A stretch of DNA of 64,000 nucleotides, taken from positions 79,849 to 143,848 of the forward strand of contig NZ_KV917380.1 of NCBI RefSeq assembly GCF_002019765.1, in the 5' to 3' direction. This DNA comes from Shouchella oshimensis. GTDB lineage: Bacteria > Bacillota > Bacilli > Bacillales > Bacillaceae_D. The notes beneath the pieces were generated by a model that was not told the DNA's origin, did no database searches, and worked only from the letters and a program-made list of their open reading frames with translations. This document shows, in pieces, positions 1-64,000 of the stretch. The position numbers were made by a program, and so were the translations under genes. Every line of letters starts with the position of its first letter. The first letter of the stretch is position 1.

Positions 1-215
1 CCGTCTTTCAAAAGAGAATCAGGTGATTCTCTTTATTATCCCGTATTAGCTCCGGTTTCCCGGAGTTATCCCAGTCTAAGGGGCAGGTTACCTACGTGTT
101 ACTCACCCGTCCGCCGCTAACGTCCGGGAGCAAGCTCCCTTCTGTCCGCTCGACTTGCATGTATTAGGCACGCCGCCAGCGTTCGTCCTGAGCCAGGATC
201 AAACTCTCCGTTAAA
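1..215 (-). rRNA. 16S ribosomal RNA, 5' part only (cut by window edge)
   Basis: The reverse complement contains the universal 16S 5' region (AGAGTTTGATCCTGGCTCAG, complement near 190-210) followed by the first variable region. It matches the start of the complete 16S gene at 31879-33430. The rest of this rRNA operon lies to the left of the window. The mature 5' end is placed to within about 5 bases. In Bacillus an rRNA operon next to bofA is the rrnA position. Confidence 0.97.
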
Positions 216-356
216 AGTGTTTGACTTGCTCATTTGCACAATTTAAAGCTGTGTCTAACTTCATTGACGAGATACCTTGTATCTCTTTTTACGCTTGGCT
301 TTTGTTCAGTTTTCAAAGAACTCGTTTGCGCCTCGATCTCTCTTGGCGACTCAATT

Positions 357-386
357 AATATACCATTTTCTCTCGTATAAAGTCAA
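357..386 (-). promoter_or_regulatory. rRNA promoter P2 (left operon)
   Basis: On the minus strand TTGACT (381-386) and TATATT (357-362) are separated by 18 bases. It lies about 140 bases upstream of the 16S 5' end. The same promoter recurs at 33572-33601. Confidence 0.75.
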
Positions 387-444
387 CAACTTTTTTTAAA
401 AGAAATGGTAAGTTGTTTGCACCTCTCTTAAGAGGACAAGTAAT

Positions 445-473
445 AATATATCATAGCGACACAAAATAAACAA
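445..473 (-). promoter_or_regulatory. rRNA promoter P1 (left operon)
   Basis: On the minus strand TTGTTT (468-473) and TATATT (445-450) are 17 bases apart. Tandem P1/P2 promoters are usual for Bacillus rRNA operons. The minus-35 element lies outside the conserved repeat and differs from the second operon, which has TTGACG, so the two operons may differ in strength. Confidence 0.65.
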
Positions 474-521
474 CTAAAATTTTAGTTGTTTAAAAGATTT
501 TTTAATTCCGTTGGCTATGTC

Positions 522-782
522 TTATAAAATAAGTTGCTGAACCGCGACTAGCAGCAACATACCTGGCAATCCTAGCAAAGCAACAACCGCTGTAGTTGTT
601 AAATTAATCGGCACAAAAAGACCTGTCATCGTTGTTAATGAATTAAATAGAAAAAGAAACAAAGCCGCAATAATAAATTTCACCCCTAAACGTCCGACAA
701 ATCGAAATGGCTTAATCGAGGCTCCTACCAATAGTAATAAAATAACCAGCGCTCCCAGCAATAACAACACCCAATCGCCCAA
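522..782 (-). CDS. bofA: BofA, inhibitor of pro-sigma-K processing
   Basis: BofA is a small integral membrane protein. In sporulating bacilli it holds the SpoIVFB protease inactive in the outer forespore membrane until the forespore signal arrives. The product (about 86 residues; the B. subtilis protein is 87) has hydrophobic segments near the N-terminus and in the middle, and the family pattern of a conserved PFRFVGR-like stretch after the first helix. Two in-frame TTG codons compete for the start. AGGAGG (791-796) lies only 2 bases from the first (788) but 8 bases from the second (782), so the second is chosen. It sits between yaaL and the rRNA operon, as in B. subtilis. Confidence 0.9.
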   Translation of the reverse strand: MGDWVLLLLGALVILLLLVGASIKPFRFVGRLGVKFIIAALFLFLFNSLTTMTGLFVPINLTTTAVVALLGLPGMLLLVAVQQLIL

Positions 783-790
783 ACACAATC

Positions 791-796
791 CCTCCT
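791..796 (-). promoter_or_regulatory. Ribosome binding site that decides the bofA start
   Basis: A perfect AGGAGG on the minus strand fixes TTG at 780-782 as the start rather than TTG at 786-788. Confidence 0.6.
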
Positions 797-863
797 AACC
801 GATAGCTCGTCTTGCTTTACTATATGTATAGAGTCACCAAATAGAACTTTATTTTTTCTCAAT

Positions 864-892
864 AAAAAAACTCCTGCACAAACAGGAGCTTC
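864..892 (-). terminator. Rho-independent terminator after yaaL
   Basis: On the minus strand a CTCCTG/CAGGAG stem is followed by a run of seven Ts. It separates the dnaX-yaaK-recR-yaaL unit from bofA. Confidence 0.85.
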
Positions 893-899
893 TTTCTTT

Positions 900-1121
900 C
901 TATTTTCGTTTCCGTTCATGGCGCACTCTTGCTTCTCTAAGCAAGAATGAGTACAACATTTCTGCACGCTGTACATCAAAGTGCATGTCTTCTGATGCAT
1001 CTAAACTATGTTCCAGCAATCCTCTTTTGTAGTCCAATTGCTCTTTCATCGCATCGACATAATAGTATAAACGTTGATCCTCTTCTTTTCGAAGAGCGCC
1101 TTTTTTTCGTCTTCCAATCAT
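900..1121 (-). CDS. yaaL: YaaL family protein (DUF2508)
   Basis: A 73-residue, highly charged, largely helical protein with no signal peptide or membrane segment. Length, the basic C-terminal end (RHERKRK) and position directly after recR match the uncharacterised YaaL family of Firmicutes. It starts at ATG with an AGGTGG ribosome binding site and ends just before a strong terminator, so it is the last gene of the dnaX-yaaK-recR-yaaL transcription unit. No function is established. A link to recombination or repair is suggested only by its conserved neighbours. Confidence 0.85.
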   Translation of the reverse strand: MIGRRKKGALRKEEDQRLYYYVDAMKEQLDYKRGLLEHSLDASEDMHFDVQRAEMLYSFLLREARVRHERKRK

Positions 1122-1132
1122 ATTCTGACCAC

Positions 1133-1732
1133 CTACAACTCGCGTCGACCTTCTATTGCTTTTGATAATGTGACTTCATCCGCGTATTCTAAGTCTCCAC
1201 CAACAGGTAAGCCATGTGCTAATCTAGTTACCTTTATTCCCGTAGGCTTTATTAAACGGGAAATGTACATTGCCGTAGCCTCACCCTCAATTGTAGGGTT
1301 CGTTGCAATGATCACTTCTTCCACTTGACCATTTTCCTGTAACCTTTTAATAAGCTCAGCGACTTTAATATCTTCCGGTCCAATTCCATCCATTGGTGAA
1401 ATCGATCCGTGAAGAACATGATACAAGCCAGTGTATTCCCTCATTTTCTCCATTGCAATCAGATCCCTCGATTCTTGAACAACACAAATAGTTGTTTGAT
1501 CTCGATGGGCATCATCACAAATTTGACACGGATCCGAATCCGTTATGCTATGACATACAGAACAATACGTTAAATCTCGCTTGGCATGAACAAGTGCTTT
1601 TGCAAAATCTAACACATCGTCTTCCTTCATATCTAAAACATAGAAGGCTAAACGACTTGCTGTTTTTGGTCCAATACCCGGCAAGCGCGAAAACCCCTCG
1701 ATTAATTTAGCTATTGGTTTTGGATATTGCAA
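1133..1732 (-). CDS. recR: Recombination mediator RecR
   Basis: RecR (199 residues, normal length) works with RecO and RecF to load RecA on gapped DNA. Visible features, in order: an N-terminal helix-hairpin-helix ([11 protein letters not shown], residues about 17-27), a four-cysteine zinc finger with two CxxC pairs (about 57-72), and a TOPRIM domain with VVQES and the later [11 protein letters not shown] motif. The start is TTG at 1732, supported by GGAGG 8 bases upstream. It lies 12 bases after yaaK in the conserved dnaX-yaaK-recR order and is probably co-transcribed with it. Confidence 0.97.
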
Positions 1733-1744
1733 TCCGCTTGCCTC

Positions 1745-2056
1745 CTAGAACATTCCCGGAATATTTAACCCTTTAGTGAATTTCCCCATGTCTTGCTCAA
1801 CCAATTCATCAACTTGCTTCAACGCTTCGTTGGTTGCAGCAACTACTAAATCCTGTAGCATTTCAATATCATCAGGGTCAACAACATCTTCAGAGATCTT
1901 CACTTCTAAGATTCGTTTGTCACCAGATGCGACAACAGTCACCATTCCTCCACCTACTGTCGCTTCAACTGTTTTTTCTTTTAAATCTTCTTGTGCTTTT
2001 GCCATTTGCTTTTGCATTTTTTGCATTTGCTTCATCATATTACCCATGTTCTTCAT
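1745..2056 (-). CDS. yaaK: Nucleoid-associated protein YaaK (YbaB/EbfC family)
   Basis: A 103-residue DNA-binding protein of the YbaB/EbfC family, which forms dimers that bind DNA like tweezers. The N-terminal 30 residues are rich in Met, Gln and Lys ([16 protein letters not shown]) and form a helix. The core GGGMVTV followed by [13 protein letters not shown] is typical. It starts at ATG with an AAGGAG site. It lies between dnaX and recR, an arrangement conserved across bacteria, which suggests a supporting role in replication restart or recombination, though the cellular role is not settled. Confidence 0.95.
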
Positions 2057-2068
2057 AAAATCAGCTCC

Positions 2069-3748
2069 TTAAGAATCAATCACTTCTATTAAATCTTCAC
2101 CAACAAGCTTTACAGCTTCCTCCATAAAGGGATCTTGTGGTTGTTCATTCTCTTTGTCTTTCATATAATCTGTTTTTACTTGTTCCCACTGTGATTGTAG
2201 CAATGTGGAAAAATTCGATCGTCCACCATATACTTGTTGAAGCACTTGGTTCAGAACATCACGAAACTTTGTATCCATCATATCACGATGCATTTCATTT
2301 TGAAACGCCAAGAGGATCTTTGAGGAAGACGCTGCTACGGGCTTACAATCGTTTAACCACGCATGAGCCGGAACACTAATCCCTTTTAGTTGTTCTTTTA
2401 CATTCGCCCATTTGCTAATGGTTTCTTGTAGCTCATTCTTATCGGCTGTGGCAACAATCTCTTTCACTTGAGCCGTAATCGGCGACTTACCTTTACCACC
2501 ACTAGATCTTGGACGAGTTTGTGGTTTACGTTGTGTTGATTGTTGTTCTTCAATTGCAATAGGTGGCCCTTGTTTCAGCTGTGCTTGCAGCTTCTCTATT
2601 TGCTGTCTTAACTCTTCTACATCTTGGTTTTGTTGGGGAACTAAAGGAGCATCCTCTATTTCCATCACATTAATGATCGCCATCTCCAAAATAATTTTCG
2701 GTTTCAGTGCCCACTTTATTTCTTGCTGGCTACTCGTTAACTTTTGAATAACCTTATGCAGTTTCGACACCTCATACTGCTTCGCTACAGCGATAAACGA
2801 TTCTTCCACTTTCGCTCTTTCTAATAAATGATGCGCTTCAGGGGCTGTCTTATATAGAAGTAAGTCTCTAAAATATAAAATCAAATCCTCTAGCAAACGT
2901 TTCGGATCTTTCCCATTCCTTAAAGTCTCATCAATTGTTTCGAGTGCGAGCCTGGCGTTATCTTGTGCTAAAGCGCCTACTAAATTATTTAATGCCTCTC
3001 TCGAAACAGAGCCTGTGATAACAAGCACATCTTTCACAGCTACACGGTCTCCTGAAAAAGAGATCGCTTGATCCAGCAAACTTAACGCATCCCTCATCCC
3101 ACCGTCAGCTGCTTGTGCAATCAAATCAATTGCATCCTCATCATAAGCTTGACCATTATGATCAAGGATACGCTTCATGCGAGACACTAATTCTTCATTC
3201 GTAATTGGCTTAAAATCAAACCTCTGACATCGCGATAGGATCGTGAGTGGAATTTTATGAGGTTCTGTAGTCGCCAAAATAAAGATAACATGAGCAGGTG
3301 GTTCTTCTAGGGTTTTTAAAAGGGCGTTAAAAGCACCTGTGGAAAGCATATGAACTTCATCTATAATGTAGACTTTGTAATCGGTTTCTGTTGGTGCATA
3401 TTTTACTTTTTCTCGAATATCACGAATTTCATCAACACCGTTATTTGATGCAGCATCAATTTCCATTACATCAATAATAGAACCATTTGTAATTCCTATA
3501 CAACGACTACACTCATTGCATGGCTCAGCAACTGGTGCATGCTCGCAATTAATTGCTTTTGCAATAATTTTTGCCGCACTTGTTTTCCCCGTCCCTCTTG
3601 GACCGGAAAACAGGTAAGCATGAGCCATTTTTTGTTGAAGTAACGCATTTTGCAATGTCTTCGTAATATGAACCTGACCTACTACATCTTCTAACAACTG
3701 AGGCCTCCATACACGATAAAGGGCTTGATAGCTCATGTACTCATCCAA
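2069..3748 (-). CDS. dnaX: DNA polymerase III subunit tau/gamma (clamp loader)
   Basis: The ATPase subunit of the clamp loader, which opens and places the DnaN sliding clamp and links polymerase to helicase. It has 559 residues, against 563 in B. subtilis. Visible: Walker A (GPRGTGKT, about residue 49), a four-Cys zinc module (about 69-84), Walker B with DEVHML (about 130), the sensor and SRC (arginine finger) motif (about 173), then domain III, a charged linker and the tau C-terminal region. Two ATG codons compete: 3748, with AAAGG 4 bases away, and 3736, which gives the family-typical start MSYQALYRVWRPQ. Either is possible. It heads the dnaX-yaaK-recR-yaaL unit. Confidence 0.97.
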   Translation of the reverse strand: MDEYMSYQALYRVWRPQLLEDVVGQVHITKTLQNALLQQKMAHAYLFSGPRGTGKTSAAKIIAKAINCEHAPVAEPCNECSRCIGITNGSIIDVMEIDAASNNGVDEIRDIREKVKYAPTETDYKVYIIDEVHMLSTGAFNALLKTLEEPPAHVIFILATTEPHKIPLTILSRCQRFDFKPITNEELVSRMKRILDHNGQAYDEDAIDLIAQAADGGMRDALSLLDQAISFSGDRVAVKDVLVITGSVSREALNNLVGALAQDNARLALETIDETLRNGKDPKRLLEDLILYFRDLLLYKTAPEAHHLLERAKVEESFIAVAKQYEVSKLHKVIQKLTSSQQEIKWALKPKIILEMAIINVMEIEDAPLVPQQNQDVEELRQQIEKLQAQLKQGPPIAIEEQQSTQRKPQTRPRSSGGKGKSPITAQVKEIVATADKNELQETISKWANVKEQLKGISVPAHAWLNDCKPVAASSSKILLAFQNEMHRDMMDTKFRDVLNQVLQQVYGGRSNFSTLLQSQWEQVKTDYMKDKENEQPQDPFMEEAVKLVGEDLIEVIDS

Positions 3749-3829
3749 CCTTTCAGAGTCATGCCTTTATTATATCGTTTCCTGTCAAACGAATAAAGCG
3801 CTGGTTATCTATTTAAATAAAAACAGTAG

Positions 3830-3858
3830 AAAAAAAGCCCGCCATTTCTAGCGAGCTT
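3830..3858 (-). terminator. Terminator of the SRP RNA gene
   Basis: On the minus strand a stem of AAGCTCGC pairing imperfectly with GCGGGCTT is followed by a T run. It lies 20 bases beyond the SRP RNA 3' end. Confidence 0.8.
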
Positions 3859-3878
3859 TTGGTTATTCTATAATTAAA

Positions 3879-4152
3879 TACCGTGCACCTTTTTTCGATA
3901 ACAACTTCATAAGCGTTACCTAAGCAGTTAGCTCGATCCAGGCACCTCTGCGGCACACGAAAGGATCCACTTACTGCTGCTTCCTTCCGGACCTGACAGG
4001 GTTCATGGGTTTCCGTTGCGCAGAACCCAAACGTCAACACCACTTACTTAGGGCAGTCCTTACAAAGCCGAAACCTCAAAAAGGAATTCAACCTCGCTAC
4101 AGCGGATTGCGAGTTACAGGGCACCGCTACCTCCCCGTCTAGCACGGCAAAG
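3879..4152 (-). ncRNA. scr: Signal recognition particle RNA (scRNA, large Bacillus type)
   Basis: The RNA scaffold of the signal recognition particle, which pairs with Ffh to target membrane and secreted proteins. The reverse complement shows the hallmark Ffh-binding hairpin (GTCAGGTCCGGAAGGAAGCA, complement near 3985-4005). It also shows the paired ends TTGCCGTGC and GGTGCACGG, and the Alu-type domain with GGGGAGGTAGCGGTGCCC. At about 274 nucleotides it is the long Bacillus form. The position between tadA and dnaX is conserved. Ends are accurate to a few bases. Confidence 0.96.
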
Positions 4153-4160
4153 TGTAAACA

Positions 4161-4189
4161 TCGTTAATTGCACTAGTAAAATAGCGCAA
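4161..4189 (-). promoter_or_regulatory. Candidate promoter of the SRP RNA
   Basis: On the minus strand TTGCGC (4184-4189) and TAACGA (4161-4166) are 17 bases apart, about 10 bases before the RNA 5' end. The minus-10 box is weak. Confidence 0.5.
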
Positions 4190-4227
4190 CTCTAAGTATA
4201 CGTGATTTATGTTGAAAACGCAATGTT

Positions 4228-4881
<654 letters not shown>

Positions 4882-4930
4882 GTATCAACTGACAAAGACA
4901 ATCATACACCCTTTTAATTAGGAAAGCAAG

Positions 4931-4960
4931 AAAAAACTGTCGATTAATCGACAGTTTTTT
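4931..4960. terminator. Bidirectional terminator after the peptide-binding protein gene
   Basis: A symmetrical hairpin, A6-CTGTCGAT / ATCGACAG-T6, 11 bases beyond the stop codon at 4972. It should stop transcription on the minus strand and would also work on the plus strand. Confidence 0.85.
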
Positions 4961-4971
4961 CAAAGGTACAC

Positions 4972-6591
4972 TTACTCAACAAAGTGAGCTTCGTTTAATA
5001 CCCAGTTATCTGTAGGTGTAACAATGATGCCTTGAACTTGGTCACGAACACCGTGTAGGTATTGTGTGTAGTGAGTAAAGACTAGTGGTACTTCTTCATT
5101 TGCAATTTCTTGTGCTTGCGCATAAAGATCCATACGTGCATTTTCGTCTACTTCAGCTACTGCTTCGTTAAGAATCTCATCAAGCTCAGCGTTTGAATAG
5201 AACGCACGGTTACCTGAAGAACCAAAGTTATCAGTATGGTAAAGAGGAGCAAGTGCATAGTCCGCATCACCAGTTGCTGAACTCCAGCCTAGGATGAACA
5301 TTTCGTGATCACCTTTCGCAGTATCTTCTAAGTAAGTAGCCCACTCAACTTGTTGTACTTCAAGTTCAATGTTTAGCTCAGCAAGCGCTGACTGCATGTA
5401 CTCAGCTAACTGAATACGTGCTGGTGAATCGTTTGTCATAATGCTTGTTGAGAAACCATCTTCATAGCCAGCTTCAGCTAATAATTCTTTCGCCGCATCA
5501 ACATCAAATGGTAATGCTTCTGCATTTTCGTCGTGACCAATAACACCAGGTGCTACTGGAGAATTAGCTGGGAAGCCATAACCTTCTAATAAGTTGTCAA
5601 TAACAACTTCTTTATCAACAGCCATTGCGATCGCTTGACGTACACGTACATCATCAAATGGCTCAACTTCTGTATTAAATCCGAAATAAGAACCAGAAAT
5701 ACTATCTGTTACTTTAAGATCAGCATCGCCAATACCTTCAAGCTGTGCTAAACCAGCAGCATCTAGAGTAATAAAATGAGAATCTCCAGTTGTAAGCTCC
5801 GCTAAACGAGCTGATGTATCAGGAACTGTTTTGAATGTAACAGAGTCTAAAATAGCAGGCTCGCCACTCCAGTGATCGTCGTTACGCGTAAATACTAGAT
5901 CTGAACTTCCCACTGTACCACTTTCATATTTAAAGTAACCAGTACCTGCAGGATTAGCGTTAACAGCAGTATAAGGCTGTTGACCATCTTCCATTGCAGC
6001 GTAATCTTCTTCAATGACGTCAGGGCTGATCATGAACCCGCCACTATGTGCAAAGCTGAATAAGAATGCTACGTCTGGCTCTTCAAGAACAAACTCGATT
6101 TCATAATCGCCTAGAACGTTAATTTCTTCAATTCCTTCAAATAAGAACGCACGCTGAGAACCAACTGCTTCATCTGTAATACGCTCAATATTTGCTTTTA
6201 CAGCATCTGCGTTAAATTCTGCGCCATCGTGGAACGTCACGCCTTCTCTAAGTTGAAACGTAAGTACAGTTCCTTCATCATTCCAGCTGTAATCTTCAGC
6301 TAGTCTGTTTTGAAGGTCCATGTTTTCATCAAATGTTAATAATCCTTCATAAACCTGGTACTGAACGTGACCAGATGGAACATCGTTTACTTGGTGTGGA
6401 TCAAGACCAACAATATCGGATTGTTCAGCAAGAACTAAATCTCCGCCTTCAACTGCTTCTCCTGTTGCATCTTCACCATTATCTCCGTTAGAGCTACCGC
6501 CGTCCCCTTGTCCATCATCGGCGCAGGCAGCAAGGCCTAAAGTAGCTGTAAGAGCAAGTACTGCATAAAAAGGTGCTTTGTTTCTTTTCAT
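4972..6591 (-). CDS. Peptide ABC transporter substrate-binding lipoprotein (SBP family 5)
   Basis: Extracellular receptor for a dipeptide/oligopeptide-type ABC importer. The product (539 residues) has a lipoprotein signal with lipobox LAAC (Cys at about 23), an acidic Ser/Gly/Asp linker, then the SBP_bac_5 fold: the family start GGDLVLAEQSDIVGLDPH and the typical LTFQLREGVTFHDG motif near residue 120. It is very acidic, as usual for surface proteins of alkaliphiles or halophiles. It starts at ATG with GGGAGG 9 bases upstream. It is transcribed divergently from the permease and ATPase genes at 7032-10941, which surely complete the system. The substrate could be peptides, glutathione or another solute; the sequence does not decide. 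Confidence 0.88.
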   Translation of the reverse strand: MKRNKAPFYAVLALTATLGLAACADDGQGDGGSSNGDNGEDATGEAVEGGDLVLAEQSDIVGLDPHQVNDVPSGHVQYQVYEGLLTFDENMDLQNRLAEDYSWNDEGTVLTFQLREGVTFHDGAEFNADAVKANIERITDEAVGSQRAFLFEGIEEINVLGDYEIEFVLEEPDVAFLFSFAHSGGFMISPDVIEEDYAAMEDGQQPYTAVNANPAGTGYFKYESGTVGSSDLVFTRNDDHWSGEPAILDSVTFKTVPDTSARLAELTTGDSHFITLDAAGLAQLEGIGDADLKVTDSISGSYFGFNTEVEPFDDVRVRQAIAMAVDKEVVIDNLLEGYGFPANSPVAPGVIGHDENAEALPFDVDAAKELLAEAGYEDGFSTSIMTNDSPARIQLAEYMQSALAELNIELEVQQVEWATYLEDTAKGDHEMFILGWSSATGDADYALAPLYHTDNFGSSGNRAFYSNAELDEILNEAVAEVDENARMDLYAQAQEIANEEVPLVFTHYTQYLHGVRDQVQGIIVTPTDNWVLNEAHFVE

Positions 6592-7031
6592 AAGATGTAT
6601 CCTCCCTTTGTTACTAGTGTGAGTTTTCTGTAAAACAAGCTAAACTACATAATATATTACACTATTATTCAAGAATATCAACAAAATTTTTAAACAATTA
6701 TACAACCTATTGTTCCTAGTACATACTTATATCCTTATATCGTATTTATTTCCACTTTCATCCTATTAAATAAGAAACTTCGATAATGTTTCTCAATTAA
6801 TTTATCAGAAATAAACAAATTAAATGACTTTAGTCTTGTTTCATTGATTCTATATAGAATTGTGAATAAACAATCTCTACTATTAGAGAAAATCTAAAAA
6901 TTCCCTTTGAAGTAATGGGACTCTTCCTATAAAATACTATATTAAGATTATAAAATCTGATTGTTTTTCTAAATTAGGCTAGTGTATAATCAGACGATGC
7001 GAATAACGCTTAGAAAGAAAGGAAGTTGGAC
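6592..7031. promoter_or_regulatory. Divergent promoter region of the peptide transporter
   Basis: A 440-base AT-rich intergenic region with no gene. It holds one promoter for each side: minus strand TTGATA (6676-6681) and TAATAT (6654-6659), spacing 16; plus strand TTGTTT (6961-6966) and TATAAT (6985-6990), spacing 18. A short inverted repeat (AGAAAC at 6773-6778, GTTTCT at 6788-6793) lies between them and could be an operator. I found no convincing CodY box. Confidence 0.55.
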
Positions 7032-7928
7032 ATGTCTCAGGAAACGAATAGCCAAGCGCAGATTCCAGTAAAACCTCAAAAGCCTTGGATTAGAAACTGG
7101 AAAGCTTTTTTAGGCCGATTATTGTCAAATAAATCTGCAGTTTTCGGTGGATCTCTTATTATCATCTTAGGTATCATTGCACTTATTGGACCGCTGCTCG
7201 CTCCATACGGTATTGATGACAAAGATTATGCAGTCCGTCTACAAGGTCCATCAGCAGATTACTGGTTTGGAACCGATCATCATGGTCGGGACGTATTTTC
7301 TAGAATTCTTCACGGAATGAGCATTACCTTTCAAATTGGTTTTGTCTCTGTTGCAATTGCTGGAACCGTTGGTACCATAGTAGGAATTGTATCAGCTTAT
7401 TACGGTGGCTTCATTGATACTATTATTATGCGTATTATGGATGTTTTAATTGCTTTCCCTAGTATTGTTCTTGCATTAGCAATTGTGGCTACATTAGGAC
7501 CTGGTTTGAATAATATCATTCTTGCCATTGCCGTTAGCTCATTTCCGGTCTTCGCAAAAATTGCTCGAGGGTCAACGTTAGCAGTAAAGAAATTAGAATA
7601 TATTGACGCCGTTCGTGCGCTTGGAGCGTCAGATTCACGAATTATCTTTAAACATATTTTACCAAATACAATGTCACCATTAATTGTTCAAACTACATTA
7701 TCTATCGCTACAGGCGTTTTATCAGCTGCAGGCTTATCCTTCTTAGGTTTAGGATCTGCTCCACCATCTCCTGAATGGGGTGCAATGTTAAATACAGGAC
7801 GTGAGTACATGTTCCAAGCTCCACATTTAACGTATGCTCCTGGTTTAGCCATTGTTGTCTTTGTACTTGCCTTCAATGTATTTGGTGATGGATTGCGAGA
7901 CGCACTTGATCCGAAATCGACAAAATAA
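7032..7928 (+). CDS. Peptide ABC transporter permease, DppC type
   Basis: Inner-membrane permease of the peptide importer (298 residues). It has the N-terminal OppC_N segment with one membrane helix (about 38-60), the FGTDHHGRDVFSR motif typical of DppC/OppC, then five further membrane helices. The EAA loop (about residues 190-215, ALGASDSRIIFKHILPN) contacts the ATPases. The start is ATG at 7032, 8 bases after AAGGA; a TTG at 7026 is too close to the ribosome binding site. In most such operons the DppB-type gene comes first; here the order is reversed. It lies 21 bases before the next gene. Confidence 0.92.
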   Translation: MSQETNSQAQIPVKPQKPWIRNWKAFLGRLLSNKSAVFGGSLIIILGIIALIGPLLAPYGIDDKDYAVRLQGPSADYWFGTDHHGRDVFSRILHGMSITFQIGFVSVAIAGTVGTIVGIVSAYYGGFIDTIIMRIMDVLIAFPSIVLALAIVATLGPGLNNIILAIAVSSFPVFAKIARGSTLAVKKLEYIDAVRALGASDSRIIFKHILPNTMSPLIVQTTLSIATGVLSAAGLSFLGLGSAPPSPEWGAMLNTGREYMFQAPHLTYAPGLAIVVFVLAFNVFGDGLRDALDPKSTK

Positions 7929-7949
7929 GCTAAGAAGAGAGGTGTAAGA

Positions 7950-8900
7950 ATGCTTAAATTTATCGTACGTCGACTTATTCAATTAATACCCGTCATTATT
8001 GGCGTTACATTACTCGTTTTCTCATTAATGCATTTTATTCCTGGTGACCCAGCCCAAGTTCTTGCTGGTGAATCAGCTACACCGCAACAAATTGAAGCGG
8101 TTAATGAACGTTTAGGCTTAAATGATCCTTACCCTGTTCAATACTTTCGATACATGACTAATTTAGTTCAGCTTGATTTAGGTAATTCTTTACGTAGTGG
8201 GTTACCTGTATCAGAAATGATTGGTGACCGCATCTGGGTAACCGTTGAACTTGCTTTTTATAGTACTATTTTAAGTATTTTCCTAGGCATTATTGCTGGT
8301 GTGTTAGCAGCGACTAAACACGGTTCATTCCGTGACTCAGCGATTATGGTTGTTGCCCTATTCGGGATGTCAATGCCGAACTTCTGGCTTGGTCTCGTGT
8401 TAATTCAATGGTTTGTTTTAGGTAATGTCCCGGTTCTTGGTAACTGGATTAATTTTGAATGGTTTAGTCCTACTGGCTGGGGTAGCTTTAGTCAGATCGT
8501 TTTACCTGTCTTTATGCTAGGGATCTCTGGTGCGGCAATCATTGCCAGAATGACCCGTTCAAGTATGCTTGAAGTCATTCATCAAGATTATATTCGTACA
8601 GCTCGCGCAAAAGGGGTAAAAGAACAAGTTGTTATTTATCAGCACGCTCTAAAAAATGCGTTAATCCCTGTTATTACTGTTACAGGCTTGAGCTTCGGTA
8701 GCTTACTTGGTGGAGCCGTACTAGCAGAAAGTGTTTTTGCGATTAACGGCATGGGAAGAATGATTGTTGATGCCATTAGTAACCGTGATTTTCCTGTTAT
8801 GCAAGGTGGTATTCTAGTTGCTTCCCTATTGTTTGTTCTTGTTATGTTCTTAGTAGACATTGCTTATCGTCTTGTAAATAAAAGAGTTGAAACAGAATAA
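7950..8900 (+). CDS. Peptide ABC transporter permease, DppB type
   Basis: Second membrane subunit (316 residues). It begins with the DppB/OppB signature: N-terminal helix RRLIQLIPVIIGVTLLVF, then HFIPGDPA and later LGLNDPYPVQY. About six membrane helices follow, with an EAA loop near residues 210-235 (ARAKGVKEQVVIYQHALKNA). It starts at ATG with AGAGAGGTG upstream. With the preceding DppC-type protein it forms the translocation pore, and the two ATPases are encoded immediately downstream. Confidence 0.92.
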   Translation: MLKFIVRRLIQLIPVIIGVTLLVFSLMHFIPGDPAQVLAGESATPQQIEAVNERLGLNDPYPVQYFRYMTNLVQLDLGNSLRSGLPVSEMIGDRIWVTVELAFYSTILSIFLGIIAGVLAATKHGSFRDSAIMVVALFGMSMPNFWLGLVLIQWFVLGNVPVLGNWINFEWFSPTGWGSFSQIVLPVFMLGISGAAIIARMTRSSMLEVIHQDYIRTARAKGVKEQVVIYQHALKNALIPVITVTGLSFGSLLGGAVLAESVFAINGMGRMIVDAISNRDFPVMQGGILVASLLFVLVMFLVDIAYRLVNKRVETE

Positions 8901-8930
8901 TAGAATTTATCGTAGAAAGGTGTGAGACGA

Positions 8931-9956
8931 TTGAGTAAAGATGCAATCCTACAAGTCCGTGATTTGCGTACATCTTTTTTCACTAAACAGCTTGAAGTAA
9001 AAGCTGTTGATGGCGTTACGTTTGATGTTGAAAAAGGGAAAACAATCGGGATTGTTGGTGAATCTGGTTCTGGTAAAAGTATCACTTCTCTATCGATTTT
9101 AAACTTGCTATCTCATCCAGGAAAAATTGTTGGAGGAGAGATTCTTTTTAAAGGAGAAGACTTATCCGAGAAATCACCAGCACAAATGAGAAAAATCCGT
9201 GGAAATGAAATCTCAATGATTTTCCAAGAGCCAATGACTTCTTTAAACCCTACGTTTACAGTTGGCCGTCAAATTAGTGAGTCCTTTCAAATTCATGAAA
9301 ATTTATCAAAAAAAGAAGCGCGTAAACGTTCAATTGAAATGCTTAAGCTCGTAGGCATTCCTTCTCCTGAGAAGCGTATTGATCAATATCCATTTGAACT
9401 TTCAGGTGGTATGCGTCAACGGGTTATGATTGCTATTGCCCTTGCATGTAAACCAGAGCTACTTATTGCTGATGAGCCTACAACGGCTTTAGACGTTACC
9501 ATTCAAGCTCAGATCTTAGAACTGATTAAAGAACTACAGCATACATTAGGCATGTCCGTTATTATGATTACCCATGACCTTGGTGTCGTCGCTGAAACGT
9601 GTGACAATGTTGCCGTTATGTATGGTGGACAAGTTGTCGAATATGCACCAATTAATGATTTATTTAAAAACCCTAGACATCCGTATACGGTAGGTCTCAT
9701 GAACTCCTTACCGAAACATGATGAAGATGTTGAAGGAGATTTAACCATTATTAAAGGTTCTGTACCAGCACCAGCTGACATGCCAAAAGGATGTCGTTTT
9801 GCACCACGTTGTCCGTTTGCAAGTGACATCTGTAAAGAACTTCCTGAATTGCAAACAGAAGAAGATGGGCGTCAAGTACGTTGCTGGATTTATACAGACA
9901 AATGGGAAGGTCCGGAGGTGAATGTTCGTGCCGAATACGTTACTAAAAGTAGCTAA
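8931..9956 (+). CDS. Peptide ABC transporter ATPase, DppD type
   Basis: ATP-binding subunit (341 residues). Visible: Walker A GESGSGKS (about 42-49), the Q-loop FQEPMTSLNP, signature LSGGMRQRV (about 159), Walker B LLIADEPT, the H-loop ITHD, and the C-terminal oligopeptide-transporter extension with Cys-rich CRFAPRCPFASDIC, reported in DppD/OppD proteins as an iron-sulfur site. The start is taken as TTG at 8931; a GTG at 8922 touches the AAAGG ribosome binding site. It overlaps the next gene by about 29 bases, which indicates coupled translation. Confidence 0.92.
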   Translation: MSKDAILQVRDLRTSFFTKQLEVKAVDGVTFDVEKGKTIGIVGESGSGKSITSLSILNLLSHPGKIVGGEILFKGEDLSEKSPAQMRKIRGNEISMIFQEPMTSLNPTFTVGRQISESFQIHENLSKKEARKRSIEMLKLVGIPSPEKRIDQYPFELSGGMRQRVMIAIALACKPELLIADEPTTALDVTIQAQILELIKELQHTLGMSVIMITHDLGVVAETCDNVAVMYGGQVVEYAPINDLFKNPRHPYTVGLMNSLPKHDEDVEGDLTIIKGSVPAPADMPKGCRFAPRCPFASDICKELPELQTEEDGRQVRCWIYTDKWEGPEVNVRAEYVTKSS

Positions 9957-10941
9957 TTTAAAACAATATTTTCCGATAAAAGGCGGCTTCCTTGGTCGTA
10001 CAATCAACCATGTTAAAGCGGTTGATGATATTTCATTCGAATTAAATGAAGGTGAAACAGTTTCGATTGTAGGGGAGTCTGGTTGTGGGAAATCTACAAC
10101 CGGCCGTGCTATCCTTCGCTTAGACGAACCAACTGAAGGTATGGTTGAATTTGAAGGTGAAGATATTCTTTCTTTAAATCGTGGAAAGATGCGGAAAAAG
10201 CGCGATGATATGCAAATTATCTTTCAAGATCCATACGCATCCATTAATCCGCGTCAGACAGTCAGACAGGTTCTATCAGAAGCGTTAACAATCCAAAACA
10301 TTGCACCTGCTAGAGAGCATGATGGTATTATTCGCGAACTGATGAAAACAGTAGGTTTAGGTGAACACCAAATTGATCGCTTCCCTCATGAATTTAGTGG
10401 TGGCCAACGTCAACGGGTTGGAATTGCTCGTGCGTTAGCAGTTAATCCTAAGTTAATAATTTGTGATGAAGCTGTATCTGCACTTGATGTATCGATCCAA
10501 GCACAAGTTATTAACTTGCTGAAAAAGCTACAAAGAGAACGCAAATTAACGTATTTATTTATTTCACATGACCTTGGGGTTGTTCGTCACATTTCTGATC
10601 GAGTGATCGTTATGTATCTTGGAAAAATCGTTGAAATGGGCGATAAAAAGTCTGTGTTTGATAATCCACAACACCCATATACAAAGGCATTGCTATCAGC
10701 CATTCCTAGTACGGACCCTAATACGAAAAAAGATCGTATTATTTTAAAAGGTGACGTTCCTTCACCAATTGATCCACCAAGTGGCTGCCGTTTCCACACA
10801 CGTTGTCCATTTGCTACTGACAAGTGTCGTACGGAAAACCCTGAACTTCGTACAACTGAAGATATGAAGGAAGGCCACAAAGGCGCATGTCACTACATGG
10901 AAGAGATTACAGCTGGCACTATGGAGCCCGCATATTCTTAA
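9928..10941 (+). CDS. Peptide ABC transporter ATPase, DppF type
   Basis: Second ATP-binding subunit (337 residues), partner of the preceding DppD-type ATPase. It has Walker A GESGCGKS (about 48), Q-loop FQDPYASINPR, signature FSGGQRQRV, Walker B LIICDEAVSALD, H-loop SHD, and a C-terminal Cys-rich stretch (CRFHTRCPFATDKC). The GGAGG at 9914-9918 lies 9 bases before GTG 9928 but only 3 before ATG 9922, so GTG 9928 is preferred. It is the last gene of the operon; a long-loop hairpin terminator follows. Confidence 0.92.
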   Translation: MPNTLLKVANLKQYFPIKGGFLGRTINHVKAVDDISFELNEGETVSIVGESGCGKSTTGRAILRLDEPTEGMVEFEGEDILSLNRGKMRKKRDDMQIIFQDPYASINPRQTVRQVLSEALTIQNIAPAREHDGIIRELMKTVGLGEHQIDRFPHEFSGGQRQRVGIARALAVNPKLIICDEAVSALDVSIQAQVINLLKKLQRERKLTYLFISHDLGVVRHISDRVIVMYLGKIVEMGDKKSVFDNPQHPYTKALLSAIPSTDPNTKKDRIILKGDVPSPIDPPSGCRFHTRCPFATDKCRTENPELRTTEDMKEGHKGACHYMEEITAGTMEPAYS

Positions 10942-10987
10942 ATAAGCATAAATCGTAAAAAGATGTGTCGTGAACACAATTATAATT

Positions 10988-11040
10988 TGCTCCCTTCAAA
11001 GTAAACACTGAAAAGTGAAACCGTTGGAGGGAGCATTTTT
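10988..11040 (+). terminator. Terminator after the peptide transporter operon
   Basis: TGCTCCCT (10988-10995) pairs with AGGGAGCA (11028-11035), followed by five Ts. The loop is 32 bases and contains a smaller hairpin (CACT/AGTG). Confidence 0.75.
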
Positions 11041-11136
11041 GATATAGCGCTTATTTATTCGGAAGACGTGGAGAAAAGGTGACCCATTAACTGGTTTATC
11101 AATAAAGCTTTGTATCTCTTCATTCTTTATTGGAGA

Positions 11137-11796
11137 CTACATAAGGGTCTTAAGATTGTTTTCGTTCGTGTCTTTACCGATTTTATAAGTTAGATCACCA
11201 TATGCTTCTAAAAGCCAAGGGTGAACTACTTTTAGTTGGTCTTTTTGATTCATCAAGAAGTTTATATAAGCATATGACCCATGGTAAATTGAGATATCAA
11301 TTGATTCTAAAATTTCCCCCAAATATGGTGGGGTACCTGCTTGATCCCATTCTATTTTATCAGCAACAAATAGAATATTATCAAATTTACTTGATTTGCC
11401 CTTTAAAGTAGTATGACATCCAATAGCACTTAAAACTTGCTTATTATTTACGTTAAAAATCTTATTTGCAATTACTTCAGAAATTTTTTGATGAATTATC
11501 AATGGAAACTTCCTTTCTTCTGCAAGAATAGGAATGTTCATATCTTCTGCTATTGAAATCCGCTTGTTATTTGGAATAATTCCGCTAATATCATGGAGCA
11601 ATCCAGCAGTAAAAGCAGCCTCAATATCGAAATTATTTATTTCAGCTAATTCTTTAGCTAATTTTGCTACATTGAAACTATGAGTGTAAATATGATCACA
11701 ATTATAATCTTTGAATATTTCCTTCATAGTTTCTTGTAAATTTTTGTTTCTTGAAACGTGCTGATTTAATTTATTCATTAAGTCTTCATATATCAT
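11137..11796 (-). CDS. HD-domain phosphohydrolase resembling YqeK
   Basis: A 219-residue soluble protein with the ordered HD-domain metal ligands: THSFNVAKLA (His, about 39), LLHDISG (His-Asp, about 68), IIHQKISEVIA (His, about 101), CHTT (His, about 128) and VADKIEWD (Asp, about 145). This order and spacing match the YqeK family, which cleaves diadenosine tetraphosphate symmetrically. It is about 30 residues longer than typical YqeK and is not in the nadD-yqeK-rsfS context, so it is probably a paralogue with a related nucleotide substrate. It is clearly AT-richer than its neighbours and stands alone on the minus strand between two transporters, suggesting acquisition. ATG with AAAGG 8 bases upstream. 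Confidence 0.7.
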   Translation of the reverse strand: MIYEDLMNKLNQHVSRNKNLQETMKEIFKDYNCDHIYTHSFNVAKLAKELAEINNFDIEAAFTAGLLHDISGIIPNNKRISIAEDMNIPILAEERKFPLIIHQKISEVIANKIFNVNNKQVLSAIGCHTTLKGKSSKFDNILFVADKIEWDQAGTPPYLGEILESIDISIYHGSYAYINFLMNQKDQLKVVHPWLLEAYGDLTYKIGKDTNENNLKTLM

Positions 11797-12091
11797 AGAC
11801 GCTACCTTTCTAATTAAAAAATATGTGACTTATTTATCTTTAAGTAGAATAATCACTTAGTACTTAAAGACTTTGTACTTCCTCAAGCCGTTTAAACACT
11901 TTTTGTACATCCTTTAACAATGAATTGTCACAGATGCAATTCATTGTAAGCAATTTTTCGCAATCAACTTAAAATGTATAATAATTCAGTCATTTTAATA
12001 ATTGTTCGATCTTATTGCAACGGTTTTTTGACTTCTAACATATAATTGTTCTCTCAAAGATTTGATATCCAACACATCACGCTAACTGAAT
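11797..12091. other. AT-rich gene-free stretch between the HD gene and the amino-acid transporter
   Basis: I see no coding potential here. It contains the perfect inverted repeat listed separately. No clear sigma-A promoter for the HD gene could be picked out. Confidence 0.5.
11917..11947. repeat. Perfect 11-bp inverted repeat with 9-base loop
   Basis: ACAATGAATTG (11917-11927) and CAATTCATTGT (11937-11947) are exact reverse complements. A short T run (TTTTT) follows 8 bases later on the plus strand, too far for an efficient terminator. It could be an operator upstream of the HD gene or a remnant of a mobile element. Confidence 0.6.
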
Positions 12092-12119
12092 AAAAATAGT
12101 AGACCCTTAAAAAGGGTCT
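12092..12119 (-). terminator. Terminator of the amino-acid ABC transporter operon
   Basis: On the minus strand AGACCCTT and AAGGGTCT form a perfect 8-bp stem with a short loop, followed by ACTATTTTTATT. Confidence 0.75.
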
Positions 12120-12172
12120 GATTGACTAATGCCGTTCCACTACCCGATGTTACCTTCGCACAGTCTCTTTTT

Positions 12173-12895
12173 CTATAGCACTTTACTCAAAAAGGTCTTT
12201 GTCCGTTCGTGCTGTGTTTCATCAAATAGTTGTTGGGGCGTGCCTTCTTCTACAATCTTCCCGTCATCCATAAAGAATACTCGATCTCCTACTTCTCGTG
12301 CAAAACCCATCTCATGCGTCACAACGACCATGGTCATTCCTTCTAAAGCGAGCTCCTTCATGACACCGAGAACATCGCCAACAAGCTCTGGATCAAGTGC
12401 TGATGTGGGCTCATCAAATAACATCACTTTTGGATTCATGGAGAGCGCACGTGCAATCGCTACTCGTTGCTTTTGACCGCCAGACAGGCTTGCAGGATAA
12501 TCATCGGCTTTGTCACTTAAACCCACTTTTTCAAGCAATGCCAATGCCACATCAATCGCTTCTTCCTTTTTTGCCTTTTTCACTTTGAGTGGAGCAAGTG
12601 TAATATTTTCTAAAACGGTCTTATGAGGGAATAAGTTGAAATGCTGGAAGACCATCCCTACTTCTTGACGAATTCGATTTAAATCTGTACGTGGATCAGC
12701 GATGTTCTCCTGTTCGATATACACTTCCCCAGAGGTGATTTCTTCAAGCCGGTTTAAACAGCGCAAAAAAGTACTCTTTCCTGATCCCGATGGGCCAATC
12801 ACACACACAACTTCCTTTTCGTGAATGGTTGTTGAAATCCCTTTTAACACTTCATTTTTTCCGAAGCTTTTATGTAAATTTTTTACAGTAATCAT
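12173..12895 (-). CDS. Polar amino-acid ABC transporter ATPase (GlnQ type)
   Basis: ATP-binding subunit of an amino-acid importer (240 residues, standard for GlnQ/HisP). It has Walker [10 protein letters not shown] (about 35-43), Q-loop [16 protein letters not shown], signature [15 protein letters not shown] (about 134), Walker [14 protein letters not shown] and the H-loop [11 protein letters not shown] that marks the polar amino-acid subfamily. Its ATG overlaps the stop codon of the permease gene, so translation is coupled. It is the last gene of the SBP-permease-ATPase unit. The gene order and sequence type suggest glutamine or a related amino acid or derivative. Confidence 0.93.
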
Positions 12896-13536
12896 TAGTG
12901 GTCAAGTCTCCGTTCTATATAACGTAATAAAATAGAAGCTGGTATCGTTATAGCTAAGTAAAATAAACAAACGAGTAAGTATGTATCAAAATAAGATGCG
13001 GAAATTCCGGTATAGGTTCTACTTTGATACATCAGATCTGCAACAGCAATCGTTGATAAGAGCGATGTATCTTTTAAACTAATGACAAATTGATTCCCAA
13101 AAGGAGGAATCATTACTTTTACTGCCTGTGGCCATACAATATGCCGCATCGTCTGTGTTCCTGTTAAGCCTAAAGAACGCCCTGCTTCCATTTGTCCCTT
13201 ATCAATTGATTGTATCGCCCCACGGACAATTTCGGCAATATATGCGCCTGAATTAATCGCAATAACAAAAATTCCTGTATATAGTGGATCGAACCGGACA
13301 CCAAAAATACCAGGAATCCCAAAGTGAATAAAGAAGATTTGTGCTAATAGCGGGGTACCTCGAATAATTTCTACAAAAACTACTGCAACAGCTTTTATCA
13401 GCTTGAAGCGAGAAAGTTTCATAAGACCTACTAAGGAACCAATGATGCTTCCAAAAAACACACCAACTAGCGTAATAATAATTGTTAACTTTAACCCTTC
13501 TACTAAAAATGGAAAGGCACCAAAATCAAAATCCAT
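12895..13536 (-). CDS. Amino-acid ABC transporter permease (HisM/GlnP type)
   Basis: Inner-membrane permease (213 residues) with about five membrane helices. The EAA loop is in the form [22 protein letters not shown] (about residues 130-150) and the N-terminal [16 protein letters not shown] is typical of the His/Glu/Gln/Arg family. The start is ATG at 13536 with GGAAGAGG upstream; a TTG at 13554 precedes the ribosome binding site and is rejected. Only one permease gene is present, so the pore is probably a homodimer, as in GlnP systems. Confidence 0.92.
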
Positions 13537-13561
13537 TCTACCTCTTCCTTTCAATTAAGAA

Positions 13562-13589
13562 AGTTGCTCACCTTGTTGTATGAGCAACT
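13562..13589 (-). promoter_or_regulatory. Intercistronic hairpin between binding-protein and permease genes
   Basis: AGTTGCTCA (13562-13570) and TGAGCAACT (13581-13589) form a perfect 9-bp stem without a proper T run. Such hairpins after binding-protein genes protect the upstream mRNA or attenuate transcription, so more binding protein than permease is made. Confidence 0.6.
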
Positions 13590-13598
13590 CGATTTCAA

Positions 13599-14405
13599 TT
13601 ACATTCCTTCAGGTCTTTCTCCAAAATAGGTTTCGTAAATATCTCCGTATGTGCCATTTTCCATCAACGTCGCTAATGCTTCATTGACATCGTCAACCAA
13701 ATCAGACCCTTTTGGAAAAGCAATACCGTAATCTTCACCTGTTAACAAATCACCTACAATCTTCATTGAGCCTTCTCCTTGCTGCTGAATGAAATATTGT
13801 ACATTCGGCATATCATAAAGTGCCGCATCGACGTGACCAGCAATTAATGCTTGATAGGCCTCTGTAATTTCCGGATACGCATCAACCTCTGCATCTGTCT
13901 GTTCGTCAAGATACGTTTGACTTGTGGAAGATAGTCTAGTAGAAACTTTATGATCACTAGTGAGATCATCAATGGACTGAATTGTATCATCGTCCTGTGC
14001 AACGGCTAACACTAGACCTGACTCGTAATATGGATCAGAAAAATCAATATTCTGCTTGCGTTCTTCTGTGATGCTCATGCCGTTTATGGCTGCATCATAG
14101 GATCCTTGTTCAATTCCTGACAGAGCGCCACTAAAATCCATTTGATGAAAATTCACTTCGAATCCCGATTCCTCTGCAATCGCTTCCATCAATTCAATGT
14201 CAAAACCGGTTAACTCGTTTGTTTCTAAATCAATAAATTCAAATGGAACAAAATTGTTATCTGTCGCAATATCGTATGTAACGATTTCCGTATTTCCATC
14301 ATTCGTTGTTGAATTTGTTTCTCCGCCTGATGTTTCATCATTTCCACAGGCTGCTAATACAAGTACTGCTCCTGCAACCGTTATCGTTCCGACTAATTTC
14401 TTCAT
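13599..14405 (-). CDS. Amino-acid ABC transporter substrate-binding lipoprotein (GlnH-like, SBP family 3)
   Basis: Extracellular receptor (268 residues). It has a lipoprotein signal with lipobox LAAC (Cys at about 20), an acidic Thr/Asn/Ser linker, then SBP family 3 features: NNFVPFEF, TGFDIELMEAIAEE, AINGMSITEERKQNIDFSDPYYESG and EDYGIAFPKGS. These are closest to glutamine-binding proteins. The start is ATG at 14405 with AAAGGAG upstream. It has its own promoter and lies downstream of a terminator that closes the catabolic operon, so it may be separately regulated even if it serves the same pathway. Ectoine uptake is possible from context but it does not look like EhuB. Confidence 0.88.
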   Translation of the reverse strand: MKKLVGTITVAGAVLVLAACGNDETSGGETNSTTNDGNTEIVTYDIATDNNFVPFEFIDLETNELTGFDIELMEAIAEESGFEVNFHQMDFSGALSGIEQGSYDAAINGMSITEERKQNIDFSDPYYESGLVLAVAQDDDTIQSIDDLTSDHKVSTRLSSTSQTYLDEQTDAEVDAYPEITEAYQALIAGHVDAALYDMPNVQYFIQQQGEGSMKIVGDLLTGEDYGIAFPKGSDLVDDVNEALATLMENGTYGDIYETYFGERPEGM

Positions 14406-14445
14406 AGATGTTCTCCTTTTTTGATCTTTTCTGTTAATTCTCATT

Positions 14446-14474
14446 AGTTTAACATGTTCTGTTCATAATGACAA
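14446..14474 (-). promoter_or_regulatory. Promoter of the amino-acid ABC transporter operon
   Basis: On the minus strand TTGTCA (14469-14474) and TAAACT (14446-14451) are spaced by 17 bases, 40 bases before the start codon at 14405. Confidence 0.65.
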
Positions 14475-14575
14475 AAACCAAACCAGACCATATTTTCTCA
14501 TGATAACGCCTATAACAGGTTTTAAAGAAACAGGCTTTCTCATCCACACGTTAAGCACCATTTCCACCTTTATAC

Positions 14576-14613
14576 AAAAAAGGATTGAAGGCTATTCCCT
14601 TCAATCCTTTTAC
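14576..14613 (-). terminator. Terminator of the ectoine-type catabolic operon
   Basis: On the minus strand AAAGGATTGAAGG pairs with CCTTCAATCCTTT across a 6-base loop and continues into a T run, just after the aldehyde dehydrogenase stop codon. Confidence 0.85.
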
Positions 14614-14619
14614 TGTCTT

Positions 14620-16056
14620 CTAAGCAAGCTTAAAGCAAATCACTTTCTCTTCAGTCATTTCGTGTATAGAAAATTTCACACCTTCCCGCCCCACACCTGA
14701 TTGTTTTGTACCGCCAAATGGCATCCCATCAATGCGAAAGTCTGTACTATCGTTAATCATCACACCACCAACGTGAAGTTGCTTAATAAGGGTAAAAGCG
14801 CGATGTAAATCTTTCGTAAAAAGACCAGCTTGTAAACCGTAGTCTGTTTGATTCGCTTTTTCTATGGCCTCTGTAAGGGTTTGGAAAGAATAGAGCAAAA
14901 CAACAGGGCCAAATACTTCTTCTCTTCCTAAATGACAATCTTCTGGAACATTTTCAAGCACAGTAGGTTCATAAAAAGCCCCATCTCGTTTGCCACCTGT
15001 AAGAATGGTTGCACCTGTCCGCTCTGCATCTTCCACCATAAAGGCCACACGCTTTGCTTCTTTTTCATGAATCAACGGTCCCATACTCGTTGATTCATCA
15101 AGCTTTGGACCAAGACGATACTGCTTTGTCTCTTTCACAAATTGATCTTTAAACTCTTTATAAATGGATTGATCAATATAAATCCGCTGCACACCGATGC
15201 AGTTCTGCCCTGCAGCCCAAAAAGCACCACTTACACATGAAGGTATAGCTTCTTCGAGTGAAGCATCTTCAAGTACGATAACAGGAGAATTTGAACCAAG
15301 TTCCATGCTTTTCTTTTTTAATCCTGCTTGATTGGCAATCTTTAATCCAGCTTCCATCCCACCTGTAAATGAAATCATCCGTACATCTGGATGAGTCATT
15401 AATACTTGACCAACCTCAGATCCTATACCAGTAATAACAGAGAGAATCCCTTTTGGTAGCTCTGCATAATCAAATGCTTCTGCTAGAAAGAGAGCACTAA
15501 GAGGCGTTGCTGTTGCTGGTTTTACAACAATCGCATTTCCAGAAGCAATTGCTGGACCAATCTTATGAGCAACTAAGTTTAACGGATCGTTGAATGGTGT
15601 AATGGCACCGATAATGCCTAACGGGACTCGTTCATAATACCCGAATCGTCCAACTCCCCCCTCAGATTGGTCAAACGGTATGGTTTCACCTGTTACTCTT
15701 CGCGCTTCCTCTGCTGACAACCGCAACGTCTCCACACATCGGCCAGCTTCTTTTCTTGCTTCTGTAATCGTCTTACTGCCCTCTAGAGCGATTGTTTTAG
15801 CATACGTTTCTTTGTGTGTCTCTACATAATCAGCTGCTTTGTTTAAAATATTCATTCGCTTATATACAGGTAAATGTGCAGATACTTGAGCACCTTTCTT
15901 TGCTAACTCTACTGCTTCTTCCATATCTTTTCGGGAGGCACGCGGAACAACTGCAATTAAATCATCATCTTCTGGGTTGCGTACTTCCAGTACACGTTCC
16001 CGTTCAACCCAGTCACCTGCTACAAACATTTTCTGACGCTTCAAATCTACCTTCAT
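14620..16056 (-). CDS. Aldehyde dehydrogenase, possibly aspartate-semialdehyde to aspartate (DoeC role)
   Basis: NAD(P)-dependent aldehyde dehydrogenase of 478 residues. Catalytic and structural motifs are intact: TPFNDP (Asn about 155), VKPATATPLSAL, FTGG (231-233), general base Glu in MELGSNSP (about 252) and nucleophile Cys in GQNCIG (about 286). The sequence alone fits a broad semialdehyde dehydrogenase group. As last gene of the operon with a EutD-like hydrolase and a homoserine-dehydrogenase-like enzyme, oxidation of aspartate-beta-semialdehyde to aspartate, the DoeC step of ectoine breakdown, is a reasonable inference. ATG at 16056 with AGGAGG 8 bases upstream. Confidence 0.8.
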   Translation of the reverse strand: MKVDLKRQKMFVAGDWVERERVLEVRNPEDDDLIAVVPRASRKDMEEAVELAKKGAQVSAHLPVYKRMNILNKAADYVETHKETYAKTIALEGSKTITEARKEAGRCVETLRLSAEEARRVTGETIPFDQSEGGVGRFGYYERVPLGIIGAITPFNDPLNLVAHKIGPAIASGNAIVVKPATATPLSALFLAEAFDYAELPKGILSVITGIGSEVGQVLMTHPDVRMISFTGGMEAGLKIANQAGLKKKSMELGSNSPVIVLEDASLEEAIPSCVSGAFWAAGQNCIGVQRIYIDQSIYKEFKDQFVKETKQYRLGPKLDESTSMGPLIHEKEAKRVAFMVEDAERTGATILTGGKRDGAFYEPTVLENVPEDCHLGREEVFGPVVLLYSFQTLTEAIEKANQTDYGLQAGLFTKDLHRAFTLIKQLHVGGVMINDSTDFRIDGMPFGGTKQSGVGREGVKFSIHEMTEEKVICFKLA

Positions 16057-16068
16057 AGGAATAACCTC

Positions 16069-17139
16069 CTAATTTATCATCGTCGTATTTGATTGACTTT
16101 GCACGTGCAGATGACAGTAAATTAAGTCAATAAAAAGAGCATACCCGGTTTCTCTTTTCCCTGCCCCAGCTCCTGTTAACGTAATATCACCAGACATATT
16201 GCATGAATACGTAATGGCATTTGTTGCACCGCCAATGCTTGCTAAAGGATGAGTAAGAGGAATTTCAACGGGCTTCACAGATGCGTGTACAACACCGTTT
16301 TCTCGTTCTTCCACCGTACCGAGCATCTTCCAACATGATTGCTTTTCCTTTGACGCTAAGATAGCCTCTCGAGTTAAAGTATTTAACCCTTCTCGCTCCA
16401 CTTGTTCTACAGTAATATCCTTACCCATGACAGCATTTGCTAGGATAACGACTTTGTACATGGCATCGTAACCTTCTACATCACTCGTTGGATCTGCCTC
16501 TGCATATCCTTTTTCTTGTGCTTCCTTTAAGGCACTTTCATACGAAAAGCCTTTTTCCATTTGTGTAATCATATAATTGGTTGTGCCGTTTAAAATTCCA
16601 CTAATCTTCGTAATTTTATTTCCAATTAATGTTGTCTTTGGAAGTCGTAATGACGGCGTTCCGCTCATAACAGTCCCCTCATAGCCAAGAAACACGTTGT
16701 TTTCTTTTGCTAGACTCTCAAGCTCTTTTAATGCAAGAGCGATAGGGCCTTTATTCGTCATCACAACGCTCTTTTTATGTTGAAATGCAGTCTTACAATG
16801 AGTGATAGCTGGCTCTCCTGTTTTTACATTTGTATAAGTAGCTTCAACAACGACATCTGCGTTGCTTTCAATAATGGTTGCAATGGCATCAAGATCACGA
16901 ATTAAACCTTTTGACTGAGGATAATCTTCAAGGGAACCTGTGGTTTCTAATGTATGAAGTAGTAGCTCTAAATCAAGACCCTCCGGATCATAGAGAGATC
17001 CCTTCTTAAAATCAGAGATGGCAACAACCACTGGATGAAAACCAACCTCTTCTTTCGCCTTCTCACCATGTTGAATTAGGTGCTCCACGAGGCCTTGCCC
17101 GACCACTCCAAACCCGAGTAATGCTAATTTAAGCTTCAT
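16069..17139 (-). CDS. Homoserine dehydrogenase-like oxidoreductase without ACT domain
   Basis: A 356-residue protein with an N-terminal Rossmann motif GFGVVGQG (residues 9-16) and the homoserine dehydrogenase signature AEADPTSDVEGYDAMYK (about 213-229), including the catalytic Lys. The substrate-binding NGTTNYM is also present. It lacks the C-terminal ACT domain used for threonine feedback in biosynthetic Hom proteins of bacilli, which fits a catabolic role freed from that control. The start is ATG at 17139 (AGGAGG 8 bases upstream), overlapping the M20 gene by 11 bases. The enzyme would interconvert aspartate-semialdehyde and homoserine. Which direction it runs in this operon is unknown. 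Confidence 0.82.
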   Translation of the reverse strand: MKLKLALLGFGVVGQGLVEHLIQHGEKAKEEVGFHPVVVAISDFKKGSLYDPEGLDLELLLHTLETTGSLEDYPQSKGLIRDLDAIATIIESNADVVVEATYTNVKTGEPAITHCKTAFQHKKSVVMTNKGPIALALKELESLAKENNVFLGYEGTVMSGTPSLRLPKTTLIGNKITKISGILNGTTNYMITQMEKGFSYESALKEAQEKGYAEADPTSDVEGYDAMYKVVILANAVMGKDITVEQVEREGLNTLTREAILASKEKQSCWKMLGTVEERENGVVHASVKPVEIPLTHPLASIGGATNAITYSCNMSGDITLTGAGAGKRETGYALFIDLIYCHLHVQSQSNTTMIN

Positions 17140-18328
17140 TGTCAATTCCTCCTTGTAATGCAGCCAACGCTGTTGAAGCTAGCAATGTCGCCCCTTTCTT
17201 CAGACAAGCTTCATCAATTTGAAAAAGCGGCGTGTGTAAATCATATTGACCATGTTCTGGTTTACATCCTAAAAAGAACATAGCTGCTCGCGCCTTTTCT
17301 GCTGTATAGGCAAAATCCTCACTCCCCAAACCATAGGGAGCATCCACGATACGATCATTTGGGTAAAGCGTTTTAGCAGTGTCGACAATGACATCAATAG
17401 CCTCACCGTTATTTACAAGAGCAGGCTCACCAGACTCTATTAGGCAAGTTCCTTCTCCCCCAAATACATTAGCTAGTGTAAACGCTTTTCTAATTTCATT
17501 TATTAAGTAGGTTCGTGTAGCTGCCGAGTAACAACGGATGGTTCCTTCCACGTATACCTCTGACGGAATCACATTGTTAGCCCTTCCACCTTGAACAATG
17601 CCTATACTTAATATAGCCGCTTCTAACGGCGAAACGAGTCTATTTTGTAAACTATATAATGCAGGCAAAACTTGAGATAGAAGCCAGACTGGATCTGTTC
17701 CTAAGTGAGGATATGCGCCATGTCCACCAGTCCCTTTTATCGTTCCTTTAAACACATCGAAGCTGCCCATCGCTGGTCCTTTGTAGACTTGAATGGCATC
17801 GGGTGTGAGCCACGGGCACATGTGGAGAGCGAATGCCATATCAACATCGTCGTACACACCTTCTTTTACTAAATACAATCCACCTGATGTATTCGTTTCG
17901 TCCGTCGATTCTTCTGCTGGCTGGAACACAAATTTGATTGTACCTGTTACTGATGTATGATTGATTTGTTCTGCAAGCAACGTTGCAGCACCTAGTAAAA
18001 TAGCCGTGTGAGCATCATGACCACACGCATGCATTATCCCTGGATGTTCACTAGAAAAGGAGACATCTGCCTCCTCATGAATGGGTAATGCGTCCATATC
18101 TGCACGTAAAGCAATGGTTGGTCCAACCCCATTCGATAGTGTCCCTACTACCCCATAGCCAACGTTTGACTGAAAAACGGTCATTCCCGGTATGTTTTCT
18201 AGCTGCTTTTTGACGAAAGCAGAGGTTTCTTTTTCTTGAAAACTACATTCGGGGTATCGATGCAAATGACGTCGCCACTCAATAAGCTTTTCTTCCATTT
18301 TTAGGGCATATGCTTTTAACACTTCCAC
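17129..18328 (-). CDS. M20D family amidohydrolase; candidate N-acetyl-diaminobutyrate deacetylase
   Basis: Metal-dependent amidohydrolase (399 residues from GTG 18328). Motifs of the M20D (hippurate / N-acyl-amino-acid) group are visible: ALRADMDALP (Asp about 77-79), HACGHDAHT with His, Cys and His ligands (about 100-107), and FQPAEE with catalytic Glu pair (about 141). Members remove acyl groups from amino acids. In this operon it is the natural candidate to deacetylate the N-acetyl-2,4-diaminobutyrate made by the EutD-like enzyme, a step done elsewhere by AstE-type DoeB/EutE. The start is uncertain: GTG at 18328 or 18322, or ATG at 18298. It follows the PLP gene with 1 base between. Confidence 0.8.
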   Translation of the reverse strand: MEVLKAYALKMEEKLIEWRRHLHRYPECSFQEKETSAFVKKQLENIPGMTVFQSNVGYGVVGTLSNGVGPTIALRADMDALPIHEEADVSFSSEHPGIMHACGHDAHTAILLGAATLLAEQINHTSVTGTIKFVFQPAEESTDETNTSGGLYLVKEGVYDDVDMAFALHMCPWLTPDAIQVYKGPAMGSFDVFKGTIKGTGGHGAYPHLGTDPVWLLSQVLPALYSLQNRLVSPLEAAILSIGIVQGGRANNVIPSEVYVEGTIRCYSAATRTYLINEIRKAFTLANVFGGEGTCLIESGEPALVNNGEAIDVIVDTAKTLYPNDRIVDAPYGLGSEDFAYTAEKARAAMFFLGCKPEHGQYDLHTPLFQIDEACLKKGATLLASTALAALQGGIDNEA

Positions 18329-18329
18329 C

Positions 18330-19538
18330 TTAAACGCCTACTTCCACTGCCTTAAATGCTTGTTTAAAATCTTGAATAATATCATCTGCATCTTCAATCC
18401 CACATGATACACGTATGAGCCCTTCTGGTATGCCCATGGCTGCACGCTCTTCTGGTGTACATTCCACGTGACTTGTTGTTCTTGCAGGACCTACTGTCGT
18501 CTCTACAGCACCTAAATTAGCCGCTCGGTTAGCATACTGTAATTTCGGCAATAAATGACGAACTGTATCCACTCCTCCAGTAACAGCAAAACTCAACATA
18601 CCACCAAAGCCTGACATTTGTTCTTTTGCAATTGCATGATTTGGATGGTCTTCAAGACCTGGATAAAAGACTTGTTCTACCCCTTCAACTGTCTTTAAAT
18701 ACGTTGCGAGCTTCATTGCTGTTTCTGCCTGTCTCTTTACTCGCAGATCTAACGTTTTCATACCACGCAATAGAAGGTAAGCGGCCCATGGATCCATCGT
18801 TGCACCGTTAATTTCACGGTAATGATAGATGGCTTCGATCAGGGCATGATCATAGCCTACGACGACACCGCCTAATGCGTCTGCATGACCACCTAAAAAT
18901 TTCGTAGCGCTATGCAGAACAAGATCGGCTCCAAGTTGCAACGGATTTTGATTAATTGGGGTAGCGAATGTATTATCGACAACCACTAATGCTCCTGCTT
19001 GATGGCCTGCTTGGGCACATTTCTTTATATCCGTAATTTTCACAGTTGGATTTGTCGGTGTTTCTAAATATAAAATTTTACACCCTTTTGCGGTTTCTTC
19101 TATTAGTTGTTCATGATTGCCAGTTTCACAAAACTGCACATCCACACCTATGTTTGGCAAAAATTCTGTAAAAATTTTATTCGTTCCCCCATACGTATCT
19201 TTAATTGTCACAACACGATCACCAGGGCGAAGAAAGGTATATAACGTGTTAGAAATGGCGGCCATTCCCGTAGAAAAACTCGTCGCCGCGTTAGCACCTT
19301 CTAATACTTTAACTTTATCTTCAAATGCTTGCACAGTTGGATTTGTATTTCGTCCATATATATGACCTTTTTTGCGTCCAATTGCAACTTCATACCACTC
19401 ATCCATATCGTCATAACCAAATGCAACGCTAGGTATAACAGGCACTTGAGTTGCTCCATGTACAAGATACTCTTTTTCTCCTGCCCAAACGGCTTGGGTT
19501 GCTAATGATGGTTTGTGTTGTTCTGTCAAATCTCTCAT
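18330..19538 (-). CDS. Cys/Met-metabolism PLP-dependent enzyme (cystathionine gamma-synthase/lyase family)
   Basis: Fold-type I PLP enzyme (402 residues). It shows the YGRNTNPT motif with the Tyr/Arg phosphate-binding pair (61-63), FSTGMAAI, VVDNTFATP and the Schiff-base Lys in HSATKFLGGH (about 213). The C-terminal RVSCGIEDADDII is also typical. Relatives catalyse gamma-elimination or gamma-replacement on homoserine esters, cystathionine or methionine. In this operon the substrate may be diaminobutyrate or homoserine; neither is proven. ATG at 19538 abuts an AAGGGG site, so TTG at 19529 (9 bases away) may be the real start. It lies between the EutD-like and M20 genes. Confidence 0.85.
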   Translation of the reverse strand: MRDLTEQHKPSLATQAVWAGEKEYLVHGATQVPVIPSVAFGYDDMDEWYEVAIGRKKGHIYGRNTNPTVQAFEDKVKVLEGANAATSFSTGMAAISNTLYTFLRPGDRVVTIKDTYGGTNKIFTEFLPNIGVDVQFCETGNHEQLIEETAKGCKILYLETPTNPTVKITDIKKCAQAGHQAGALVVVDNTFATPINQNPLQLGADLVLHSATKFLGGHADALGGVVVGYDHALIEAIYHYREINGATMDPWAAYLLLRGMKTLDLRVKRQAETAMKLATYLKTVEGVEQVFYPGLEDHPNHAIAKEQMSGFGGMLSFAVTGGVDTVRHLLPKLQYANRAANLGAVETTVGPARTTSHVECTPEERAAMGIPEGLIRVSCGIEDADDIIQDFKQAFKAVEVGV

Positions 19539-19552
19539 CCCCTTATTTTTGA

Positions 19553-20743
19553 TTACGATGCAGAGTCAATCGACGTATTCGATAATAACTGTCTAGGAAA
19601 ATCTGCAAGAAGCTCACAACTATCCTTTGTGATCCGAATCGATTCACTAATCTCGACGCCAAAATCTTCGTACCACATACCAGGAATCACATGAAACGCC
19701 ATATTCTCTTTTAACTCTGTCTGATCCCCTTTTCGTAAGCTTGCAGTATGCTCACCCCAATCCGGTGGATAATTCAAACCTGTTGAATATCCTAAGCGAG
19801 ACTCCTTCTTTAGTCCATATCGATTAATAGTTTTTTGCCAGACTGCTTCTACTTGTTCACACGTTACGCCAGGTTTAATAAATGCCATCACTTCGTTCAA
19901 CCCTTCTACAACAATGTCTGCTACATCTGAAACACGCTGCTGTGGTTTTCCAATTGTAATCGTTCGGGCTAAAGGAGCATGGTAGCGCTGATGACAACCT
20001 GCTAGTTCAATGATAACCGTTTCTTCACTAGGATAACGTTGATCCGTCCATGTAATATGTGGAGCACCTGTTTTTATTCCAGCAGGTAACAACGGAACAA
20101 TAGCTGGGTAATCCCCACCACCTTCATCCGTTCCTGAGAGTTGTGCATGGTAAATATCAGCAACAACATCACATTCTCTTGCACCGGCTTGAATGGCATT
20201 CATACCTGCATACATAGCTTTAGCAGCAATCTTTCCCGCTTGCTTCATATAATGGATCTCTTGCTCTGATTTTATGATTCTGACCCAGTTTACGAGGTTG
20301 GTAGCATCGACAAAAGTTGCATTTGGTAAAGCTTCTTTTAAGCGATGATGAGCTTGAGCAGTATAGTAATACGTATCCATCTCAACACCAATGGATCGAT
20401 TCGATTGACCAATATCGGAAAGAACCTTGCCGATAAAATCCATTGGGTGCTCTTCTCGAGACTGGACAAAATAGTCGGGATAAGAGATGATCCGTTCATG
20501 CATAAGCCATGTTGTCTGCTTCGCAACATTTGCATCCATTCCTCTACCAAGCCATATGGGCTGTTCTTCATCAATGAGTAGGACTAACATTTGATGAACA
20601 TAAAAGGACCAGCCGTTAAAACCAGAGAGGTAATTCATATTAGCTGGATCCGTTATAAGTAAGACATCAATACCCCTTTTTTCCATCTTCTTTTTTGTAT
20701 TCGCAATTCGTGCTTGAAACTCCTCTAACGTGAACGGGAACAT
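19553..20743 (-). CDS. Ectoine hydrolase-like protein (EutD/DoeA, M24 'pita-bread' fold)
   Basis: A 396-residue protein with the creatinase-type N-domain and M24 C-domain. Many stretches match my memory of EutD/DoeA, which open the ectoine ring to N-acetyl-2,4-diaminobutyrate: GFNGWSFYVHQ (41-51), GRGMDANVAK (67-75), EEHPMDF (98-103), GVEMDTYYY (119-127), VDATNLVNW (145-153), GGDYPAIVPLLP (209-220) and YPPDWGEHT (about 328). The usual M24 metal ligands are missing: the first Asp position reads IIELAG (244-249) and the second HAPLART (255-261). That is expected for a non-peptidase member. ATG with AGGAGG 7 bases upstream. First gene of the operon, directly after a PucR-type regulator gene. Confidence 0.78.
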   Translation of the reverse strand: MFPFTLEEFQARIANTKKKMEKRGIDVLLITDPANMNYLSGFNGWSFYVHQMLVLLIDEEQPIWLGRGMDANVAKQTTWLMHERIISYPDYFVQSREEHPMDFIGKVLSDIGQSNRSIGVEMDTYYYTAQAHHRLKEALPNATFVDATNLVNWVRIIKSEQEIHYMKQAGKIAAKAMYAGMNAIQAGARECDVVADIYHAQLSGTDEGGGDYPAIVPLLPAGIKTGAPHITWTDQRYPSEETVIIELAGCHQRYHAPLARTITIGKPQQRVSDVADIVVEGLNEVMAFIKPGVTCEQVEAVWQKTINRYGLKKESRLGYSTGLNYPPDWGEHTASLRKGDQTELKENMAFHVIPGMWYEDFGVEISESIRITKDSCELLADFPRQLLSNTSIDSAS

Positions 20744-20783
20744 TTTCTGGCCTCCTTAAAGATGCAAGCTAATCTCTACTTAC

Positions 20784-20812
20784 AGTATATAGAGACCCTC
20801 TATTGAACGTAA
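20784..20812 (-). promoter_or_regulatory. Candidate promoter of the ectoine-type operon
   Basis: On the minus strand TATACT (20784-20789) is a good minus-10, with TTACGT (20807-20812) 17 bases upstream as a poor minus-35. A weak minus-35 next to a dyad fits activator-dependent transcription. Confidence 0.5.
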
Positions 20813-20816
20813 TGGA

Positions 20817-20856
20817 AAAAATGTATGAAAATTAGGTATATTCATTATACATTTTT
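20817..20856. promoter_or_regulatory. Inverted repeat upstream of the operon promoter; candidate PucR operator
   Basis: AAAAATGTAT (20817-20826) and ATACATTTTT (20847-20856) are exact reverse complements 20 bases apart, about two helical turns. The symmetry extends imperfectly into TGGAAA/TTTCCA on the outside. The downstream arm ends 5 bases from the minus-35 box, a typical activator position. Confidence 0.5.
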
Positions 20857-20917
20857 CTTTCCATTCCCTTTTTTCCTTTAGTCGCAAGGATTCTGAGCGT
20901 CAGATCTTATTCCATAA

Positions 20918-20942
20918 AAAAACACCTACATCTGAGGTGTCT
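20918..20942 (-). terminator. Terminator embedded in the end of the PucR gene
   Basis: On the minus strand ACACCT and AGGTGT form a stem followed by seven Ts. The stem includes the last codons and the stop codon (20926) of the regulator gene, so its transcript ends immediately after translation and does not run into the ectoine-type operon. Confidence 0.75.
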
Positions 20943-22608
20943 CCATATTCTTCTTTATTTGATACGTACGGATACATAAATCCAACAAAAAAAGGTTATC
21001 AGGATTTGCAAGAGATAAACCTGTAATGGTTTCAATTTTTCTAAGTCGATATAATAAAGATTGACGGTGAAGGTGTAAAACACGGGCTGTTTGTGACACT
21101 TTATTTTGATTTCGCTGGTATACTATAAAGGTTTCAAGTAGATCAATTTCTCTCATTATCGAATAATCAATAAGCGGTTGAACGTATCCTTTGATTAATT
21201 CTTGAATTTCATCAACTGTTCCAATTTTATGCATGACTCGATCAATTTTCGTATCGCTGAAATAAATTCGACTTCCTTTACCAAGTCGACCCAAACCTAA
21301 TTGCAGGGCTTGCTTGGCTTCTGCAAAACGAGCTGCAAATCTATTGGGCTCAATGGCTGCATCTCCTATTGCCCAAGTAAGTTCAACATCAGGTAATAAA
21401 TGATCCAATCTTCGGTATAATAAGTCCAAAAAACTATTGACCGTTGCTTTATAATCTTCAGCAGAAACTTCTAGGAAGATGATTAATTGACTATCTAAAA
21501 AAGTTGACATACACCCTCGTTCAATCGTTGAACCTGCAAAATAAATTTCTTCCTCAATGTAATGAATCATACTCGATAACCATTCTTCATAAGTAGCCGT
21601 TTGACCAATTTTCGAAAATAACGTCTCGAAATTATGGGGAAAGCCAACGATTGCAAGATAAGATAAATGCAAATTGTAGCCAAATGCACGTGCTTTTGCA
21701 TATAAAGGTTTTGAGTGAATGCCATTAGCTAAATCGGCAACAAAATTGTCTCGAATTCGTGCCTCCGCCTCTTGAACAGCGTTTTCCTGTAAGAACCAGA
21801 AAGCCGCGGCCGTTACTGTATGCTCTAAAATGATGAAAAAGCTTTGTTCATCCACCTTGTCTGATTCACTTAATGGCGTTGTGAACATATAGCCTTGAAT
21901 ATCATGATTTGTTTGGATAATTGGTAATACGTATAACGTATCCTTTTCCACAACAATTTCTTGAATTTTGCTTTCAAGAGGATGGTGTTCGCTTGAAAAA
22001 TCAAATGCTCTCACATCGTTTACTGCATGTCGTACTTTCTTTTCAAATGAATGGGAAACGAGATGACTTTTTCCCTTCAATGTACCGGCATGATCTGTTA
22101 TCACAATGGGTACTGCCATACAGTTTGAAACATGGTCAGCAATAGTTGACAAACGATTGCCTGCAAGAGTAAGGGAGAGTAATTCTTGTTGAATATGTTG
22201 CGTAAATTGAAGGTGCTCTTGCTTCTGATCTAACAAGCGAGCAGTAACCGCTTGTGTTAGGTCAGCAAATCGTATTTCCCATGGCAAAAATAGAATGGGT
22301 AATTCATGTTCTTCTGCTAATGCTTTCGCATCTTCATATAATTCAAATATATAACGACCTGTTGCTACCGCTAACGCAGCAGCTTCAGATTTAATCACAT
22401 CAGATACAAACTCATAAAATTGTTTTGGATCATGACCGTAACCAATACCTGTTGTTAGAACAAGTTCGTGTTTACGTATAAAGTTCTCTACTGGTGCCTC
22501 GGTTATAGAGACCCACTCCACTTGTTTATTGCCTACATGATTAACAGCTGTTTTAATGGTAGCAGGCTTCATGATATCTAATTTCATGATTTCATTTAAC
22601 GTTAACAC
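20926..22608 (-). CDS. PucR family transcriptional regulator
   Basis: A 560-residue regulator with an N-terminal PucR sensory domain (about 1-120; LTTGIGYGHDP is typical), a central GGDEF-like/CdaR-type region (about 300-440) and a C-terminal helix-turn-helix of the PucR type (about 490-545, with NKVSQTARVLHLHRQSLLYRLRKIE). PucR/CdaR proteins activate catabolic operons in response to the substrate or a pathway product. GTG start at 22608 with GGGAGGG 7 bases upstream. It is transcribed in the same direction as the adjacent five-gene operon but closed off by its own terminator, and it probably forms a unit with the upstream nitrilase-family gene (33 bases between). Confidence 0.88.
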   Translation of the reverse strand: MLTLNEIMKLDIMKPATIKTAVNHVGNKQVEWVSITEAPVENFIRKHELVLTTGIGYGHDPKQFYEFVSDVIKSEAAALAVATGRYIFELYEDAKALAEEHELPILFLPWEIRFADLTQAVTARLLDQKQEHLQFTQHIQQELLSLTLAGNRLSTIADHVSNCMAVPIVITDHAGTLKGKSHLVSHSFEKKVRHAVNDVRAFDFSSEHHPLESKIQEIVVEKDTLYVLPIIQTNHDIQGYMFTTPLSESDKVDEQSFFIILEHTVTAAAFWFLQENAVQEAEARIRDNFVADLANGIHSKPLYAKARAFGYNLHLSYLAIVGFPHNFETLFSKIGQTATYEEWLSSMIHYIEEEIYFAGSTIERGCMSTFLDSQLIIFLEVSAEDYKATVNSFLDLLYRRLDHLLPDVELTWAIGDAAIEPNRFAARFAEAKQALQLGLGRLGKGSRIYFSDTKIDRVMHKIGTVDEIQELIKGYVQPLIDYSIMREIDLLETFIVYQRNQNKVSQTARVLHLHRQSLLYRLRKIETITGLSLANPDNLFLLDLCIRTYQIKKNMETPQM

Positions 22609-22641
22609 GGATTTGCCCTCCCTATTTTGCAGCTATCTCTC

Positions 22642-23421
22642 TCAATAAAGAGAAGGTTTGCGATCTTTTAATAATGGAATATCTTCTCTAATCTGTTCAA
22701 CTTCCTTTTTCTTTAACGTTGCAAGAATTGTTCCTTCATCTTCAGTTGCTTCTTCTATTACATCACCACTTGGACGAATGACCACTGAATGACCACCATA
22801 GGCAGTTTGGGTATCAGAACCTATTCGGTTAACGCCAATAACGTATACTTGGTTCTCAATCGCTCGTGCTTGAAGCAACGTACGCCATACAGCGGTTCTT
22901 GCTCTTGGCCACTCAGCTGGAATGACTAACACATCTGCACCTGCTAACGTTAGTTTTCTTGCTAATTCAGGAAAACGTAGGTCATAGCAAATCATTGTGC
23001 CTATCGTTAACCCATCTAAAGTAAACAAATGAGGCGGTTCTTGGCCAGCTGCAAAAAAGTCGGGTTCGTTTAGCATTGGCACTAAATGCACTTTATCATA
23101 TTGATTAATCAATGCCCCTTCTTTGTTATAAACAAGAGCTGTATTGTAAAACTTATTTTCTCTTTTTGTAACGATTGATCCTCCAATTATATGCACCTTA
23201 TGCGTGTTAGCAAGTTCAACCATAAAGGCTTTTGTTTCTTCTTCTTGAGACGCTATCTGCTCTAATTGATCATACGCATAACCTGAAGACCATAATTCAG
23301 GTAAAATAACACAATTCACACTTTTCTCTTTACAAAGCTGTTTCATCCACGCTGCAACACGCTCACTATTTTTCTTCACATCACCAAGTTCGATGTCCCC
23401 TTGATACAGTGCCACTTTCAT
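22642..23421 (-). CDS. Carbon-nitrogen hydrolase (nitrilase superfamily, omega-amidase/MtnU-like)
   Basis: A 259-residue amidase with the nitrilase-superfamily triad visible: Glu in LPELWSSGY (about 42), Lys in YDKVHL (about 109) and Cys in MICYDLRFPE (about 144). Length and motifs resemble B. subtilis MtnU and omega-amidases, which hydrolyse alpha-keto-acid amides. Placed directly upstream of the PucR gene with a short gap, it may take part in the same pathway, for example handling an amide intermediate, or it may be an independent housekeeping amidase. ATG start; the ribosome binding site upstream is AGGGAG-like. Confidence 0.85.
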   Translation of the reverse strand: MKVALYQGDIELGDVKKNSERVAAWMKQLCKEKSVNCVILPELWSSGYAYDQLEQIASQEEETKAFMVELANTHKVHIIGGSIVTKRENKFYNTALVYNKEGALINQYDKVHLVPMLNEPDFFAAGQEPPHLFTLDGLTIGTMICYDLRFPELARKLTLAGADVLVIPAEWPRARTAVWRTLLQARAIENQVYVIGVNRIGSDTQTAYGGHSVVIRPSGDVIEEATEDEGTILATLKKKEVEQIREDIPLLKDRKPSLY

Positions 23422-23461
23422 TTTTAATCAACTCCCTCTTTCATTTATGTACCCGAATAGT

Positions 23462-23498
23462 GAAAAAAGAAGCAGCCACAATAGAACTGCTTCTTTCA
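23462..23498 (-). terminator. Terminator after dacA
   Basis: On the minus strand GAAGCAG and CTGCTTC pair around an 11-base loop, followed by six Ts. It also separates dacA from the nitrilase-family gene. Confidence 0.85.
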
Positions 23499-23503
23499 TT
23501 TTC

Positions 23504-24841
23504 TTAATTAAACCAGCCAGATACAGTATCAGTAAGACTCGTCCACATGCTTGAGAAGAATGAACCTATACCTCTCATAGACATTGTAAACCAACCAGCT
23601 TCTTCGATATCTTCTGTTGCAACTAATGCAACTCCACTTAACTGTGTTCCTTGAATGTATTCCGTTGGATCATCAAAGTTCACTTTTAACGTACCAATAC
23701 GCTCGCCTTCGCTTATTGGTGCGACAAGTTCTCCGTTTTCATTCAAGAGCTCTTCATCAAGGACGACTTCAAGCGTGTAGTCTTGATTTGCATTTTTTTG
23801 GGTTGATACATTCAAGTTTTCAGAAGTGACGACTGACACCTCTGTTTCTTTACCGCCACTAACAGTAAACGTATTGTCTTCGGGCTCTTGTCCTTCTTCC
23901 ACAACAGTAATGTCTTCGAACTGATCAAATCCATAATCAAACAATTTTGCTGTTTCATCAAAACGTTCAGTTCTAATTTGTGGATCTCCAGCATTCATTA
24001 CAACGGTGATCAGTCGTGTACCATCTCGTAAGGCTGTTCCTGTAAAACTGTTCCCAGCAGCATCGGTTGTACCCGTTTTTAATCCATCTGCGCCTTCGTA
24101 TTCATGACTCATACCTGGTAACATTTGATTCCAGTTTGGCATATTCACGGTTTCATCTGGTCCCGCTTGAAATTCAGCAAAAGGAATACTTGCTGTTTCT
24201 AATACTTCCGGGTAGTCATTTAAAAGATGAAAAGCAAGTTGTGCAACAGAACGAGCAGACATAGTTGTTTCCGCATCTGCTGGGGTCCCGTCTGGATGAT
24301 GACCATCTAAACTAGAATTCGGTAATCCACTTGAGTTGACAAAGTCATAATGATCAAGACCTAATTCTGCTGCTTTTTCATTCATTTGCTGAACAAATGC
24401 CGATTCTGATCCAGCAATATGAGAAGCAAGTGCCATTGTTGACGCATTTGCAGAATAGATAGCCATTGATTCATAAAGGTCCTTCACCGTATAATCATAA
24501 TCTGAGCGTAGCATTACATTTGAAAGACCGCCTTGATGAGATAAAGGATATAAATGATCTTCAATTTGAACAGTATCATCCCAAGAAACTTGGCCTTCTT
24601 CAATCGCTTCAAATAATAAATACTCAGTCATCATTTTTGTCATACTTGCGATAGCTAACTGCTCATCTATATTATCTTCATAAAGGATTTGACCTGTATC
24701 TCCATTTATCATAATTGCAGCCGACGCATCAACATTAATTGTATTTGCATCTGCATTTTGATAAGGTACTGTTACTAGAGCTAAAATCAACGTGAACAAC
24801 AAAGACATTCTTGCCCACTTCGCTCGGTTATTTCTTTTCAA
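23504..24841 (-). CDS. dacA: D-alanyl-D-alanine carboxypeptidase (PBP5-type)
   Basis: Low-molecular-weight penicillin-binding protein that trims the terminal D-Ala of peptidoglycan stem peptides at the cell surface. From TTG 24841 it has 445 residues: signal peptide with cleavage after ADA (about residue 32), active-site SMTK (Ser66-Lys69), SAN (about 127) and KTGTT (about 245), the C-terminal beta-rich domain, and an amphipathic C-terminal membrane anchor. The frame is open to a GTG at 24856, but that codon lies upstream of GGAGG; TTG 24841 is 8 bases after it. It follows guaB, as in B. subtilis. After it the usual pdxS-pdxT are missing. Confidence 0.95.
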   Translation of the reverse strand: MKRNNRAKWARMSLLFTLILALVTVPYQNADANTINVDASAAIMINGDTGQILYEDNIDEQLAIASMTKMMTEYLLFEAIEEGQVSWDDTVQIEDHLYPLSHQGGLSNVMLRSDYDYTVKDLYESMAIYSANASTMALASHIAGSESAFVQQMNEKAAELGLDHYDFVNSSGLPNSSLDGHHPDGTPADAETTMSARSVAQLAFHLLNDYPEVLETASIPFAEFQAGPDETVNMPNWNQMLPGMSHEYEGADGLKTGTTDAAGNSFTGTALRDGTRLITVVMNAGDPQIRTERFDETAKLFDYGFDQFEDITVVEEGQEPEDNTFTVSGGKETEVSVVTSENLNVSTQKNANQDYTLEVVLDEELLNENGELVAPISEGERIGTLKVNFDDPTEYIQGTQLSGVALVATEDIEEAGWFTMSMRGIGSFFSSMWTSLTDTVSGWFN

Positions 24842-24895
24842 AAATGACACCTCCACTATTTCTACACATGTTTCTTATTGTATCATGCTAACATA

Positions 24896-24928
24896 CAAAA
24901 AAATAGATAGGGAAGTCCCTATCTATTG
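24896..24928 (-). terminator. Terminator after guaB
   Basis: On the minus strand AATAGATAGGGA pairs with TCCCTATCTATT, followed by a T run. A strong hairpin between guaB and dacA. Confidence 0.9.
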
Positions 24929-24944
24929 GTCAAAAGTTTGTCGA

Positions 24945-26480
<1,536 letters not shown>

Positions 26481-26528
26481 TTAAGTAGCACTTTTCTGAA
26501 TTCACTATACATAAGGATGGATCCCTCT

Positions 26529-27470
26529 ATGAATGATTTTACCTTTTTCGAATCGGCCAGCTTTACACAAGATTTTCTAAAAGAACAGTATCAGCTTATT
26601 GAAAAAGAAGATGTTGCCTCTTCAAAGAGCTACATGAATTCTTACCGATTTATGTATCATATTCAACATGGTCAGCTTTACTACACTCAGGCTAAACAAG
26701 CTCCTGTAGCGATAAAGCCGATGCTTTTATTTTACGGAGTCTCTCAGCTTCTAAAAGCCTGCATTCTTAAATACGACCCAGACTACCCAGCAAAATCATC
26801 TGTATTGTCTCACGGTGTCTCAACACGAAAAAGAAAAAAGCAAGGCTATTCGTTTTTAGCCGATGAAGTAAAAGTACAACAAGATGGTTTGTTTCCACAT
26901 CTAATGCAAAAAATGTTTCACATGAAACCAAATCAATATTCTGATAAATACTCCATGGCTCTCTTATTTAAACAACTACCACCGATGCAAGATGCTTTTG
27001 TTCATCTGCTTTCTGAACAACCTTATTACTACGGAACGCTTCACGAAAATCAAACACTCACATTTCCTTCTAGTGTGCTTGATGCTTACCATATGACAGC
27101 TGAACGTTTTAAAGATTATTTAATTAGCTATGGGTACAACCATTCGTTAAACGTTAGTGAACAGAGGGAAACTATTGTCTTACACCCTATTGATGTACTA
27201 AAAGAACGAAACATTAGTCCTCTTTTATTTGTAAATGAAAACACATATGCTCTCCATTCAGCCAAAACAGACTACATGAAGCTTCCCACTTTAATGGTCT
27301 ACTATCTTGTTCTCTACAATCTCAGCATGATTTGTCGATATGAAACAGAATGGTGGGGAGAAAGACTGCATACATTGGATTGCGACGAAATGCCGTTCAT
27401 TAAGAATTTCTTAGACCTTGTAGAAAAAGATAGTCAACATGTTGTTCTCACTAAATTACTTCAACGCTAA
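26529..27470 (+). CDS. yaaC: YaaC-like protein
   Basis: A 313-residue protein of the YaaC family, of unknown function, present between guaB and the gyrase-proximal rRNA operon in bacilli and transcribed opposite to its neighbours, exactly as here. No signal peptide or obvious catalytic motif is visible; it is rich in Tyr and His, with scattered hydrophobic helices. ATG 26529 gives the family-typical start; ATG 26517 abuts the AAGG ribosome binding site. The gene contains a parS-like sequence (26914-26929). It is one of the few genes on the lagging strand. Confidence 0.8.
   Translation: MNDFTFFESASFTQDFLKEQYQLIEKEDVASSKSYMNSYRFMYHIQHGQLYYTQAKQAPVAIKPMLLFYGVSQLLKACILKYDPDYPAKSSVLSHGVSTRKRKKQGYSFLADEVKVQQDGLFPHLMQKMFHMKPNQYSDKYSMALLFKQLPPMQDAFVHLLSEQPYYYGTLHENQTLTFPSSVLDAYHMTAERFKDYLISYGYNHSLNVSEQRETIVLHPIDVLKERNISPLLFVNENTYALHSAKTDYMKLPTLMVYYLVLYNLSMICRYETEWWGERLHTLDCDEMPFIKNFLDLVEKDSQHVVLTKLLQR
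26914..26929. other. Degenerate parS-like site inside yaaC
   Basis: TGTTTCACATGAAACC matches the Bacillus parS consensus TGTTNCACGTGAAACA except for a central G-to-A change and the last base. The central CACGTG core is broken, so binding may be weak. Confidence 0.3.
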
Positions 27471-27639
27471 CCTAATTTATTATCGAGGTCGATAGCCTGA
27501 TTCATTTAAAAGTCGTTTACAAGCCTCTTATGCCATGAAACGGGTGATGTCTAGTATTAATCCCCTATGATTAGCTTTATTCTTTAATAAGCTCTCTACT
27601 GCTTATGTGGGTTCCTTTAAGACCACACTTGTAATTAGT
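27471..27639. other. Gene-free stretch downstream of yaaC
   Basis: About 170 bases with no coding potential and no clear terminator. Beyond it begin the tandem terminator units of the rRNA operon. Confidence 0.4.
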
Positions 27640-27687
27640 GTCTCATCTCTCTAAAGATTCCAGCTCTTTTGCGCCTTTCATTCTACG

Positions 27688-27716
27688 AAAAAAAAGACAC
27701 CTTTTCAGGTGTCTTT
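27688..27716 (-). terminator. rRNA operon terminator copy 3 (most distal)
   Basis: On the minus strand AAGACACC/GGTGTCTT stem, loop TGAAAA, then eight Ts. Confidence 0.8.
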
Positions 27717-27920
27717 CTCATTGCCAGGCAACGTCCTACCGCTCCACGGTGATTTTCTTCGAGGACGTTCCTCTTGTTGATGGGTTCCCTATGCTTCCCA
27801 TGAGGCTTCACGAAAACAACCCTTTCGTCTCACTGGGGAAGCACGCTGCTTTCATATGATTACTTTTTTATTTGGCTCGCTTCTGCCGAAGCGCAGCTCT
27901 TTTGCGCTTTTTTTCTACGC

Positions 27921-27947
27921 AAAAAAGACACCTTTTCAGGTGTCTTT
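27921..27947 (-). terminator. rRNA operon terminator copy 2
   Basis: Same hairpin as the copy at 28134-28160, in the second repeat unit. Confidence 0.8.
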
Positions 27948-28133
27948 CTGATTGCCTGGCAACGTCCCTTAGCTCCACGGTGGTTTTCTTTGAGGACGTT
28001 CCTCTCGTTGATAGATCCCCGATGCTTCCCATGAAGCTTTTACGAAAACAACCCTTTCGTGTTTCATATGATTACTTTTTTATTTGGCTCGCTTCTGCCG
28101 AAGCGTAGCTCTTTTGCGCTTTTCTTTCTACGC

Positions 28134-28160
28134 AAAAAAGACACCTTTTCAGGTGTCTTT
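28134..28160 (-). terminator. rRNA operon terminator copy 1 (adjacent to 5S)
   Basis: On the minus strand AAAGACACC and GGTGTCTTT with loop TGAAAA and six Ts, 7 bases after the 5S 3' end. Confidence 0.9.
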
Positions 28161-28166
28161 CTCATA

Positions 28167-28282
28167 TGCCTGGCAACGTCCTACTCTCACAGGGGGAAGC
28201 CCCCAACTACCATCGGCGCAAAAGAGCTTAACGACCGTGTTCGGCATGGGAACGGGTGTGACCTCTTTGCTATTGCCACCAG
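28167..28282 (-). rRNA. 5S ribosomal RNA
   Basis: The reverse complement contains the conserved CACACCCGTTCCCATGCCGAA and GAGAGTAGGACGTTGCCAGGC. The ends pair (CTGGTGGCAA with TTGCCAGG). About 116 bases. Last gene of the 16S-23S-5S operon. Confidence 0.96.
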
Positions 28283-28484
28283 ACTTTGGTTTACTTCAGA
28301 TAAGCGTCGGGCTTTTTTGTCAGTTTCCTCTTTCCTTTTCAGTCACGTACGTGAGTACGCTCCTTCAAGTCCATCGTCACTTCCGCAAATCCCTTGCTTC
28401 TCTTTGTAAAACTCATTTGTTAAAAAGAATCGGTGATTCTTTCAAAACTAAATCAAATCATCATACTCAAACTCAAGAAATTTA
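28283..28484 (-). other. 23S-5S spacer
   Basis: About 200 bases with no tRNA gene. It contains a diverged third version of the block duplicated in the 16S-23S spacer (around 28340-28420, GTCACGTACGTGAGTACGCT-like), probably part of the 23S processing stem. Confidence 0.6.
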
Positions 28485-31418
<2,934 letters not shown>

Positions 31419-31421
31419 CAT

Positions 31422-31544
31422 TTTGACGTCCGATAAACGTTGAATCTCATCGTCTGGTACGCGCTTCTCATTCAGTCACGTAGACAACTACGCTCCTTCA
31501 ATCGAACACTTCCATCCTCGATCTTCTTGTTTCTCTTTGTCAAA
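31422..31544 (-). repeat. Direct repeat copy A in the 16S-23S spacer
   Basis: Pairs with 31658-31780. Same length, about 90 percent identical by eye, beginning TTTGACGTCCGATAAACG and ending TCTCTTTGTCAAA on the plus strand. Confidence 0.85.
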
Positions 31545-31657
31545 CAGTTAACCTAAAAGGTTTATGAATTCTTGACGTCTCGTTCAAACAGTTGTAACAC
31601 CGATGAACAAAACTAATTTGAGTTGATTGATTATGATTTAGTTTTCAAAGAACCAAG

Positions 31658-31780
31658 TTTGACGTCCGATAAACGGCGAATCTCTTCGTCTGGCACGTGC
31701 TTCTCATTCAATCACGTAGACAACTACGCTCTCTCAATCGAACACTACCATCCTCGATTTTCTTGTTTCTCTTTGTCAAA
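31658..31780 (-). repeat. Direct repeat copy B in the 16S-23S spacer
   Basis: Second copy of the 123-base block. It lies about 100 bases from the 16S 3' end, whereas copy A abuts the 23S 5' end. Confidence 0.85.
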
Positions 31781-31877
31781 ACACTATAAGAATGAAACAG
31801 AGTTCATTCAAAACTGAACAAAAGATCCAAAGCGCTATATGACCCGAGGTCATACATCGACTAGAGTAAAAACTCCA

Positions 31878-33430
<1,553 letters not shown>

Positions 33431-33571
33431 AGTGTTTGACTTGCTCATTTGCACAATTTAAAGCTGTGTCTAACTTCATTGACGAGATACCTTGTATCTC
33501 TTTTTACGCTTGGCTTTTGTTCAGTTTTCAAAGAACTCGTTTGCGCCTCGATCTCTCTTGGCGACTCAATT

Positions 33572-33601
33572 AATATACCATTTTCTCTCGTATAAAGTCA
33601 A
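33572..33601 (-). promoter_or_regulatory. rRNA promoter P2 (complete operon)
   Basis: On the minus strand TTGACT (33596-33601) and TATATT (33572-33577), spacing 18. Identical to the P2 of the left operon. Confidence 0.75.
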
Positions 33602-33658
33602 CAACTTTTTTAAAAGAAATGGTAAGTTGTTTGCGCCTCTCTTAAGAGGACAAGTAAT

Positions 33659-33687
33659 AATATATCATTCTATTAATAAACCGTCAA
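33659..33687 (-). promoter_or_regulatory. rRNA promoter P1 (complete operon)
   Basis: On the minus strand TTGACG (33682-33687) and TATATT (33659-33664), spacing 17. Its minus-35 is closer to consensus than that of the left operon. Confidence 0.7.
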
Positions 33688-33799
33688 CTGTATTTATGAA
33701 TTTATTTAATTTATTTTTTCTACCCATTAAGTTTCGAGCAACCACGCTGTCCTTTTACGTAAACTAGATTTGTTGATACACCATAGTTCCTTTTCAACT

Positions 33800-33831
33800 A
33801 AAAAGAACAGCATCTGCTAGCATGCTGTTCT
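33800..33831 (-). terminator. Terminator of the SDR gene
   Basis: On the minus strand AGAACAGCAT and ATGCTGTTCT form a stem, followed by TTTT. Confidence 0.85.
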
Positions 33832-33875
33832 CTGTCTAATTAGAGAGCCTTTGTATTCGATTAAATCTATTTACA

Positions 33876-34847
33876 TTAACTATTTGTTGATTGTCCTGCA
33901 TCAACATGTAAAACCTGGCCAGTCACAAACCGAGAATCATCTGATGCTAAATACACATACGTGGGTGCTAACTCAAAAGGTTGACCAACTCTTCCTACTA
34001 CATTATCTACTGGTAAGGCATTATCATCTGCTGTAAAGCTAGATGGAATAAGCGGCGTCCAAATCTTACCTGGTGCTACTGCATTTACACGTATCCCGTT
34101 CTTTCCGACTTGTTTCGCTAGAGCTCTCGTCCATCCTACGTTCGCTCCCTTTGTCGCCGTATAATCAACAAGCTGTGGTTCCCCTACATACGTTACGACG
34201 GAGGATGTCATAATAATAGAGCTTCCAGATTTTAAATAGGGCATAGCAGCTCTCGTTAAGTAGAAATGCGAGTACACATTCACTTTAAACGTGTAATCAA
34301 ATTGTTCGTCCGTTATATCGGTAATTGATTGCTGGGGAAACTGGATACCAACGTTGTTAACAACAATATCAATCTTTTTAAATGCCTCAATCGCACGTCG
34401 CACAATTTCTTCATTTTTTTCTTTTAAACTTACATCACCAGAAATAAGTAGACAACGGCGTCCTAATTCCTCGATCCTATTCTTCGTTCGGTAGGCATCC
34501 TCATGTTCATGTAAATAACTAATGACACAGTCAGCACCTTCCTTTGCAAACGCAATCGCCGCTGCGGCCCCAATGCCACTATCACCACCTGTAATAATGG
34601 CGACTTTATCCTCTAGCTTGCCAGAACCTTTGTATTGCTCATTTTCTATAATAGGAAGTGGTACCATTAGTGACTCAATTCCCGGCTGTTCCAATTGTCT
34701 TTGTTCAGGTCCTGTTAAATTTAGTTCCTCATAGCGTGTAATCTTCCCAAAACTAGGATATAGGGGGTATGTTCCTTCTTTCATGTTTGATTTAAACCAT
34801 TGTTGAAGTTCTTCCATCTCACGCTTTTTGTCAGATTCATTGGTCAT
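33876..34847 (-). CDS. Short-chain dehydrogenase/reductase (YhxC/YhdF-like)
   Basis: Soluble NAD(P)-dependent oxidoreductase of 323 residues. A 75-residue N-terminal extension precedes the classical SDR fold. Visible: cofactor motif TGGDSGIG (about 86-93), NNVG (about 163), the catalytic Ser in MTSSVV (about 215) and YTATK (Tyr and Lys, about 229-233). The N-terminal extension ending in LPIIENEQYKGSGKL is typical of a group linked to general stress or sporulation in Bacillus. The substrate is unknown. ATG with GAGGTGAT upstream. Monocistronic, between the rRNA promoters and the gyrA end. Confidence 0.88.
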   Translation of the reverse strand: MTNESDKKREMEELQQWFKSNMKEGTYPLYPSFGKITRYEELNLTGPEQRQLEQPGIESLMVPLPIIENEQYKGSGKLEDKVAIITGGDSGIGAAAAIAFAKEGADCVISYLHEHEDAYRTKNRIEELGRRCLLISGDVSLKEKNEEIVRRAIEAFKKIDIVVNNVGIQFPQQSITDITDEQFDYTFKVNVYSHFYLTRAAMPYLKSGSSIIMTSSVVTYVGEPQLVDYTATKGANVGWTRALAKQVGKNGIRVNAVAPGKIWTPLIPSSFTADDNALPVDNVVGRVGQPFELAPTYVYLASDDSRFVTGQVLHVDAGQSTNS

Positions 34848-34972
34848 CTTATCACCTCAATAGTCTTACACTATGAATAGGCGATTACCTACGTGCACGT
34901 CTTTTTTATTGAGAGACATACTTCTCTCGTATCGACTTTGCATATAGTAAGTGAAAAAGGAGGAGAAGTCTC

Positions 34973-35137
34973 ATGAAGTTTACCTTTTATCCCGAAGTCA
35001 CCCTGCTTACAACGAACGATCCATCAGAACACGAGCGTATGCACTATTTAGGGGAATCCTGGCTAGTTCCAAAAATAGGACCTAGACCTCCCTATTATGC
35101 TCATCCTCGACTTGAACCAGCTTACCCAATCCTTTAA
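34973..35137 (+). CDS. Small hypothetical protein, 54 residues
   Basis: A short open frame beginning MKFTFYPEVT and ending LEPAYPIL, with an excellent ribosome binding site (AAAGGAGGAG, 7 bases before ATG). A terminator shared with gyrA follows directly after the stop. The peptide is rich in Pro, Tyr, His and Glu and lacks membrane or signal segments. I do not recognise the family. Its own start signals, its terminator and its orientation opposite to all neighbours make it a likely real gene. A CATATAGT box at 34941-34948 resembles minus-10 elements of sporulation sigma factors, but no matching minus-35 is convincing. Confidence 0.6.
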   Translation: MKFTFYPEVTLLTTNDPSEHERMHYLGESWLVPKIGPRPPYYAHPRLEPAYPIL

Positions 35138-35142
35138 GACGA

Positions 35143-35172
35143 AAAGAAACTGTCCAAAAGGACAGTTTCTTT
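35143..35172. terminator. Bidirectional terminator between the small gene and gyrA
   Basis: AAAGAAACTGTCC and GGACAGTTTCTTT form a perfect 13-bp stem with a 4-base loop and T/A runs on both sides. It overlaps the gyrA stop codon (35171-35173). Confidence 0.9.
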
Positions 35173-37687
35173 ATTCTTCATTCGATTCAGTTGTTTCTTC
35201 TATAGCATTTGTAGCATCTGTCGTTTCTAATTCTTCGCTATCCTCAAGATCCTCTACATCTTCATCCTGAATGTTAACGCGGGCAACTGTTGCTACCTCT
35301 TCGCCTTCCTGAACACGAATGAGCGTAACCCCTTGTGTATTTCTTCCGGTTGTTGAAATACCCTCGACAGTGGTACGAATAATAATTCCATTCGCCGTTA
35401 CAATCATAATGTCATCGTCTTCGCCTACCATTTTCAATGAGATAAGCGGACCGTTTTTGTCGGTTACGTTACATGTCTTAATGCCTTTACCGCCTCGGCT
35501 CTGAACACGGTATTCATCCAGCTCTGTTCGTTTTCCATACCCTTTTTCTGTTACAACAAGCACCTTTTGGTCTTCGTTAATAACATCCATTCCAACTACA
35601 CCATCATCATTTGAAAGAGTGATCCCTTTTACACCACCAGCAGTTCGTCCCATGTCACGAACATCCGTCTCATGAAAACGAATAGCCATACCCTGCCTTG
35701 TGCCAATCATCATCTCTCGATCCCCGTCGGTTAAACGGACACCATGCAATGAGTCGCCTTCACGCAAGTTAATAGCAAACAGACCACCTTTACGGATATT
35801 TGCAAATGCGGATAACGTTGTTCGCTTCGCAATACCATGTTCCGTTAAGAAGAATAAATATGAGTTGTCGTCAAATTCTTCAATTGGAATCACTGTACTA
35901 ATCGTTTCACCTGGTTCAATTTGCAGGAGATTAATGGCTGGGATTCCTTTTGCCGTTCGTCCCAATTCAGGAATTTCATACCCTTTTAAGCGATATACTT
36001 TTCCTTTGTTCGTAAAGAATAAGATAGTATGGTGCGTATTTGTTATAAACAAATGTTGAACAAAATCATCATCATTTGTTCCCATTCCTTGTATTCCTTT
36101 ACCACCACGTCTTTGCGCTCGATACGTGGAAACTGGTAGACGCTTCACATATCCGTTATGCGTAATGGTAATGACGATATTTTGACGAGGAATCAAATCT
36201 TCATCTTCAAGATGTTCTTCACTCATTGAGATAACCGTTCTGCGTTCATCATTAAATTTCTGCTTGACCAATTCTAATTCCTCGCGAATGACTTCTAACA
36301 CACGTTCTTCGCTGGCTAAAATGGCTCTTAGCTCTGCAATACGGGCCATTACTTCTTGATACTCTTGTTCTAACTTATCTCGTTCAAGACCAGTTAGTCT
36401 TTGTAATCTCATATCTAAAATGGCTTGCGCCTGATCATAGCTAAGTTCAAAGCGTTCAATCAATCCATTACGTGCAATTTCAGCTGTTGCTGATGCACGA
36501 ATTAGCGCGATAATCTCATCAATATGATCTAAGGCTATACGCAGCCCTTCTAATATGTGTGCACGAGCCTCTGCTTTATTTAAATCAAATTGGGTCCGTC
36601 TACGAATGACTTCTACTTGGTGTGCTAAATAATGTTCTAACGCCTGCTTGATATTCAATACTTCAGGTTTGCCGTTAACGAGTGCTAACATATTAATCCC
36701 GAAACTTGTCTGCAAAGCCGTTTGCTTGTACAAATTATTTAAAATGACGTTCGGGTTTGCGTCACGACGGACATCAATCACAATGCGCATCCCATTACGG
36801 TCAGATGAATCTCTCAGCTCCGTAATACCTTCTATTTTTTTATCACGAACGAGTTCGGCAATTTTTTCAATTAACCGCGCTTTATTTACTTGGTAAGGAA
36901 GTTCAGTCACAATAATAGACTGCTTGCCTTTATTTTCTTCGATTTCTGTTTTTGCTCGTACCATAATGGATCCGCGACCAGTCGTGTACGCTTTACGAAT
37001 TCCAGAACGTCCTAAAATTTCTCCACCAGTTGGAAAATCAGGACCAGGAATGTGCTCCATTAAGTCTGGAATGGTTATCTCTGGGTCTTTCGATAATGCA
37101 AGCACACCATCAATTACTTCCCCTAGCTGGTGAGGAGGAATGTTCGTCGCCATTCCAACGGCAATACCAGAAGTACCGTTCACTAAAAGGTTTGGAAATC
37201 TTGCTGGCAATACTTTAGGCTCGCGCTCCGTCCCATCATAGTTATCGTCAAAGTCAACTGTGTCCTTGTTTAAATCACGCACAAGTTCCATTGAGATTTT
37301 TGACATCTTTGATTCTGTGTAACGCATCGCTGCCGCTGAATCTCCATCAATAGATCCAAAGTTTCCATGTCCGTTAACGAGCATATAACGATAGCTAAAA
37401 TCTTGCGCCATACGAACCATCGTATCGTATACAGAAGAATCTCCGTGTGGGTGATACTTTCCTAAAACTTCTCCAACAATTCTTGCCGATTTTTTAAAGG
37501 GTTTGTCAGGAGTCATTCCTAATTCAAACATTGCATATAGAATACGGCGGTGAACCGGCTTCATTCCATCTCGTGCATCAGGAAGTGCTCGGCTAACAAT
37601 AACACTCATGGCATAATCCATGAATGATTCTTTCATCTCTTCATCAATTAATCGTTCTCTAAGTCTCGACACATCTTCTTCAGCCAT
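35171..37687 (-). CDS. gyrA: DNA gyrase subunit A
   Basis: Cleaves and rejoins DNA in the supercoiling reaction, with GyrB. It has 838 residues: the quinolone-resistance region GDSSVYD (Ser retained at the position mutated in resistance, about 84), catalytic Tyr in AAAMRYTE (about 123), the coiled-coil gate, then six C-terminal beta-pinwheel repeats including the GyrA box QRRGGKG (about 520) and a long acidic tail. ATG with GGAGG 7 bases upstream. It follows gyrB with a 45-base gap and ends in the bidirectional terminator. Confidence 0.99.
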
Positions 37688-37732
37688 ACAAAAACCTCCG
37701 CAACAGACTAAGTTACATCCTTAGTCCTCCTC

Positions 37733-39661
<1,929 letters not shown>

Positions 39662-39681
39662 TCACCTTCTCGTTAGGGGTC

Positions 39682-39960
39682 CTATCCATTGGTTTCTTCT
39701 TCCTCAAATAAACGATCTAGCACATTCTCTGTTGAGCGTTTATAGAGTGTTTGTGTGGAAACCGGAGAGTAGTACACATGATGATTTGTTACAATGACGC
39801 TTTTAATCGCGTCCGTTACATTGCCGATACACGTTTTTTGTATCGTTTGATTTTCAAGAAAAGCGAGTGTGTCTTTCGGTAACGCTTCTTCAACATATGG
39901 AAAAATACCAACAATCCGGTTAATTGGTAAAATAATATCTCCACCTACATGAATATACAT
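39682..39960 (-). CDS. remB: Extracellular matrix regulator RemB (YaaB)
   Basis: A 92-residue DUF370 protein. It begins MYIHVGGDIILP and carries the KSVIVTNHHVYYSPVS stretch typical of RemB. In B. subtilis RemB and RemA promote expression of biofilm matrix genes. ATG 39960, with GGAGT inside the end of recF, so translation is coupled. The position between recF and gyrB is conserved. Confidence 0.95.
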   Translation of the reverse strand: MYIHVGGDIILPINRIVGIFPYVEEALPKDTLAFLENQTIQKTCIGNVTDAIKSVIVTNHHVYYSPVSTQTLYKRSTENVLDRLFEEEETNG

Positions 39961-39963
39961 CGT

Positions 39964-41082
39964 TTACTCCATTCGTTTGATTTCACCTTGGGTTACAGTA
40001 AAAATGCACGCTTCTTGCCGAACACTTTCATGTAGTCCGCTAATGGATGTCGTTGTTACAAACGTTTGTACGCGATTTTGAATCGTTTCTAGTAAATGAG
40101 ATTGTCTATAATCATCTAGTTCTGATAGTACGTCATCTAGTAAAAGAACAGGATATTCGCCGACTTCATCATGAATTAAATCAATTTCTGCTAATTTAAG
40201 AGATAATGCTGTCGTTCGCTGTTGCCCTTGAGAACCGAACTTTTGAACATCTAAGTCATTAATGGTAAAAGCTAAATCATCTCGATGCGGCCCAAACAAG
40301 GTTGTTCCTCTTCTTACTTCTTCTTCTTTTTTCACTTCATACTTTTTTTGCATCGCTATTTTTATTTTCGACAGATTCCCCTCTTCTGATACCTCTAAAG
40401 AAGGGATATATTGAAGTCTTAACACTTCTTTACCTCTGCTAATCGAATCGTGAATCGGAACAGCCCATTTCTCTAGCTGTTTCGTAAACTCTCCACGCTT
40501 TTTCATAATAAAAGCCGCTCGCTCAATCATTTGTTCTGTTAAAATATCAAGCATTGTAAAATCTGTCGAACGCTTTTGCTGCATCGTTTTCAGTAAAACA
40601 TTGCGTTGTTTCATTATTTTGCCGTAATGAGACAACTCATAGAGATAAACCGGACTAATCTGCCCTAACTCCATATCAATAAAACGTCTTCTTGTCTGCG
40701 GGCTTCCCTTAACCAGCTCTAAATCTTCCGGTGCAAACATGACGACGTTAATCGTTCCGACATAATCACTTAAACGTTTTTGTTCTAGCCCATTTATCTT
40801 ACCGCGCTTTCCTTTCTGCGAGATAATCAAATCAAGCTCGACTTGACCAGTCCGATTTTCACCTTCGATATGAATTCGAGAAAATTCGTCATCGAATCGT
40901 ATTAATTCTTTGTCTTTATTCGATCGATGGGATTTCGCAAGAGAGATTACATAAATCGCTTCTAGTAGATTGGTTTTACCTTGTGCGTTTTCTCCAATAA
41001 ACACATTCACTTTATCACCAAACGACAGGGAAGCTCTCTCATAATTACGATAGGACGTTAATTCAATTTTTCTTATTAGCAT
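39964..41082 (-). CDS. recF: DNA replication and repair protein RecF
   Basis: SMC-like ATPase that helps RecR and RecO load RecA at gaps. It has 372 residues: Walker [10 protein letters not shown] (about 30-38), the [11 protein letters not shown] motif, signature [16 protein letters not shown] (about 295) and Walker [13 protein letters not shown] (about 315). The N-terminus [12 protein letters not shown] is typical. ATG with AAGGTGTAAGG directly upstream. It lies 2 bases after yaaA, in the dnaN-yaaA-recF order. Confidence 0.98.
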
Positions 41083-41084
41083 CC

Positions 41085-41303
41085 TTACACCTTCGTAACG
41101 ATTACAAAGGTTCGTCCATCTACTAAATCAATTTGATCATCAGGACGTAATTTCTTACCTCGGCGATTTTCTTCTTCCCCATTTACGTAGACGATATATT
41201 CACCTAAATACCACTTTGCCATTCCACCAGTATCAATTACTCCAGCTTCTTTTAGTAATTGACCAAGTGTAATGTATTCTGATTCAATCTCTATTTGTTC
41301 CAA
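41085..41303 (-). CDS. yaaA: S4-domain RNA-binding protein YaaA
   Basis: A 72-residue S4-like protein; the B. subtilis YaaA has 71. The motif [23 protein letters not shown] and the NRRGKKL turn are typical. In B. subtilis it has been linked to large ribosomal subunit assembly. TTG at 41303 lies 7 bases after GAGGTG and matches the family start; the frame upstream to ATG 41321 runs over this ribosome binding site. It sits between dnaN and recF. Confidence 0.93.
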
Positions 41304-41465
41304 GATCGTACACCTCACCATCTGCTAGACGAAGGGAAGACAGCATACGTCAAATGAATGCTGTCTCTAATTTGTTAGCTGTATCGTATTGTTCGCTCTA
41401 AAAAAATCTCTTTCTCTATTGTACTAAACGAATCGTCTCTAGCCAACCTTTTTTCATACAAGCTT

Positions 41466-42608
41466 TTAATAAGTCCGTACTGGTGAAAAGAGGTGTAGGT
41501 AACGATCAGAATCAATTGGACGGATCACAAACGGGCTCATCGCCCCTGTAAACATCAAATGAATCTCTTCACTATCAATCACTTTTAGAGCATCGATAAT
41601 ATTCTTACCGTTAAAAGAGATTCTTAGTTCTTCGCCTTCGTATCGTTCCACTTCCATTTGTTCGGTCACTTTCCCTACCTCTTGTGAAGTAGATGAAATT
41701 TCAATTTCGCCTTCTCCCAATGTTTTCATGTTTATGACATTGTTTTTGGCTTCTCTTGATAAAAGAAGCGCTCGTTCTAATGTCTGAAGCAACGGCTTCG
41801 TTTTCAACACAAAGCTCGTTCTTGATTGATTTGGAATCATGCTTGATGTAACTGGATACTTCCCTTCCAACAATCTGGAGAAAAACAATACGTGACCAAG
41901 TTTAAATAAAATTTGGTTTTCCGTTACAACGATGTCTACAGCATCAGATGTATCTTCTACAATTTTGCTCAACTCTTGTAAGCTTTTCCCTGGAATAACC
42001 ACATTTTGAAAATGAAGGTCTTCATTCTCTACATCGATCTTTGTGCGTCGCATTGCCAAGCGATGACTATCTGTTGCAGTACAGATTAATCCATCTTCTT
42101 CTGTCTCGATGTTTACACCTGTCAACACCGGGCGTGTTTCCTGAGTGGACACCGCAAAGACAGTTTGGCGAATGACATTGCGGAGCATGTCTTGAGGCAT
42201 AGAAAAAATCAAGTCCTCTTTTAACTGCGGAAGTCGTGGATATTCATCAGGGTCTAATCCATTTAATGTGAAAACAGAAGATCCAGAGCGAATCGTAGCA
42301 GCAAATTGATCATGGACCGTAATATCAATTGTATCGCCAGGTAATTTTTTCACTATTTCAGAAAAGTATTTTGACTGTAATACAATACTTCCTTCTTGCT
42401 CGACTTCAACAAGTTCTTTCTCATTTTCTACAGTTGGAATAAACGCTTCAATCGATAAGTCAGAATCACTTCCTGTTAACGTTAAGCCTTTTTTTGTAGC
42501 AACAATTTTTATTCCAGTAAGAATAGGGATCGTGGTTCTTGGAGAAACAGCTTTCGATACGTGTTGAACATCATGAACCATTCGGTTGCGATCAATTATG
42601 ACATGCAT
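41466..42608 (-). CDS. dnaN: DNA polymerase III beta sliding clamp
   Basis: Ring-shaped processivity factor, 380 residues in three similar domains. It shows the family start MHVIIDRNRMVHDVQHVSKAVS, TIPILTGIKI, the second-domain NLIP-like boundary, and the C-terminal FVIRPIDSDRYLHLFSPVRTY, which forms part of the hydrophobic cleft that binds DnaE/DnaX peptides. ATG with AAGGAG 9 bases upstream. It follows dnaA across the origin unwinding region. Confidence 0.98.
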   Translation of the reverse strand: MHVIIDRNRMVHDVQHVSKAVSPRTTIPILTGIKIVATKKGLTLTGSDSDLSIEAFIPTVENEKELVEVEQEGSIVLQSKYFSEIVKKLPGDTIDITVHDQFAATIRSGSSVFTLNGLDPDEYPRLPQLKEDLIFSMPQDMLRNVIRQTVFAVSTQETRPVLTGVNIETEEDGLICTATDSHRLAMRRTKIDVENEDLHFQNVVIPGKSLQELSKIVEDTSDAVDIVVTENQILFKLGHVLFFSRLLEGKYPVTSSMIPNQSRTSFVLKTKPLLQTLERALLLSREAKNNVINMKTLGEGEIEISSTSQEVGKVTEQMEVERYEGEELRISFNGKNIIDALKVIDSEEIHLMFTGAMSPFVIRPIDSDRYLHLFSPVRTY

Positions 42609-42661
42609 ACTTTGATACTCCTTTTCATAAACATATATAGTATTCTTTTTATTAATTAAAA

Positions 42662-42758
42662 GTCGTAGTAATAGTAATAGGGCTTGTGAGTTTGTGGATA
42701 ACTAAAAAAATGCGTAAAGAGATAGCCTATTCACATGTGGGTAAATTGTGGATAGGCT
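42662..42758. other. oriC, unwinding side (dnaA-dnaN spacer): DnaA boxes and DnaA-trios
   Basis: Reading the minus strand toward dnaN: DnaA boxes CTATCCACA (42747-42755), TTACCCACA (42736-42744) and a perfect TTATCCACA (42693-42701), then a GC-rich step (AAGCCC), then a run of trinucleotides TATTACTATTACTACGAC (42662-42680), then an AT-rich stretch. This is the basal unwinding system described in B. subtilis, where DnaA spreads from the boxes onto DnaA-trios to open the duplex. AGCCTAT (42724-42730) and ATAGGCT (42752-42758) form an inverted repeat flanking two of the boxes and might also end the dnaA transcript. Confidence 0.88.
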
Positions 42759-42786
42759 TGTTCCAATTATACACATCATTCACAGC

Positions 42787-44136
42787 CTATTGGCGAAGCT
42801 GCTCGGTAATCATTTGAATTTTTTGTTGTAAATCTTGATCAGTTACGAGTAATTTGGAAATTTTCTCGTGGGCATGAATGACGGTTGTATGGTCACGGCC
42901 ACCAAATTCACTACCGATCTTAGGTAAGGAAGCATCAGTCATTTCTCTTGAAAGATACATGGCAATTTGTCTAGGAAAGGCAACAGATTTTGTTCGTTTC
43001 TTTGCTTTGAAATCTTCTAATTTAACTTGATAATGGTCACCGACAAGTTTTTGAATATCTGAAATGCTGAGGGTTTTTGGTAGTGCATTTGGAATAATAT
43101 CTTTTAAAGCTTCAGCAGCTAAATCTGCATTCATGTCTTGGTTAATCAGTGATGAATACGCAACAACACGAATTAAAGCACCTTCCAGCTCACGGATATT
43201 CGTGTCAATTTGATTCGCAATGTAAAGCATCACTTCGTTTGGAATATCAAGGTTTTCTGCTTTTGCTTTTTTTCTTAAAATAGCTATACGCGTCTCAAGA
43301 TCAGGTGGTGTTATATCCGTTATTAAGCCCCATTCAAATCTTGAACGAAGACGATCTTCTAATGTTGGAATCTCCTTAGGAGGACGATCACTTGAAATCA
43401 CGATTTGCTTTGACTCTTCGTGCAGAGCGTTAAATGTATGAAAAAACTCTTCTTGAGTTTGAATTTTCCCAGCAATGAATTGAATATCATCTATTAATAA
43501 GACATCGACATTGCGATATTTGTTGCGGAAATGAACCGCTTTGTTGTCACGAATGGCATTAATAAATTCATTAGTAAACTTTTCTGAAGAGAGGTAAACA
43601 ACCTTTGCATTCGGATTATGTTCCATTACATAATGACCAATGGCATGCATTAAATGTGTTTTTCCTAATCCAACGCCACCATAAATAAAGAGTGGATTGT
43701 ATGCTCTGGCTGGCGCTTCTGCAACGGCAAGTGATGCAGCATGAGCGAATCGGTTACCAGAACCAATAACAAAGGTATTAAAAGTGTATTTATCATTTAA
43801 CATCGAACGATTTGTGTCATTTTGGGTAGCTAAATTTACTTCTGTCGCGGCAGGAGTTGGTTGTTCTTGAATGACTTCTTCTTGTTCGTGCTGTGGAATG
43901 ACAAATTTCGGGTTTAGTCTTGCCCCAGTTAAATGCTCGATAATATCTGCTGCTAAGCTAGAATAATGATCTTCAAGCCAATCGCGAGCAAATTCATTTG
44001 GAGCTGTTATTGTGATAACGTCATTTTGCAAAGCCGTTGCTGTCGTTGATTTTAGCCAAGTTTCATAACTAGGCTTACTGACTCTCTGTTTCATTTCTTC
44101 AAGTACTTTATTCCATAGGTCATGAATATTTTCCAA
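42787..44136 (-). CDS. dnaA: Chromosomal replication initiator DnaA
   Basis: Binds DnaA boxes and opens the origin. It has 449 residues: domain I ([22 protein letters not shown]), a variable linker, the AAA+ domain with Walker [11 protein letters not shown] (about 153), Walker B LLIDDIQF (about 214) and sensor motifs, and the C-terminal DNA-binding domain with [15 protein letters not shown] (about 412). The start is TTG 44136, 7 bases after AAGGAGG. It is flanked on both sides by DnaA-box clusters, which suggests autoregulation. Confidence 0.99.
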
Positions 44137-44231
44137 AAAAGCCCCTCCTTCTGCGACATTCTCACACTGTACAACTTTTGTATAAGTAGCGGTATAAATA
44201 TACGGACGAATATATACGACGAAACATTCAT

Positions 44232-44260
44232 ATTATAGGATGTTACGTAGAAAAGCAACG
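44232..44260 (-). promoter_or_regulatory. Candidate dnaA promoter
   Basis: A perfect TATAAT on the minus strand (44232-44237). The best minus-35 is GTTGC(TT) at 44253-44260 with spacing 15-17, which is weak. DnaA boxes begin 13 bases upstream (44273), placing autorepression directly at the promoter. Confidence 0.5.
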
Positions 44261-44272
44261 ACTTCAACAAAC

Positions 44273-44533
44273 TGTGGATAACAAAATAAACAGATGGAAA
44301 GAACCTGTCCACAACCTTACCCACAGGCTGTGGACAGGTTCTTTGGTACATACATTGTCCACGAAAGAAATCTCTTATATCATAGCAAAAAAAAGCTTTA
44401 GTAGCAATGGAAGGATGAACTTATCCACAAAATACAGGATGTAGTGTTTTGGTGTTGTCCACAATACAAGATATGTGTAAATCCTTGTCGATAACGTGTA
44501 GATAACCATATGTGAATAAAAAATATGTCCACA
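44273..44533. other. oriC, upstream DnaA-box cluster (rpmH-dnaA spacer)
   Basis: The intergenic 44137-44673 carries no gene. DnaA boxes and close variants: TGTGGATAA 44273-44281; CTGTCCACA 44305-44313; TTACCCACA 44317-44325; TGTGGACAG 44329-44337; TTGTCCACG 44355-44363; perfect TTATCCACA 44421-44429; TTGTCCACA 44455-44463; TGTAGATAA 44497-44505; TGTGAATAA 44511-44519; ATGTCCACA 44525-44533. Together with the dnaA-dnaN spacer this makes the bipartite Bacillus-type origin. The TGTCCACA variant is more frequent here than the perfect box. Confidence 0.88.
44298..44344. repeat. Perfect 16-bp inverted repeat in oriC containing three DnaA boxes
   Basis: The arms 44298-44313 and 44329-44344 are exact reverse complements, with a 15-base centre. 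Each arm carries a DnaA-box variant (TGTCCACA/TGTGGACA) and the centre carries TTACCCACA. It could act as a symmetric DnaA docking site or extrude as a hairpin. No T run suited to a terminator. Confidence 0.8.
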
Positions 44534-44597
44534 AAGGTAGAGCATAGCGATGTGAAGAAGTGAAAAAAGAGGTTTAAAAGAAGTTTAGAATAAAGAC

Positions 44598-44627
44598 TTG
44601 ACACATACGGTCATACATCTATATAAT
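44598..44627 (+). promoter_or_regulatory. rpmH promoter
   Basis: Consensus TTGACA (44598-44603) and TATAAT (44622-44627), spacing 18, about 45 bases before the rpmH start. Confidence 0.85.
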
Positions 44628-44673
44628 TTTTGGGAGTGCCTTAAGATCTAAATCCTCGAAGGAGGTGGAATAC

Positions 44674-44811
44674 ATGGGTAAACCAACGTTCCAACCAAAT
44701 AACCGTAAACGTAAAAAGAATCACGGCTTCCGTGCAAGAATGGCTACGAAAAATGGACGTAAAGTTCTTTCTCGCCGTCGTCAAAAAGGAAGAAAAGTAT
44801 TGTCTGCATAG
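44674..44811 (+). CDS. rpmH: Ribosomal protein L34
   Basis: A 45-residue, very basic protein with the L34 signature [19 protein letters not shown] and ending KGRKVLSA. It begins MGKPTF, one or two residues longer than the B. subtilis form (MKRTF). GGAGG lies 6 bases before the ATG. First gene to the right of oriC, with its own strong promoter and a terminator overlapping the stop codon. Confidence 0.98.
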
Positions 44812-44835
44812 ACCACTGACATCAGTGGTCTTTTT
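44811..44835 (+). terminator. Terminator/attenuator between rpmH and rnpA
   Basis: GACCACTGA pairs with TCAGTGGTC across a 2-base loop, followed by five Ts. Probably partly read through, so more L34 than RnpA is made. Confidence 0.8.
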
Positions 44836-44877
44836 CAGGTTTTATACATTATTTGAGTCAAGAGGGTCGTGAGACGA

Positions 44878-45276
44878 ATGAAAAAAGAGCAACGTATTAA
44901 AAAAAATGAAGAATTTTCGGCTGTCTTTAATAGAGGATCATCAATGGCCAACCGTCAATTTGTTCTTTATATCTTGCCAAAAGAAGGACAAGATTCACTG
45001 CGCCTCGGATTATCTGTCTCAAAAAGAGTGGGAAATGCCGTTTGTCGAAATCGGATTAAACGTTATGTGCGTGAAGTATTTACTCAAATTCAGGGTGATT
45101 TAAAGCAGCATTACGATTATGTTGTCATAGCCCGCAATCCTGTTAAAGACATGACATACCACGAAATAAAAAGTAGCTTGGAGCATGTACTTAGAAAATC
45201 AAAAATGATTGTTCGTGTTCAACAAAATAAAGAAAATCGACAGCTAGGAGGAAGAAAAGAAAGTGAAACGAATTAG
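44878..45276 (+). CDS. rnpA: Ribonuclease P protein component
   Basis: Protein subunit of RNase P, which matures tRNA 5' ends. From ATG 44878 it has 132 residues. It starts MKKEQRIKKNEEFSAVF and carries the RNA-binding signature SKRVGNAVCRNRIKRYVRE (about 50-68). A GTG at 44869 lies closer to the AGAGGG site and cannot be excluded; the ATG matches the family better. It overlaps spoIIIJ by 14 bases, showing translational coupling. Confidence 0.96.
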   Translation: MKKEQRIKKNEEFSAVFNRGSSMANRQFVLYILPKEGQDSLRLGLSVSKRVGNAVCRNRIKRYVREVFTQIQGDLKQHYDYVVIARNPVKDMTYHEIKSSLEHVLRKSKMIVRVQQNKENRQLGGRKESETN

Positions 45277-46105
45277 CTGGCTCGTAGTCATGACGGGGAT
45301 GCTCTTTTTTTTATCTGGCTGTTTTAATATTAACGAGCCTATTACATCAGAGAGCTCAGGTTTTTGGAATTCCTTCTTTGTGTATCCGTTATCACAATTA
45401 ATTATTTTCATTGCAAACTGGGTAAATAGCTATGGATTTGCCATTATTATTGTAACGATTTTATTTCGATTCATTTTATTACCATTAATGGTGAAGCAAA
45501 CAAAAAGTATGAAGGCGATGCAGCAGTTGCAGCCAGAAATGCAAAAATTACGCGAGACTCATAGCGCAAAAGATCAAAATACACGCTTAAAATTAAATGA
45601 AGAAATGCAGAAATTATTCGCAACACATAAAGTAAACCCTTTTGCAGGTTGTTTACCGATTTTGATTCAAATGCCGATTTTTCTTGCTATTTATCATGCG
45701 ATTATGCGTACAGAAAATTTTCAAGGTGAGTCCTTTGCTTGGTTCCAATTAAGTGATCCGGACCCATTTTTCATCTTACCGATATTGGCGTTTGTGTTAA
45801 CATTCGTGCAGCAAAAAATGATGATGGTGCAAAATAATCCACAGGCAAAAATATTATTATATCTTATGCCGTTTATGATTTTAGTAATCGGGATTTTCTT
45901 ACCCGCTGCGGTTATTCTCTATTGGGTAGTAGGAAACATCTTCATGATTGCACAAACCTACTTTATTACTGGACCAAACACAGGAAAAAGAGGATTAGAA
46001 TCCACTGTTGGTGTTAATCAAAGCTCGACAAGGGGTACGTATTCATCAAACGCAAAAAATAAAAGTTCAAGTAAGAAGAAGAAAAATAAGAAAAAACGGA
46101 AATAA
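45263..46105 (+). CDS. spoIIIJ: Membrane protein insertase YidC1/SpoIIIJ (lipoprotein)
   Basis: Inserts proteins into the cytoplasmic membrane with or without Sec. In Bacillus SpoIIIJ is also needed for late forespore gene expression. It has 280 residues: a signal peptide with lipobox LSGC (Cys20), then five membrane helices of the Oxa1/YidC fold. The first is preceded by FWNSFFVYPLSQLI, and the conserved Arg of the hydrophilic groove lies in ILFRFILLPLM (about 70). A Lys-rich C-terminal tail (KSSSKKKKNKKKRK) probably contacts ribosomes. GTG start. rnpA-spoIIIJ-jag is the conserved order. Confidence 0.96.
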   Translation: MKRISWLVVMTGMLFFLSGCFNINEPITSESSGFWNSFFVYPLSQLIIFIANWVNSYGFAIIIVTILFRFILLPLMVKQTKSMKAMQQLQPEMQKLRETHSAKDQNTRLKLNEEMQKLFATHKVNPFAGCLPILIQMPIFLAIYHAIMRTENFQGESFAWFQLSDPDPFFILPILAFVLTFVQQKMMMVQNNPQAKILLYLMPFMILVIGIFLPAAVILYWVVGNIFMIAQTYFITGPNTGKRGLESTVGVNQSSTRGTYSSNAKNKSSSKKKKNKKKRK

Positions 46106-46119
46106 GAAAGGGGTATCCT

Positions 46120-46752
46120 ATGGCAACGAAGACGGTAAAAGGTCGGACTGTTGATGAAGCTGTACAAAAAGCATTAGACGAACTTAATGTAAAAAAGGAT
46201 CAATTAATGTATAACGTAATTGAAGAACCACAAAAAGGTTTCTTAGGATTATTTGGTGGAAAACCTGCAGTAATTGAAGTTCGTGTAAAACCTAAAACCG
46301 AAGACGTTGCAGGATCCTTTCTTTTAAAAACCGCCGAATTAATGGGACTTTCCGTTACAATCGAGCAACAACGCGATGGAAAATATGTTGCGTTGAACCT
46401 TGTTACATCTGAAAATGCTGATCAAGGAAAGTTGATCGGAAAAAAAGGTCAAACACTTGATTCTTTAGAGCATTTAACAAACTTAGTTGTTGCCAATCAG
46501 GATACAAGCGATACTTCTCGTATTCGCTTAAATGCTGGCGGCTATAGGGAGAAGCGAGAAGAGACTTTACGTCAGCTAGCCCTTCGAATTAGTCAGAAGG
46601 CACATACAACAAAGGAAAAAGTGGTACTTGAGCCAATGTCTGCTCGTGAGCGTAAGGTGATCCATACAACACTAGCTGATAGTCAGATTGTCACAACTGA
46701 ATCAAAAGGAAACGGTTCAAAACGACATGTTGTGGTTGAACCGGTTAAATAA
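46120..46752 (+). CDS. jag: RNA-binding protein Jag/KhpB (SpoIIIJ-associated)
   Basis: A 210-residue RNA-binding protein. N-terminal Jag domain (about 1-50, ending GFLGLFGGKPAVIEV), a KH domain with LIGKKGQTLDSLEHL (about 106-122) and a C-terminal R3H domain (REEKR... and the RERKVIHTTL stretch, about 180-205). Jag works with YidC/SpoIIIJ and is linked to cell elongation and RNA regulation in Gram-positives. ATG with AAAGGGG upstream. Last gene before a strong terminator. Confidence 0.95.
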   Translation: MATKTVKGRTVDEAVQKALDELNVKKDQLMYNVIEEPQKGFLGLFGGKPAVIEVRVKPKTEDVAGSFLLKTAELMGLSVTIEQQRDGKYVALNLVTSENADQGKLIGKKGQTLDSLEHLTNLVVANQDTSDTSRIRLNAGGYREKREETLRQLALRISQKAHTTKEKVVLEPMSARERKVIHTTLADSQIVTTESKGNGSKRHVVVEPVK

Positions 46753-46781
46753 GAAGTGCAAAAGCACTTCTTATTTTTTTG
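46750..46781 (+). terminator. Terminator after jag
   Basis: AAGAAGTGC and GCACTTCTT with loop AAAA followed by ATTTTTTT, overlapping the jag stop codon. Confidence 0.9.
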
Positions 46782-46886
46782 GAGCAATAAAAACTGGAAG
46801 AGAAAGTTCACATTGAAGCAATGGCTTTTCAACTATGCGTATGCTATTCTTATTAGTTGAAGCTGTATTTTACGGAGGTGATGAAT

Positions 46887-48251
46887 GTGGATACAATCGC
46901 AGCAATATCTACGGCACTTGGAGAAGGAGCTATTGGAATTGTCCGGCTCAGTGGAGATCAAGCAATTGATATTAGTGACAAGCTCTTTAAAGGAACAACG
47001 AAATTGAGTGAAGTCAAGACGCACACCATTACTTATGGGCATCTAGTCGAAGGTAATGAGGTCATTGAAGAGGCTATGGTCACTGTTATGCATGGACCAA
47101 AAACGTATACGCGTGAGAACATTGTTGAGATTAACTGTCATGGAGGGTTAGTTTCTGTTAATCGCGTATTACAGGCAGCATTGTCACATGGTGCTCGGTT
47201 GGCTGAGCCGGGAGAATTTACAAAGCGTGCGTTTCTAAATGGGAGAATAGACCTTTCTCAAGCAGAAGGTGTAATGGATTTAATTCGTTCCAAATCGGAT
47301 CAGGCAATGAACGTAGCGATGAGGCAAGTGGAGGGAAGATTGTCAGGAAAGATTCAACATCTTAGACAACAACTTTTAGAGACTGTTGCTGCGGTAGAAG
47401 TCAATATTGATTACCCTGAGTATGATGCAGAAACGATGACACAGCAAATTATTCGCGAAAAGATGATGCCAGTTTTAGTGGAAATCGATCATCTTCTCGT
47501 TACGGCGAAGCAAGGAAAAGTACTGCGTGAAGGATTGGCAACGGCTATTATCGGGCGCCCAAATGTAGGGAAGTCGTCCTTAATGAATAGTCTTGTACAT
47601 GAATCAAAAGCGATTGTTACAGACATTCCAGGGACAACACGAGATACATTAGAAGAGTACGTTAATGTAAGAGGTGTACCCCTTCGATTAATTGATACAG
47701 CAGGTATTCGCGAAACAGAAGATATTGTCGAAAAAATTGGCGTTGAGCGTTCACGTAAGGCCTTAAAAGAAGCCGAGTTAATCTTACTCGTATTAAATAA
47801 CAGTGAACCGTTAACGATGGAAGACGAAGCGCTTTTTAAAGCCGTTGAAGATATGGATGTTGTTATTATTGTTAATAAAACCGATCAGAAACAAGCAATT
47901 GACATTAAAAAGGTGCATCAGTTTGCAAACGGGCGACCAGTTGTGACTACGTCGTTGATTCATGATGAGGGTGTTGACCAATTAGAAGAAGCGATTAAAC
48001 AATTGTTTTTTGCTGGTGATATTGAAGGTCAAGATCTGACCTACGTATCGAATGCTAGACATATAGGACTGTTAAATGAGGCGAAAAGACGTGCTGAGGA
48101 CGCCCTACAGGCCACAGAGATGGATGTACCAGTCGACCTTATCCAGATTGATGTGACACGTACCTGGGAGCTCTTAGGAGAGATTATAGGGGAAGATGTG
48201 CAGGATAGTTTAATTGATCAGTTGTTTTCACAGTTTTGTTTAGGTAAATAA
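46887..48251 (+). CDS. mnmE: tRNA uridine-5-carboxymethylaminomethyl modification GTPase MnmE
   Basis: With MnmG it installs the cmnm5 group on wobble uridine 34 of several tRNAs. It has 454 residues from GTG 46887: an N-terminal folate-binding domain (MDTIAAIS start; [22 protein letters not shown]), a helical domain, the inserted G domain with GRPNVGKSS (about 226), [14 protein letters not shown] and NKTD, and the C-terminal CLGK with the essential Cys. GGAGG lies 8 bases before the GTG; ATG 46881 is too close and the frame further upstream has no support. Confidence 0.97.
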
Positions 48252-48356
48252 ATGTTCTAAGAAGAATTGTGCATGTCGAGTTCGTTGAGTAATGAGATCG
48301 TTAGAAGCGAACTGATGTACTTCGAATAGTAAAAAATTTCGATTGAAAGGAAGGGA

Positions 48357-48377
48357 GACTAGAGCAACGATCTAGTC
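48357..48377 (+). promoter_or_regulatory. Hairpin between the Shine-Dalgarno and start codon of mnmG
   Basis: GACTAGA (48357-48363) and TCTAGTC (48371-48377) form a perfect 7-bp stem with a 7-base loop. The only good Shine-Dalgarno (AAGGAAGGGAG, about 48348-48357) lies directly 5' of it and the ATG (48386) 8 bases 3' of it. Folding would bring the two to a normal distance. Confidence 0.55.
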
Positions 48378-48385
48378 GAGCATAT

Positions 48386-50275
48386 ATGAATTATCAAGCT
48401 GATTCGTTTGATGTGATTGTCATCGGAGCAGGTCATGCAGGAGTGGAAGCAGGTCTTGCTGCTGCGAGGATGGGTTCGAACACGCTTATGCTTACGTTAA
48501 ATTTAGATGCCATTGCATATATGCCGTGTAACCCATCTGTAGGCGGTCCTGCAAAAGGGATTGTCGTTCGTGAAGTAGACGCTTTAGGCGGCGAAATGGG
48601 GCGAAATATTGATAAAACCCATATTCAAATGAGAATGTTAAATACGGGTAAAGGTCCGGCGGTTCGTGCCTTACGTGCGCAAGCCGATAAATTTCAGTAT
48701 CAACATGAAATGAAAAAAACACTAGAGGAACAAGACAATTTATTAGTACGACAAGGAATGGTTGATCGATTAATCATTGAGGATGGCGAGTGTCACGGTG
48801 TTATTACCAATACAGGTGCTGAATATCGTGCGAAAGCTGTTGTTATTACAACAGGTACTTATTTAAAAGGTAAAATTATTTTAGGTGAGCTATCTTATGA
48901 ATCTGGTCCAAATAATATGCAGCCATCCATCAAGCTGTCTGATCACCTCAAGGAACTTGGATTTAACATTGTTCGTTTCAAAACAGGAACGCCCCCACGA
49001 GTAAATGGGAACACAATTGATTATACAAAAACAGAAATCCAGCCAGGGGACGATAAGCCTCGTGCTTTTTCTTATGAAACCACAAAGTATATTACCGATC
49101 AGCTTCCATGTTGGTTAACCTATACCGGATCGGACACACATGAAATTATTAATGAAAATCTTGGACGTTCACCAATGTATTCAGGTATGATAGAAGGAAC
49201 AGGACCAAGGTATTGTCCGTCTATAGAAGATAAGATTGTCCGCTTTAATGATAAGCCACGACACCAAATTTTTCTAGAGCCGGAAGGTCGAAACACAACA
49301 GAAGTATATGTGCAAGGTTTATCAACAAGTTTACCAGAGGATGTTCAGCTATCTATGCTTAAATCCATTCCTGGTCTTGAACATGTGAAAATGATGCGCC
49401 CTGGATATGCAATTGAATATGATGCCATCGTTCCTACACAATTGTGGCCGACTTTAGAAACAAAGGCAGTACCGGGGCTTTTTACAGCTGGACAAATTAA
49501 TGGTACATCGGGCTATGAGGAAGCTGCTGGACAAGGGGTCGTTGCAGGAATTAATGCAGCAAGAAAAGTAGCAGGACAAGAGCCGCTAATTTTAGATCGT
49601 TCAGACGCTTATATTGGCGTTATGATTGATGATTTAGTTACAAAGGGTACAAATGAGCCTTATCGCTTACTTACGTCTAGAGCTGAATTCCGCTTAATTT
49701 TACGCCATGATAATGCAGACCTACGCTTAACAGAAAAAGGTTATAATTTAGGATTAATTTCTGAAGAGCGCTATGCTCAGTTTAAACACAAAAAAGAAGC
49801 AGTCGAACAAGAGATTAAGCGTATTAAAGGATTAATCGTGAAGCCATCATCTCAAGTGAATGAAGTTCTTATCCAGTTAGGCTCAAACGCTATGAGTGAG
49901 GCAATTAAAGCAGAAGCGCTATTGAAGCGACCAGAATTAACGTATAACGATTTGATGAACATTGTGCCGCACCCTGATCAACAACTTGATGAGGACGTGT
50001 GCGAACAAGTTGAAATTCAAGTGAAGTATGAAGGGTATATCGAAAAACAGTGGCAGCAAGTTGAACGTTTAAAGAAAATGGAGCGTAAGCAAATCCCTGA
50101 AGACCTTGACTATGATGCTATACAAGGGCTTGCAACGGAAGCGCGACAAAAATTAAAAATGGTTAGACCTTTATCTGTAGGGCAAGCTTCCCGTGTATCT
50201 GGCGTTAATCCTGCAGACGTATCGATTTTACTTGTTTATTTGGAACAAGGACGTCTTGCCAAAACATCATCGTGA
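48386..50275 (+). CDS. mnmG: tRNA uridine-5-carboxymethylaminomethyl modification enzyme MnmG (GidA)
   Basis: FAD-dependent partner of MnmE. It has 629 residues: FAD motif [17 protein letters not shown] (about 14-30), [11 protein letters not shown] with a conserved Cys (about 52), [12 protein letters not shown] with a second Cys (about 275), and the C-terminal MnmE-binding helical domain ([18 protein letters not shown]-like end). No other in-frame NTG codon lies between the upstream stop and ATG 48386, so the start is secure although the Shine-Dalgarno is unusually far away (see the hairpin entry). 134 bases separate it from mnmE; nothing else is seen there. Confidence 0.97.
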
Positions 50276-50285
50276 GGTTGTTTAT

Positions 50286-50999
50286 ATGAGTTACGAGAAG
50301 TTTCCAGAATTACTTGCTGAAAAAAATATCGTACTTTCATCTACTCAAGAAGAGCAGTTCAACCGTTATTTTGAACTGCTTGTTGAGTGGAATGAAAAAA
50401 TTAACTTAACAGCAATTGTTGCTAAAGATGACGTGTATTTAAAGCACTTTTATGACTCACTTACCCCTAGTTTTTATTTTCCATTCACTAATCAATCTGT
50501 ATTGGACATTGGAGCAGGAGCGGGATTTCCGAGTTTACCTTTGAAAATTCTTTATCCTGATTTACACGTATCAATTATTGATTCATTAAACAAAAGAATT
50601 GGTTTTCTGACGTTTCTAGCAGATGAATTAGGTCTTACAAATGTATCTTTTTACCATGATCGTGCTGAATTAGCAGGTAAAAATGCAATGCATAGAGAAA
50701 ATTATGATATTGTGACAGCAAGAGCGGTTGCACGCATGTCTGTTTTAGCAGAACTCTGTCTTCCATTTGTTAAAGTAGATGGATCTTTTATTGCGTTAAA
50801 AGCAGCAGGTGCTAATCAAGAGCTAAATGATGGAGAAAAAGCTATAACAACGATGGGTGGACAAATAGAAAGCAATCATTTCTTTTCTTTACCAGTTGAA
50901 CAGAGTGACCGTCATATTGTTACGATTAAAAAAATAAAAACAACACCAAAAAAGTATCCTAGAAAACCTGGAATGCCGAACAAACAACCGATTGTTTAA
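50286..50999 (+). CDS. rsmG: 16S rRNA (guanine527-N7)-methyltransferase RsmG
   Basis: SAM-dependent methyltransferase of 237 residues that modifies G527 in the 530 loop of 16S rRNA; loss gives low-level streptomycin resistance. SAM motif [17 protein letters not shown] (about 72-88), then the VTARAVARM motif (about 140) and a basic C-terminus. ATG 50286 with TGAGG 8 bases upstream. It lies 10 bases after mnmG, as in other bacilli. Confidence 0.97.
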
Positions 51000-51011
51000 A
51001 CGTTACGTAAA

Positions 51012-51027
51012 GGTTTCACGTGGAACA
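51012..51027. other. parS-like site upstream of noc
   Basis: GGTTTCACGTGGAACA matches TGTTTCACGTGGAACA in 15 of 16 positions, with an intact CACGTG core. It would be bound by Spo0J (ParB). It lies 85-100 bases before the noc start. Confidence 0.8.
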
Positions 51028-51109
51028 AATTCATTTAAACAAAGGAATGACTTTTATAGGTGTCGAACTATACATGATGGTTATTTAATAAAAGGTGGTG
51101 TCTGAGGCG

Positions 51110-51967
51110 ATGAAGCAATCGTTTTCACGCCTATTTGGCTTAAATGATAAACATGACGATGGTGATTTAATCGAAAACGAAGAAGTGAAGCAAATTCCAG
51201 TTGAAGACATTGTGCCAAATCGCTTTCAGCCAAGAACGGTTTTTGATGAAGAGCGGATTACTGAATTAGCACAAACCATTCGTACACATGGAATTATACA
51301 GCCAATTGTAGTGCGTATTAGAGAAGAGAAGTATGAAATTATTGCAGGTGAGCGGCGATTTAGAGCTGTTTCGTCTTTAGGTTGGGAAACGATCCCTGCT
51401 ATTATAAAAGAGTTTAATGATTCACAGACAGCTTCAATTGCATTAATTGAAAACTTACAGCGTGAAGGTTTGACGGCTATTGAAGAAGCCACAGCTTATG
51501 CGAAGTTAATTGAAATTCATCAATTAACACAGGAAAGCCTTGCGCAACGTCTTGGAAAAGGACAATCAACGATAGCAAACAAACTAAGACTATTAAACTT
51601 GCCGAAAAAAGTGCAAGATGCTATTTTAAATCGCTTAATTTCAGAACGTCATGCTAGAGCACTTATTGGGTTAAAAGGTAATAACGAGGCGCATGAACTT
51701 ATTTTGGAACAAATTATTTCAGAACAGTTAAACGTAAAACAAACAGAAGAACGCGTGCAACAGTTCCTTTATCCTAATCTTGAAGAAAAGGATGAGCCAA
51801 AAAAGAAAAAAGCAACGCGTAAATCGTATCCAAAGGATATGCGAATTGCAATGAATACGATTCGTCAATCTGTGGATATGGTGATGAAAACAGGGCTGAA
51901 AGTCGATACCGATGAAGAAGATAATGATGAATTTTACCAATTTACCATCCGAATACCTAAAAAGTGA
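51110..51967 (+). CDS. noc: Nucleoid occlusion protein Noc
   Basis: ParB-family CTP-dependent DNA clamp that blocks division septa over the chromosome. It has 285 residues: N-terminal membrane-targeting helix [11 protein letters not shown], the ParB/Srx domain with [11 protein letters not shown] (about 74-84) and [13 protein letters not shown], the helix-turn-helix with [19 protein letters not shown] (about 145-163), and a C-terminal dimer domain after a Lys-rich linker. ATG 51110 gives the family start; the Shine-Dalgarno AAAGGTGG is 11 bases away. It is distinguished from Spo0J by the N-terminal helix and position before soj. Confidence 0.96.
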
Positions 51968-52000
51968 TCTATCTATTACAAAAAGATAGGTCTTTTTTTT
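51966..52000 (+). terminator. Terminator after noc
   Basis: GATCTATCT pairs with AGATAGGTC (one G-T pair), followed by eight Ts. Confidence 0.85.
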
Positions 52001-52162
52001 AATAGGTTTATCGTCAATTTATGCTAAAATAAAAGTAATCTATTCCAAATGAAGGTTAAAGCGAGCGTTATATGCTCAATGAATGACTTTTTTAGGGGAT
52101 TGCGATTAATGCAAGGAAATAAAGAGGGAATGTTTCTGCAACGAAGGAAAGTAGGTGTCCAA

Positions 52163-52924
52163 GTGTCAAAAATTATCGCTGTCGCAAACCAAAAAGGCGG
52201 CGTTGGGAAGACAACTTCTTCAGTGAATTTAGCAGCATGTTTAGCTCATTTAGGGAAAAAGGTACTTCTAGTTGATATAGATCCGCAAGGGAACGCAACG
52301 AGTGGAGTAGGTGTTGAAAAAGGGGATGTCGATGAATGCATCTATGATGTCCTAATTGATGATGTACCGGCTAGCAAAGTTATTTTTCCAACGAGTGTTC
52401 GTAATTTAGATGTTATTCCTGCGACAATTCAATTATCTGGTGCGGAAATTGAACTCGTACCAACAATTTCTCGAGAAGTTCGTTTAAAGAAAGCCTTAAC
52501 ACCATTAAAAGAAACGTATGATTATATCTTTATTGATTGTCCACCGTCATTAGGCCTGCTAACAATAAATGCGCTAACAGCGTCAGATTCCGTTATTATT
52601 CCAGTTCAATGTGAATATTACGCTTTAGAAGGTTTAAGCCAGCTTTTAAATACCGTTCGATTGGTACAAAAGCATTTAAACACATCATTAGCGATTGAAG
52701 GCGTGCTGCTTACAATGTTGGATGCACGAACAAATCTTGGTATTCAAGTAATCGAAGAAGTGAAAAAGTACTTTAGAGATAAAGTGTTTGATACGATAAT
52801 CCCTAGAACAATCCGTCTTGGAGAAGCGCCAAGTTATGGAAAACCAATCATTGAATACGATGCGAAGTCACGTGGAGCAGAAGTGTACATAGACTTAGCA
52901 AAGGAAGTGGTTGCAAATGGTTAA
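52163..52924 (+). CDS. soj: Chromosome partition/sporulation regulator Soj (ParA)
   Basis: ParA ATPase that helps segregate origins with Spo0J and controls DnaA activity. It has 253 residues, identical in length to B. subtilis Soj: deviant Walker A NQKGGVGKTT (about 9-18), VDIDPQGNAT (about 39), and IDCPPSLGLL (about 122). GTG 52163 follows AGGTG; the frame upstream to 52049 has no ParA similarity and lies in the promoter region. It overlaps spo0J by 8 bases. Confidence 0.97.
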   Translation: MSKIIAVANQKGGVGKTTSSVNLAACLAHLGKKVLLVDIDPQGNATSGVGVEKGDVDECIYDVLIDDVPASKVIFPTSVRNLDVIPATIQLSGAEIELVPTISREVRLKKALTPLKETYDYIFIDCPPSLGLLTINALTASDSVIIPVQCEYYALEGLSQLLNTVRLVQKHLNTSLAIEGVLLTMLDARTNLGIQVIEEVKKYFRDKVFDTIIPRTIRLGEAPSYGKPIIEYDAKSRGAEVYIDLAKEVVANG

Positions 52925-53783
52925 ATCGATTGGAAAGAAAGGTTTAGGTAAAGGATTAGAAGCTTTTTTTCCGAACGAAAGTGAACAAAGTCAGGAGCAA
53001 GTCACATATATTTCTGTGTCAGAAGTAAGGCCAAACCCGTATCAACCTAGAAAAACATTTTCAGAAGAATCTTTAAAAGAATTAAGTGATTCGATTAAAG
53101 AACATGGCATCTTACAGCCAATTACTGTAAGGAAATCAATTAAAGATTATGAAATTGTTATGGGAGAACGTCGTGTTAGAGCAGCCAAACAAGCTGGATT
53201 AGATCAGATCCCTGTTATCATTCAAGAATTAGATGAAAAGAAAATGATGGAAATTGCATTAATTGAAAACTTACAGCGGGAAGACTTGAATCCAATTGAA
53301 GAAGCGATTGCCTATGAAAAATTGATGAGCTACTCAAATAGCACACAAGAACAACTGGCAAAGCGATTAGGGAAGAGTAGACCGCATATTGCGAACCATA
53401 TGCGATTGTTACAGCTCCCTAAAGTGGTGCAAGAGTTTATATCTGTTGGTAAGCTTAGTATGGGTCATGGGAGAGCTTTACTTGGATTACAAAATAAAGA
53501 TAAACTATCGCAAGTACTCGAGAATGTTCTTCAAGAGAAGCTCAGTGTTCGCGAAGTCGAAAAGCTCGTTCAAGAGATTAATGAACATGTTCCACGTGAA
53601 ACAAGAGAGGTGAAAGTGAAATTATCACCTTTTCTTAAAAACCATCAAGAACGTTTAAGGGACTCCCTTGGGACATCAGTCATGATTAAACCAGGGAAGA
53701 AAAAAGGGAAAATAGAAATTGATTATTTCTCTGAAGATGATTTAGAGAGAATTTTAGATATTTTAATACAAACGAAAGAATAA
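52917..53783 (+). CDS. spo0J: Chromosome-partitioning protein Spo0J (ParB)
   Basis: CTP-dependent clamp that loads at parS, spreads, and recruits SMC condensin; it also antagonises Soj. It has 288 residues: N-terminal Soj-activating KKGLGKGLEAFF, ParB/Srx domain with EIVMGERRVRAAK, NLQREDLNPIEEAIAYE, the helix-turn-helix LAKRLGKSRPHIANHMRLL (about 145-163) and a C-terminal dimerisation domain. ATG 52917. The gene contains a perfect parS (53588-53603), just as in B. subtilis. Confidence 0.97.
   Translation: MVKSIGKKGLGKGLEAFFPNESEQSQEQVTYISVSEVRPNPYQPRKTFSEESLKELSDSIKEHGILQPITVRKSIKDYEIVMGERRVRAAKQAGLDQIPVIIQELDEKKMMEIALIENLQREDLNPIEEAIAYEKLMSYSNSTQEQLAKRLGKSRPHIANHMRLLQLPKVVQEFISVGKLSMGHGRALLGLQNKDKLSQVLENVLQEKLSVREVEKLVQEINEHVPRETREVKVKLSPFLKNHQERLRDSLGTSVMIKPGKKKGKIEIDYFSEDDLERILDILIQTKE
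53588..53603. other. parS site inside spo0J
   Basis: TGTTCCACGTGAAACA is a full match to the Bacillus parS consensus. Its position within the spo0J coding sequence is conserved with B. subtilis. Confidence 0.95.
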
Positions 53784-53822
53784 AGAAGCATGTCCTCCTT
53801 AAAGAGGCGGCTTCTTTTTTGG
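53784..53822 (+). terminator. Terminator after spo0J
   Basis: An imperfect stem AAGAAGC...GCTTCTT enclosing TCCTCC/GAGGCGG, followed by six Ts. Confidence 0.7.
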
Positions 53823-53836
53823 AAGGAGAGAAATCA

Positions 53837-54982
53837 ATGTATTACTTTGATCACGCGGCAACCTCATTTCCTAAGCCGAAACGGGTGATTGACTCGGTTG
53901 TCACTACGATGGAAATGCATGGCGCAAACCCTGGAAGAGGAGGACATTCTTTATCTAGACAAGCCTCTGAATTGGTTTTGCAAACAAGGCAAAAGATCGC
54001 TGCATTCTTTCACGCGCCATCGGAAGAACACGTATGGTTTTATCCAAATGCAACGTTTGCGTTAAATCAAGCTATTATTGGTTTTCCGTTTTCAAATGGA
54101 GATGAAGTTGTTACAACGCATTTTGAACATAATTCAGTCCTTCGACCCTTATATGCAATGGAAAAGCAAGCGGGTATCATCATTCGATTTGCCGGTGGAA
54201 AAACAGGCGAGGAAACGGCTGCTAGTGTAGTAGAAGCGATTAATGATAAAACGAAATTTGTCGTTATTAATCATGCTTCAAACGTTACAGGGGAAATCGT
54301 ACCATTAACGTCGATTTCTGAAAAAGCGAAGTCTGTAGGAGCAATCCTTTGTGTTGATGCATCACAAACAGCAGGAACGATTTCCATTAATATGGAGAGA
54401 GATGGGATTGATCTGCTTGCTTGCCCGGGTCACAAAGGGTTGTTAGGTCCTCAAGGTACAGGTATCTTACTATCAAAACATGATTATCACTTAAAACCAA
54501 TGACGTATGGCGGTACTGGCCATAGTTCTGAAAGTAAAGATCAGCCAATTATGTGGCCTGAGCGATATGAAGCAGGCACGCTAAATACACCTGCTATTGC
54601 AGGACTAGGGGCTGGAATAGATGAGCTTGAGTATTTAGGAGGAACGGAGGCAATCTATCAGCATGAAGTACAGTTAGTTGATTATTTTTTACGAGAGATT
54701 GCTAATGTAAACGTATCACTTGTTGGCTCGGAAACAAGTGAAGGTCGCTTAGCCGTTGTTTCATTCGCCTTTGCTGAATTAAGCAGTCAAGAGTGTGCCA
54801 TTATTCTTGATCAACACTATCAAATTGCTGTCAGAGCTGGCTTGCATTGCGCTCCCAAATTGCATGAGTGGTTTGGCTCGATTGACAAAGGATTAGTACG
54901 TGTGAGCTTTGGACCTTATACGACAATGAATGATGTTCGAGTCCTTATCCAAGCAATAAAGGAAATCGGAGCGTCGTTTTAA
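53837..54982 (+). CDS. Cysteine desulfurase family aminotransferase class V
   Basis: PLP enzyme of 381 residues related to IscS/SufS-type desulfurases. N-terminal YFDHAATSFPKP, HFEHNSVLRP (about 90), INHASNVTGE, VDASQTAG, the PLP-binding Lys in CPGHKGLLGPQGTG (about 200) and a candidate catalytic Cys in RAGLHCAPKLHE (about 339). It probably mobilises sulfur from cysteine, or acts on a related substrate; no scaffold gene is adjacent. ATG 53837 with AAGGAG 9 bases upstream. B. subtilis has no such gene between spo0J and yyaC, so this is an insertion in the conserved order. Confidence 0.85.
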   Translation: MYYFDHAATSFPKPKRVIDSVVTTMEMHGANPGRGGHSLSRQASELVLQTRQKIAAFFHAPSEEHVWFYPNATFALNQAIIGFPFSNGDEVVTTHFEHNSVLRPLYAMEKQAGIIIRFAGGKTGEETAASVVEAINDKTKFVVINHASNVTGEIVPLTSISEKAKSVGAILCVDASQTAGTISINMERDGIDLLACPGHKGLLGPQGTGILLSKHDYHLKPMTYGGTGHSSESKDQPIMWPERYEAGTLNTPAIAGLGAGIDELEYLGGTEAIYQHEVQLVDYFLREIANVNVSLVGSETSEGRLAVVSFAFAELSSQECAIILDQHYQIAVRAGLHCAPKLHEWFGSIDKGLVRVSFGPYTTMNDVRVLIQAIKEIGASF

Positions 54983-55605
54983 AGCTCGGTAAAAATGCCT
55001 TTCTTTTGAAAAAGAGAAGGGTGTTTTTTTATGCTTTGTTTCAATTGCATATCTACATAAGTGAAAACAGTTTGAAGTTTTTCAGCCATTGTCATGACCT
55101 CATGAAGACGAGTGCTTTGAAGTATGTGGAAATCCATTAAGCCAGCAGCATTCACCACTCCAGTAAGAGAACAATCACCAACTTCAGGCAAAGACTTTCC
55201 CATAGCTGCTCCTGGCTTCAATGATTGATTTGAAAGTGTGATCGATCCAACGTGCGCTTGTCGCCCTAAACAAGCATCAACGGCAATAAGAAAAGCATTA
55301 GGATGAAGCTCGTGAATCTCTTTTAATCGATTTTCTAAATTCACTGCATGAAGAGGTTCTTCTAATGTTCCATAAACGGTAAATTGAGTGAGATGGCACT
55401 TCTGAAGCATCGTTCCAAGAAGTGGCCCAAGGGCATCGCCTGTAGAACGGTCAGTCCCTATACAAGCAACGATAAATTCCTTTGAAGCGTGTTGTCGACA
55501 AAATGAAAGAAGGGACTTCCCTAGCTCTTGTGTAAATCCAACATCATCCATATGCATACGTTTTGAAAACACTTTTTTTCTGAAAGGCCAAAGGTTTGTA
55601 CTCAT
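54979..55605 (-). CDS. yyaC: YyaC, sporulation protein related to spore protease GPR
   Basis: A 208-residue protein (B. subtilis YyaC 205) of the YyaC family, distantly related to the germination protease fold. Motifs FIVACIGTDRSTGDALGPLLG (about 56-76), FLIAVDACLGR (about 115) and GVVNAAGLMDFH. In B. subtilis it is made in the forespore. ATG 55605 with AAGGAG 8 bases upstream; the frame upstream to 55665 is not supported. It is oriented opposite to all neighbours and overlaps the end of the desulfurase-like gene by 4 bases. Confidence 0.9.
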   Translation of the reverse strand: MSTNLWPFRKKVFSKRMHMDDVGFTQELGKSLLSFCRQHASKEFIVACIGTDRSTGDALGPLLGTMLQKCHLTQFTVYGTLEEPLHAVNLENRLKEIHELHPNAFLIAVDACLGRQAHVGSITLSNQSLKPGAAMGKSLPEVGDCSLTGVVNAAGLMDFHILQSTRLHEVMTMAEKLQTVFTYVDMQLKQSIKKHPSLFQKKGIFTEL

Positions 55606-55689
55606 ATTATTAACTCCTTCACCATAGTAGTAACAGTATAGTAGATTTCTAGAAAATCTATACATGCTGAATCAGCGAGGGTGAGGATT

Positions 55690-56718
55690 TTGTGGGGAAA
55701 TGGGTTAAAGTGGATGTTTTTAATAGTAGGAACAATTATTGGAGCAGGTTATGCTTCAGGGAGGGAGCTATGGGAATTTTTTGGAGCTGAAAGCGGACTA
55801 GCCATCGTACTGTTTGCTATTCTTTTTTCTATTAGCTGTGCTGTTATTTTAACGGTGTCTAAGAAAGAACAAACGACTCATTATCTCCCAGTGCTAGAAA
55901 AAGTATTAGGAAAGCGATTAGCTAAAGCCTATGATGTTATGATTATTCTCTATTTATTTTCAGTAACAGTGATTATGCTTGCAGGGGCTGGAGCCACTCT
56001 CGAGGTCTACCATATTCCAACTTGGCTTGGCATTATCGTCAACGGATTTCTTGTTGTTCTTATTTTTATAAAAGGTACAAGCGGTATGACAAAAATCAAT
56101 GCGCTCCTTATTCCTATTCTTATTGTTTGCTTATTGGCGGTTTTACTTGTCTATCAACAGTCAATTGGTTTTACATTTTCATTTAATTTGCAAGAGCAAA
56201 AAAATTGGCCGGCGTCATTAACGTTTACATCATTAAATATTCTACCAATCATTGCTGTATTAGGCGCTGTCGGAAACCAAATTCATCATCGAGGTGAAAT
56301 CTACATTGCAAGTATCGGAAGTGGTGTTATTTTAGGTACGGTTTCGTATATTTATAATGAATCTTTGCTTACAGTTGCTCAAGAAATCATTTTCTATGAG
56401 ATACCATTATTCGTTATACTAAAACATTACCCTTCAGTAATGGTAGTAGCGATCTCACTGGTCCTCTGGCTAGCAATTTATACAACTGCTGCTTCAGGTG
56501 TATTAGGGTTATTATCTCGTATTCAAGTGAAAGTTACCGGTGAACCGTGGGTAATTGCATTGCTCCTCGTTGCATTGATGGCACCATTGACACTGTTTGG
56601 GTTCTCTACGTTAATTTCGATTTTGTATCCTCTATACGGAATTTTAAATTTATATATCCTTGCTGCGCTACTGTTATACCCAATTTTAAGGCACCCTGCC
56701 ACAAAAAAGAAGCACTGA
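55690..56718 (+). CDS. YkvI family membrane protein
   Basis: Integral membrane protein of about 342 residues with ten predicted hydrophobic helices. It begins with FLIVGTIIGAGYASGRELWEFF, the unwound-helix-1 pattern of the YkvI family, whose fold resembles LeuT/APC transporters. The substrate is unknown; an amino acid or related solute is likely from the fold. GTG 55681 touches the Shine-Dalgarno, so TTG 55690 (8 bases from GAGGG) is preferred. It is divergent from yyaC with an 85-base spacer that contains a TAGATTT/AAATCTA inverted repeat. Confidence 0.82.
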   Translation: MWGNGLKWMFLIVGTIIGAGYASGRELWEFFGAESGLAIVLFAILFSISCAVILTVSKKEQTTHYLPVLEKVLGKRLAKAYDVMIILYLFSVTVIMLAGAGATLEVYHIPTWLGIIVNGFLVVLIFIKGTSGMTKINALLIPILIVCLLAVLLVYQQSIGFTFSFNLQEQKNWPASLTFTSLNILPIIAVLGAVGNQIHHRGEIYIASIGSGVILGTVSYIYNESLLTVAQEIIFYEIPLFVILKHYPSVMVVAISLVLWLAIYTTAASGVLGLLSRIQVKVTGEPWVIALLLVALMAPLTLFGFSTLISILYPLYGILNLYILAALLLYPILRHPATKKKH

Positions 56719-56782
56719 CACTACAAAGGCAGCACTCCTTCGTGTATAATACAAGCAGAAATACCCGAAGGAGGAAAGAACA

Positions 56783-56980
56783 TTGGCAAACAAGGAATTT
56801 GCGCTACATGATGTCGTAGAAATGAAAAAGCCGCACCCTTGTGGGGAAAATCGCTGGAAGATTATCCGCATGGGAATGGATGTACGTATAAAATGCTTAG
56901 GTTGTCAACATAGTGTCATGCTGCCACGTCGGGATTTCTCAAAGAAGCTAAAAAAAGTAATCGAGTCTGAGAACCAGTAA
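56783..56980 (+). CDS. yyzM: DUF951 family protein (YyzM)
   Basis: A 65-residue protein beginning MANKEFALHDVVEMKKPHPCG, with Cys in PHPCG and CLGCQH forming a likely zinc-binding set, followed by the VMLPRRDF motif. This is the small DUF951 family conserved beside ychF in Firmicutes, of unknown function. TTG 56783, 8 bases after AAGGAGG. It lies 48 bases before ychF and is probably co-transcribed. Confidence 0.92.
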   Translation: MANKEFALHDVVEMKKPHPCGENRWKIIRMGMDVRIKCLGCQHSVMLPRRDFSKKLKKVIESENQ

Positions 56981-57028
56981 AAACACTGTTCGGATTTGAG
57001 AATCGATAAATAAAAGGACGTGACGGAA

Positions 57029-58129
57029 GTGGCTTTAACGACAGGAATTGTTGGTTTACCAAACGTTGGGAAATCAACCTTATTTAATGCAATCACACAA
57101 GCTGGTGCTGAATCTGCAAACTATCCCTTTTGTACGATTGACCCGAATGTAGGGATTGTTGAAGTACCAGATTCTCGTTTAAATAAACTAACAGAACTTG
57201 TAAAACCAAAAAAAACGGTACCAACAGCTTTTGAATTTACAGATATTGCTGGGATTGTGGAAGGCGCGAGTAAAGGGGAAGGGTTAGGAAATAAATTCTT
57301 ATCTCATATCCGTCAAGTAGATGCGATTTCCCATGTTGTTCGTTGCTTCGCAGACGATAATATAACCCATGTGTCTGGTGGCGTAAATCCGTTAAGAGAT
57401 ATTGAAGTCATTAATTTAGAGTTGATTTTGGCTGATTTAGAATCGGTTGATAAACGGTTAACGAGAGTAGCAAAGCTAGCTAAGACAAAAGACAAAGAAG
57501 CTGTTGCGGAGCTTGCTGTACTTGAGCTTCTAAAGGATGCATTCGAAAACGAAAAGCCTGCACGTAGCATCGATTTCGATGACGACCAGCTTAAAATTGT
57601 AAAACAGCTTCATTTATTAACCAGTAAGCCAGTTTTATATGTTGCAAACGTTTCTGAAGACGATCTTGTTGCTGAAGAAGATAATGACTATGTGAAGCAA
57701 GTGAAAGAATTTGCGAATCAAGAGAATAGCAATGTCATCGTAGTATGTGCAAAGATTGAATCTGAGATTGCTGAACTTGAAGGTGAAGAAAAAGAAATGT
57801 TCTTGGAAGAATTAGGGATTGAAGAATCCGGTCTTGACCAGTTAATTCGTGCTGCCTATTCTTTACTTGGACTAGAAACGTATTTTACAGCTGGTGAACA
57901 AGAAGTGAGAGCATGGACATTCCGTAATGGAACAAAGGCACCTCAAGCTGCAGGAATCATTCACACAGACTTTGAACGTGGCTTTATTCGTGCAGAAACC
58001 GTTTCCTACCATGATTTAGTTGATGCAGGAACGATGGCAGTTGCCAAAGAACGAGGTAAAGTTCGCCTCGAGGGGAAAGATTATGTCGTTAAAGATGGCG
58101 ATGTTATCCATTTCCGTTTTAATGTATAA
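57029..58129 (+). CDS. ychF: Redox-regulated ATPase YchF/OLA1
   Basis: Obg-family P-loop protein that hydrolyses ATP rather than GTP and binds ribosomes. It has 366 residues, the same as B. subtilis YchF: GLPNVGKSTLF (about 8-18), TDIAGIVEGASKGEGLGN (about 68), then a coiled coil and the TGS domain (AWTFRNGTKAPQAAG, about 300, to DVIHFRFNV). In place of NKxD it has a non-canonical motif, giving ATP specificity in this family. GTG 57029 matches the family start (MALTTGIVG); GTG 57020 is too close to AAAGG. Confidence 0.97.
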   Translation: MALTTGIVGLPNVGKSTLFNAITQAGAESANYPFCTIDPNVGIVEVPDSRLNKLTELVKPKKTVPTAFEFTDIAGIVEGASKGEGLGNKFLSHIRQVDAISHVVRCFADDNITHVSGGVNPLRDIEVINLELILADLESVDKRLTRVAKLAKTKDKEAVAELAVLELLKDAFENEKPARSIDFDDDQLKIVKQLHLLTSKPVLYVANVSEDDLVAEEDNDYVKQVKEFANQENSNVIVVCAKIESEIAELEGEEKEMFLEELGIEESGLDQLIRAAYSLLGLETYFTAGEQEVRAWTFRNGTKAPQAAGIIHTDFERGFIRAETVSYHDLVDAGTMAVAKERGKVRLEGKDYVVKDGDVIHFRFNV

Positions 58130-58146
58130 AGAGTTATGCGAGTAGA

Positions 58147-58423
58147 AGAGGCTGGGACATAACGAAAAGTAGTATTTGAAAAGACGAATAGTCTAAACTA
58201 TGCTGAGTAGCACCGCTACAGGAGAATTCTTCGCTTTCCGGGGACACGGCCTCAGCCTCCTCCGTGGAAAACCGCCACTCCAGAGTCTTCAGACACGTGC
58301 TGATCCCCCAGGAGTCTTCGGATTCTCCTTCTGCTAATGTTCATATAAAACAAACGACGAACGTTCCTATTTTCAGGAATGTTCGTCGTTTTGGTCTGTC
58401 TATCTACTTTTGTCCCAGTCTCT
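58147..58423. repeat. Intergenic repeat-like element with terminal inverted repeats
   Basis: A 277-base gene-free block bounded by AGAGGCTGGGACA (58147-58159) and TGTCCCAGTCTCT (58411-58423), inverted copies differing at one base. Inside lie AGGAGAAT and ATTCTCCT arms and a long hairpin (58352-58391). It resembles GAGGCTGGGACA-type intergenic repeats I recall from Bacillaceae genomes. It could be a MITE-like element or an RNA structure, and the T run at its right end may terminate ychF transcription. Confidence 0.65.
58352..58391. repeat. Strong hairpin inside the intergenic element
   Basis: AAACGACGAACGTTCCT (58352-58368) pairs with AGGAATGTTCGTCGTTT (58375-58391) over 17 positions with one G-T pair, loop 6 bases. 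Followed by TTGG, not a T run. Confidence 0.8.
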
Positions 58424-58605
58424 TTTTTATTGATTCAAAAAGGTGATGTCGAAAAATATCGCTGTGATGTTAGAAGGAATTAAGCAAAAGAAAGCGTAAT
58501 AGGTATGTAAGCTTCAAGAACTCTTCGCAAAACCTCACCCTCATGTATTTTTCCCAATTCGTTAACTACTTTTTTATATAAAGGCAGGTGATGTTAATTT
58601 GTAGC
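58424..58605. other. Gene-free stretch before the rpsF promoter
   Basis: About 180 bases. I see no convincing gene or structure beyond a T run at 58424-58430 that may serve as terminator tail. Confidence 0.4.
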
Positions 58606-58634
58606 TTGCTCATTAACTTCTAAAATGATATAAT
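58606..58634 (+). promoter_or_regulatory. rpsF-ssb-rpsR promoter
   Basis: TTGCTC (58606-58611) and a perfect TATAAT (58629-58634), spacing 17, about 80 bases before the rpsF start. Confidence 0.75.
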
Positions 58635-58667
58635 CATTGAATGTGAGTGAATTAGTTTTTGCTCCTT

Positions 58668-58699
58668 GCTCTGCTTTACAAACAGAGCCGTTTAGACCA
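58668..58699 (+). promoter_or_regulatory. Candidate S6:S18 leader RNA structure
   Basis: GCTCTG (58668-58673) and CAGAGC (58683-58688) form a hairpin, followed by CCGTTTAGACC just before the ribosome binding site. A CCG-containing hairpin upstream of rpsF bound by the S6:S18 dimer is a known autoregulatory motif; the match here is by eye only. Confidence 0.4.
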
Positions 58700-58715
58700 A
58701 GAGGAGGTGAATGGA

Positions 58716-59003
58716 ATGCGTAAGTACGAAATTATGTACATTATCGCTCCAAACCTAGAAGAGGCAGCAAACAAAGAAATCGTTGAGCGTTACAGCAATG
58801 TGCTCACTGATAATGGTGCTGAAATCTTAAAGGTAGACGAGATCGGTAAAAAACGTTTAGCTTATGAAATCAATGATTTCAAAGACGGCTACTACGTTCT
58901 TATTAGCGTACAAGCGAACACTGAAGCAATCAATGAATTTAATCGTCTGATTAAAATCAATGATAATGTGATCCGTGTCCTTGTTACAAAAGACGAACAA
59001 TAA
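58716..59003 (+). CDS. rpsF: Ribosomal protein S6
   Basis: A 95-residue small-subunit protein that binds 16S rRNA as a dimer with S18. It begins [16 protein letters not shown] and has [20 protein letters not shown] (about 48-67). ATG 58716 with GGAGG 8 bases upstream; an earlier ATG at 58711 is in another frame. First gene of rpsF-ssb-rpsR. Confidence 0.98.
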
Positions 59004-59041
59004 TAACGATAAAATAAACGAGCTAGGCTGGAGGGATCGCA

Positions 59042-59527
59042 TTGTTAAACCGTGTTGTTCTTGTTGGCCGATTAACCCGTGACCCTGAGCTTCGTTTTAC
59101 CCCGAATGGTGTTGCTGTTGCGAACTTTACGTTAGCAGTCAACCGTCCATTCTCTAATCAACAAGGGGAAAGAGAAGCGGATTTCATTAATTGTGTTGTT
59201 TGGAGAAAGCCAGCGGAAAACGTAGCGAATTTCTTGAAAAAAGGAAGTTTAGCAGGCGTTGATGGACGAGTTCAAACGCGCAGTTATGATAATAATGAAG
59301 GAAAACGAGTCTTTATAACTGAAGTCGTGGCTGAGAGTGTTCAATTCCTTGAACCTCGTAATAGCCAAAACAATCAAAACCAAAACTTCGGTGGTTCTCA
59401 AGGAAATTATGGATCAGGTTCAGGAAACACAGGTTCAAGTGGTGGTAATCGTTCAAACGGTTATGACAACGATCCGTTCTCGAACGATGGTTCAATTGAT
59501 ATTTCTGATGATGACTTACCATTCTAA
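59042..59527 (+). CDS. ssb: Single-stranded DNA-binding protein SSB
   Basis: 161 residues. N-terminal OB fold ([35 protein letters not shown]), a disordered Gly/Asn/Ser/Gln-rich linker (about 108-145) and the acidic C-terminal tip DISDDDLPF, which recruits RecO, RecG, PriA and others. TTG start at 59042 with GGAGG 8 bases upstream. It lies between rpsF and rpsR, the normal Firmicute order. Confidence 0.98.
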
Positions 59528-59552
59528 TAACAAATAGAAAGGAGAATGTCTT

Positions 59553-59786
59553 ATGGCACGTCGCGGTCGTCCAAAGCGTAGAAAAGTTTGTTTCTTTACA
59601 GCAAACAAAATTACGCACATTGATTATAAAGATGTTGATTTGCTTAAACGTTTCATCTCTGAGCGTGGTAAAATTCTTCCACGTCGCGTAACTGGAACAT
59701 CTGCAAAATATCAACGTAAACTGACTGTTGCAATTAAGCGCAGCCGTCAAATTGCTTTACTTCCTTACGTAAACGAAGTAAATTAA
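59553..59786 (+). CDS. rpsR: Ribosomal protein S18
   Basis: A 77-residue basic protein beginning [20 protein letters not shown] and carrying [23 protein letters not shown], the S18 signature region. It pairs with S6 in the platform of the 30S subunit. ATG with AAAGGAG upstream. Last gene of its operon, followed by a terminator. Confidence 0.98.
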
Positions 59787-59795
59787 TGTTGCGAT

Positions 59796-59852
59796 AAAAG
59801 AGGGTGGATTAAGCCGGCTTTCGAAAAGCCAGTTTGATTGCTCTCTTTTTTT
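59796..59852 (+). terminator. Terminator after rpsR
   Basis: Outer stem AAAGAG/CTCTTT and inner GGCTTT/AAAGCC hairpin, followed by a run of Ts. Confidence 0.75.
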
Positions 59853-59950
59853 AATTTCAATTGAACTCGCTTTTACTTTCACAGTAATTGCGATAAAATA
59901 GAAAAAGGCTGTGGAAAGAAACAGCTTGCACGCTTAAAAGAGGTGACGAA

Positions 59951-60886
59951 TTGGAAGACAAGAACGTTGTAACAAGAGGGATAATAAACGGGTTACTGTT
60001 TGTTCTATTGTACACTCTGCTTGTTACTGGTATTCCCTTAATCAACACACTTGCATTTATCACACTTCCCTTACCGCTTCTTTATATAACCGCAGTGTAT
60101 GGATTAAAAACAGGAACGATGGTCGCTAGCGTGGCGACAGTGGCGACAGTTGGGTTATCGCTTGTTTTTTCAAGTATGATATTTGTCCCCATTTGTTTCG
60201 CCGTAATCGGTGTTCTCGTTGGTTATTATCAATATATGAGGAAGTCGGCGGTCGAACGAATCGTTGTATTCATTATTGCGCCGTTTTTATCTTTAGCTAT
60301 GATCTATGTGATCATTGAAGGATTATATGATGTGTCGATTTTAGGTGCGGTGCGAGAAACATTAGTAGAAACCCAAAGGCTAGCTGAGTCGTTTGCTGTT
60401 GATGTATATGATGACGCGTTTATCCGAGAATATATGCAGATGCTACAAGATATGATGCCTTTTTTACTCCTCGTATTCGGTACAATGTATGGGTTTATCC
60501 TTTATGGACTGTCTACGCTTGTGTATAAACGAGTAGGAATACAATATGATAAACTTCCTGCCTTTCGCAACTGGCAGTTTCCGAGATCTATTATTGCTTT
60601 CTATTTTTTGTTTATGCTTCTAGGGTTCATTTCGTTTGAGCAGGGTTCTCTTATGGCGAGCCTTTCGTTAACAGGGTTTAACATCTTTAGTATTTTTCTT
60701 CTGATACAAGGTCTATCTTTTATCCAAACCTATATGTATGATAAAAAGGCATCGAAAACAGTAATCGTGATTGTCACGTTTGGACTGGTGCTGTTGATGT
60801 TGGTTATGCAGTTAACGATACTATTCATAAAGATTATCGGATTGATGGATTTGATGTTACGCTTAAGGGATCGATTAAAGGAATAA
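59951..60886 (+). CDS. yybS: YybS family membrane protein (DUF2232)
   Basis: A 311-residue integral membrane protein with about eight hydrophobic helices and no recognisable catalytic motif. The DUF2232/YybS family resembles the membrane part of ECF-type or ThiW-like proteins; its function is unknown. It always precedes gdpP in bacilli, suggesting a link to c-di-AMP or to the ribosomal cluster. TTG start at 59951, with AGAGGTGA upstream. It lies 31 bases before gdpP. Confidence 0.9.
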   Translation: MEDKNVVTRGIINGLLFVLLYTLLVTGIPLINTLAFITLPLPLLYITAVYGLKTGTMVASVATVATVGLSLVFSSMIFVPICFAVIGVLVGYYQYMRKSAVERIVVFIIAPFLSLAMIYVIIEGLYDVSILGAVRETLVETQRLAESFAVDVYDDAFIREYMQMLQDMMPFLLLVFGTMYGFILYGLSTLVYKRVGIQYDKLPAFRNWQFPRSIIAFYFLFMLLGFISFEQGSLMASLSLTGFNIFSIFLLIQGLSFIQTYMYDKKASKTVIVIVTFGLVLLMLVMQLTILFIKIIGLMDLMLRLRDRLKE

Positions 60887-60917
60887 ATTTGGCCGTAATG
60901 AGTAGGAGATGACATTC

Positions 60918-62888
60918 ATGCCTAATTGGAACAAGCCGTGGTGGCAGCATACGTATGTCATCACTCTATTTACCCTCGTTTTAGCTTTAACGGCTTGGCT
61001 TACGTTTAATCAGTGGGAAGCGGGTGTTGCTGTAACAGCGCTTTTACTGATCTGGGTGTTTTTTTACTTTAGAGCAAAGAAAAAGGACGATCATTATCTT
61101 GATACGTATATTTCAACGCTTTCGTACCGAGTGAATAAAGCAAGTGATGTAGCTATAACAAAGCTTCCTGTAGGGATTGTTCTTTATAATGAAAGTGGAA
61201 CCATACAATGGACAAATCCATTTATACAAGAGCGTTTTGGAACAGGGTTAAATGGAATGGATGTAACTGTTATCCATAAAGATTTACAGCAGTATATCCA
61301 AGATGATACCGCAGAAGAAACCATACAGTTTGAATCTGGCTATTATCATTTTACGTTTGAACAAAACGAACGACTGATTTACGTGGTAGATGTTACAGAA
61401 AAAGAAACAACGCAGAAGCGGTATGATCATATGCTACCGTTAATTGCGCATATTTATTTAGACAATTACGATGAAGTAACCCAAAGCATGGACGACCAAA
61501 TTCGTAGTCGCTTGCTAGCCCAAGTCACTACGGCACTAAATAACTGGGCAAATGATTATGACATTTACTTACGCAGAACATCGTCAGATCGGTTTTTAGC
61601 AGTTATGAATCATAAGACATTGTTACTGTTAGAAGAGAATCGTTTTGAACTTCTTGATGAAATACGTGAGATTACTGCGAAGGAAAAAGCACCCATTACC
61701 CTTAGTATTGGTGTAGGTACAGAAGAAGCTTCTTTAAAACAACTTGGTGTATTAGCTCAATCCAGTCTTGATTTAGCCTTAGGACGAGGTGGAGACCAAG
61801 TAGCCATTAAGAAGAAAAATGGACGCGTTCGATTTTACGGAGGAAAAACAAACGCTGTAGAAAAGCGAACTCGAGTCCGAGCGCGAGTAATTTCCCATGC
61901 TTTGCGTGATTTCGTTAAAGAGAGCGAAAAAGTGATTGTCATGGGTCATAATAGACCAGATATGGATGCAATTGGTGCTTCCCTTGGTGTCTTGAAACTG
62001 GCAGACTTAAATGATCGCGAAGGCTTTATTGTACTTGATGAAGAAGATACAAATGCTGATGTTCAACGATTGTTAGATGAAGTCAAGCAGCAGGAACATT
62101 TATGGAATCAATTTGTTACGCCTGAAGAAGCTGTACAGATTGCTGATAAAGAAACGTTGCTTGTTATTGTAGATACGCATAAGCCATCTATGGTCATTGA
62201 ACCTAAACTATTGCAGATGGTTGACCGCATTATTGTACTCGACCACCATCGCAGAAGTGAAGACTTTGTACATGACCCAGTGCTTGTTTATATGGAACCG
62301 TATGCTTCCTCAACAGCAGAGCTTGTTACAGAATTATTAGAGTATCAACCGATGCAATTTAAAATGGATCGATTAGAAGCGACAGCATTGCTTGCAGGTA
62401 TCACCGTTGATACGAAAAGCTTTGCGGTTCGTACGGGTGCGCGTACTTTTGATGCTGCGTCGTTCCTAAGAGCAAATGGTGCAGATACAGCCCTTGTACA
62501 AAAGCTTTTAAAAGAAGACTTAGCGAGTTATGTTCGCCGCTCTAAGCTGATGGAAAATGCGTATGTCTACCGAGACGGTTATGCAATTGCAATGGCGAAT
62601 GATGATGAGCCATATGATCAGATTATTATTGCGCAAGCAGCAGATACGCTTTTAACAATGAGTGGCGTTCGTGCCTCATTTGTTATTTGTAAAAGAGGCG
62701 ATGGTCGAGTCGGAGTTAGTGCTCGATCCCTTGGTGATATCAATGTGCAAGTCATTATGGAACGTCTTGGCGGTGGAGGACATCTGTCAAACGCAGCAAC
62801 ACAACTAGAAGATGCTGAGAGAGAAGAAGTAAAAGATCGATTAGAACAAGCGATAGACGATGGATTTGAAGGAGGTTCGGAACGATGA
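60918..62888 (+). CDS. gdpP: Cyclic-di-AMP phosphodiesterase GdpP
   Basis: Membrane enzyme that hydrolyses c-di-AMP to pApA, controlling potassium and osmolyte balance and cell-wall stress. It has 656 residues: two N-terminal membrane helices (about 12-55), a PAS-like domain (about 75-150), a degenerate GGDEF domain lacking the GGDEF motif (about 170-300), the DHH domain with [11 protein letters not shown] (about 342), DTHKPSM and LDHHRR (about 440), and the DHHA1 end [12 protein letters not shown] (about 617). ATG 60918 lies 9 bases after AGGAG; ATG 60909 is inside it. It overlaps rplI by 4 bases (ATGA). Confidence 0.96.
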
Positions 62889-63328
62889 AAGTTATTTTTT
62901 TGAAAGATGTAAAAGGTAAAGGTAAAAAAGGGGAAACGAAAAACGTTGCGGAAGGGTATGCAAGAAACTACTTGCTTCCAAACCAATTAGCGAAGGAAGC
63001 TACTTCCGGAAACATTAAAGATCTTGAAGCACAAAAAAAGAGCCAAGATAAAAAAGCACAAGCAGAGCTTGAAGACGCGCAAGCATTTAAACAGAAATTA
63101 GAAGAATTAACGATTACCATTCCTGCAAAAGCAGGCGAGGGTGGCCGATTATTCGGAGCTGTATCAACCAAGCAAATTGCAGAAGCCCTACAAAAAGAAG
63201 TCAAGAAAATTGACAAGCGCAAAATTCAATTAGATGAACCAATCCGTTCACTTGGTTATACAAAAGTTCCGATCAAGATTCATCCAGAGGTAACAGCTGT
63301 ATTAAATGTTCATGTGAAGGAAGTATAA
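62885..63328 (+). CDS. rplI: Ribosomal protein L9
   Basis: A 147-residue protein with the L9 start [21 protein letters not shown] and signature [15 protein letters not shown], a long central helix rich in Lys, Ala and Gln, and a C-terminal RNA-binding domain ([14 protein letters not shown]). ATG overlaps the gdpP stop codon. The yybS-gdpP-rplI-dnaC order is the standard one in bacilli. Confidence 0.98.
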
Positions 63329-63340
63329 GGATGTAGAAGA

Positions 63341-63372
63341 GAAGCTGACTCAAAACGAGTCAGCTTCATTTC
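63341..63372 (+). terminator. Hairpin after rplI (weak terminator)
   Basis: GAAGCTGACTC and GAGTCAGCTTC form a perfect 11-bp stem with a 5-base loop, but the following ATTTCC is a poor T run. Partial read-through into dnaC is likely. Confidence 0.65.
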
Positions 63373-63401
63373 CGTTAACTATTACAAAAGGAGTAAACCT
63401 T

Positions 63402-64000
63402 ATGAGTGATCTTCTAAATGACCGGACGCCCCCACAAAATATTGAAGCAGAACAAGCTGTCCTTGGCTCCATTTTACTTGAAGAACAGGCGCTCACAACA
63501 GCAAGTGAACGACTTCTTCCGCAAGACTTTTACCGTGCTAGTCACCAACGAATATATGAAGCGATGCTTGATATTAGTGAAAAAGGTGAGCCTGTCGATT
63601 TAGTCACGTTGACGGCAGATCTTCAAGGTAGGCAGTGGCTTGACGATATTGGTGGTGTCGCTTATTTAACAGATATCGCTGAAACCGTTCCAACAGCAAC
63701 GAATGTAGATTACTATAGTCGTATTGTAGAAGAGAAATCTTTATTAAGACGCTTAATTCGTGCCGCATCAGATATCGTTAAAGACGGTTATGCAAGCGAG
63801 GATGAGGTAGGTGCCATCCTCGATCATGCAGAAAAGACAATTCTAGAAGTAGCGCAACAAAAAAATTCATCCAATTTCGTTCAGATTAAAGATGTTTTAC
63901 TAGAAACGTATGATCAAATTGAAGTGCTCCAACAATCTCGTGGTGATATTACAGGGATTGCGACAGGCTTCTCTGAACTAGATACAATGACCGCAGGCTT
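63402..64000 (+). CDS. dnaC: Replicative DNA helicase DnaC (DnaB type), N-terminal part cut by window edge
   Basis: The hexameric helicase of the replication fork in bacilli. The visible 199 codons begin MSDLLNDRTPPQNIEAEQAVLGS, the standard DnaB N-terminal helicase domain, and reach GIATGFSELDTMTAG at the edge of the RecA-like ATPase domain. The Walker A motif lies beyond the window. ATG 63402 with AAAAGGAG 8 bases upstream. It has its own ribosome binding site after the rplI hairpin and is open to the last base. Confidence 0.97.
   Translation, partial: MSDLLNDRTPPQNIEAEQAVLGSILLEEQALTTASERLLPQDFYRASHQRIYEAMLDISEKGEPVDLVTLTADLQGRQWLDDIGGVAYLTDIAETVPTATNVDYYSRIVEEKSLLRRLIRAASDIVKDGYASEDEVGAILDHAEKTILEVAQQKNSSNFVQIKDVLLETYDQIEVLQQSRGDITGIATGFSELDTMTAG

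Follow-up and report, generated by a model that had tools for sequence, protein, structure and literature searches.

How would a bacterium carry ectoine through to aspartate with an operon that pairs a DoeA-like hydrolase with a cystathionine-gamma-synthase-type (CGS-type) PLP enzyme and a homoserine dehydrogenase (HSDH)? The question is raised by a five-gene operon of Shouchella oshimensis (GCF_002019765.1), which lies in a window of 64,000 nt, the whole stretch of DNA analysed here (contig NZ_KV917380.1, 79,849-143,848, forward strand). We find it somewhat more probable than its alternatives taken together that this operon breaks down ectoine to aspartate via homoserine, without a dedicated transaminase. 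The canonical Doe/Eut pathway of Halomonas, Ruegeria and Sinorhizobium shares with this reading a DoeA-type hydrolase as first enzyme, a deacetylation, an aldehyde dehydrogenase (ALDH) as last enzyme and aspartate as product; the window differs from it in an M20D amidohydrolase for DoeB/EutE, a CGS-type enzyme plus HSDH for the class III transaminase DoeD, and PucR for EnuR.

An earlier note on this DNA had called the operon an independent, previously undescribed assembly of the pathway, a claim ruled out by the April 2026 description of a putative Bacillales ectoine cluster, pucR-eutBCD-atf with abgB-thrA-adh (PMC13188858). The accessible parts of that paper name abgB, thrA and adh by enzyme type and give no pathway step, call the PLP gene atf, treat Gram-positive ectoine clusters as provisional until tested, and report eutE as absent from those genomes. 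As described there, that cluster has in common with the window a one-direction run of pucR, eutD, a PLP gene, abgB (M20 amidohydrolase), thrA (HSDH) and adh (ALDH), and the lack of eutE; the window operon differs in having no eutB or eutC nearby. By position, the CGS gene is apparently the atf of PMC13188858. The gene set itself is thus already published, and what is new here is a rationale for the odd CGS-HSDH pair; the open-library literature that we searched yielded no description of a diaminobutyrate (DABA)-to-homoserine step or of a CGS step in ectoine use.

Results

Organization of the operon and its surroundings

The five genes (Table 1) are open frames, all on the minus strand, with gaps of 14, 1, -17 and 12 bases when read from the M24 gene; frames, families and the tight, partly overlapping spacing all agree with the earlier note, as does the lack of a class III aminotransferase among the domain matches inside the operon. 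The extent given there needs widening: the five genes stand, but the PucR gene, left outside, belongs with them because its protein cluster has members in 118 loci. PucR is likely the regulator of the operon and probably senses ectoine or an intermediate. The gene set is not a chance arrangement, since a DoeA-like gene occurs in 39 of 41 family genomes and its neighbours recur.

Table 1. Features of the operon and its flanks, in window coordinates
Feature	Position	Strand	Basis
DoeA-like (EutD-like) M24 hydrolase, predicted to open the ectoine ring	19553-20743	-	TIGR02993 best NCBIfam model, below cut-off
CGS-type PLP enzyme, predicted diaminobutyrate gamma-lyase yielding homoserine	18330-19538	-	NF006097 over cut-off
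M20D amidohydrolase, predicted N-acetyl-diaminobutyrate deacetylase	17129-18328	-	TIGR01891 over cut-off
HSDH, predicted homoserine to aspartate semialdehyde	16069-17145	-	NF004912 over cut-off
ALDH, predicted aspartate semialdehyde to aspartate	14620-16056	-	PF00171 525.7 bits
PucR-family regulator	20926-22608	-	PF07905 and PF13556 over cut-off; 182 bases upstream of operon
Terminator-like hairpin after operon, 14 pairs	14578-14611	.	consensus scan only
GlnHPQ-type amino acid ABC transporter, possible uptake system	12173-14444	-	glutamine-type models best, below cut-off
Transporter binding protein	13599-14444	-	GlnH-type best model
Transporter permease	12895-13554	-	GlnP-type best model
Transporter ATPase	12173-12895	-	GlnQ-type best model
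Carbon-nitrogen hydrolase, conserved genus neighbour	22642-23421	-	PF00795 172.8 bits

The hairpin that follows the operon is weak evidence for its end, since the region holds 12 terminator-like sites against 8.2 in shuffles. The adjacent transporter is at most a possible Ehu-type ectoine transporter, because Ehu models score more weakly on it than glutamine-type models and below cut-off, and because the genes are confined to the genus among the fetched loci: of the 12 loci fetched from the same genus, 10 have glnH-glnP-glnQ after the ALDH gene, an arrangement absent from all other fetched loci. The carbon-nitrogen hydrolase is found in 9 of the same 12 loci.

Elsewhere, the host genome encodes nine PF00202 proteins, one of them in a class III aminotransferase gene adjoining an ectoine synthase gene. 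It has no match to DoeB (TIGR02994) at E 0.001 and no EutB, the enzyme of hydroxyectoine use, over the TIGR02991 cut-off; that model gives six matches (best 232.8 of 413 bits), and it also matches below cut-off in 14/14 control genomes.

The M24 protein belongs to the DoeA clade

TIGR02993, the DoeA equivalog, is the best NCBIfam model for the M24 protein at 498.6 bits, under its cut-off of 613, and we call the protein DoeA-like for that reason; none of the 41 family genomes or 397 order genomes has a match over this cut-off. Among solved structures DoeA is by far the best match (6twk/6yo9/6twj, E ~1e-114; next best ~1e-30). The protein is 50% identical to the annotated DoeA of S. medicae, with which it has in common the motifs GWSFYVHQ, GGDYPAIVPLLP and YPPDWGE. 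The earlier note had suggested placing it by a tree, and in a tree of 38 leaves it shares a clade (ultrafast bootstrap 94) with that protein and with a DoeA from Klebsiella scoring over the curated cut-off; outside the clade are two M24 paralogues of the host, three Phyllobacterium M24 proteins and one Bacillales paralogue (in L117). A change in the M24 metal ligands was considered as a DoeA marker and set aside, as the Phyllobacterium proteins carry it too and it is not distinctive by itself.

The CGS-type enzyme and its partners

The CGS-type enzyme scores 733 bits against NF006097 (PRK08249), over the cut-off of 600, a model that matches in 0/14 control genomes. The current name of this family is only "cystathionine gamma-synthase family protein". 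Its closest solved relatives are methionine gamma-lyases, but it reaches just 378 of the 549.7 bits of the methionine gamma-lyase model TIGR01328. On alignment with 1y4i, the position of a cysteine that we take to be the active-site cysteine of the methionine gamma-lyase family is occupied by glycine, invariant across 20 aligned proteins, as are Y61, R63, Y116, D188, K213 and R376. We predict that the enzyme is a DABA gamma-lyase that yields homoserine.

The M20D protein passes one listed model, the general amidohydrolase TIGR01891 (344 bits; cut-off 153.75), and scores 212 bits against the DoeB2 model NF038260, under its cut-off of 550; its best solved relative is YxeP (1ysj). The proposal of the earlier note that it acts as the deacetylase is kept as likely. 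HSDH passes NF004912 (435 bits; cut-off 373), shows no match to an ACT domain, and has 3do5 as its best solved relative; the host genome has one other PF00742 gene. Alignments with 3do5 and 4ydr show the Glu/Asp/Lys catalytic stretch to be conserved.

CGS, HSDH and ALDH recur together in Bacillales

We compared 142 DoeA loci, a set that leaves out about 21 DoeA places from a search of 397 genomes; in 127 of them CGS is a neighbour of the DoeA-like gene. CGS, HSDH and ALDH occur as a full trio in 101 loci, as CGS alone in 26, as ALDH alone in 7, as HSDH with ALDH in 1 and not at all in 7; 101 of the 102 HSDH loci carry both CGS and ALDH. No locus among the 142 combines CGS and ALDH without HSDH, or CGS and HSDH without ALDH, where independence would predict 27.5 and 21.2, expectations that ignore shared ancestry and carry no significance test. 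The trio is not obligatory, since the 26 CGS-only loci lack HSDH and ALDH. Across the 397 genomes, with lists compared by eye, DoeA and CGS are each found in 119 and both in 113, and CGS is present in 93 of the 94 with HSDH. Three genomes, all of one family, have the CGS-HSDH pair but no DoeA, which may point to another front-end substrate. M20D is absent from the stretch in 28 of the 101 full-trio loci, and is kept in six of the seven loci with ALDH but neither CGS nor HSDH.

On two separate branches, which fall apart in DoeA trees and are the only two clear events of this kind, CGS and HSDH are both lost and the loci carry a class III aminotransferase. L108, L118 and L139 still have DoeA and M20D, and their ALDH, at 62-64% identity to that of the window, is immediately followed by the aminotransferase; we looked there for a remnant of CGS or HSDH and found none. 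In L125 and L133, likewise without CGS and HSDH, a GABA-transaminase-like class III enzyme precedes a different ALDH (SSADH-like in L125). At the level of sequence, gene set, families, co-occurrence and this swap are established.

Several loci depart from the pattern. L203, on the branch of L125 and L133, has none of the partner genes; L172 has HSDH without CGS; L200 and L103 have neither CGS nor HSDH and no aminotransferase in the locus, a 454-residue gene of L200, guessed from its length to be one, proving to encode a DctM-type transporter. In a second, named locus set, L276 carries CGS and HSDH without ALDH, and L257 carries CGS but lacks HSDH, its ALDH being weakly similar (297 bits) and located beyond PucR. 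In L121, which comes from the same genome as L223, the set is intact and has a class III aminotransferase next to it; such an aminotransferase also lies near an intact set in L070-L072, L077, L134 and L135. Brevibacillus L274 has PucR, CGS, HSDH, ALDH and an amino acid permease, with no DoeA in the stretch.

Related loci in Priestia, Klebsiella and rhizobia

In the Priestia cluster, EutB passes NF005680 while falling short of TIGR02991 (389 of 413); EutC, likewise, is over the cut-off of a cyclodeaminase model and under that of TIGR02992 (426 of 472). Priestia megaterium ATCC 14581 has the cluster on its plasmid pBMV_1. Where EutC directly follows DoeA (n=72), the next gene is CGS in 70 and M20D in 2. 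In a Klebsiella plasmid cluster (L207), DoeA (758 bits over 613) is followed by DoeB (540 over 403) and then by a CGS that belongs, like that of the window, to NF006097 (651 over 600); a further likeness is that no class III aminotransferase was found. The cluster differs in its canonical-type DoeB, EhuABCD and EnuR-like gene, and in lacking HSDH and ALDH.

Three rhizobial plasmid loci (L289-L291) combine a CGS-family PLP enzyme with HSDH (43-45% identical to that of the window; same NCBIfam family in L289, the locus checked), a related ALDH (50-51%), an aspartate ammonia-lyase and a B3/4 gene, of the type known for canavanyl-tRNA editing. Over four rhizobial plasmid loci, the ALDH near HSDH is 49-51% identical to that of the window. 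The rhizobial lyase differs, being 34-36% identical and, in L289, the one checked, below the NF006097 cut-off. The system also differs in its substrate, canavanine rather than DABA, and in its two added genes; canavanine-gamma-lyase releases homoserine from canavanine (PMC10018355, as far as accessible).

Discussion

We propose that the DoeA-like enzyme would open the ectoine ring to N-acetyl-2,4-diaminobutyrate, from which the M20D enzyme would strip the acetyl group; the CGS-type enzyme would then eliminate the gamma-amino group of DABA and add water, giving homoserine and ammonia, and HSDH and ALDH would take homoserine to aspartate semialdehyde and on to aspartate. We infer every reaction of this route, above all DABA to homoserine; it counts against this step that ammonia should leave less readily than hydroxyguanidine. 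CGS-type enzyme and HSDH would probably do the job of the aminotransferase in the known pathway. We keep the proposal of the earlier note that other enzymes perform the same conversion; its placement of homoserine on an added branch is weakened by the combinations seen in the 142 loci, and homoserine more probably lies on the path, as a required intermediate.

The CGS-type enzyme could instead be a DABA aminotransferase, HSDH merely diverting some aspartate semialdehyde to homoserine. ALDH would then yield aspartate as in the known route, and the order eutD-eutC-atf, in the accessible parts of PMC13188858, has atf where CGS follows EutC in 70/72 cases, although the locus sets share species. 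We think this unlikely, as no locus of the 142 keeps CGS and ALDH without HSDH (L257, in the second set, is one doubtful case) and loci with a class III aminotransferase in place of CGS have lost HSDH as well. We know of no gamma-transaminase in the CGS family. A plain gamma-lyase, converting DABA to 2-oxobutyrate and ammonia while HSDH and ALDH serve another purpose, would suit the methionine gamma-lyase relatives, as well as the 26 loci where CGS stands alone and the Klebsiella cluster; we hold it, too, to be improbable, since it leaves unexplained an HSDH that hardly ever occurs apart from CGS and ALDH, and since the methionine-lyase cysteine is an invariant glycine in the 20 aligned proteins.

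Two further readings concern the substrate. Action on N-gamma-acetyl-DABA with release of acetamide, M20D being accessory, would accord with the 2:1 ratio of alpha- and gamma-isomers made by H. elongata DoeA (PMC5924519, accessible parts), with the 28 full-trio loci lacking M20D nearby, and with the carbon-nitrogen hydrolase adjoining the window operon; yet M20D is kept in 6/7 loci with ALDH but neither CGS nor HSDH, and the Klebsiella DoeB is over cut-off, so that free DABA should be made, which renders this reading very improbable. That the operon serves another cyclic amidine or N-acyl diamino acid is suggested by the sub-cut-off DoeA-like score, by the 46%-identical M24 relatives near a polyamine-type transporter in Phyllobacterium, by the Brevibacillus set without DoeA and by the Priestia EutB and EutC scores under TIGR02991 and TIGR02992. 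We regard it as quite unlikely, given a DoeA clade that excludes the Phyllobacterium proteins (support 94), the motifs held in common with S. medicae DoeA, a Priestia EutB that passes NF005680, and the host ectoine synthase gene with its adjoining aminotransferase gene. Ectoine, the substrate named in the earlier note, thus remains the predicted one, for which the clade and the Priestia EutB give as much support as sequence alone allows.

A broader form of the homoserine route, which we judge about as likely to be right as wrong, is that NF006097 comprises DABA gamma-lyases that hydrate their intermediate to homoserine and that, with HSDH and ALDH, form an exchangeable amino-acid-to-aspartate cassette set on varied front ends. 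In Bacillales the cassette would serve ectoine, as would the lyase by itself on Klebsiella plasmids, and in rhizobia, with a distant sister lyase, it would serve canavanine.

A 2023 study of Aquibacillus and related taxa reports, in its accessible parts, only doeA throughout, with doeB in two strains, and interprets ectoine in these bacteria as an osmolyte and not as a nutrient (PMC10203224); the homoserine route bears on this doeA-only view. If true, the route would give CGS, HSDH and ALDH their roles and fill the missing transaminase step. A PLP family widespread in Bacillales would gain an assigned reaction, and a well-studied enzyme superfamily would gain a further one, in which ammonia leaves the gamma carbon and water enters.

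Operon organization and host genome

The five-gene operon described in the earlier note is real: its genes were found on the minus strand in the order that note had given, in a row headed by a PucR regulator. GlnHPQ-type transporter genes lie 175 bases past the operon, with a terminator-like hairpin in between. The host genome is a single contig of 4,058,377 bases, in which we found no match to DoeB and no EutB above the cut-off. Among the best 80 of 568 matches, the best named locus is that of Shouchella miscanthi AK13, with a cystathionine-gamma-synthase-type PLP enzyme (CGS) 98% identical to that of the window and an equal gene order. The arrangement differs from the window in Shouchella rhizosphaerae, tritolerans and clausii (loci L212-L214), where PucR and DoeA are separated by a class III aminotransferase gene along with others.

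Coordinates of the operon genes, in order from the regulator, and of other features (gap, bases to the next gene)
Feature	Sequence	Position	Strand	Gap
PucR regulator	window	20926-22608	minus	182
DoeA-like M24 hydrolase	window	19553-20743	minus	14
CGS	window	18330-19538	minus	1
M20D amidohydrolase	window	17129-18328	minus	-17
Homoserine dehydrogenase (HSDH)	window	16069-17145	minus	12
Aldehyde dehydrogenase (ALDH)	window	14620-16056	minus	
Ectoine synthase and adjoining class III aminotransferase genes	host genome, outside window (G000:C1)	3770431-3772042		
Stretch with PucR, CGS, HSDH, ALDH and amino acid permease genes	L274, Brevibacillus fluminis	6894-14500		
PdxS-type gene	L104	10786-11670		

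The cluster is not, as had been proposed, previously undescribed. The accessible text of an April 2026 paper (PMC13188858) presents a Bacillales gene cluster, pucR-eutBCD-atf with abgB-thrA-adh, as a putative ectoine cluster, and its PLP gene atf apparently corresponds by position to the CGS gene, which RefSeq names 'cystathionine gamma-synthase family protein': 72 EutC genes lie directly after DoeA, with CGS next in 70 and M20D in 2, in two locus sets that share species. A second paper, in the part available, records doeA for every Bacillaceae genome that it covers and doeB for two strains (PMC10203224).

The M24 protein is DoeA-like

The best NCBIfam model for the M24 protein is DoeA, at 498.6 bits, under the cut-off of 613, and DoeA is also its best match among solved structures (E ~1e-114; next protein ~1e-30). 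A tree against DoeA had been called for; the one built here, rooted and with 38 sequences, places the protein at a support of 94 in a clade with a Klebsiella DoeA, which passes the cut-off, and the annotated S. medicae DoeA. Ectoine is a plausible substrate, as the earlier note had it. This clade takes in all other Bacillales copies but one, a paralogue at L117, and GWSFYVHQ, GGDYPAIVPLLP and YPPDWGE are common to the window protein and both DoeA proteins. From its sequence we term it DoeA-like and withhold the name DoeA. Three Phyllobacterium M24 proteins fall apart from the clade in the same tree; a Phyllobacterium plasmid locus (L106), where three M24 genes stand alongside an M20 aminoacylase gene and ABC transporters, would be a putative M24 pathway, related yet separate. 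In the Priestia version of the cluster, EutB scores 435 bits, above the NF005680 cut-off of 413 (TIGR02991, only 389 of 413). The EutC-like protein reaches 426 bits against the TIGR02992 cut-off of 472 and passes that of the cyclodeaminase model NF006141.

Distribution and gene combinations

The DoeA-like gene is present in 39/41 genomes of the family and 119/397 of an order sample, with a below-cut-off match in one of 14 well-known control genomes (Haloferax volcanii). The CGS family likewise occurs in 119/397 order genomes, every match above cut-off, and in 0/14 controls; HSDH of this family is found in 94/397, and in three of the 14 controls, all archaea. Lists compared by eye place DoeA and CGS together in 113/397 genomes, DoeA without CGS in six (G280, G321, G349, G369, G380, G399), CGS without DoeA in six (G219, G226, G273, G308, G373, G387) and HSDH without CGS in one (G369). 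Only two of 299 genomes drawn from the phylum hold the CGS family, the window's own and G578, where a DoeA-like gene lies on a different contig. Among named loci found with a CGS alignment (best 80 of 568), DoeA is in the stretch in 78/80 and HSDH in 73/80.

The proposed gene-neighbourhood search was run on 142 DoeA loci (140 fetched, a Priestia plasmid and the window, excluding S. medicae and Phyllobacterium; some genomes supply two). CGS, HSDH and ALDH are all present in 101 loci spanning 21 families, CGS alone in 26 (nine families), ALDH alone in 7 and none in 7; HSDH with ALDH occurs once, CGS with only ALDH or only HSDH never. The loci share ancestry, and the counts therefore carry no significance test. 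HSDH would be the middle step of a chain, with CGS its supplier and ALDH its user, and its presence almost only where both others occur is the pattern expected of such a step. In the second, named set (best 80 of 568), L276 has CGS and HSDH without ALDH, and L257 has CGS without HSDH, its distant ALDH being weakly similar (297 bits).

The CGS and HSDH genes are adjacent in G219, G308 and G387 (one family, 5.5-5.8 Mb), genomes that lack a close DoeA-like gene; the highest score, 75.6 bits, comes from another place in G219. At L274, a stretch where neither DoeA nor M20D was found holds CGS, HSDH and ALDH together with PucR (opposite strand) and an amino acid permease; here the cassette stands alone and perhaps serves a free amino acid such as diaminobutyrate (DABA) or canavanine. 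A PdxS-type PLP-synthesis gene inside or beside the cluster at L104, L109, L110, L208, L255 and L261 fits a heavy PLP demand.

Exchange for a class III aminotransferase

Three loci (L108, L118, L139) retain DoeA, M20D and an ALDH 62-64% identical to that of the window, show no trace of CGS or HSDH (tblastn, E 1e-4), and carry a class III aminotransferase immediately after ALDH. CGS and HSDH are also absent from L125 and L133; there a GABA-transaminase-like class III enzyme precedes an ALDH that shares just 34-35% identity with that of the window and is SSADH-like at L125. The two sets form separate groups in DoeA trees, and L203, a locus without any of the partner genes, joins the second. Genome G407 has both types, at L113 and L118. 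Against this exchange stand loci with a class III aminotransferase next to an intact set (L121, from the same genome as L223) or near one (L070-L072, L077, L134, L135), and L200 and L103, where CGS and HSDH are missing yet the locus holds no aminotransferase.

A Klebsiella plasmid cluster and the canavanine precedent

L207, on a Klebsiella pneumoniae plasmid of activated-sludge origin (NZ_CP013713.1), encodes EutC- and EutB-like proteins, EhuABCD, an EnuR-like protein, DoeA (758 bits, cut-off 613) and DoeB (540, cut-off 403), then a CGS (651, cut-off 600) 58% identical to that of the window; no class III aminotransferase, HSDH or ALDH was found in the cluster. Its gene content is that of a predicted canonical-type cluster for ectoine/hydroxyectoine uptake and degradation. 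The window and this cluster share the CGS family, which in Klebsiella comes after DoeA and DoeB; DoeB, EhuABCD and the EnuR-like gene are of the canonical kind. Since DABA would be at hand after DoeB, CGS is the sole listed enzyme that would take it. Such a CGS occurs at E 1e-100 in plasmid records of Klebsiella (27), Priestia (5) and Pluralibacter (1), with genomic context from one Klebsiella and two Priestia; one search of an open-access library listed no on-topic publication on the Klebsiella cluster.

K213, Y61, R63, Y116, D188 and R376 of the window CGS are invariant in 20 aligned proteins; we take K213 to be the PLP lysine and the others superfamily positions. An invariant glycine replaces the methionine-lyase cysteine in this type. 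The H239, R241, E242, N244 pattern is absent from rhizobial lyases, and the Klebsiella CGS has the first three with threonine in place of N244.

The original canavanine-gamma-lyase paper is said to have found homoserine dehydrogenase, aspartate semialdehyde dehydrogenase and aspartate ammonia-lyase also induced. The lyase converts canavanine to homoserine and hydroxyguanidine, according to the accessible parts of two papers (PMC10018355, PMC12508155). Rhizobial plasmid loci L289-L291 hold a B3/4 gene, an ABC transporter, a CGS-family PLP gene, HSDH, ALDH (separated from HSDH by a transposase gene in L290) and aspartate ammonia-lyase, and we infer that they are canavanine operons whose PLP gene is the lyase. 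Their HSDH (43-45%) and ALDH (50-51%) are above the lyase (34-36%) in identity to the window's, so that the downstream pair is related and the lyases differ. A fourth locus, L292, holds HSDH, ALDH, a CGS-family gene and aspartate ammonia-lyase, with no B3/4 gene in the stretch viewed.

Homoserine as a proposed intermediate

The route we propose, in which DABA would be converted by CGS to homoserine, by HSDH to aspartate semialdehyde and by ALDH to aspartate, rests on the gene content, the two swaps, the Klebsiella plasmid and, as biochemical precedent, canavanine-gamma-lyase. We hold this whole reading, with its reaction order and homoserine as a necessary intermediate, to be moderately probable. 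The homoserine involvement anticipated in the earlier note is thus kept, not as a side branch but, given the gene content and the swaps, as a proposed obligatory step. That proposal is what is new; the gene cluster was known, as putative. The host is itself a probable ectoine producer, because its genome has an ectoine synthase gene with a class III aminotransferase gene beside it, and the predicted consumer is also a predicted producer; a Sinobaca strain is cited as both maker and consumer in the available part of PMC10203224.
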